This document shows, piece after piece, positions 1 through 27,511 of a stretch of 27,511 bases of DNA. A program made the translations under genes and the position numbers. The notes under the pieces are model-generated. The model was not told where the DNA came from. It saw nothing but the letters and a program-made list of their open reading frames with translations, and did not search any database. Each line of letters begins with the position of its first letter. The stretch's first letter is position 1. This stretch comes from a virus: positions 1 through 27,511 of the IMG/VR virus record IMGVR_UViG_3300030107_006010. One strand, 5' to 3'.

Positions 1-360
1 TCCTATATGTACAGCAATAGTACCTAATAGCTTAGTCATTTTCTCAAAATGTTTTAATTTAACGTCTTTCATTCTAGTTAAATCATCATAAACATCTTGT
101 TTACTTTGTAGTGTCCTATTAGCACCAAGAGTATAGACTCTTGACATTTTATCTACAAATCTTTTAGTAATATTCATTGAACTTATTGGAACTTCTTGGA
201 ATGAAGAAGCACTAAATCTATCTTTTACATATTGTTCAGTATTATCACCATTATAATAATCAAGCATTTTATAAGTTAATGCTCGTCTGTTTTTAGCTTG
301 TTCTAGCTTTTGTCTTTTAATAGAGTTGTCTATTATTTTTCTTGCCATTGAATAAATCAT
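1..360 (-). CDS. Portal protein, N-terminal part (runs off the left edge)
   Basis: The frame is open for 120 codons to the window edge, so only the N-terminus is seen. It starts with a basic helical stretch (MIYSMARKIIDNSIKRQKLE), followed by segments such as LDYYNGDN and INITKRFVDKMSRVYTLG. These are typical of the first part of SPP1/HK97-type portals, the dodecameric ring at the capsid vertex through which DNA is pumped. It follows the terminase directly on the same strand, the usual terL-portal order. Two ATGs lie in tandem (363-361 and 360-358). The AGGAG upstream (minus strand) is only 3 bases from the first and 6 from the second, so 360 is preferred; either start overlaps the terminase stop. 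Family assignment rests on position and general look, since the conserved core is outside the window. Confidence 0.72.
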   Translation of the reverse strand, partial: MIYSMARKIIDNSIKRQKLEQAKNRRALTYKMLDYYNGDNTEQYVKDRFSASSFQEVPISSMNITKRFVDKMSRVYTLGANRTLQSKQDVYDDLTRMKDVKLKHFEKMTKLLGTIAVHIG

Positions 361-1736
361 CATCTGCTCCTGAATTGTATTTGATATTGTCTGATTGGGA
401 ATTGATTAACTAATGCATACCTGAGAGCATCCATGCTGTGATCATGGTATCCATCTTTTTTAGGAAGCTCTTTTAAATCATAACCTTCTTTACTTTCAGG
501 GTATGCATATCCTTCCATATCTTCTATTAATCCAGTACATTTTTCATCTATATGTAATCTTCTTGTTCCATCTGAAGATAATATAAAATTTCTTACATGA
601 GATACACCTGAAGCTATGCTTCTTGATGCTTTATCTCTTACTGCAAATACTCTCCACCCAGTATTTTGATAAAATATATCTGCTTCACCTTTACCTACTG
701 AAGCCTGGACTTGATAACCAGCAGGGTCACCATATACATTTGCTATCTGATATGGTCTTTGCTTTATCATATCCACTAATTCTGTTGTTTTAATATTAGT
801 CTGATGAACAATTTCATCTATAAAATATATGTGATCTACATCATTTATTCGTTCTGTTTGAAACCATAATACAGCAGGACTTCTATATCCAAAGTCAATA
901 GAGATAAAAGTAGGCAGGTTATATCTATATGGATATTTACCTACATTTTCATTCCTAGAAAAGTCATTATATACTCTACCTTGTAATGATGTAAACTCTG
1001 CTGCAAACTCTTGCCTGAATATTTCATCAGTTAAAGATTGCTTTGCTTCTAATAAATCTAAATCTTCTTCTCCTTCTGGGAATGAATGTCTATTATCCCA
1101 TGATGGAGAATTAAATGAGTACCAATTAGGCTCATTTTGTCCTTTTAAAAATAATCTATAAAAATAATTGTGTCCTTGTGGTGTAGATATAAATATTGCT
1201 CTACCTTTACCTCTCTTACCATCAGATAAAGTAGGTCTTACATACATCTCCCATATTTTCTTTAATCCTTTAATCTTACTTGCTTCATCAAATACAGCTA
1301 AAGATACACCTTCTCCAATCATAGAATTAGGGAACTCTGCTGACTTACCTTCTAATACAGACTTTCCACCATTCCAATCAAACTCTAAATATTGATCCTT
1401 TGCAGAGTACCTAGATGGTTTATACCCTTTTTGAATAACAAGCTCTGTATATACAAATTCAAATATCTTAGCTGACGTAGCATAGTTAGGTGCTATTATC
1501 CAACACACAGAATTAGGAATACATAATTGGATTTCTATTTCCCTAGCAGCACTAAAGCTCTTTCCAAACCTTCTCCCTGCTGAAACTACTGTATATCTTG
1601 TTCCATCAGGGTTATTATTTGCATTATATACACCATTAGGAGGGAAATGTAATTTTTTCTGACCACTATGTGGTTCGTACTTTACGAAATTAAACCATTT
1701 GTTCTTATATTCTTCAATATTTTGTGTATATTCCAT
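360..1736 (-). CDS. terL: Terminase large subunit (packaging ATPase/nuclease)
   Basis: This motor protein cuts concatemeric DNA and pumps it into the prohead by ATP hydrolysis, docked on the portal. The 458-aa length is normal for the family. The ATPase half shows Walker A GRRFGKS (about 54-60), Walker B LAVFDE (146-151, with the catalytic Glu next to the Asp) and coupling motif ISTPQG (183-188). The RNase H-like nuclease half shows the acidic triad at D281 (SIDFGYRSP), D337 (YGDPAG) and D436 (HSMDALRYA). All key residues are present, so it should be active. No clear Shine-Dalgarno precedes the ATG. Its TGA overlaps the portal start. No small terminase is recognisable in the window. The gene points away from the capsid genes, which is unusual. 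Confidence 0.97.
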   Translation of the reverse strand: MEYTQNIEEYKNKWFNFVKYEPHSGQKKLHFPPNGVYNANNNPDGTRYTVVSAGRRFGKSFSAAREIEIQLCIPNSVCWIIAPNYATSAKIFEFVYTELVIQKGYKPSRYSAKDQYLEFDWNGGKSVLEGKSAEFPNSMIGEGVSLAVFDEASKIKGLKKIWEMYVRPTLSDGKRGKGRAIFISTPQGHNYFYRLFLKGQNEPNWYSFNSPSWDNRHSFPEGEEDLDLLEAKQSLTDEIFRQEFAAEFTSLQGRVYNDFSRNENVGKYPYRYNLPTFISIDFGYRSPAVLWFQTERINDVDHIYFIDEIVHQTNIKTTELVDMIKQRPYQIANVYGDPAGYQVQASVGKGEADIFYQNTGWRVFAVRDKASRSIASGVSHVRNFILSSDGTRRLHIDEKCTGLIEDMEGYAYPESKEGYDLKELPKKDGYHDHSMDALRYALVNQFPIRQYQIQFRSR

Positions 1737-1852
1737 GATTTATTATAAATTTTTTTGTATTTTAATAGAATAGTTTATATATTTCATATATCTAATATAC
1801 TATAAATAGTATATTTATGTTACTAAAAAAGTCAAAAAGGAGTTTAATCACA
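1737..1852. promoter_or_regulatory. Divergent intergenic region between terL and the head operon
   Basis: This 116-base, extremely AT-rich gap separates the leftward terminase/portal unit from the rightward head/tail unit, so it should hold two outward promoters. Several TATAAT-like words occur on both strands (for example TATAAA at 1801-1806), but I cannot assign a clear -35/-10 pair in such AT-rich DNA. The ribosome site AAAAAGGAG (1834-1842) serves the rightward gene. A perfect 22-base palindrome sits in the middle and is listed separately. Confidence 0.55.
1794..1815. repeat. Perfect 22-bp palindrome, operator-like
   Basis: AATATACTAT and ATAGTATATT are exact reverse complements, separated by AA. 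The palindrome lies about 40 bases before the scaffold gene start and about 60 bases from the terminase start. That is where a dimeric regulator could control both divergent units. It has no T-run and is centrally placed, so it is not a terminator. AT-rich DNA makes short palindromes by chance, but ten paired bases including a C-G pair are above what I would expect in 116 bases. Confidence 0.5.
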
Positions 1853-2440
1853 ATGACTGATGAAGTAAAAAGCCAGAACGAACAGACAGGGGATTCTGGA
1901 GAGCAGACAGCTCAAACTAATGAACAGACAGTTCAAAGTAATTCAAATGATACAAACTGGAAATCCCTACATGAGAATGAAGTAGATTATAATAAAAAGC
2001 TACGAGGTAAGAATCAAGAGCTTCAAAGTAAATTAGAGCAATTTGAAAAGAACGAAGCAGCAGCTAGGCAGAAAAAAATGGAAGAAGCTGGTGAGTTTAA
2101 AACTATTATTGCTGAAAAAGATCAACATATTGAATCTTTAACTAAAAAAGCTACCGAATATGACAATTACTTAAATACTCGTAAGTCTGAATTATTAGAA
2201 TCTTTTTCTGAAGATGATAGAGAACAGTTTAGTCATTTATCTTTAAGTGATATAGAAAAATTATCAAAGAGGTTAAATGTTTCTAAATCAAATGTACCAA
2301 ATGTGCCTGAAGGCAGAGATGCTAAATTAGGAGAGTTTGGTGGTTACAGTTCTTATCAAGAATGGGCAACTAAAGATCCAGCAGGATATCAAAAGGCAAA
2401 TACACCTCAAACATCTGGAAAGATTAAAATTGGCTATTAA
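1853..2440 (+). CDS. Scaffold-like head assembly protein
   Basis: A 195-aa, highly charged, Gln/Glu/Lys-rich protein placed directly before the capsid genes. Residues 1-40 are low-complexity and polar (repeats of NEQT). Residues 45-120 have a strong coiled-coil pattern (for example RGKNQELQSKLEQFEKNEAA). This composition and place match internal scaffolding proteins, which guide coat assembly and are then released or digested. The start at 1853 is chosen because AAAAAGGAG lies 10 bases upstream; an in-frame ATG at 1817 has no ribosome site. I see no protease active site, so a protease-scaffold fusion is unlikely. The function is inferred from composition and synteny, not from a conserved motif. 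Confidence 0.65.
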   Translation: MTDEVKSQNEQTGDSGEQTAQTNEQTVQSNSNDTNWKSLHENEVDYNKKLRGKNQELQSKLEQFEKNEAAARQKKMEEAGEFKTIIAEKDQHIESLTKKATEYDNYLNTRKSELLESFSEDDREQFSHLSLSDIEKLSKRLNVSKSNVPNVPEGRDAKLGEFGGYSSYQEWATKDPAGYQKANTPQTSGKIKIGY

Positions 2441-2459
2441 GAAAGACCATAGTAAGATT

Positions 2460-2687
2460 ATGGGAGTTGATTTTGATCCGAAAGGTGATATGGTTGTAGA
2501 TGTTAAAGATGATGGAGATTGTGATGTCAAGTATAAAGGACAGAAAATGGATTATAATACTTATGTTGATGAATTAGAAGAAAGAGCTAATAGGCATCAG
2601 CAAGGTAAATCCATAACCACTTCTTCTATTGGAATGTTTAGTGGATTAGATTTTGATGAAGAAGGAAACATTGTTAAGACCTCATAA
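2460..2687 (+). CDS. Small acidic protein of the head operon, unknown
   Basis: A 75-aa protein rich in Asp and Lys, with two similar short segments: MGVDFDPKGDMVV near the start and GLDFDEEGNIV near the end. Both have the form (V/L)DFD followed by a charged turn, suggesting two copies of a small beta-hairpin unit. No family is recognised. It lies between the scaffold-like gene and the major capsid gene, a usual place for a decoration, head-stabilising or assembly factor. The start is uncertain. ATG 2460 is used here, but a TTG at 2430, with GGAAAGA just upstream and overlapping the previous stop, would add ten residues (reading LAIKKDHSKI, initiator as Met). Confidence 0.6.
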   Translation: MGVDFDPKGDMVVDVKDDGDCDVKYKGQKMDYNTYVDELEERANRHQQGKSITTSSIGMFSGLDFDEEGNIVKTS

Positions 2688-2755
2688 ATTAAAAAAATAA
2701 ATCCTACTTGAAGGCGAAAGCAGTTGATAGAGGGTAAAATTAAGAGGTAAATTCA

Positions 2756-3700
2756 ATGACGAATTTAGAAAGATTACAAAACTATGCTTTACATGGTGCT
2801 ATGGCTAATATGCCATGTGCAGAAACAGATACTGGTGTTGCAGCTGGTGGTTTAGGCAGAACTATTGGTGATGCTGTTATAGCATTTAACCATGCTAATG
2901 TTATGTTCCCACTTGTTACTACTAAACAAGCAACTCCTGGATCATCTCATGTTCAATTCGCAGATTATACAAAACTAGCTTCTAGTGATGTTGGAACACC
3001 AGGTGATGGTGCTGATGAAACTACTGTTACTTCAGTAACAACTGCTGCTAGAACTGCTACTATTGGTGAGCATGTTATTAGAGCAGATGTGTCTGATTTA
3101 GCTGTTATGGGTAATGCAGAAGATCTAACTGGTAATGTAGGTAATGTATTAGGTAATGCAGTTGCTGCTAAACTTGATGCTGACTTAACTGCATTAGGTA
3201 CAGGCTTTTCTCAAACTGAATCTTCAGCAGGTACTGCTTTAGCTTTATCTCATGTTTTTGGTTCAATGCGACAATTAAGAGCAGCAGGTGCGCCAATGCC
3301 TTATAATTTAGTATTATCTCCAAAACAAGTTTGGGGTGCTAAAGGTCTTATATCTTTATTGCATGATGATGCTGTTACAGGTTCAAATGCTAAACCTATG
3401 TCTTTAATGGGTTCTAAAGGTGAAGAAGCTATATCTACTGGTTTTGTTGGTAGTATTGCTGGTTTTAATGTTTATTGGTCTGATCAAATCAATGAAGATG
3501 TTGGTTCTGGTGGTGATGCTGCTGGATTTGCATTTTCTAAAGGTGCTATTGGACTAGCTGTTGGTGTTGATGGTTTATTTAGAATGGAAACAGAAAGAAA
3601 TGCTTCTATGAGAACTACAGAGTATGTAGTTGTTGGTTTCTGGGGTGAGATTGAAATCAAAGATGCTTTCGGTGTTTATGTTTTAACTGACGTTTCTTAA
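2756..3700 (+). CDS. Major capsid protein (HK97 fold likely)
   Basis: A 314-aa protein with very high Ala, Gly, Val and Thr content and few basic residues, unlike its charged neighbours and typical of a coat protein made in bulk. The N-terminal third (VMFPLVTTKQATPGSSHVQF) is followed by a region resembling the P-domain helix of HK97-like coats (NVGNVLGNAVAAKLDADLTA). Next come SHVFGSMRQLRAAGAP and the tail segment RMETERNASMRTTEYVVVGF, close to the C-terminal signature of many phage coats. It follows scaffold and precedes small head genes, as expected. AAGAGG 7-12 bases upstream of the ATG serves as ribosome site. The fold is inferred from these patterns. A strong RNA hairpin follows the stop codon. 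Confidence 0.88.
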   Translation: MTNLERLQNYALHGAMANMPCAETDTGVAAGGLGRTIGDAVIAFNHANVMFPLVTTKQATPGSSHVQFADYTKLASSDVGTPGDGADETTVTSVTTAARTATIGEHVIRADVSDLAVMGNAEDLTGNVGNVLGNAVAAKLDADLTALGTGFSQTESSAGTALALSHVFGSMRQLRAAGAPMPYNLVLSPKQVWGAKGLISLLHDDAVTGSNAKPMSLMGSKGEEAISTGFVGSIAGFNVYWSDQINEDVGSGGDAAGFAFSKGAIGLAVGVDGLFRMETERNASMRTTEYVVVGFWGEIEIKDAFGVYVLTDVS

Positions 3701-3715
3701 TAACTAATCATAATA

Positions 3716-3791
3716 TAGGCAAGGGTTAATGCCAATCTATCTTTTTCATTATTGATTCGCAAAATCCTTAAATAACATTAATCCTTGCCTA
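3716..3791 (+). promoter_or_regulatory. 16-bp RNA hairpin downstream of the major capsid gene
   Basis: Bases 3716-3731 (TAGGCAAGGGTTAATG) pair with 3776-3791 (CATTAATCCTTGCCTA) over all 16 positions, with a single G.U pair, closing a 44-base loop. No T-run follows the right arm, so it is not a standard intrinsic terminator. The next ribosome site (CAGGAG, 3798-3803) begins seven bases after the stem and stays free. Likely roles are 3'-end protection or processing of the abundant capsid mRNA, or partial attenuation; these are inferences. Confidence 0.72.
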
Positions 3792-3809
3792 CACAAACAG
3801 GAGTTTAAT

Positions 3810-3977
3810 ATGTCAAAATATTTCAAAAAACCAAATGGTTTAGTTATTGAAGCTACACCTAATCATGACATGGATTCTTTAATGGAAAGATTTGAAGAAT
3901 GTGATGCTAATGGTAAACCAATCAAAGCTGAAAAGAAAGCCACTAAAAAGCCTTCTAAAAAGAAGGAGAGTAAATAA
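3810..3977 (+). CDS. Small head protein with lysine-rich tail, unknown
   Basis: A 55-aa protein starting MSKYFKKPNGLVIEAT with a clear ribosome site (CAGGAG) upstream. Residues 1-36 look like a short beta-hairpin plus helix (DMDSLMERFEECDANG). Residues 39-55 are almost only Lys, Ala, Pro and Ser (KKATKKPSKKKESK), a flexible basic tail that could touch DNA. Its stop overlaps the next start (TAATG), so the two are translationally coupled. Small proteins of this kind after the coat gene often link head and connector. I do not recognise a family. Confidence 0.72.
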   Translation: MSKYFKKPNGLVIEATPNHDMDSLMERFEECDANGKPIKAEKKATKKPSKKKESK

Positions 3978-4171
3978 TGGCTATCAAAGTAAAAAGTTTT
4001 TTACATAATGATGATAAAATAGTTAGTGCAGATGGAGATGCAGATGGAACTCTTGCAGAAGATATACAGGATTGGATAGATGGTTTAGATACTACTCCTG
4101 CTAAAGTTTCACATAGTTGTGCAAAATTTGGATCTAAAATTTTTACAGTTGTAATTATAGAAACTAACTAG
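3977..4171 (+). CDS. Hypothetical small protein (head operon)
   Basis: A 64-aa protein. The central part is acidic (SADGDADGTLAEDIQDWIDG), and a hydrophobic beta strand with Cys follows (KIFTVVIIET). It is coupled to the previous gene through TAATG and ends one base before the lysozyme start. It resembles the short proteins that many environmental phages place beside the coat gene, but no domain is identifiable. A secreted or membrane role is unlikely because there is no long hydrophobic helix. Confidence 0.6.
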   Translation: MAIKVKSFLHNDDKIVSADGDADGTLAEDIQDWIDGLDTTPAKVSHSCAKFGSKIFTVVIIETN

Positions 4172-4172
4172 A

Positions 4173-4583
4173 ATGTCATTAATAGATCAGATCAAGGAAC
4201 ATGAAGGTTTCAGGTCTAGGGTTTATCAATGCACAGAAGGTCATGACACTATAGGGTTTGGATTTAAGGTAGCAGATTTAGAATTAGACCTTGATTTAGC
4301 AGAAGAAATACTCGTAAGAAAACTGGAACATTTAATCAAGAGAGTTAAGAATAGATTCTCTTGGGTTAATGATGCACCTTATGAAATACAAGATGTAGTA
4401 TATAATATGTGCTACCAAATGGGTGTTTCTGGATTCTCCAAGTTCAAAAAAACAATTCAATATTTAGCAGATAAAAACTATGATAAAGCATCTAAAGAAA
4501 TGCTTGATAGTAGGTGGGCTAGGCAGACACCTAATAGAGCTATAGAGCTATCTAATATAGTCAAAGCACAGAGTAATGAATGA
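4173..4583 (+). CDS. Endolysin, T4-type lysozyme (GH24)
   Basis: This 136-aa enzyme hydrolyses the beta-1,4 bond between MurNAc and GlcNAc in peptidoglycan at the end of infection. The N-terminus IKEHEGFRSRVYQCTEGHDT holds the GH24 triad with E11, C20 and T26. This is the E-8aa-(D/C)-5aa-T spacing known from T4 and P21-type lysozymes, with Cys in place of Asp20. The motif DTIGFGF follows. The C-terminal half contains the helical bundle (VVYNMCYQMGVSGFSKFK, DSRWARQTPNRA) that carries the conserved W-A-x-Q-T-P-x-R signature. There is no signal peptide or SAR helix, so it needs a holin. The start has no strong ribosome site and is probably coupled to the gene before. It lies unusually close to the capsid gene. 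Confidence 0.95.
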   Translation: MSLIDQIKEHEGFRSRVYQCTEGHDTIGFGFKVADLELDLDLAEEILVRKLEHLIKRVKNRFSWVNDAPYEIQDVVYNMCYQMGVSGFSKFKKTIQYLADKNYDKASKEMLDSRWARQTPNRAIELSNIVKAQSNE

Positions 4584-4870
4584 ATCCTATAGAGATATTA
4601 CAGGAATTTGGAGTACCAGTAGCATTTTGTCTTGGTTTAGCTTGGTTTATTTACAAGCAAAACAAGTATATACAGGATGATTTAACAAAGGATCTTCACC
4701 ATAAGTTTCACTTATTAGAGAAGATTATAAATGAAGATTTAAGAAATATTATAATTGCTCTTATTAATCAGCAGAAAAAGATGCAGATAGAGTTAAGAGG
4801 GATTAAGAGTAAATACGAAGCATTGGTAGAAATAATAAATAAACTAATATTAAGGGATAAAGAAAAATGA
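4580..4870 (+). CDS. One-TM coiled-coil membrane protein, holin candidate
   Basis: A 96-aa protein with one hydrophobic helix at residues 11-25 (FGVPVAFCLGLAWFIY). It is followed by a long charged helix/coiled coil (residues 35-95, with LHHKFHLLEKIINEDLRNII) and a basic end. This shape matches small one-TM lysis proteins of the BhlA/UviB kind, and also some spanin-like i-proteins. Its start overlaps the lysozyme stop (ATGA), so the two are co-translated, which favours a holin or holin-like role: making lesions in the inner membrane so that the lysozyme can leave. No family-specific motif is visible, so this stays a context-based call. Confidence 0.6.
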   Translation: MNPIEILQEFGVPVAFCLGLAWFIYKQNKYIQDDLTKDLHHKFHLLEKIINEDLRNIIIALINQQKKMQIELRGIKSKYEALVEIINKLILRDKEK

Positions 4871-5061
4871 AAAAACTAACTGATTTTTTAAAGAACTTTG
4901 CTATTGATTATGTTATTAAATACTTAACTGATAACAAAGATGAAGTAGTTGCAAAATTAAATAAAGAGATAAATGTTCCTATCTTAAATGAAAAACAAGA
5001 GAAAGAATTATTAGATGCCATCTATGACAGCACATTAACAGTAGTTAAAGGCATAAAATAG
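4867..5061 (+). CDS. Small helical protein of the lysis cassette, unknown
   Basis: A 64-aa protein starting in the ATGA overlap with the gene before. It is predicted mainly helical: an amphipathic N-terminal helix (LTDFLKNFAIDYVIKYL), a polar middle, then NVPILNEKQEKELLDAIYD and a final hydrophobic stretch (TLTVVKGIK). Short proteins with the form 'K-rich amphipathic helix, then (V/I)P-x-L-N-E-K-x-E' are frequent near phage lysozymes, but I know of no proven function. It could assist membrane targeting or be a second lysis factor. Confidence 0.55.
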   Translation: MKKLTDFLKNFAIDYVIKYLTDNKDEVVAKLNKEINVPILNEKQEKELLDAIYDSTLTVVKGIK

Positions 5062-5319
5062 ATGCTTCCTGCTATGATTATTAAAGCAGTAGTACCTAAA
5101 GTGCTTGATATGGTTTTAAAGCAATTTAAGGGCATTGAGAAGATTAAGAGCTTAGTTGATTATATGGAAAAGCCTAATGAAGCAGATAAGGGTGTTAAAG
5201 AAATAAGACAATTATTAGTTGCTAAGGATTTGAAAATTCATGAGTTAGAGATGAGAGTTGATAATTATGAAAATCAGTTACTAGAATTGGCAAAGAAGGT
5301 AGATAAGATTAAAAAATGA
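5062..5319 (+). CDS. Small amphipathic/coiled-coil protein of the lysis cassette, unknown
   Basis: An 85-aa protein whose ATG follows the previous stop without a gap. Residues 1-30 form a hydrophobic-amphipathic helix (MLPAMIIKAVVPKVLDMVLK), and the C-terminal half is a coiled coil (IHELEMRVDNYENQLLELAK). The helix is short and interrupted by Pro, so it may lie on the membrane surface rather than cross it. The gene ends by overlapping the start of the next structural gene. Together with the two genes before it, this makes a compact four-gene unit headed by the lysozyme. The function is unknown. Confidence 0.55.
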   Translation: MLPAMIIKAVVPKVLDMVLKQFKGIEKIKSLVDYMEKPNEADKGVKEIRQLLVAKDLKIHELEMRVDNYENQLLELAKKVDKIKK

Positions 5320-5933
5320 AAGATAGTTTCAAGATAGATCAGATATTAGATTCACATCTTCAGGTTTTAAGGTCAGAAGATGATTCACTATCTTCTTTAA
5401 GTATTGCTAGTGAGGGTAATGGAGCTAGGGTGTCTGGTAATTTAGAGGTCACAGGAAGTATTGATTCTTCTGATGTACATGCAGGACAGATTCTTGGATA
5501 TACTTGCTTGTCAAATGATACTGCTGATAGTAGTTATTCTGTAACCACATCTTTTGTTACCATAAATAATGCTATAATAACATTTGTAGCACCTCCAAGT
5601 GGTAATGTTGAGATATTTGCGAGTGTGTTTTGTAAATGGACTACAAATAGATGGTTACAATTTGGATTGTCAGATAATGAAACTTATAATACAATAGATG
5701 TTACACATGAGCATTATGTTGCAGAGGGGGATGAAACAGACCATTATCAAATAAATCATCAATGGGTGATAACAGGATTGACAGCAGGATCATCTTATAC
5801 ATATTATTTTGGAGCAAAAGCAGAACAAGCAAGTAGGGTAACTTTACATTGGGGTGGGGATGCAACAGGAGAGTATGCTCCTTTTATTATGAAAGCAACA
5901 GCATTACCAAGAGAAATTTATGATGGAACGTAA
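5316..5933 (+). CDS. Beta-rich virion protein, fibre- or decoration-like
   Basis: A 205-aa protein. The first 60 residues carry a fibre-like leader (SGNLEVTGSIDSSDVHAGQ), a phrase frequent in trimeric tail fibres and surface proteins of marine phages. The remainder has alternating Thr/Ser/Val strands and aromatic residues typical of a jelly-roll or Ig-like beta sandwich (YSVTTSFVTINNAIITFVAP, HQWVITGLTAGSSYTYYFGA). No enzyme motif is visible. It overlaps the previous gene by ATGA. The place between capsid and connector genes suggests a capsid decoration protein or a head fibre rather than a tail fibre, but this is inference from order only. Confidence 0.6.
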   Translation: MKDSFKIDQILDSHLQVLRSEDDSLSSLSIASEGNGARVSGNLEVTGSIDSSDVHAGQILGYTCLSNDTADSSYSVTTSFVTINNAIITFVAPPSGNVEIFASVFCKWTTNRWLQFGLSDNETYNTIDVTHEHYVAEGDETDHYQINHQWVITGLTAGSSYTYYFGAKAEQASRVTLHWGGDATGEYAPFIMKATALPREIYDGT

Positions 5934-5942
5934 GGAGAGTAG

Positions 5943-6731
5943 ATGGCAGGGTTAAAAAATACTACAATATCAGGTGGATATAAAAGCCTTTTAAGAGTTG
6001 ATGATAATAGTGGAGTTACTGGAACAGCAGTAAGATGCACAGATGGTGATGGAGTTTCTTCTTCTATAAAAGTATCTAATAGTGAATTGATAGTTTATCC
6101 TTCATCTAATGGAAATGCATTGGAGGTAGATAATGCAAGTGGTAGTGAAAAGTTTAGAGTTAATACAACTATTCCTTATGTAAGGGCATTAGGTCATTAT
6201 GTAAATACTCAATATGCTTATTTTGGTGTTAATTTTAATGATTTTTCTCATCCTAGTGCGAATACTCATTATGCAATTCCATTTAGTTCAGGAGGTGGTG
6301 GTGCAAGTGCAAGTAATGATGTAGATTTTGGAACAGGTACAGATCCAGACACAACATTTACTACTGCCAACACAGATAGTCAGTATGCTGCTCAGTTAGT
6401 TCCTGTGATGTGGTTTGTTCCAGATGATATAACGATAGATAATGTATATGCTTTTGTAGGAGCTGATGATGCGACTGGAGATACAACAAGGATTCATTTG
6501 TTCCAATATACATTTACTTCAGGAAGTACAAGTGCATTATCCTCTGGTTCAGTTGTAGCACATAGTACAGCAGATACTACCAATGCAGGTAATGAGCAAA
6601 TTTATAAGACTACGCTAACTAAGGATGTAACAGATATAGATGCAGGTAAAGTAATATTAGCATTTTTTAGATCAGATAGTGTTAACTCAGATTATTCAAT
6701 AAATATAACAGTCAAGTACCATTTGAGATAG
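5943..6731 (+). CDS. Beta-rich virion protein with Gly/Ser linker, surface or fibre-like
   Basis: A 262-aa protein in three parts. An N-terminal beta-helix or repeat-like part covers about 1-80 (GNALEVDNASGSEKFRVNT). A glycine/serine linker lies at about 116-125 (SSGGGGASAS). A C-terminal beta-sandwich covers about 126-262 (VPVMWFVPDDITIDNVYAFV, then many Thr/Ser strands and a final NITVKYHLR). The C-terminal domain looks like a lectin-type jelly roll, though I cannot name a family. Ribosome site AAGGAGAG precedes the ATG. It follows another fibre-like protein with the same amino-acid style, so both may form one appendage on the head. Confidence 0.6.
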   Translation: MAGLKNTTISGGYKSLLRVDDNSGVTGTAVRCTDGDGVSSSIKVSNSELIVYPSSNGNALEVDNASGSEKFRVNTTIPYVRALGHYVNTQYAYFGVNFNDFSHPSANTHYAIPFSSGGGGASASNDVDFGTGTDPDTTFTTANTDSQYAAQLVPVMWFVPDDITIDNVYAFVGADDATGDTTRIHLFQYTFTSGSTSALSSGSVVAHSTADTTNAGNEQIYKTTLTKDVTDIDAGKVILAFFRSDSVNSDYSINITVKYHLR

Positions 6732-6738
6732 GAGAATT

Positions 6739-8340
6739 ATGGCAAAATTAACAGAAAGTTTAACAATACAGACAGGAACAGGGGAGTCGTTTAATTTCAA
6801 CTTTGCTGAAGATTATACTGAAGTATTTAATCTAAGGCAAAAAGTAGATAATAGTAATTCTTTTATTACTTTATTAACCCCTTCTACTACTATAGGGCAA
6901 TCATCTATTAGGAATGCAAAATCTATAGTTATAAAAAATGATGGTGAAGTTGGTACAGAAGTTCAGTTTAAAGTAACTGATTATGCTAATAACTCAAATG
7001 TAGATGATGCTAATTCAATAGATATTAGTGGTGATGGTGCAAGTACAACTAGATATATAACAACATTATTAGGTGCTGGTGAATATATGTTTTTACCTAA
7101 TGCAAGATGGGTTTCTTATGAGGATGATGCTTCTGCTGCTAATGCTAAACCTACTACAAATGGTGCTTATTTAACATTAACCTCAGATTTAGAAGTTGAT
7201 AGTGGAACTCTAATTAATCAGGCAGATTTTGAGGATGATAGTACAACTTTAACTGTAGATGATGGAGATTTGTTTGAGGTTGGAGATTTAATTCAAGTCG
7301 GTATAAATGATACGACTGCAACTAGAATAGAAGTTATGAGAGTTACTTCAATAGCAACTCATGTGTTAAGTGTGGATAGAGCTTTATATGGCACATCAGC
7401 AGCCGATAAAGATAGTCAGACAAATGCTACAAGTGGTGCAGTTAATAATGCTAAAGTATATTTCCCTATATTTAATACTTATGGAGATTATAATGATTTT
7501 AGTGTAGTGCAAACTGATGCTTCAGGAAGATTTGGTGTAAGTAACTTTTTTGGATATGGTAGAGTAGCAGATTCAACAGCAGATGGTATAGTTCCAGGAT
7601 CTGTTGCAGGTAAGTTTTATGAGCCAGGTTATCAATCATTTGGGTTAAAAGGTATTACTGCTTCTACAAATTCAGGTTTATCTGCTTCAACAACTTATTA
7701 TCTGTCTGTAGCTCTTAATGGTGGCACAACAGATAAGATTACATTTACAACTGATGCGAATAATACTAACTTTGGTGGTACTAATGGAGTAGTTCAAAAA
7801 TTACAAAATGCTATAAATGCATTGTATTATAATCCAGCTAAAAATGGATTCCAAGATGGAGCTTCAGTTGGAATAGTTAATGGAGATATTAGAATAACAT
7901 CTCATTCAAGACTATCTACTTCAGCAGTAGCAATAACAACTAATACTGATGGAACAGCAGGAACTGATGAGTTATTTGATGGATCTAATATTATTGGTAG
8001 AATACCTGTAAGTCCAGCAGGTGCTGTTTCTGCTAGATTACCAGATGATACAATTATTAATAGAGATGGTGTAACAGTTCCTAATACTGGTGTATTCTTT
8101 TATGATGATGGTCATGGAAATATCAAAGGAACTGCGACTGGAACTATTAATTATCAAACAGGAGCTATAGACTTTGTTGGAGAAGCTAATGCACAGTTTG
8201 CTATAACTGCAAATTATGATTCAGCACATGGTGGTGGTAATAATTCTGGAACTAATACACAGAATATGATTGTAGAAATATCTGCTAGGTCATGTAATAG
8301 TAAAATTAATTCTACTGTTGAAATAGTAGCATTTGATTAA
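6739..8340 (+). CDS. Large beta-rich virion protein, unknown
   Basis: A 533-aa protein, poor in Cys and rich in Thr, Ser, Asp, Asn and Gly, as in multi-domain phage surface proteins. The first 150 residues form one beta domain (SIVIKNDGEVGTEVQFKVTD; GAGEYMFLPNARWVSY). Residues about 160-230 contain a Hint-like or tube-like strand set (DDGDLFEVGDLIQVG, then EVMRVTSIATHVLSVDRALY). The C-terminal 250 residues include a segment also seen in tail and appendage proteins (FFYDDGHGNIKGTATGTINY, then GAIDFVGEANAQFAITANYD). I cannot assign a function. It could be a head fibre, a decoration protein or a structural adhesin. Ribosome site AGGAG lies just before the start. Confidence 0.6.
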   Translation: MAKLTESLTIQTGTGESFNFNFAEDYTEVFNLRQKVDNSNSFITLLTPSTTIGQSSIRNAKSIVIKNDGEVGTEVQFKVTDYANNSNVDDANSIDISGDGASTTRYITTLLGAGEYMFLPNARWVSYEDDASAANAKPTTNGAYLTLTSDLEVDSGTLINQADFEDDSTTLTVDDGDLFEVGDLIQVGINDTTATRIEVMRVTSIATHVLSVDRALYGTSAADKDSQTNATSGAVNNAKVYFPIFNTYGDYNDFSVVQTDASGRFGVSNFFGYGRVADSTADGIVPGSVAGKFYEPGYQSFGLKGITASTNSGLSASTTYYLSVALNGGTTDKITFTTDANNTNFGGTNGVVQKLQNAINALYYNPAKNGFQDGASVGIVNGDIRITSHSRLSTSAVAITTNTDGTAGTDELFDGSNIIGRIPVSPAGAVSARLPDDTIINRDGVTVPNTGVFFYDDGHGNIKGTATGTINYQTGAIDFVGEANAQFAITANYDSAHGGGNNSGTNTQNMIVEISARSCNSKINSTVEIVAFD

Positions 8341-8350
8341 GGAGTAAATT

Positions 8351-8437
8351 ATGCCATCTGGTAAAGGTAAATATGGTAGTAAGAATTTAAAACCTAAAAA
8401 AAGCAGAAAAGCTAAATATGGTAAAAGGAAAAAATAA
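8351..8437 (+). CDS. 28-aa lysine-rich peptide
   Basis: A very short gene with a strong ribosome site (AAGGAG, ending about 7 bases before the ATG) and a TAATG overlap with the next gene, both signs of real translation. The peptide begins MPSGKGKYGSKN and ends KAKYGKRKK. Of 28 residues, 14 are Lys or Arg and none is acidic. The word (G/A)KYG(S/K) occurs twice, so it reads as an imperfect duplication. Peptides of this composition in virions usually bind and neutralise packaged DNA, as the microvirus J protein does. Its place right before the connector gene fits an internal or DNA-contacting component. The function is inferred. Confidence 0.7.
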   Translation: MPSGKGKYGSKNLKPKKSRKAKYGKRKK

Positions 8438-9420
8438 TGGCAACAAGTAATATACAATATTGTACTCATAGAGATATTAAAGACACATATCCTGCTATAA
8501 ACGATAGTGGTGATTCTAAAAGACCTATATATGGATGGACAACCACAGATACAACAAATCAGTATCAAGCAAACAGTACAGGATTAATTACTCAATTATA
8601 TTTTGATGGAATAGAGGGAACTTCTGTAGGTGATAGTCCTAATGCTAATTATGAATTTAATTACTCAGCAAGTACAGATTCTGTTCAAGTATTTCTTACA
8701 ACAAGTGCAGGTGCAACTCTTAGCCCTAATGATATACTTGTAGAATCAGGGGATGATTTTGAAACATTAATAACAAGAGTAGCCAAAAGAGCATCAAGAA
8801 TGATTGATAGTAAGATTGGTTATAGAGTTACAGATACACAAATTAAAGATAGAGAAGGAAATTATCCAGATATTATTGTCCGAGCAGCAGCCTTACAATC
8901 TGTTATACTTCTCCTCACATCCGAAGATCCCACAAATCCCATTATAGAGCCGTTTAAAGAGGAATTAGCTGAAATAGTAGATGGTATCAACTCAGGTACT
9001 ATTGTTATATTAGGCAATCAGAGGACTATGGATGCTGCTAAGGGCATTATTAGAGAGGTTTCAGTAAATGCTTCTTCAGATTTAAGACCTGTTGAACTAA
9101 CAGGTAACTATACTGGTTCTGCTTATGAATTATTAAAAGTTTATATAGATAGTGGTGAAAATGGTGTTATAGGAACTACTAGAATGACAGTTAAAGGTAA
9201 AGATTCAACAAAATTAAAGAATAATGTATTGATAGATTCTGAAATTATTACAGGAGATTATCAGAGTTTAGGTTTGTCTGGTATGAAAATACGTTGGAGT
9301 GGAGATAATGATTCTGCTATAACTACTGCTAATGATGAATATGAGATAGAGTTATTTGGACACAATTTAGATTCATCAACTCCTGGACAAGTTGGTAATA
9401 TTAAGATGACGAGAAGATAA
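8437..9420 (+). CDS. Head-tail connector / head completion protein (candidate)
   Basis: A 327-aa protein. Residues about 100-185 form a helical domain with the pattern of HK97 gp6/SPP1 gp15-like adaptors: DDFETLITRVAKRASRMIDS, later IIVRAAALQSVILLLTSEDP and EEIAEIVDG-like helices. Such adaptors make a ring under the portal and extend the DNA channel. Residues 1-95 and 195-327 are beta-rich additions (for example DSEIITGDYQSLGLSGMKIR) not found in the minimal family, so the protein is larger than the usual 100-150 aa adaptors. It sits between head and tail genes and is followed by tail completion genes, which supports the call. Confidence 0.6.
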   Translation: MATSNIQYCTHRDIKDTYPAINDSGDSKRPIYGWTTTDTTNQYQANSTGLITQLYFDGIEGTSVGDSPNANYEFNYSASTDSVQVFLTTSAGATLSPNDILVESGDDFETLITRVAKRASRMIDSKIGYRVTDTQIKDREGNYPDIIVRAAALQSVILLLTSEDPTNPIIEPFKEELAEIVDGINSGTIVILGNQRTMDAAKGIIREVSVNASSDLRPVELTGNYTGSAYELLKVYIDSGENGVIGTTRMTVKGKDSTKLKNNVLIDSEIITGDYQSLGLSGMKIRWSGDNDSAITTANDEYEIELFGHNLDSSTPGQVGNIKMTRR

Positions 9421-9782
9421 TGTTTGAATATAAAGCAAAATTACTTAGAGTAGTAGATGGTGATACACTTGATTGTTTGGCTGATTTAGGATTTAACTGT
9501 CATATTAAAATCAGAGTTAGATTATATGGTGTAGATACTTGGGAAAGTAGAACTAGAGATTTAGAAGAAAAGAAAAAAGGACTAGCAGCAAAACAGTTTG
9601 TTGTTGACTTCCTTGAAGAAGGCTCATTTAACCTTATATCTCATGGAGTTGGCAAGTATGGTCGCTGTTTAGGAGAAGTTGTCTTAGATGGTGTAAATAT
9701 GAACGAAGAATTAGTAAAACATGGTCATGCATATAAATATCATGGTGGGAATAAAGAATTGGCTAGAAAGATGAATAAATAA
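9420..9782 (+). CDS. Staphylococcal nuclease-like (thermonuclease) enzyme
   Basis: This 120-aa protein covers the full SNase fold, a Ca2+-dependent sugar-nonspecific endonuclease of DNA and RNA. Key residues are all there: VVDGDT (D13 and D15 matching the Ca2+ ligand region), RVRLYGVDTWE (R34, D39, T40 and E42 matching R35, D40, T41 and E43 of the staphylococcal enzyme) and KYGRCLGEV (R82 matching R87). It has no signal peptide or membrane anchor, so it acts in the host cytoplasm or is carried in the particle. It is locked into the connector operon: its ATG overlaps the stop of the gene before and its stop overlaps the start of the gene after. Possible jobs are host DNA breakdown or DNA entry; neither is shown. 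Confidence 0.93.
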   Translation: MFEYKAKLLRVVDGDTLDCLADLGFNCHIKIRVRLYGVDTWESRTRDLEEKKKGLAAKQFVVDFLEEGSFNLISHGVGKYGRCLGEVVLDGVNMNEELVKHGHAYKYHGGNKELARKMNK

Positions 9783-10219
9783 TGCCTGTAACTTTCACAA
9801 ATAATTGGAAGAATATATTAGATAAAGTTCAATCTACTTTAAGGACTGAATTTGGTGGTACTGCACCTGTTTTTATAGGCAGAGCTGATGAGAGTGCAGG
9901 AAATCAGTATTTTAGGCTAGAACCTGCTTCTTCTGAGCTAACTGAGTTATATGCTGGTGGGGAGCAAAGAGAATTTACAATAAATATTTCCTTTTATTTT
10001 GATAGTAAAGAAATTGGTAAAAAGGAATATGATCATATATTAAGATTTGTTTCAAGAGCTGAAGCATTAATGCATGATAATATATCTATGGATTTAGCTG
10101 ACAATACACAATTATTTGATTGTAGAATGGAAACTTGCACATTAGATGCTGGTGAACCAGAAGATCCATATATAGTAGAATGGGAGTTTAATTGCTCTCA
10201 TATTGCAAATATAACATAA
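9782..10219 (+). CDS. Tail terminator / head-tail joining protein (candidate)
   Basis: A 145-aa alpha/beta protein in the slot where siphophages encode the tail terminator (lambda gpU-like) that caps the tail tube and joins it to the head. The layout fits: an N-terminal helix (NWKNILDKVQSTLRTEF), strands (APVFIGRADE; REFTINISFYFDSKE), a helix (YDHILRFVSRAEALMHD) and a last strand (YIVEWEFNCSH). This is the order seen in gpU/gp17-type proteins, which measure a target strand and a helix pair. No catalytic residues are apparent. The start overlaps the previous stop. The assignment is by size, secondary structure and gene order only. Confidence 0.6.
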   Translation: MPVTFTNNWKNILDKVQSTLRTEFGGTAPVFIGRADESAGNQYFRLEPASSELTELYAGGEQREFTINISFYFDSKEIGKKEYDHILRFVSRAEALMHDNISMDLADNTQLFDCRMETCTLDAGEPEDPYIVEWEFNCSHIANIT

Positions 10220-10230
10220 ATAGGAGAATT

Positions 10231-10416
10231 ATGAAAGTTAAAGGGTTAGCAGATAAATTAGAAAAGTTTAATGCTGTTGGTATGCCTTGCTCATCTAAAG
10301 AATTTAACGATTTAAGAGATGGCAAGACAATAGCATTATCAAAAGAAAATGCAGAACTAATGTCATCAATGGGATTGGTTGAAATAATAGAAAATAAAAA
10401 AATAAAGGAGAAATAA
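10231..10416 (+). CDS. Small charged protein before the tail tube gene, unknown
   Basis: A 61-aa basic protein (VKGLADKLEKFNAVG at the start, NKKIKEK at the end). The start at 10231 is chosen because TAGGAG lies 7 bases upstream; an in-frame ATG at 10192 would lie inside the preceding gene and lacks a ribosome site. The middle (PCSSKEFNDLRDGKTIALSK) resembles the short proteins with a 'hook' that contact tail tube subunits, but no family is recognised. The tail tube gene begins immediately after the stop, so both are made together. Confidence 0.65.
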   Translation: MKVKGLADKLEKFNAVGMPCSSKEFNDLRDGKTIALSKENAELMSSMGLVEIIENKKIKEK

Positions 10417-11526
10417 ATGGCTATAAGTGCAAAAGTCGTTCCCATTAGTAATGTTGTAGCAGGTATTAAAGCTGAATCTTCTTTTGGTGTAGGTATAGAT
10501 GTTACAGGAGATGAAGGTACAGCATTTAGACAACTACCAATAGTTCAAGTTTCTAAACCAACATTTAATGTTACTAGAGAATCAAGATTATTATCAGGGA
10601 GAGGACTTGTTAAAAATTCTAATGATACAATATTGAATTTAAGAGGTGGTACTGTAACAATGCCTTTTGATATGATAGCAACTCCAAAGTTGTTATCTCA
10701 ACATTTAGCATTGGTTTGTCAAGAACATAGTGAAGCTAGTAGTACAATACACACACATGAAATAGGTGGTCAAGGGGCATTACTAAGTTCATTAGGTGGT
10801 TCAAAAACTAATAATATACCACATACTGTTAATCTTGCTTATGAAGTAGCAGGAGCTGATTCAGGAGAAGGAATTAAAGTTACTGGAGTAGTGTGTTCTG
10901 ATCTAAGTTTAAGTTTAGATTATGGAACAAATGGTGGGTTTATGACCATGAGTGGTAATTACTTTAGTGGTTTTTCTAATCCTGTTTCAACAGGAAGTTG
11001 TTTAGAACAATCATTTTCAACAGGAAGTTGGACAGCACCTGAAACAACAGGATACTATAATATTGGGAATATATCAACTAAAACATTAACTTGTGATGAT
11101 GGAGCAACTCAAGATTTAATTTTGAAATCATTAAATATTAATATCGCTAATGGTGTTAATAGAGTTGGTTTTAATTCTAATGGTGATGCAGAAAGTTATT
11201 CTATTCCTGAGTATGTTGTTACTGGAGATTTAACCATTAAAATGGATGATAACTTTGCTTATGAAGGAGCAAGGAATGTTATTCAAGATTTTCTTGATGG
11301 TGATACATTACCTCTTGCTATTAATATTGGTGATGGAACATTGAGTTCAGTTGGTGAAGCTAATATGCAAATGAATATTCAATATACAGGTGATCCAGGA
11401 CAAGATGTGAGTGAAAGTGGTATATTCCATACACTCCCTTTTGAATGTGTATCAACAGGAGCATCAGATAATAATGAAGCATTTGAAATACAAATATTCA
11501 ATGGTGAATCACAGTCAGCTTGGTAA
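10417..11526 (+). CDS. Major tail protein (tail tube)
   Basis: A 369-aa beta-rich protein directly before the chaperone pair and the tape measure gene, the conserved place for the tail tube subunit. Recognisable elements are the N-terminal AGIKAESSFGVGID, a common opening of tube proteins of this type, the paired strands TVTMPFDMIATPKLLSQHLA, and SLSLDYGTNGGFMTMSGNYF, followed by a polar insertion (CLEQSFSTGSWTAPETTGYY). The C-terminal half repeats the same strand logic (DLTIKMDDNFAYEGARNVIQ, then LAINIGDGTLSSVGEANMQM), consistent with two fused beta-sandwich units. The subunits would form stacked hexameric rings around the tape measure. No sheath gene follows. Ribosome site AAAGGAG precedes the ATG. 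Confidence 0.8.
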   Translation: MAISAKVVPISNVVAGIKAESSFGVGIDVTGDEGTAFRQLPIVQVSKPTFNVTRESRLLSGRGLVKNSNDTILNLRGGTVTMPFDMIATPKLLSQHLALVCQEHSEASSTIHTHEIGGQGALLSSLGGSKTNNIPHTVNLAYEVAGADSGEGIKVTGVVCSDLSLSLDYGTNGGFMTMSGNYFSGFSNPVSTGSCLEQSFSTGSWTAPETTGYYNIGNISTKTLTCDDGATQDLILKSLNINIANGVNRVGFNSNGDAESYSIPEYVVTGDLTIKMDDNFAYEGARNVIQDFLDGDTLPLAINIGDGTLSSVGEANMQMNIQYTGDPGQDVSESGIFHTLPFECVSTGASDNNEAFEIQIFNGESQSAW

Positions 11527-11548
11527 TTAAAATAAGGAGTATTGGAAC

Positions 11549-11863
11549 ATGATAGAAAAGAAGTTAAAATCAGGAAGGAAAGTTAAGATTAGAGAATTAT
11601 CTGTGGATAAGATTGATGAGTTGAAAGACATTATCAAAATGAAATATCACAAAGATGGTTCTACTGTTGTGGAAAATCTTAATGTTGCAAGAACAGCTTG
11701 GATTAGAGCTGGACTAGGTGGTGGAGAGTTTAAAAACTGGAAACCTAATGGTGCATATCCTCCTGATTCTGTATTAAAGCAGTTATCTGATGTTGAAAGA
11801 GAAGAATTATTTGATTTAGTTCAATCTTCGCAAATAATGGGGGAAGAAGCTCCCTCCAACTAG
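11549..11863 (+). CDS. Tail assembly chaperone, short form (lambda G-like)
   Basis: A 104-aa protein whose place between tail tube and tape measure is that of the lambda G-type chaperone, which coats the tape measure before tube assembly. It has a basic start (IEKKLKSGRKVKIRELSVDK), a helical middle and an acidic end (SDVEREELFDLVQ). These traits match chaperones of many siphophages (the first strand LKSGRKVKIRELSV is typical). It terminates at TAG 11861-11863. Before that stop lies a slippery stretch (ATGGGGGAA) followed by a hairpin, and the -1 frame is open across it into the next frame. A fraction of ribosomes should therefore make a longer G-T fusion. Confidence 0.83.
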   Translation: MIEKKLKSGRKVKIRELSVDKIDELKDIIKMKYHKDGSTVVENLNVARTAWIRAGLGGGEFKNWKPNGAYPPDSVLKQLSDVEREELFDLVQSSQIMGEEAPSN

Positions 11864-11898
11864 GATTAAATGTCTTATTGGACAGTAGTTGTGAGGGG
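11837..11898 (+). promoter_or_regulatory. Programmed -1 ribosomal frameshift signal
   Basis: The slip site is the run of five G at 11839-11843 in ATG GGG GAA. A tRNA on GGG (11840-11842) re-pairs perfectly with GGG one base back, and the next codon becomes GGA (11842-11844). After a six-base spacer (GAAGCT) a hairpin follows: CCCTC (11852-11856) pairs with GAGGG (11893-11897), and CAAC (11857-11860) with GTTG (11888-11891), with one bulged T and a 27-base loop. The -1 frame is open from 11815 and runs to 12276. The frame direction, spacing and gene position all match lambda G/GT-type frameshifting. The exact slip codon is inferred. Confidence 0.82.
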
Positions 11899-12276
11899 TG
11901 TAATTATCATGAGTACCCCTATACGTTTCAAAATATATTAATTCATTCAGATGAACCTGCAATAACCATTAATAATAATGATGAATTGTGGGATTATATT
12001 TTAAAACTAAAAGAAGAAGCAGAGTTTGTTTCAAAATCAAGTACTTCGTTTGATATATTAAACAATATATACGAACAATTACCTTTTTTTGCATGTAATA
12101 AGAAAATATTAGACATGAATTGTCAGAAAGATATAGAAAAATATGTTTATTGCAAAGATACAAGCACACCTCCATATTCAGGATCATACCAAGATACTCC
12201 TAGTTTATGGATACATAAGTATTATACTATTAAGAGTGCTATGATTTTAAGAGATAAAAAATTGAAAGAAGGATAA
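11842..12276 (+). CDS. Tail assembly chaperone, T domain reached by -1 frameshift (G-T fusion)
   Basis: This frame has no ATG in its first hundred codons after the slip site; the only early start-like codon is a TTG at 11878 without a ribosome site. It should therefore be made as the C-terminal part of a fusion: 98 residues of the short form, then about 144 from here (GRSSLQLGLNVLLDSSCEGC onward), 242 in total. In lambda the T part recruits the tail tube while the G part wraps the tape measure; the same division is expected here. The T part has Cys/His clusters (CEGCNYHEYPY, later FACNKKILDMNC), which could bind zinc, an uncommon trait for this domain. It ends just before the tape measure ATG. 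Confidence 0.75.
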   Translation, partial: GRSSLQLGLNVLLDSSCEGCNYHEYPYTFQNILIHSDEPAITINNNDELWDYILKLKEEAEFVSKSSTSFDILNNIYEQLPFFACNKKILDMNCQKDIEKYVYCKDTSTPPYSGSYQDTPSLWIHKYYTIKSAMILRDKKLKEG

Positions 12277-14295
12277 ATGGCTGATCAACAAAAGATAGTA
12301 TTAGAATTAGAAGCTAAAACTAAGAAGTTATTAGCTCAGCTTAAAACAGTAAAAAAATCCATGAAAGGGGTAGATGATCAAACTAAAAAAATGAGAATCT
12401 CTACTTCTGGTTTAAGAAGGACTCTTGGTGCTTTAAGAAACAATATGCTACTTGTTTCATTTGCTTTTGGTGGAAGTGCTAAAGCTGTAGGTGCATTAAT
12501 AAGAGCTTATGGAGAACAAGAATTAGCAGAAAGAAAATTATCTCAGGCATTAGGATTTACTTCTCAAGCATTATTAACACAAGCATCTGCATTACAAGAA
12601 ACAACAACATTTGGTGATGAAGCTATTATAGGTGTCCAAGCATTAATTGGTGCATTTACTAAAGATGAAGAACAGATTAAAGAATTAACAAAAACTACTC
12701 TTGATTTAGCTGCTGCTAAAGGTATGGACTTAACTGCTGCTGCCGACTTAGTATCTAAATCTTTTGGTTCTTCTACTAATGCCTTGTCAAGATATGGAAT
12801 ACAAGTTGAAGGTGCAGTTGGATCTACAGAAAGATTAGAAAGCCTTACTGGTAATGTTGCTGATTTATTTGGTGGACAAGCAGCAGCACAAGCAGATACA
12901 ATGACAGGTTCTATTGAACAAATGAGAAATGCTGTTGGAGATACTGCCGAAAGCATGGGTGAAATATTTGAACCTGCTACAATAGCAATAACAAAGAGTA
13001 TAAAATCAGCAAGTGAAAAATTATCTGAGTTCTTTAACAAGCTAAACGAAACTGATATGGAAACTGTTGTTAGGCAATTAAGAGAGCTTGGAATGGCAGA
13101 AAGTGATCTAACTTTACTAGATAATATTATTAAGATAGAGGAGCATACTGAAAATTGGATTACTGCAAATGAGAGAATTATTTATTTATTAAGAAGGCAA
13201 GGGAAAGGTGTAAACAATATTAAGCACCAATCAAGAGAGCTGACACATCAAGAACTAGAGCTATTAGGTGTAAAAGTAGAATCTCTAACGAAGGATATAA
13301 CTTTAAGAAAAAGAAAAGTTGATGTTCAAAATGCAGATAAAGTTAATGAAGAAATAATTCAAAAGTTTATTTCTGATAGAGTAGGGTTGCTACAAGAACT
13401 TATTAAAGGTCAAGCAACTTTAAGTAAAGATCAGATAGAGAAGAAGAATCAATATTTAGCAGAAATAGATTTTCTTAAACAGATATTAGAAGCTGAGAAT
13501 CAAAGAGCTAAAGCTGGAAAAGCATTAGATGATGTTTATAATCCTCCAGCTACACCAGATCCAACTCCACCAACACCTGAAGAAATATTCCTTGAGCAGT
13601 TTGAAACATTTAAAGCTGAAAAAGACGTACAATTAGAGAAGTATGAGCATGAACAAGCACTAATAGCTATGTTGGTAGAAAAACATGAGGATTTGGCAAA
13701 ATCACTTGGTTTGGAAACAGATGCACAGAGAGATCTTAGGATAGAAAGCGAAAAAGCAGCAGTTGAGAAAAAGAAGGCAGCCGACCAAGCAGCAAAAGCT
13801 CATGAAAAAAGTACAAAATCAGTTACCAAAGATTTTATTAGAATTGGGAAACTTTATGGAGAAAATGCAGATCAAGCACAAGATGCAGCTGTTGACACTA
13901 TAGCTGGATATGCTGCTGAAGCTGCTGCATCTCAAATGACAAAAATAATTAAACAGTATCCATTCCCTATTAATGCTATTATGGCTGCTACTGCTGGAGC
14001 TGCTATCGGTCTAGGGATACAAGCATTATCAGCTCCTTTAAAAAGCAAAAAAGCTCAATATGGTATGGATGAAGTTGTAGATGAGCCAACTATGATTCTA
14101 GCAGGTGAAGCAGGAGCAGAACAAGTATCTATTACTCCTCTTGAAAGTCCTAATATTGATGGTGTTCAAGGTGGAGGTGCTTCTGTAGTAGTAAATGTGT
14201 CAGGGAATGTATTAACGTCAGATTTTGTTGAAGGTGAATTAGCAGAAAATATTAGAGAAGCAGTTCGTAGAGGAACAGATTTTGGAATTGGATAA
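12277..14295 (+). CDS. Tape measure protein
   Basis: A 672-aa, mostly helical protein placed after the chaperones and before the tail-tip genes. The N-terminus is a coiled coil (ELEAKTKKLLAQLKTVKKS) followed by a hydrophobic helix (about 55-75, NNMLLVSFAFGGSAKAVGAL). Residues 75-250 resemble the phage tape measure core (RAYGEQELAERKLSQALG; KGMDLTAAADLVSKSFGSS). Charged coiled coils follow, and a second hydrophobic segment (about 565-590, INAIMAATAGAAIGLGIQAL) could insert in the host membrane at DNA entry. The C-terminal sequence AGEAGAEQVSITPL is a frequent tape measure ending. Tail length scales with this protein; 672 residues at about 0.15 nm each would give roughly 100 nm. Confidence 0.93.
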   Translation: MADQQKIVLELEAKTKKLLAQLKTVKKSMKGVDDQTKKMRISTSGLRRTLGALRNNMLLVSFAFGGSAKAVGALIRAYGEQELAERKLSQALGFTSQALLTQASALQETTTFGDEAIIGVQALIGAFTKDEEQIKELTKTTLDLAAAKGMDLTAAADLVSKSFGSSTNALSRYGIQVEGAVGSTERLESLTGNVADLFGGQAAAQADTMTGSIEQMRNAVGDTAESMGEIFEPATIAITKSIKSASEKLSEFFNKLNETDMETVVRQLRELGMAESDLTLLDNIIKIEEHTENWITANERIIYLLRRQGKGVNNIKHQSRELTHQELELLGVKVESLTKDITLRKRKVDVQNADKVNEEIIQKFISDRVGLLQELIKGQATLSKDQIEKKNQYLAEIDFLKQILEAENQRAKAGKALDDVYNPPATPDPTPPTPEEIFLEQFETFKAEKDVQLEKYEHEQALIAMLVEKHEDLAKSLGLETDAQRDLRIESEKAAVEKKKAADQAAKAHEKSTKSVTKDFIRIGKLYGENADQAQDAAVDTIAGYAAEAAASQMTKIIKQYPFPINAIMAATAGAAIGLGIQALSAPLKSKKAQYGMDEVVDEPTMILAGEAGAEQVSITPLESPNIDGVQGGGASVVVNVSGNVLTSDFVEGELAENIREAVRRGTDFGIG

Positions 14296-17200
14296 ATGAA
14301 ATTACCACAAGTATTCGAACAAGATATATCAGCTAAGGATGTTCAATTAATCCCATTGTTGATTATTGAAAGGGATGATTGGATTACATGGTTTGATCCT
14401 TATTGGGAGGGTGGCTCGTCAGGAGGTTCTGGAGAAAGGTCGGACAAGTTATTATCTACACATCCTGTATACCTATCTCATGATGAATGTATAGAAAGTT
14501 CTCCTAATCCATATGGTGATAATGGATTCCCAGATGGTTTATATTTTGAGCCATTATTATTAGATAATCCTGTAATAACAGAAAAAATAGATGTTGAAAA
14601 TAGAAAATATACTATTTCTAAATGTACGTTTAAAATATCTAATACACCTTATAATGGTAAAAGATTTTCTGATATATTAGGGAAAGAATCTCTTATAGGA
14701 AGAAGAATAAGTTTTTGTTATAAGTCTATAAATAGTTTAGCTCCTATGTCCTCAGTTTATTTTGACCAAATATCTTTTGATTCTGACATTAATGCTTCAT
14801 TGGGAGATGTTTATGATCAGCATCCAAAAGTTAGTCCAACATTTTATATTGGCGAAATAAGAGAAATTGCACATGATGACAATGTTGTAACTATAACTGC
14901 TGAAGAATTAGGTGCTTCTCGTTTTCACCAACAGCTTCCAAAAAACAAATTACCAAATAATGATAGTGTTATGGATGCTTATAGGGGTGCTAGAATACCT
15001 ATGGTTTATGGTTATATGCCTAAATCTCCAGTAGTAGTTGGTGCTAATAAAAAAGTTTATGCTGACTCAAGACCAATATTGAGATTTTTTAGGAATTATT
15101 TAGATAAACCTGAAAGGTATGGGTATCCTTTTAATAGAGGATTAGCAACTCCTTCTAGTGGTAGTGGTGATTTTGGAGCTTTATTTATAGTAGTAGATGA
15201 CCATTATTGCTGTATAGCAGATACAATAGATTACAAATTAGGGGATAATAATTTTCCTAATGAAACAACTTCATTTTTTAATTTTGCTGATTACCCTGAC
15301 AATCCAACTCAAATCAAATATATTAATGATGATGTATATCCAACTATAGTAGCTCAATTTGCTACAACTCCATTATCGACAAGGTCTGTAGCACAATTAA
15401 TGGTTGTTTATAAACCTAGTAGAATAACTTTAGAAAGACGAGATCCTAATGTTGCATGGGATCAAGAATCAGCCACTATTAGTTTAGGTGATGGAGATAC
15501 AGGGTTTGGTGGTAGTGTTCATACAGATTCGAATGGACTGCCTATGGGTGGAGATCAATTAATTGAAGAAGAATTTGAATATATGACTGATGGCAGTTTT
15601 GAATCTACTCATACATTAGCATCTGCTGATATGGGTTTATCAAATAGAAGTGATGCTATGATTGCAGAGCCAGGCAATATAGAGCAACTTGAAAAAAATA
15701 TGTTTAAACATAGCCTGTTTAGGTTTGTTATAGAAACAGAACCTCCTATAGAGTTTATAAACAGAGGTGGTGCTTGTAGTCAAGCTGCTCAAGGTACATA
15801 TGCACATTGGATTGCATTTGGTCATTGGGTAATGCCAGAGCAAAGTATTAATCAAGCAGATTCAAGTAAAATTATATACACAGCAGCTAGAAGTGTAGGA
15901 TCTATAGGTGGAGAATTATCGCTTCTCAATAAAATTAGATACAGGTGGTGGCAGAGTGAAGGTGGATCTATTAATTATGAGTCATATTATTGGACATTAC
16001 TAACTGGAGGATATAATGATACATGGGGTAATGTTATTAAACTAGGAGATGTCGTAAGATTTTCCGATTATCATGATCATTCAACTTATGGAGAACATAA
16101 TCCAACACAAATTAACTGGGCATCATATGAGGTTGATGGAAAATCTCCATTAGAGCTTTATGATGTAAATCTTATTAATGAAACAGGTGATACTGCATGG
16201 GATAAACAATATTCTAATCCTTATGCAAAATTCGAAAATGATGCTGCAAATGGTAAATATCATGTTCATTTAGGGGTGTTTGGGTTTATGAGTGATTTAA
16301 CTCTTACATCAGAGAATACTAATAGTTTTACAGAACCTCCAGGTGAGGATAATACATCATATAATTTTGATTATCAAGCAACATTGAAAGGATGGTTGCC
16401 TGAAGTTACTTGTATGTCTGTTTGTGATACAAAAATCAATTATAAAGATATGTATGCAAGTGTGGAAGGTAGAATAGATTCTGCTGGTTATAGAATAATG
16501 AATCCTGTAGATATAATTGTTGATATTTTTGTAAATGAGTTAGGCTATCATCCTCGTAAAATAGATCAAAATAGTGTAAATAGTGCATTAGAATATCATT
16601 ACAATTGGAGGTTTGCATTTACTCAAAAAGAAGAAATTAATAGTAAAGATTTAATTGAAGATATTGCTAAATCAACATTTTTATTCCCAAGAATAGGTTT
16701 TGATGGAAAATTAAGATTAAACCATATTAAAACAACTTATGGTCTTGATGACAAACTTGCTTCTAATTATATTAATTCTGAAGATGTAATTAAATACAGT
16801 TATAAATTAACAAAAAAACAGGATTTGAGAACAGGTACTAATGTTAAATTCAATTATGACCATCATACTGAGAAATATTTTGGTGATAGTGATACTAAAT
16901 ATTATGGAGAAGATTTATTCGAACAAACTTTAGCTACAGAAGCACATTTAGATTATTATGGACTAGAAGATGTTGATAATCATATCAAAGATTTTGAATC
17001 AAAGTATATGAGAACTGATTTGTCTAGTGGCTCAGGTTTTAGTTCTTTAGCGATAAACAAATTTCAAGAAAGGTCTACTCATCACTATAGGAATAGACAT
17101 TTAATTATAAAATGCCAACTTCCATTAAAATATCTAAATATAGATGTTGGCGAATATATAAGGTTTTCCGAATTATTGGGTGGAGTTAGAGCATATGGAA

Positions 17201-18339
17201 TTAATTATGCAAATGGAATTGATTTAGTTAATGACCAATATTTATTCCCAATATTTATTTGTACAAGTGTTAAAAAAACTATTGAATATGTAGAAATAGA
17301 GTGTATGCAACTGCATGATTTAAGAGGTTTTGCTGCCGATATAACTCCTTTTACTGCATCTTGGGGAGATAATATTGATGAAGAATATGAGTTTGAGCCA
17401 GGAGATGAAGAAGAAGAACTTCCAGAAGAAGAAGAAGTATTCGAACCTCTTGTTCCTGAAGAAGGATTTGAAATTGGTTCTTTAAATCAAACAGCTTTTG
17501 CTTTTTGGGGTTTCGAATCAGTAGTAAGCTCCGATTCTGAATGGGATCTACCCTTCTTTGGAGGTATGTGGGATTTTGAGAATCAAATAGACCCTCAGTA
17601 TCAGATATTTTTTCAAGCACAGGAAGGTAGTGCTGCTCATACTGCAAATGGAGGTAATGCTCTAAACTTTAATGATGATAATGCAGGAGCAGCTCATGTA
17701 TTTCCACCATCAAATTTTAAGATTGTAGAAGGTGATGATTTAATCTCTGTAACAAGTTGGCAAGATTTAGTTCCACCTGAACACACAGAAGTAACAGTAG
17801 ACAATGTAAATTTAAAATTATTAGAGATTCAATTCATAATTGCAGATAATTCTGCATCTAATCCAACTCATATTGCAGTTCTTAGGAATGTTAATAGTCA
17901 GATTGGAGGAGAATTTCAGTTTGAATGGGAAGTAGAGGCTTTAGTTACAGGTAATAGTATATTTCAAATTGCTATAGGTGATTTGCCTGAACCTGAATTT
18001 CATGATCCGATAGGTCAAGATAATTGGACTAATTGGTATCACATGAATATGCTTAACCATACAAATCATGCATTAAAATATTCAACTGAGCATCAGGTGG
18101 TTCATAGTGATAGTGTGCAATTTACCTCTGAAGAAGAAGATCTTGGAGTTGTTTTAGGTGATGTAAATTTGGATGGAACATTTAATGCTCTTGATATTGT
18201 TGGAATGGTAGCTATTATACTTGGTCATGCTGAATTTCAAAATGAGATCGCAGAGTATGCAGCAGACTTTAACCAAGATGGTAGTCTAGATATTACAGAC
18301 GTTCTTACTGGTGTTAATCACATATTAGGGAATTTATAA
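14296..18339 (+). CDS. Tail-tip/central fibre protein with C-terminal dockerin-like domain
   Basis: A 1347-aa protein right after the tape measure, where siphophages encode the tail-tip and host-attachment protein (lambda J-like region). Residues 1-270 are the probable hub-contacting part. Residues about 740-1000 (DIIVDIFVNELGYHPRKID; TFLFPRIGFDGKLRLNHIK) look like the J/baseplate-hub core shared by many tail tips. At about 1034-1060 an acidic linker (EPGDEEEELPEEEE) separates a C-terminal beta-rich region. The last 60 residues hold two calcium-binding loops: D1289-N1291-D1293-D1300 (GDVNLDGTFNALDI) and D1324-N1326-D1328-D1332-D1335 (DFNQDGSLDITD). Each is followed by a hydrophobic helix ending in ILG, the type I dockerin pattern. 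The gene starts directly after the tape measure stop. Confidence 0.82.
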   Translation: MKLPQVFEQDISAKDVQLIPLLIIERDDWITWFDPYWEGGSSGGSGERSDKLLSTHPVYLSHDECIESSPNPYGDNGFPDGLYFEPLLLDNPVITEKIDVENRKYTISKCTFKISNTPYNGKRFSDILGKESLIGRRISFCYKSINSLAPMSSVYFDQISFDSDINASLGDVYDQHPKVSPTFYIGEIREIAHDDNVVTITAEELGASRFHQQLPKNKLPNNDSVMDAYRGARIPMVYGYMPKSPVVVGANKKVYADSRPILRFFRNYLDKPERYGYPFNRGLATPSSGSGDFGALFIVVDDHYCCIADTIDYKLGDNNFPNETTSFFNFADYPDNPTQIKYINDDVYPTIVAQFATTPLSTRSVAQLMVVYKPSRITLERRDPNVAWDQESATISLGDGDTGFGGSVHTDSNGLPMGGDQLIEEEFEYMTDGSFESTHTLASADMGLSNRSDAMIAEPGNIEQLEKNMFKHSLFRFVIETEPPIEFINRGGACSQAAQGTYAHWIAFGHWVMPEQSINQADSSKIIYTAARSVGSIGGELSLLNKIRYRWWQSEGGSINYESYYWTLLTGGYNDTWGNVIKLGDVVRFSDYHDHSTYGEHNPTQINWASYEVDGKSPLELYDVNLINETGDTAWDKQYSNPYAKFENDAANGKYHVHLGVFGFMSDLTLTSENTNSFTEPPGEDNTSYNFDYQATLKGWLPEVTCMSVCDTKINYKDMYASVEGRIDSAGYRIMNPVDIIVDIFVNELGYHPRKIDQNSVNSALEYHYNWRFAFTQKEEINSKDLIEDIAKSTFLFPRIGFDGKLRLNHIKTTYGLDDKLASNYINSEDVIKYSYKLTKKQDLRTGTNVKFNYDHHTEKYFGDSDTKYYGEDLFEQTLATEAHLDYYGLEDVDNHIKDFESKYMRTDLSSGSGFSSLAINKFQERSTHHYRNRHLIIKCQLPLKYLNIDVGEYIRFSELLGGVRAYGINYANGIDLVNDQYLFPIFICTSVKKTIEYVEIECMQLHDLRGFAADITPFTASWGDNIDEEYEFEPGDEEEELPEEEEVFEPLVPEEGFEIGSLNQTAFAFWGFESVVSSDSEWDLPFFGGMWDFENQIDPQYQIFFQAQEGSAAHTANGGNALNFNDDNAGAAHVFPPSNFKIVEGDDLISVTSWQDLVPPEHTEVTVDNVNLKLLEIQFIIADNSASNPTHIAVLRNVNSQIGGEFQFEWEVEALVTGNSIFQIAIGDLPEPEFHDPIGQDNWTNWYHMNMLNHTNHALKYSTEHQVVHSDSVQFTSEEEDLGVVLGDVNLDGTFNALDIVGMVAIILGHAEFQNEIAEYAADFNQDGSLDITDVLTGVNHILGNL
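18157..18336 (+). other. Dockerin type I-like domain (two Ca2+-binding F-hand repeats)
   Basis: Two 12-residue loops of the form D-x-(N)-x-D-G-x-x-x-x-x-D, each followed by a helix, are 35 residues apart and form the extreme C-terminus. Dockerins bind cohesins with Ca2+ in cellulosomes. Similar domains also end many secreted proteins of non-cellulosomal bacteria and archaea, where they serve as surface anchors. In a phage tail tip the domain would face outward and could be a receptor-binding or protein-docking part. The match to the loop pattern is seen directly; the partner is unknown. Confidence 0.8.
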
Positions 18340-19058
18340 TGATAGAATTATTACATTACAGAGATTCAATAATACTTTCAGAACCAGTTACTTGTTCTGC
18401 TATAGAGATAAAGTATAAAGGAAAGTTTATAGGGGAATCTAAGTTAGCCGATAATTGGTATGTAGGAACAGGAAGAAATAAAATACTATGTATTTCTCTT
18501 ACAGGAGATTCAGAAGTAACTGAATTGTTTGAATTTGCAGGTTCTTTTGCAATAATAGGTGCAAGAATTATAACACAAGAATTAGAAGAAATTACTCCTA
18601 ATTATAAAATATTAGATATAGACCTGTTCTCTGTATCAGAAGAAACTTTTGAAAATGGGGGTTCTTACTTCTCAGATTATAATTCAAGACATTTACCTAT
18701 TGATACAATAGAAGATACCGATATATACAAAAATAACCTCTTTACAGAACAAAATGAATTTTATTATGACAATGGTGATAATTATTTTGGAGAATATCAC
18801 CAACATTCGAATGGACAAGCTATGACAGAATCAATACATAATGCTGATTCTGTAAATATATATAGAAAAGATCAAAACAACAAACTACTACGACCAAAAG
18901 CTAAAAGATTAGCTGTTATTACAGATGATGATATGATGACTATTTCGAGAGATAAGGATGCGAAAATAAAAGGATTTCAATATCAATCTACTCAAAGCAT
19001 AAGGCAAGGAGAAGGTGGTGGAACAGGAGGTGGCTCTGGTGGTAGTGGTGGATATTAG
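18339..19058 (+). CDS. Tail protein with glycine-rich C-terminus, unknown
   Basis: A 239-aa protein overlapping the stop of the tail-tip gene by TAATG. Residues 1-110 form a beta domain (TCSAIEIKYKGKFIGESKLA; NKILCISLTGDSEVTELFEF). The centre is rich in Tyr, Asp and Asn with a His pair (YYDNGDNYFGEYHQHSNGQA). A basic stretch follows (NKLLRPKAKRLAVIT), and the last 17 residues are almost only Gly and Ser (GEGGGTGGGSGGSGGY). A free glycine-rich end is seen in some adhesion tips, such as the Gly-rich motifs of T-even gp38, but here there is only one tract. I infer a tail-tip accessory or adhesin. No enzyme motif is visible. Confidence 0.6.
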   Translation: MIELLHYRDSIILSEPVTCSAIEIKYKGKFIGESKLADNWYVGTGRNKILCISLTGDSEVTELFEFAGSFAIIGARIITQELEEITPNYKILDIDLFSVSEETFENGGSYFSDYNSRHLPIDTIEDTDIYKNNLFTEQNEFYYDNGDNYFGEYHQHSNGQAMTESIHNADSVNIYRKDQNNKLLRPKAKRLAVITDDDMMTISRDKDAKIKGFQYQSTQSIRQGEGGGTGGGSGGSGGY

Positions 19059-19067
19059 GAGATATTT

Positions 19068-20228
19068 ATGGCAGTAGGGAATCAAGCTGAGAAGCCTCGT
19101 TTTTTTATAGATTTATTAAATTATAATTATCATATAGGTAATATTCTGGGATTAGGATTTCATGATGCATCTAGTAGCGATCCTGGAGTAGCAACTCGAT
19201 TAATAGGATTTCAGCCTTATAATAAATATATGAGTCCTTCAACTATTGAACAATGGAAATCTATAGTAATAAGATTTAAAGATCCAATATCTATACCTAA
19301 AAGTGATATGTTTATTTCTTGTTTAGCACATGATTTCGCAAAATTTAATCATCAGTTTCAAATTGGATTTTTGCCTGTCCAAGAAGGTTATGAAGCAGGA
19401 TTAGCAGGTGATAGTGTGGACTACATTAATAAATGGGAAACACTTGAAGATATATGTAATAGCACAGGTGGTAGTTATATTGGTATTCCTGAATTTAATG
19501 GATGGAGTATTTCTAAATTTACTCCAGGCGAAACAGAAGAAACTGTACAAGAAAGAATTGGAGGAATAAGAATACTAATAAGGAATGGTAATTTTAATGA
19601 AGATAGTCCTTCATATTGGGGATGGCATTTAGGAGGAATTGGTATTGGCATGATATACGAACCTGAATTCCATGCAGACCTCGCTGTAACACAAAGAAGA
19701 ATTATGGATGGTGTTAAGCAAAAACAAACTAAAGGTGGTTCGACTTATTCTGTTATAAATCATATTAAACCTCCTAACTGGTGGAATAGCACACCATTTG
19801 AGCTATATCCTGCAAATCAAACTGGATTTAAATATAAAAACTCAAGATTAGGTCGTAGAAGTTGGGATGTAAGATTTAGCCAACTACAAGATAGGTTTTA
19901 TACAGATGGTGTGCCTAATGGTGTATTCCCAGCTAATGAGCTAGTAGGTACACATGAAGCAGATACAGTTAATGGTGGTTACTCATCAGATAAAGATTAT
20001 GATTCTGAAACAGGAGATTTTAACTATAATATAAATAATGATAATTCACTATATGGCACAGTATATCATAATACTTTAAATGGAACATTACCATTCTTAT
20101 TTTCTCCATCACAAGATAATTCTCCTGGAAATTTTGCAATATGTAGATTTGATAAACCAGGATTCCAAGTGCAACAAAAAACATACAAGAAGTTCAACGT
20201 AAACATGCGAATAAACGAAACTTGGTAG
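19068..20228 (+). CDS. Tail or receptor-binding protein, unknown
   Basis: A 386-aa, aromatic-rich protein (many Trp, Tyr, Phe) that is the last gene of the virion block. Features are NYHIGNILGLGFHDASSSD near the start and a Trp/Gly-rich centre (SYWGWHLGGIGIGMIYEPEF) like a beta-sandwich lectin domain. A more basic second half follows (SVINHIKPPNWWNS; GRRSWDVRFSQLQ). The gene before it has the same orientation and ends 9 bases upstream, with a ribosome site TTAGGAG. Its place behind the tail-tip genes and before the terminator suggests a receptor-binding or side-tail protein. No family is recognised. Confidence 0.6.
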   Translation: MAVGNQAEKPRFFIDLLNYNYHIGNILGLGFHDASSSDPGVATRLIGFQPYNKYMSPSTIEQWKSIVIRFKDPISIPKSDMFISCLAHDFAKFNHQFQIGFLPVQEGYEAGLAGDSVDYINKWETLEDICNSTGGSYIGIPEFNGWSISKFTPGETEETVQERIGGIRILIRNGNFNEDSPSYWGWHLGGIGIGMIYEPEFHADLAVTQRRIMDGVKQKQTKGGSTYSVINHIKPPNWWNSTPFELYPANQTGFKYKNSRLGRRSWDVRFSQLQDRFYTDGVPNGVFPANELVGTHEADTVNGGYSSDKDYDSETGDFNYNINNDNSLYGTVYHNTLNGTLPFLFSPSQDNSPGNFAICRFDKPGFQVQQKTYKKFNVNMRINETW

Positions 20229-20234
20229 AAAAAT

Positions 20235-20260
20235 TCTAGGGTATCCCACAGTATCCTAGA
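20235..20260 (+). repeat. Short hairpin preceding the terminator
   Basis: TCTAGG (20235-20240) pairs with CCTAGA (20255-20260) around a 14-base loop that itself repeats GTATCC. It begins six bases after the stop codon of the last virion gene. The stem is only 6 bp, so it may be a minor mRNA end-stabiliser or chance. Confidence 0.4.
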
Positions 20261-20275
20261 TGTGTTCCAGTACAG

Positions 20276-20311
20276 CAATAGACCTCACTTTTTAGTGGGG
20301 TTTATTGTTTT
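20276..20311 (+). terminator. Rho-independent terminator at the end of the virion block
   Basis: CAATAGACCTCACT (20276-20289) pairs with AGTGGGGTTTATTG (20294-20307) over 14 positions, two of them G.U, with a TTTT loop, and is followed at once by TTTT (20308-20311). This is a standard intrinsic terminator and separates the late virion operon from the early block. The complement strand also begins with an A-run on the other side of the hairpin, but no leftward gene needs it. Confidence 0.88.
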
Positions 20312-20330
20312 ATAGAGAAGAAAATAATTA

Positions 20331-20385
20331 TTGTTATATTTGTTATTTTTGTTATATATTATATATATGTCAATTAACAAAGGAG
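20331..20385 (+). promoter_or_regulatory. Promoter/leader of the early block with 9-bp tandem repeats
   Basis: Three consecutive 9-bp units TTGTTATWT run from 20331 to 20357 (20331-20339, 20340-20348, 20349-20357), with one mismatch. Each contains a -35-like TTGTTA, and TATATT at 20355-20360 can act as -10 for the first unit (18-base spacer). The leader TGTCAATTAA then CAAAGGAG (20368-20385) follows; the same words occur before the gene at 27316. The repeats could be a promoter with a repeated protein site. Promoter strength is inferred from position between a terminator and a new gene set. Confidence 0.6.
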
Positions 20386-20392
20386 AAACAAA

Positions 20393-20647
20393 ATGAGAGA
20401 ATTATCATATGATGAAAAAATGGATAAATTTGGAAGTGATGGAGAACTTGATATTGCTTTTCAATTAGGCAGTTTTGTTGAAGAAAATGTATGTTGTAGT
20501 GAATGTAAAAAACATACCAATGATGAAGAAGATAATGGAAAATACAAAGAAGATATATCATATACTATTGATGGTTTTTGTATAGTTAAAAAAATATATA
20601 CTTGTTTTGATTGTCTATTTGAAAAATTTTGTAATAAAAGTAAATAG
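20393..20647 (+). CDS. Small Cys-pair protein, first gene of the early block
   Basis: An 84-aa acidic protein. Cys residues lie at 34, 35 and 38 (CCSEC) and at 71 and 74 (CFDC), with 32 residues between the pairs: a four-cysteine zinc-ribbon layout. The N-terminal part is helical (YDEKMDKFGSDGELDIAFQL). Ribosome site AAAGGAG precedes the ATG. It is the first gene after the promoter region, so it is expressed early. Early phage zinc-ribbon proteins often act on host transcription or on host defence, but no specific role can be read from this sequence. Confidence 0.68.
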   Translation: MRELSYDEKMDKFGSDGELDIAFQLGSFVEENVCCSECKKHTNDEEDNGKYKEDISYTIDGFCIVKKIYTCFDCLFEKFCNKSK

Positions 20648-20656
20648 GAGAACTAA

Positions 20657-20914
20657 ATGATAGTTCATTTAGACATTAAAATTAAAAACAAGTGTAAAAA
20701 ATGTAGTGGTACTGGTGAAATTGTGTTTGACAAGGGTGAAAATCTTGAGAATATATATGAAAAATTTGATGATTTTAAAGCATTGGATCTTACACCAAGC
20801 GAACACAGATTCTTTACTTATATGTGTAGTAATTGTGATGGTAATGGTTATACTTGGAAAAAAAGAACTATAACTTCAAAACAGCTTAAAGGAATATTAG
20901 ATGAGAAAGATTAA
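20657..20914 (+). CDS. Small protein with two DnaJ-type CxxCxGxG motifs
   Basis: An 85-aa protein. CKKCSGTGE (C13, C16) and CSNCDGNGY (C57, C60) match the CxxCxGxG repeats of the DnaJ zinc-binding domain; two such motifs pair to hold one Zn2+. There is no J domain and no client-binding domain, so it is not a DnaJ homologue but a small rubredoxin-like zinc knuckle. The N-terminus forms a strand (IVHLDIKIKNKCK), and the last residues are basic. It starts with TAGGAG upstream. Its end overlaps the start of the next gene by 14 bases. Confidence 0.72.
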   Translation: MIVHLDIKIKNKCKKCSGTGEIVFDKGENLENIYEKFDDFKALDLTPSEHRFFTYMCSNCDGNGYTWKKRTITSKQLKGILDEKD

Positions 20915-21098
20915 ACATTCTATTAATCTGAAGATACCTCAAGAATTAAATCTTGAGATAGATAAGATATTGATTAATAAAAGAATAGAAGAACCTGAGA
21001 AAACTCATAGAAAACAAGATTTAATATTAGATCTATTAATTGAAGGAGCAAGAATATGCCGACAAAAGAAACCAGTCAAGTTCTTCCGAAGAAGATAG
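20901..21098 (+). CDS. Small basic protein, ribbon-helix-helix-like
   Basis: A 65-aa basic protein with a possible RHH layout. There is one beta strand at the N-terminus (HSINLKIPQEL), a helix (NLEIDKILINKRI), a linker, a second helix (HRKQDLILDLLIEGAR) and a basic tail (RQKKPVKFFRRR). RHH proteins dimerise and bind DNA by the strand; members are often autoregulators. The strand of alternating polar/hydrophobic residues fits. The C-terminus overlaps the next gene by 43 bases in another frame. No close family is identified, so this stays a structural guess. Confidence 0.6.
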   Translation: MRKIKHSINLKIPQELNLEIDKILINKRIEEPEKTHRKQDLILDLLIEGARICRQKKPVKFFRRR

Positions 21099-21907
21099 AC
21101 TTAGATTTTACTGTTAAAGAAGGTTTTAATCAAATAGAACCTAAATGCTCTATAAGACGTAAAGATACGAGTATAGGTAGGACTTATTATAACCCTGATG
21201 ATGAAGATAGAAAATGTGTTTATTCTTCAACTACAATATTAAACGTATTATCTAAAGGTTATGGTTTTAATACATGGTTAAAGACTCATGGAAATGATTG
21301 TGATAGATTGATGAATGAAGCTGCCACTAAAGGAACTATCATCCATGTATGTTGTTCTGTTATAGCAGGTGGTGATGATTTGCGAACTGATACTAAATTA
21401 TATGATAAAGGTAATACATATGAAATTACTGAAGATATTTATCATAATATACTTGCATTTAAGAAGTTTTATAACGAACATAGACCTGTAATTAAAGCAA
21501 TAGAGCTAAGTTTATACTCCAGAGATATACCATTTGCTGGTACTATAGATTATGTATTAGTGCTTAATGGTAAAGATGGTCAGCCTAAATTATGCATTGT
21601 AGATATTAAAACTGGTAAAGAGTATCCTAAGTCGCATGAATTACAGTTAGTGTCTTATAAGCTACTTTTTGATGCTATATATGGTGAAGAATATGGTATA
21701 ATAGATGAGATGTATTGCTTATACCTTAAAGATAATGGAAATTACAAGTTAAAAAAATATAGATTTAATAGTCAGGAATGGTTATCTGCTGTACATCTAT
21801 TTCATTACATGAATAGTAATGCTTATGGTAAGATGCCTAAGATCAAAGAAGAATTTCAAATGGATGAAATAATTACATTAAAGGAGAATAATGAAGATGG
21901 AAAATAA
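21056..21907 (+). CDS. PD-(D/E)XK exonuclease, RecB/Cas4-like
   Basis: A 283-aa nuclease with all motifs of the RecB/Cas4 group in order: GTIIH with H97, E150 (AIELSLYSR), D165 (AGTIDYVLV), D183-x-K185 (CIVDIKTGKE) and the QxxxY motif Q197-Y201 (QLVSYK). This supports a Mg2+-dependent DNA exo/endonuclease, probably paired with the SSB-like protein encoded next. The Cys residues of the Cas4 iron-sulphur cluster are not evident, so it is closer to phage RecB-like exonucleases than to Cas4 proper. AAGGAG precedes the ATG. The gene overlaps the previous one by 43 bases and the next one by 17, so the three are tightly linked. Confidence 0.9.
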   Translation: MPTKETSQVLPKKIDLDFTVKEGFNQIEPKCSIRRKDTSIGRTYYNPDDEDRKCVYSSTTILNVLSKGYGFNTWLKTHGNDCDRLMNEAATKGTIIHVCCSVIAGGDDLRTDTKLYDKGNTYEITEDIYHNILAFKKFYNEHRPVIKAIELSLYSRDIPFAGTIDYVLVLNGKDGQPKLCIVDIKTGKEYPKSHELQLVSYKLLFDAIYGEEYGIIDEMYCLYLKDNGNYKLKKYRFNSQEWLSAVHLFHYMNSNAYGKMPKIKEEFQMDEIITLKENNEDGK

Positions 21908-22349
21908 AGCTATGAAGTTTAACCCAAATATGCCTGTAGATGTTGAGTTGAGTTTTGATGAACCTAAAACAGGTGATGGGCAGTATGGAACTTGGTATCT
22001 ATATGGTACTAAAGAAAATATAAAAGGTGAGTCTGGATTCTTTGCTACTCAGATATTACATGAGTTATTGCAAGGATTAGGTGTTAAAGCAGGATCTAAA
22101 CTTGTTATTACTAAAGTTGTAACTGATAATAAAACTACTTGGGATGTTAAGCCTAATGGTGAGGCAAGTCCTGTTGAGAAAAAATCTATTACTGATGTTA
22201 TAAGTAATGTTGCAAATTCTATGGATGCTAATAAACCTAGTGAAGTAAAAGAGCTTTCTACAGATGAAAAAGTCAATATAATGTGGGATGCATTTAATAA
22301 GAAAAAAGGTAAAAAATCTACAGTTACTGAGGATGATTTGCCATTTTAA
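21891..22349 (+). CDS. ssb: Single-stranded DNA-binding protein (SSB-like)
   Basis: A 152-aa protein with a probable OB fold in residues 1-95, with strands VDVELSFDEPKTG, WYLYGTKENIK and KLVITKVVTDNKTTWDVKPN and the aromatic residues that OB folds use to stack on ssDNA. A flexible linker follows, then the acidic, hydrophobic tip EDDLPF. That tip is the SSB C-terminal docking peptide (DDDIPF in E. coli), by which SSB recruits repair and replication enzymes. It overlaps the nuclease gene and has AAGGAG upstream. I infer a phage-type SSB rather than a direct homologue of bacterial SSB; the tail is the strongest evidence. Confidence 0.85.
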   Translation: MKMENKAMKFNPNMPVDVELSFDEPKTGDGQYGTWYLYGTKENIKGESGFFATQILHELLQGLGVKAGSKLVITKVVTDNKTTWDVKPNGEASPVEKKSITDVISNVANSMDANKPSEVKELSTDEKVNIMWDAFNKKKGKKSTVTEDDLPF

Positions 22350-22354
22350 TTAAA

Positions 22355-22438
22355 TGGGGAGAGATAACCTCAAAAGTCCAGCAGCAGATTCCCTTCGCTG
22401 CCGAACTCCTTTGGTTTAATTGACAACTCTCCCCACCA
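22355..22438 (+). ncRNA. Structured RNA between ssb and the next gene (unclassified)
   Basis: The 102-base gap holds a long foldable element. TGGGGAGAG (22355-22363) and CTCTCCCCA (22427-22435) form a perfect 9-bp outer stem. Inside, AACC (22366-22369) pairs with GGTT (22413-22416) and AAAG (22373-22376) with CTTT (22409-22412). GCAGC (22381-22385) with GCTGC (22397-22401) makes the apical hairpin. The 3' end reads CCCCACCA, so size and ends resemble a tRNA, but no T-arm or anticodon arm can be formed. The ribosome site GGAG (22443-22446) of the next gene lies just behind. It could be a regulatory leader, an RNA decoy or a processed ncRNA. Confidence 0.6.
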
Positions 22439-22451
22439 TTTTGGAGAATAA

Positions 22452-22787
22452 ATGAAGATAAAAAACGTAAAGAAAAAAGTTACTGAAGTATTAGAGAAAT
22501 ACCCTCAATCAAGAGATAATGATATGTCATTACTTGCTATTATATGGAACGAGGAATTAGGTGGCAAGGATATAACAGATACTATGTCAGCTTTTGAACT
22601 ATTATGTTTATTATCTAGGAAAGAACTTAGCAATCCAGTATCTCTTTGGAGATGTAGGCAAAAGGTTCAAGAAGAAAATGAATCTTTAAGGGGAGAAAAA
22701 TGGAAGGTTAGGCAGGAGCATTCTAAGAATGTTGTGGGGGAGATTCGCACTTGGGATGCTCCTGAAAATCAAGGTAATCTATTTTAA
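22452..22787 (+). CDS. Conserved-looking phage protein of the replication region, unknown
   Basis: A 111-aa helical protein, basic overall. The part TEVLEKYPQSRDNDMSLLAI, followed by an IIWNEEL word, recalls a widely seen small phage protein of replication modules. A second helical part has the form ELLCLLSRKELSNPVSLWRC, followed by the strongly charged RQKVQEENESLRGEKWKVRQ. I cannot name the family or function. The 102-base leader with a folded RNA suggests separate control. Its stop overlaps the next start by TAATG. Confidence 0.62.
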   Translation: MKIKNVKKKVTEVLEKYPQSRDNDMSLLAIIWNEELGGKDITDTMSAFELLCLLSRKELSNPVSLWRCRQKVQEENESLRGEKWKVRQEHSKNVVGEIRTWDAPENQGNLF

Positions 22788-23026
22788 TGAGTACAGAATG
22801 GATCATAGATGTCTTTATAAGACAACATATGACCAAGCAGAAAGAATTAAATTCTGTTGATAATAATAGGTATTACCAAGATGATAAAATGTTTGTTTGT
22901 GATTGTTGTAATTCTGTATGGCAAACAGCATGGTATGGTGAGATAGATGTCTATAAAGATTTTCCAACTATAGGTAAAAAAACAAAAAGGATGCCAGGAC
23001 ATGAAAATTCAAAAAATAACCTGTAA
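22787..23026 (+). CDS. Small Cys-rich protein, unknown
   Basis: A 79-aa protein. The centre FVCDCCNSVWQTAWYGEID holds three Cys (38, 40, 41) in one knot and many aromatic residues, a pattern of a zinc-binding beta-turn. N-terminal residues are helical (EWIIDVFIRQHMTKQKELNS) and the C-terminus is basic (GKKTKRMPGHENSK). Only three Cys plus His are available, so Zn2+ binding would need a His ligand or a dimer. It overlaps the next gene by 26 bases. The function is unknown. Confidence 0.58.
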   Translation: MSTEWIIDVFIRQHMTKQKELNSVDNNRYYQDDKMFVCDCCNSVWQTAWYGEIDVYKDFPTIGKKTKRMPGHENSKNNL

Positions 23027-23144
23027 ACAATGTAAAGAAAAATTTACAGTCTATGTTAAAAAGAAACAAAAATTAATGGATTCTATAAAGAATAAGAGGT
23101 TTATTCCAAACTGCAAACAGCATGGAGGTAAAGATGAAAAATAA
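23001..23144 (+). CDS. 47-aa zinc-finger micro-protein
   Basis: A short basic protein with Cys pairs CKQC (C8, C11) and CKQH (C38, H41) separated by 26 residues: a C2-CH zinc-ribbon layout. Middle residues are Lys-rich (FTVYVKKKQKLMDSIKNK). The reading frame starts inside the end of the gene before and its own end overlaps the start of the next, an arrangement typical for real genes here. A ribosome site is weak (AGGA close to the ATG). Of its 47 residues 14 are Lys or Arg, so nucleic-acid binding is a fair guess. Confidence 0.55.
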   Translation: MKIQKITCKQCKEKFTVYVKKKQKLMDSIKNKRFIPNCKQHGGKDEK

Positions 23145-23295
23145 AACAACTGACTACATATTAGGAATGATTACTGGAATAGCTATTATGATAGCATTAT
23201 GGTCATGCACAAGTCCATTGAATGCAGATTATAACTATACAGATAGAGGTAGTAGTAAATACTTTCCATTATATGTAACTATAGTAGAGGAGTAG
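23134..23295 (+). CDS. 53-aa membrane or lipoprotein-like protein
   Basis: Residues 8-24 form one hydrophobic helix (YILGMITGIAIMIALWS), directly followed by Cys25 (LWSC). This resembles a lipobox, although Trp at -2 is unusual. The rest is polar and short (TSPLNADYNYTDRGSSKYFP, ending YVTIVEE). It may be a small outer-membrane-type lipoprotein (Rz1-like in size) or just a one-TM protein. Ribosome site GGAGG lies six bases upstream of the ATG. Its location in the early block, far from the lysozyme, argues against a spanin role. Confidence 0.6.
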   Translation: MKNKTTDYILGMITGIAIMIALWSCTSPLNADYNYTDRGSSKYFPLYVTIVEE

Positions 23296-23299
23296 AATA

Positions 23300-23410
23300 A
23301 TGACAGATGAAATGTACAATCTACTCTATATAATTGAAACTTTAACACAATGTATGCTATATATATTCTTGTGTATTACTTGTTGTGTTTGGATTAGGAG
23401 GGGTAAATGA
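23300..23410 (+). CDS. 36-aa membrane micro-protein
   Basis: After a polar start (MTDEMYNLLYIIETLTQ), residues 18-32 are hydrophobic with four Cys (CMLYIFLCITCCVWI), followed by the basic end RRGK. This follows the positive-inside rule for a single helix with the C-terminus in the cytoplasm. AGGAG lies upstream and the stop overlaps the methyltransferase start (ATGA), so both are translated together. No known family. Confidence 0.55.
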   Translation: MTDEMYNLLYIIETLTQCMLYIFLCITCCVWIRRGK

Positions 23411-24339
23411 ATGTAAATTTATTTGGAGAAGTGATAGAAGAAAAAACTGAATTGAAAAAAGAGTTCATAATACCACCATTTTCAATTTTTGATACTGCAA
23501 GTGGGGATTGGCAAAGTAGAAAAAATAGATGGAAGTCAATAGGATTAAAGAGTGAAATAGGTAGAGAAAACAGCAATTCTAATCAAAGAATGACATCTGA
23601 TGGGAAAATGATTGGATTAAAATCAAAAAAAACATCTGCTATAAGATTAAGTCCAGTTGGAGAAGATATTACAAAAGACCCCTACATATCTATATTTGAC
23701 CCTGTTTTATGTGAGGTGATATATCATTGGTTCTGCAAAAAACAAGGAAATATACTTGACCCATTTGCAGGTGGTAGTGTTAGAGGTATAGTTGCTAATT
23801 ATTTAGATTATCATTATACTGGAATTGAATTAAGAGATGAACAAGTATTATCTAATGAAACACAAGGATTAGATATTGTTCCAAATAATATTCCTGAATG
23901 GATTATAGGAGATAGTAATAAGGAATTAGATAAAATGGATAGAGCATTTGATTTCATATTTAGTTGTCCTCCATATTATGATTTAGAGGTGTATTGTGAT
24001 GACCCTAATGATTTAAGTAATATGGATTATAATTCATTTAATAAGGTTTATGAATCAATTATCGCAAAATCTTGCAAATTGCTAAATAACAATAGATATG
24101 CTTGTTTTGTTGTTGGGAATTGTAGAGATAAAAATGGATATATGATGGATTTAGTAGGTACAACAATAAGAGCATTTGAAAAAGCAGGGTTGAAATTTTA
24201 TAATGATATAATATTAAGAAATCCAGTTGCAAGTGCAAGTATGAGAGCAAAGGGTAATATGACTTATAAAAAAGCAGTAAAAGTGCATCAAAATGTATTG
24301 GTTTTTGTTAAAGGAAATCCAAAAGAGATAGTGATTTAA
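23407..24339 (+). CDS. DNA methyltransferase (N6-adenine or N4-cytosine), orphan
   Basis: A 310-aa enzyme. The S-adenosylmethionine motif I is DPFAGGS (118-124) and the catalytic motif IV is CPPY (187-190, in FSCPPYYDLEVY). Motif I comes first with a short distance, so the order is of the gamma/alpha type. The N-terminal 100 residues (PPFSIFDTASGDWQSRKNRW; LSPVGEDITKDPYISIFDP) form a module common in phage methyltransferases of the ParB-linked group, here without a ParB domain. The first motif IV residue is Cys rather than D, N or S, which makes the target base uncertain. No restriction enzyme gene is near; it likely modifies phage DNA against host restriction. Confidence 0.88.
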   Translation: MNVNLFGEVIEEKTELKKEFIIPPFSIFDTASGDWQSRKNRWKSIGLKSEIGRENSNSNQRMTSDGKMIGLKSKKTSAIRLSPVGEDITKDPYISIFDPVLCEVIYHWFCKKQGNILDPFAGGSVRGIVANYLDYHYTGIELRDEQVLSNETQGLDIVPNNIPEWIIGDSNKELDKMDRAFDFIFSCPPYYDLEVYCDDPNDLSNMDYNSFNKVYESIIAKSCKLLNNNRYACFVVGNCRDKNGYMMDLVGTTIRAFEKAGLKFYNDIILRNPVASASMRAKGNMTYKKAVKVHQNVLVFVKGNPKEIVI

Positions 24340-24355
24340 TTAATAGGAGAAAAAG

Positions 24356-24553
24356 ATGAAGCCAAAACCAATTAATACATTAGATACAACTTTACAATCT
24401 AAAAAGATGAGTCTTGAAATACCAGTTGTTGGTAAGATAGAAAGTGATAGTGGTAATCACCTGTATGATGTGTTTTCAGTCATATTTGTTATTGCAGTAT
24501 TATATGTAGGTAAGAAATATTTAGATCAAATGATAGAAAAATTTAGGTTATAA
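24356..24553 (+). CDS. Small one-TM protein, unknown
   Basis: A 65-aa protein with a polar N-terminal half (TLDTTLQSKKMSLEIPVVGK) and one hydrophobic helix at residues 38-52 (YDVFSVIFVIAVLYVGKKYL) followed by a basic end (QMIEKFRL). Ribosome site TAGGAG lies upstream. The size and topology fit small membrane proteins of phage early regions, which may modify the envelope or block superinfection; no homologue is recognised. Confidence 0.6.
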   Translation: MKPKPINTLDTTLQSKKMSLEIPVVGKIESDSGNHLYDVFSVIFVIAVLYVGKKYLDQMIEKFRL

Positions 24554-24562
24554 GGAGCTAAC

Positions 24563-24898
24563 ATGGGAACTAGTATATTTGCTATAGAAAGGTCTGACAA
24601 AGTTTACTATGATGCTAATATAGAGAATGATGTTTACAATATATTAGAAAGGCTTGTTTCTAAATACTATTATTTATTATTTCATATAGAAAATTTAAAG
24701 AATGAACAAAGAAGTAACCCTGCTCTATTTTCAAAAGGGGGAAAAGGTGGAGAGCTTTATGGTAGTGAGCATATGCTTGAGTTTTTAATAGGTGGACTTT
24801 ATGGAGTAAGGGGAGTTGATTGGAATGATGTTTTAAACCTTGAAGAAGATTATAATTTTACAATTATCAATCCTTTATTTCAAAAACAAAATATTTAA
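24563..24898 (+). CDS. Hypothetical protein
   Basis: A 111-aa protein, predicted mixed helix and strand, rich in Tyr and Asn. Segments include NDVYNILERLVSKYYYLLFH, a probable helix, and a glycine-rich turn FSKGGKGGELYGSEHMLEF. It begins after AAGGAG. I see no membrane helix, no paired Cys and no enzyme motif. The neighbours are membrane and zinc-type micro-proteins, which says nothing about its job. Confidence 0.6.
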   Translation: MGTSIFAIERSDKVYYDANIENDVYNILERLVSKYYYLLFHIENLKNEQRSNPALFSKGGKGGELYGSEHMLEFLIGGLYGVRGVDWNDVLNLEEDYNFTIINPLFQKQNI

Positions 24899-24945
24899 AT
24901 AATTAAAATGGAGAGAGTATGATGCCTTATAAGGGAGAAAATATA

Positions 24946-25098
24946 ATGCCTAACTGTCCAAAATGTACTGCAACATTGTTTGAAACAGATGTGTTTAGAG
25001 GATGTGATGTAACAGAACCTGCATTAGCTTGTAGTAATCCAAGTTGTAATTTTATAGTATCAGATACTCTTGGAGAGTTCTTATATGATGATTGTTGA
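24946..25098 (+). CDS. Small zinc-ribbon protein
   Basis: A 50-aa protein (MPNCPKCTATLFETDVF at the start) with CPKC and CSNPSC (pairs of Cys 24 residues apart) plus a further Cys in the middle. It is a four-cysteine zinc-ribbon of the kind found in transcription-associated and regulatory micro-proteins. The start at 24946 has GGGAGAA 6-12 bases upstream. An in-frame ATG pair at 24919-24924, with GGAGAG upstream, is also possible and would add nine residues (MMPYKGENI). The end is YDDC, so the last Cys is the final residue. Confidence 0.6.
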   Translation: MPNCPKCTATLFETDVFRGCDVTEPALACSNPSCNFIVSDTLGEFLYDDC

Positions 25099-25125
25099 GA
25101 TTAATATGTATATCTGGATGATATA

Positions 25126-25335
25126 ATGGATCTAGCAGATAAATGCTCAATATGTGATAGCGAAATAGATGAAGATGCAGGAGATATTAAAGGTTATTTT
25201 GGAATTAGTACAGTTGCTTTTTGTGCTTGGTGTTATTCTTCATTAACTGATATGGTAATGCAATTAAATGGATTTAACGATATAGATACATTAGAAGAAA
25301 GAATTGAAGAAATAAAAGAGGATAGTAATGAGTAA
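25126..25335 (+). CDS. Small acidic zinc-ribbon protein
   Basis: A 69-aa protein with CSIC (C7, C10) and CAWC (C33, C36), separated by 22 residues, the classic four-cysteine zinc-ribbon. The C-terminal half is a strongly acidic helix (DTLEERIEEIKEDSNE). The ribosome site is weak. Its end overlaps the next start by 8 bases. An acidic helix fused to a zinc ribbon could be a protein-binding adaptor or a DNA mimic; no function is known. Confidence 0.65.
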   Translation: MDLADKCSICDSEIDEDAGDIKGYFGISTVAFCAWCYSSLTDMVMQLNGFNDIDTLEERIEEIKEDSNE

Positions 25336-25537
25336 ACAAAAATGTTCAGGGGAAAATTGTAAAAAAGAATCAGATTATGTAAGACCAATAACTGAACATT
25401 GGTGGGCAAGATTTGATTCATATAATATATATACTGGAGTTTATTGTGATGATTGTTATGATAATAACTATCCATATAGAAAAGACAGGTATTATGATCC
25501 ATCATATTGTGGTGAAAATTTAGAAGATGATATATAA
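25328..25537 (+). CDS. Small Cys-pair protein, aromatic-rich
   Basis: A 69-aa protein with a Cys pair at the start (CSGENC, C6 and C11) and CDDC (C40, C43), again a four-cysteine zinc-binding layout. Between them is an aromatic stretch (HWWARFDSYNIYTGVY). The C-terminus is acidic (CGENLEDDI). Translation is coupled to the gene before by overlap. Its last bases overlap the start of a membrane micro-protein in another frame. Confidence 0.62.
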   Translation: MSKQKCSGENCKKESDYVRPITEHWWARFDSYNIYTGVYCDDCYDNNYPYRKDRYYDPSYCGENLEDDI

Positions 25538-25613
25538 ACTTATAGCCATATATTTTTTAGCATGGCTAGTGGGATTTATTTTAGGTTACTTAATGGGAAG
25601 GGAACAAAGATGA
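25527..25613 (+). CDS. 28-aa single-TM micro-protein
   Basis: Almost the whole peptide is one hydrophobic helix (LIAIYFLAWLVGFILGYLMG), flanked by MIYK in front and REQR behind. It begins inside the preceding gene and its TGA overlaps the ATG of the replication initiator (ATGA), the junction used throughout this phage. The tail GFILGYLMG has a small-xxx-small pattern that favours helix pairing. No clear ribosome site is visible, so expression relies on coupling. A real gene is likely from the junction, but the peptide is very short. Confidence 0.5.
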   Translation: MIYKLIAIYFLAWLVGFILGYLMGREQR

Positions 25614-26488
25614 GAAATAGAATGATTAAGAAGGAGTTCTGGCATTCACACAGAATATTAAGTATAAGTCCATATGAACGACTTATGTTTATTGCTATGT
25701 TTAATGTAGCTGATGATGATGGGATCTTGAAAAATAGTGCTTTAACAATGAAGTCAGTATGCTATGCATGTGATGAAAATATAACAATTTCAATGGTAGA
25801 AGAATACATCAAGAACCTTCTTGGAGTAGGTTTAATCGAGCTAAATAATGAAAGAACTTTAATTAGAATCACAAATTGGAAAAATCACCAGAGAATTGAT
25901 AAAGCAACACCGAGCAGATATAAGTTCAAGAAGGCAATCTTGGAGGACTATGGGAATGATACAAGAATATTCCCGACCGAGTATACACCAAAGGAAGACA
26001 AAAGAAGACAAAAGAAGACAAAAGAAAAGAAAGAAACTGTTCAAGATAAAGCACTTGAACTATTTAATGAATTTTATGAATTATATAAAAGAAAGCAAGA
26101 TAGGAAAAGAGCATATACAGCATTTAAGAATCTAACTAGAAAGAATCAACTACTATGCATAGAGGGAGTTAAGAATTATAATAAATGGATTGAATTAAAC
26201 TCTATAGAGAGAAATATGATTAAATTACCAACGACTTATATTAATGGTGAATCTTGGACAGATATATTAGATACTGAGGTAAAAGATAAACCTGCGAAGG
26301 TGGAATATAAGTTAGATGCTACAGGTAATGCTGTGTTAGGATATTGTGCTAAGTGTAATACATCTGATTTCTATGATCCTTATAAAGTCCAGAATACTGA
26401 TAGTTACTGTTGTAATGCTGCATTATTACCAGAGAAGAAAGCTAATGGAACTTTATCACTAACAGATATAACGGAGAAATATCAATAA
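25610..26488 (+). CDS. Replication initiator, winged-helix (DnaD/phage O-like)
   Basis: A 292-aa protein. The N-terminal part NRMIKKEFWHSHRILSISPY, then ERLMFIAMFNVADDDG, is the typical start of phage replication initiators with a winged-helix domain. A basic hinge (KEDKRRQKKTKEKKE, encoded by three 10-bp repeats) joins a helical domain (YTAFKNLTRKNQLLCIEGVK). The C-terminus has CAKCNTSDF with a second CC, so a small zinc ribbon may end it. By analogy with lambda O it would bind origin repeats and recruit the helicase loader or helicase. Start 25610 is chosen over an upstream ATG at 25562 because of AAGGGA before it and the ATGA junction with the micro-protein. Confidence 0.78.
   Translation: MRNRMIKKEFWHSHRILSISPYERLMFIAMFNVADDDGILKNSALTMKSVCYACDENITISMVEEYIKNLLGVGLIELNNERTLIRITNWKNHQRIDKATPSRYKFKKAILEDYGNDTRIFPTEYTPKEDKRRQKKTKEKKETVQDKALELFNEFYELYKRKQDRKRAYTAFKNLTRKNQLLCIEGVKNYNKWIELNSIERNMIKLPTTYINGESWTDILDTEVKDKPAKVEYKLDATGNAVLGYCAKCNTSDFYDPYKVQNTDSYCCNAALLPEKKANGTLSLTDITEKYQ
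25994..26023 (+). repeat. Three 10-bp tandem repeats in the initiator gene
   Basis: GAAGACAAAA occurs three times without gap. The unit is not a multiple of three, so the reading frame shifts through it and the encoded hinge EDKRRQKKTKEKK is not a peptide repeat. A DNA-level origin of the repeat is therefore more natural than a protein-level one. In lambda the origin iterons also lie in the initiator gene. Confidence 0.6.
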
Positions 26489-26925
26489 TGGATAAGATAT
26501 ATATTGGAATAGATCCTGGTAAAGCAGGTGGTATATGCTTTCTAATGGATGATGAGATAAAGACTTTTAAATGTCCTGCAACTACTCATGATATGGCAGA
26601 GGAGTTAATATTAGCTAAAGATATTAGAAAATGTACTGCTATTGTAGAGAAGGTGCATTCTTTTCCAGGACAAGGGGTTGCTTCTACATTTAATTTTGGA
26701 TATAATTATGGAGTGTGGCTAGGTATCTTGTCTGCACTTAAAATACAACACCAGCTATGTTTACCTAGAAAATGGCAAAAGTATTATGGTGTTCCAAAGA
26801 TGGATAAGAAGGATAGAAAGAATTATCTTAAACAATTAGCACAGCAGCTATATCCTGATCATAAGGTTACTCTATACAATGCTGATGCAATACTACTTGC
26901 TAACTATCTTAAAAAAACTCATTAA
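26488..26925 (+). CDS. RuvC-like Holliday junction resolvase
   Basis: A 145-aa enzyme of the RNase H/RuvC fold. IGIDPGKAGG holds the first catalytic Asp (D9), VEKVHS the Glu (E54) and NADAILLANYL the last Asp (D133); a basic LPRKWQKYYG lies between. It would cut four-way or branched DNA symmetrically before packaging, or debranch replication intermediates. The start overlaps the initiator stop (TAATG). The final CAT-TAA is at the same time the first bases of the direct-repeat array behind it. Length and motifs match phage RuvC-like enzymes rather than bacterial RuvC (about 170 aa). Confidence 0.88.
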   Translation: MDKIYIGIDPGKAGGICFLMDDEIKTFKCPATTHDMAEELILAKDIRKCTAIVEKVHSFPGQGVASTFNFGYNYGVWLGILSALKIQHQLCLPRKWQKYYGVPKMDKKDRKNYLKQLAQQLYPDHKVTLYNADAILLANYLKKTH

Positions 26926-27047
26926 TCCTGAGAGAAAATATTAAAATAGATCCATTAATATTGAGCAAAAATATTAAAAATTATCATTAATCCTCACCAA
27001 AAATATTAGAAGGTCATTACTCCTGGAGCAAAATATTAGAGTGGTAT
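26920..27047. repeat. Four direct repeats, 30-33 bp, iteron-like array (candidate origin)
   Basis: Repeats start at 26920, 26953, 26985 and 27015 (distances 33, 32, 30). Each has a 24-base core that begins CATTA(A/C)T and ends in the invariant AAAATATTA; the middle is mostly CCTGAGCA-like, and the last 6-9 bases vary. The distances equal about three turns of DNA, so proteins would sit on one face. They lie right behind the initiator and resolvase genes and before an AT-rich stretch. This is the layout of a plasmid- or phage-type origin, but an operator array is also possible. Confidence 0.72.
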
Positions 27048-27284
27048 ATCCGTAGAAATGACCAAAAAGCAACATATTTTTACCTATTTTTTAACCTCTT
27101 TTTAATACCTTCTGAACTACCTTAAAAAGTATTTACAATACAATTTACAAACCTAATATTTTACTAAATTCCAAAATAAGTATTTTCCAAAATAGCCTAA
27201 AATTTTAAAGTCTTAAAAAACTCTGAAAATAGCCTATAAATAGAAATATCTTTTTTTTGTCCTTCATATGTATTTATTTTTGGG
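27048..27284. other. AT-rich non-coding stretch behind the repeat array
   Basis: This stretch shows no open frame of interest on either strand. It is rich in A- and T-runs (27104-27128, 27249-27258), and the word AAAATAGCCTA occurs twice (27189-27199 and 27226-27236). The composition fits an easily melted DNA-unwinding element next to iterons, or simply a promoter region for the gene at 27316. I found no hairpin with a T-run that would qualify as terminator. Confidence 0.5.
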
Positions 27285-27307
27285 TGTCAATTAAATCAAC
27301 AAAGGAG
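27285..27307 (+). promoter_or_regulatory. Leader shared with the early block
   Basis: TGTCAATTAA followed by CAAAGGAG is seen here with five extra bases between the two parts; at 20368-20385 the same two parts are adjacent. Both copies precede the first gene after a non-coding region. They may mark a common start-site or operator for two early transcripts. The -10 and -35 elements cannot be fixed here. Confidence 0.45.
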
Positions 27308-27315
27308 TTTTAAAA

Positions 27316-27474
27316 ATGAATAAACAGAAAATAATAAATGAATATTTAAAACAATTTAAAACAGATACAGAATGTTGTAAAGAGCCTTATATATACAATG
27401 TATATCAAGATAAAGATGGAAATTACAATTTAGACAATAGGGAAATTTGTTTTAATTGTTTAAATCATCATTAA
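27316..27474 (+). CDS. 52-aa Cys-pair micro-protein
   Basis: A small protein with CC (20, 21) and CFNC (45, 48) separated by 23 residues and a His pair at the end (LNHH), so a Zn2+ site is plausible. The N-terminus is helical and basic (NKQKIINEYLKQFKTDTE). AAAGGAG lies upstream. It resembles the gene at 20393 in Cys pattern, leader and position (first in its unit), so the two may be distant paralogues, although residue identity outside the Cys is low. Confidence 0.62.
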   Translation: MNKQKIINEYLKQFKTDTECCKEPYIYNVYQDKDGNYNLDNREICFNCLNHH

Positions 27475-27498
27475 ATAACAAATAAGGAAGGGAATAAA

Positions 27499-27511
27499 AT
27501 GAATAAATATT
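27499..27511 (+). CDS. Start of a further gene (cut by the window edge)
   Basis: ATG with a strong ribosome site AAGGAAGGGA just upstream; only four codons (MNKY) remain in the window. It is 24 bases behind the previous stop and continues the same operon. Nothing can be said of its product. Confidence 0.45.

Follow-up and report, generated by a model that had tools for sequence, protein, structure and literature searches.

A type I dockerin at the C-terminus of a predicted tail hub in a family of marine siphophages, and its possible role in attachment to host cohesins

The window analysed here is a 27,511-nucleotide stretch belonging to a 32,407-base IMG/VR virus record, and within its tail module lies a gene for a 1347-aa protein (14296..18339, + strand), placed directly behind a gene for a tape measure protein (12277..14295, +; PHROG 27166 tape measure, 4e-10). 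The stop codon of the 1347-aa gene is overlapped by the start of a gene for a 239-aa protein (18339..19058, +), which has 25–30% identity in G003–G006 and G008, and this is followed by a gene for a 386-aa protein (19068..20228, +), a conserved neighbour by synteny in which no cohesin was recognised using hhalign. From its open reading frame, its predicted fold in Foldseek searches, its position behind the tape measure and synteny we annotate the 1347-aa protein as a tail hub or tail-tip protein. Its C-terminal half comprises a hub core conserved in the family (residues ~720–1020; 16453..17355, +; from identity to relatives and alignments A3–A6), an acidic linker (residues ~1030–1060; 17383..17475, +) read from the translation, an extra region of ~220 aa (residues ~1061–1280; 17476..18135, +), and a dockerin type I domain (residues 1287–1338; 18154..18309, +). 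The linker and the separate region had been described in the original prediction and both are present, with the beta-rich character proposed for residues ~1061–1280 suggested by sequence and a low-confidence model; this region has no match in Pfam or the PDB, and its one viral match is in an 87% identical relative (L002).

Dockerins are small calcium-binding modules, which bacteria normally use to attach proteins to cohesins. The Pfam PF00404 (Dockerin_1) profile gave the domain in the 1347-aa protein a score of 31.3 bits, above its cut-off of 22.9 (E 2.4e-7 over all of Pfam), and the score in our genome search was 36.8 bits. The D-x-N/D-x-D calcium loop occurs twice, as loop 1 (DVNLDGTFNALD, residues 1289–1300; 18160..18195, +) and loop 2 (DFNQDGSLDITD, residues 1324–1335; 18265..18300, +), with a helix behind each copy in both the sequence and an AlphaFold2 model; a sub-threshold FG-GAP match in Pfam coincides with loop 2. 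In a sequence search of the PDB the best matches were the XynY dockerin chains 2ccl and 1ohz (E 2e-4). Likewise, when residues ~715–1347 were modelled with AlphaFold2, three dockerin helices were predicted at pLDDT 79–86 (positions 584–594, 603–609 and 619–629 of the modelled stretch), and Foldseek superposed the domain on 2ccl_B, a dockerin solved in complex with its cohesin, with a TM-score of 0.86 and an rmsd of 1.4. The dockerin of another family member, L128, gave a TM-score of 0.89 to the same chain, with rmsd values of 1.4–1.5 across the two models. The domain is also retained in L002, where position 9 of loop 2 is changed from D to A. Profile, loops and predicted fold together confirm that the C-terminus is a type I dockerin, with both calcium loops laid out as originally described, and it may bind a cohesin in a calcium-dependent manner.

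Apart from the dockerin, the protein belongs to no family in Pfam, PHROGs or NCBIfam, no relative of the whole 1347-aa protein was found among GenBank phages, and the best matches of the window terminase were below 32% and came from phages of many hosts. A profile search of the PDB with the hub core likewise returned no sequence match, but fold searches did match tail tips. The AlphaFold2 model of the window C-terminus had low confidence outside the dockerin, yet the same tail-tip targets stood near the top of its Foldseek results, and we therefore modelled L128, using a 13-sequence alignment and covering hub core, linker and dockerin. This gave a mean pLDDT of 76.7, with the core mostly at 80–95, the linker below 50 and the dockerin at 70–84. 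The L128 core matched the tail tips of lambda, T1, Chi, JBD30 and T5 (E 3e-9 to 2e-6, probability 1.00), the lambda and T5 chains being those which we take to be J and pb3. Because of these matches the 1347-aa protein is identified, at the level of predicted fold, as a central tail hub of the gpJ/pb3-like kind from a small family of uncultured marine siphophages, which agrees with the tail-tip location first proposed for it. Such a hub would presumably form a trimer at the tail tip and expose its dockerin on the virion.

Searching viral contigs for dockerins yielded three more hub proteins that end in one (L016, L017 and L034), and the window hub core has 26–31% identity to these and 48% to L010. 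As a search with dockerins selects for them, we also used an alignment of the hub core only (A3) as the query. This found four further proteins (L124, L125, L127 and L128), all four of which end in a dockerin; a second hub-only scan (A6) added no new family member. Altogether, wherever the C-terminus is intact the hub protein ends in a dockerin (9/9), even where hub identity falls to ~28%; three more relatives cut by a contig end were left out of this count. Since L127 and L128 are 99% alike across the stretch that was modelled, eight of the nine count as independent. A chance match to dockerins was ruled out by the Pfam E-value of 2.4e-7, the fold match and the 9/9 family members. The L128 stretch has an identical counterpart in UniProt (A0A516LCZ1, over 396 columns), and at least one family sequence is therefore already deposited.

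The family shares a gene order of terminase, portal, capsid-side genes, tail tube, tape measure, hub, a ~200-aa gene and a ~350–440-aa gene, with the last two kept beside the hub in every contig that covers them. Each record has a single dockerin, and the hub is its sole carrier in these phages. The extra ~220-aa region between linker and dockerin is confined to the window and L002; in the other seven intact members a short, mostly acidic linker is all that lies between hub core and dockerin. Three prophage-like relatives at Neomarinimicrobiota loci (L134, L135 and L139) are free of a dockerin and end at "..IQLHDLS" or close to it, which coincides with the start of the linker in the phage family. 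Since these relatives stop at the end of the hub core, the dockerin is a module added to the hub, as the original prediction had suggested, and it is fixed in this hub family.

In comparing the window with L002, we found that nonsynonymous differences outnumber synonymous ones by 26.5 to 2.5 in residues 1061–1347 (17476–18336); the corresponding figures for five other genes are 102 and 117 (Fisher p 1e-6). For this single sequence pair, however, the excess is marginal against neutrality (p 0.05) and against the rest of the hub (p 0.08). The excess fits fast change at an exposed tip, with relaxed constraint as the alternative reading of this one pair. Elsewhere in the same comparison, the tail tube gene (10417–11526) is 55% identical where most neighbouring genes are 87–100% identical, and is likely to be a swapped gene. 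The window also encodes a DNA methyltransferase (23407–24339) whose N-terminal stretch is ParB-like and which is missing from L002.

To place the hub dockerins among bacterial ones, we built a profile from eight of them and applied it to dockerins of Neomarinimicrobiota, Bacillota, Bacteroidota and Planctomycetota. The median score was 56.8 bits for Neomarinimicrobiota (n=22, all from genomes G012 and G013, in which 86 and 69 dockerins were counted at E 1e-3), compared, in four other sets, with 35.2 for Bacillota, 34.8 for Bacteroidota and 27.0–29.5 for Planctomycetota. The Bacillota and Bacteroidota sets and one Planctomycetota set had been preselected for similarity to phage dockerins, and the comparison is therefore conservative. 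The same grouping was seen at loop positions 10–11, which in the XynY dockerin are the S-T pair that contacts cohesin, the residues mutated in 2ccl. [IV]L occupies these positions in 11/16 hub loops (69%), 22/36 Neomarinimicrobiota loops (61%) and 24/44 loops of a second phage group described below, against 0–2% elsewhere (0/70 in Planctomycetota, 2/86 in Bacillota and 0/16 in Bacteroidota). The window's own positions are A-L and I-T, unlike this majority. By sequence and recognition residues the hub dockerins thus appear to be of host type, resembling those of Candidatus Neomarinimicrobiota as sampled from two genomes, which bears out the suggestion that the domain is a host clue.

These residues also bear on the reading that the C-terminal pair of EF-hands has no cohesin partner and serves as a cap or trimer lock stabilised by calcium. 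The calcium loops are conserved, in favour of such a cap, with single ligands varying, as in loop 2 of L002; however, positions outside the metal sites are group-specific and a flexible linker parts the dockerin from the hub, and we regard a cap as very unlikely.

Several lines of evidence point to the same phylum as host, all of them subject to the caveat that contigs in genome bins can be contaminants. In one Neomarinimicrobiota genome, an 8.5-kb contig bears a relative of the terminase and portal, with ~40% identity in the terminase, and hub relatives were found in 5/245 Neomarinimicrobiota genomes versus 1/241 of Planctomycetota. The nuclease gene of the window (9420–9782) is 57% identical to one on a phage-like contig of a Neomarinimicrobiota genome. 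Furthermore, GC content is similarly low, at 31–34% in the phages and 27–32% at two host loci. Searching for host matches at the DNA level with the window's first 12 kb revealed nothing that convincingly resembled a spacer, the best matches being to the nuclease gene and not to the hub. The host is most likely a Candidatus Neomarinimicrobiota cell, an assignment that this evidence supports without proving.

Dockerins were also observed in a second, unrelated phage group (viral contigs L013–L041, up to 113 kb), where they form the C-terminus of trypsin-like proteases (L015:4077-5417, L026:4074-5411 and L006:5065-6321; Pfam Trypsin ~1e-60). In these proteins the N-terminus is lipobox-like and the dockerin is of the type found on the tail hubs, and they could possibly be displayed on the surface of the infected host; L006 of this group additionally has DNA polymerase and clamp-loader genes. 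The staphylococcal-nuclease-like gene of the window (PF00565, 5e-12), which within the hub family is present in the window, L002 and L003 only, is ~58–64% identical to a nuclease that lies close to the trypsin-dockerin gene in the second group, a degree of identity that we read as gene exchange between unrelated dockerin-bearing phages. Two other phage-contig proteins have a dockerin, one of 2182 aa that contains it (L162 of G020, ORF 5878-12423, −) and one of 1195 aa that ends in it (L163 of G018, ORF 4195-7779, −). In G008 we also noted two diverged copies (36–43% identical) of a 262-aa/533-aa gene pair (L140 1-2148 and L141 14789-17128), near both ends of one 37-kb contig.

The original prediction proposed a search of host-like genomes for cohesins, and these were present in 150/244 Neomarinimicrobiota genomes at E 1e-3, 135 of them over the Pfam cut-off. 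Two of the proteins (L171 and L175) are of ~182 aa and consist of an N-terminal lipobox and a lone cohesin, and lone-cohesin frames of ~173–185 aa recur in many Neomarinimicrobiota genomes (these two and about 20 more), making this short protein a candidate conserved cohesin anchor of the phylum. Four others (L172, L173, L174 and L176), from genomes of 0.7–0.9 Mb, have a PKD-PKD-cohesin arrangement with a lipobox. The lipoboxes were read by eye, and as predicted lipoproteins these proteins may be exposed at the cell surface or could face the periplasm. A sorting tail for type IX secretion was also found on cohesin proteins, by profile in L132 and by eye in L166–L170 and L177.

A cohesin as the target of the dockerin is plausible, with these proteins as concrete candidates, and the binding itself is what we infer. 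In the mechanism we propose, the C-terminal end of the hub, which in lambda J is the receptor-binding part, would have gained a host-type dockerin. A hub trimer would be expected to hold three copies below the tail tip on flexible acidic linkers, kept folded by the calcium of seawater, and each could plug into a cohesin on a host surface protein, most likely of Candidatus Neomarinimicrobiota. Docking on a host cohesin would make the dockerin a receptor-binding or first-attachment module; the likely host phylum has cohesins on lipid-anchored proteins, so the phage may attach by exploiting the host's own dockerin-cohesin surface assembly. We give about even odds to the reading in which a dockerin of host type has taken the place of the hub's receptor-binding end and docks onto a cohesin of the host. 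The more specific version, in which the dockerin at the hub tip is host-derived and docks a lipid-anchored Neomarinimicrobiota cohesin, so that this cohesin is the phage receptor and the dockerin its receptor-binding module, is more tentative. Calcium binding, cohesin binding and a receptor role are in each case what the domain's type and place would suggest.

Host proteins with cohesins could instead be captured without serving as receptors, the dockerin holding released enzymes or scaffold pieces within the surface matrix for reversible pre-adsorption or particle attachment, and not for a committed contact with the receptor. Neomarinimicrobiota cohesins occur also on the secreted proteins with type IX sorting tails, and the trypsin-like predicted lipoproteins of unrelated large phages indicate that dockerins have other uses in phages too. 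Against this, the dockerin of the family occurs on the hub only, once per record, at the very place where lambda's hub binds its receptor, and we consider non-receptor capture unlikely.

A further reading keeps the dockerin within the virion, as an internal clip that holds a second phage protein, such as a side fibre or adhesin and perhaps the 239-aa or 386-aa protein, through an unrecognised cohesin-like fold. Self-assembly is the known use of dockerin-cohesin pairs, and the two downstream genes are conserved beside the hub in all covering family contigs. However, none of the window proteins scanned with Pfam resembled a cohesin, and comparing the ORF families of the window and the rest of the contig with seven host cohesins by hhalign gave nothing convincing, in a search that missed one of two control cohesins, so that a diverged phage partner is possible. 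The best phage match, at the C-terminus of the tail tube (E 0.008, 5% probability), is more likely to be an Ig-like domain. The recognition residues of the family also match host dockerins, which better fits a shared host partner. Within this limited sensitivity the phage showed no recognisable cohesin-like protein, so the original alternative of an extra adhesin held on the tail is less favoured, and we think the internal clip doubtful.

In the open literature, with most subscription papers lying outside the search, no account of a phage tail tip bearing a dockerin came up. Two phage papers (PMC5967307 and PMC3558961) mention dockerins without placing one on a tail hub: Gp02 of phage HSE2 was compared to a carbohydrate-binding module linked to a dockerin (2WZ8), and in VvAW1 the dockerin is a BLAST note for gene 40 at a putative attachment site. 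If docking on a host cohesin is correct, it would represent a novel type of contact between phage and host, made from a known and very tight protein pair, would name a testable receptor class for an uncultured ocean phylum, and would give the many non-cellulosomal cohesins of Neomarinimicrobiota a role as seen from their predators. The dockerin signature could also help to assign viruses to Neomarinimicrobiota from sequence alone.

The predicted hub shares with lambda gpJ, T5 pb3 and the Chi and T1 hubs a hub-core fold, a gene behind the tape measure and a long C-terminal extension, which in the window ends in a dockerin, whereas lambda J ends in its own receptor-binding fibre. Its dockerin in turn shares two calcium loops and three helices with cellulosome type I dockerins (Clostridium thermocellum XynY, 2ccl/1ohz; TM 0.86–0.89). 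The XynY dockerin is borne on an enzyme and has S-T at the recognition positions, in contrast to the phage domain, which is borne on a hub and has mostly I/V-L in the family, and A-L and I-T in the window; it would probably not be bound by the cohesins of cellulosomes. Dockerin-cohesin pairs outside cellulose breakdown are reported in bacteria and archaea in the passage of PMC9012536 that cites Peer et al. 2009, and non-cellulosomal dockerins and cohesins are described in ANME and their partners (PMC9012536, PMC10553843). The candidate host phylum belongs with these non-cellulosomal systems, to which the phages add the case of a dockerin on a structural protein of a virus; the new element is a known dockerin in a new place on a known type of hub.
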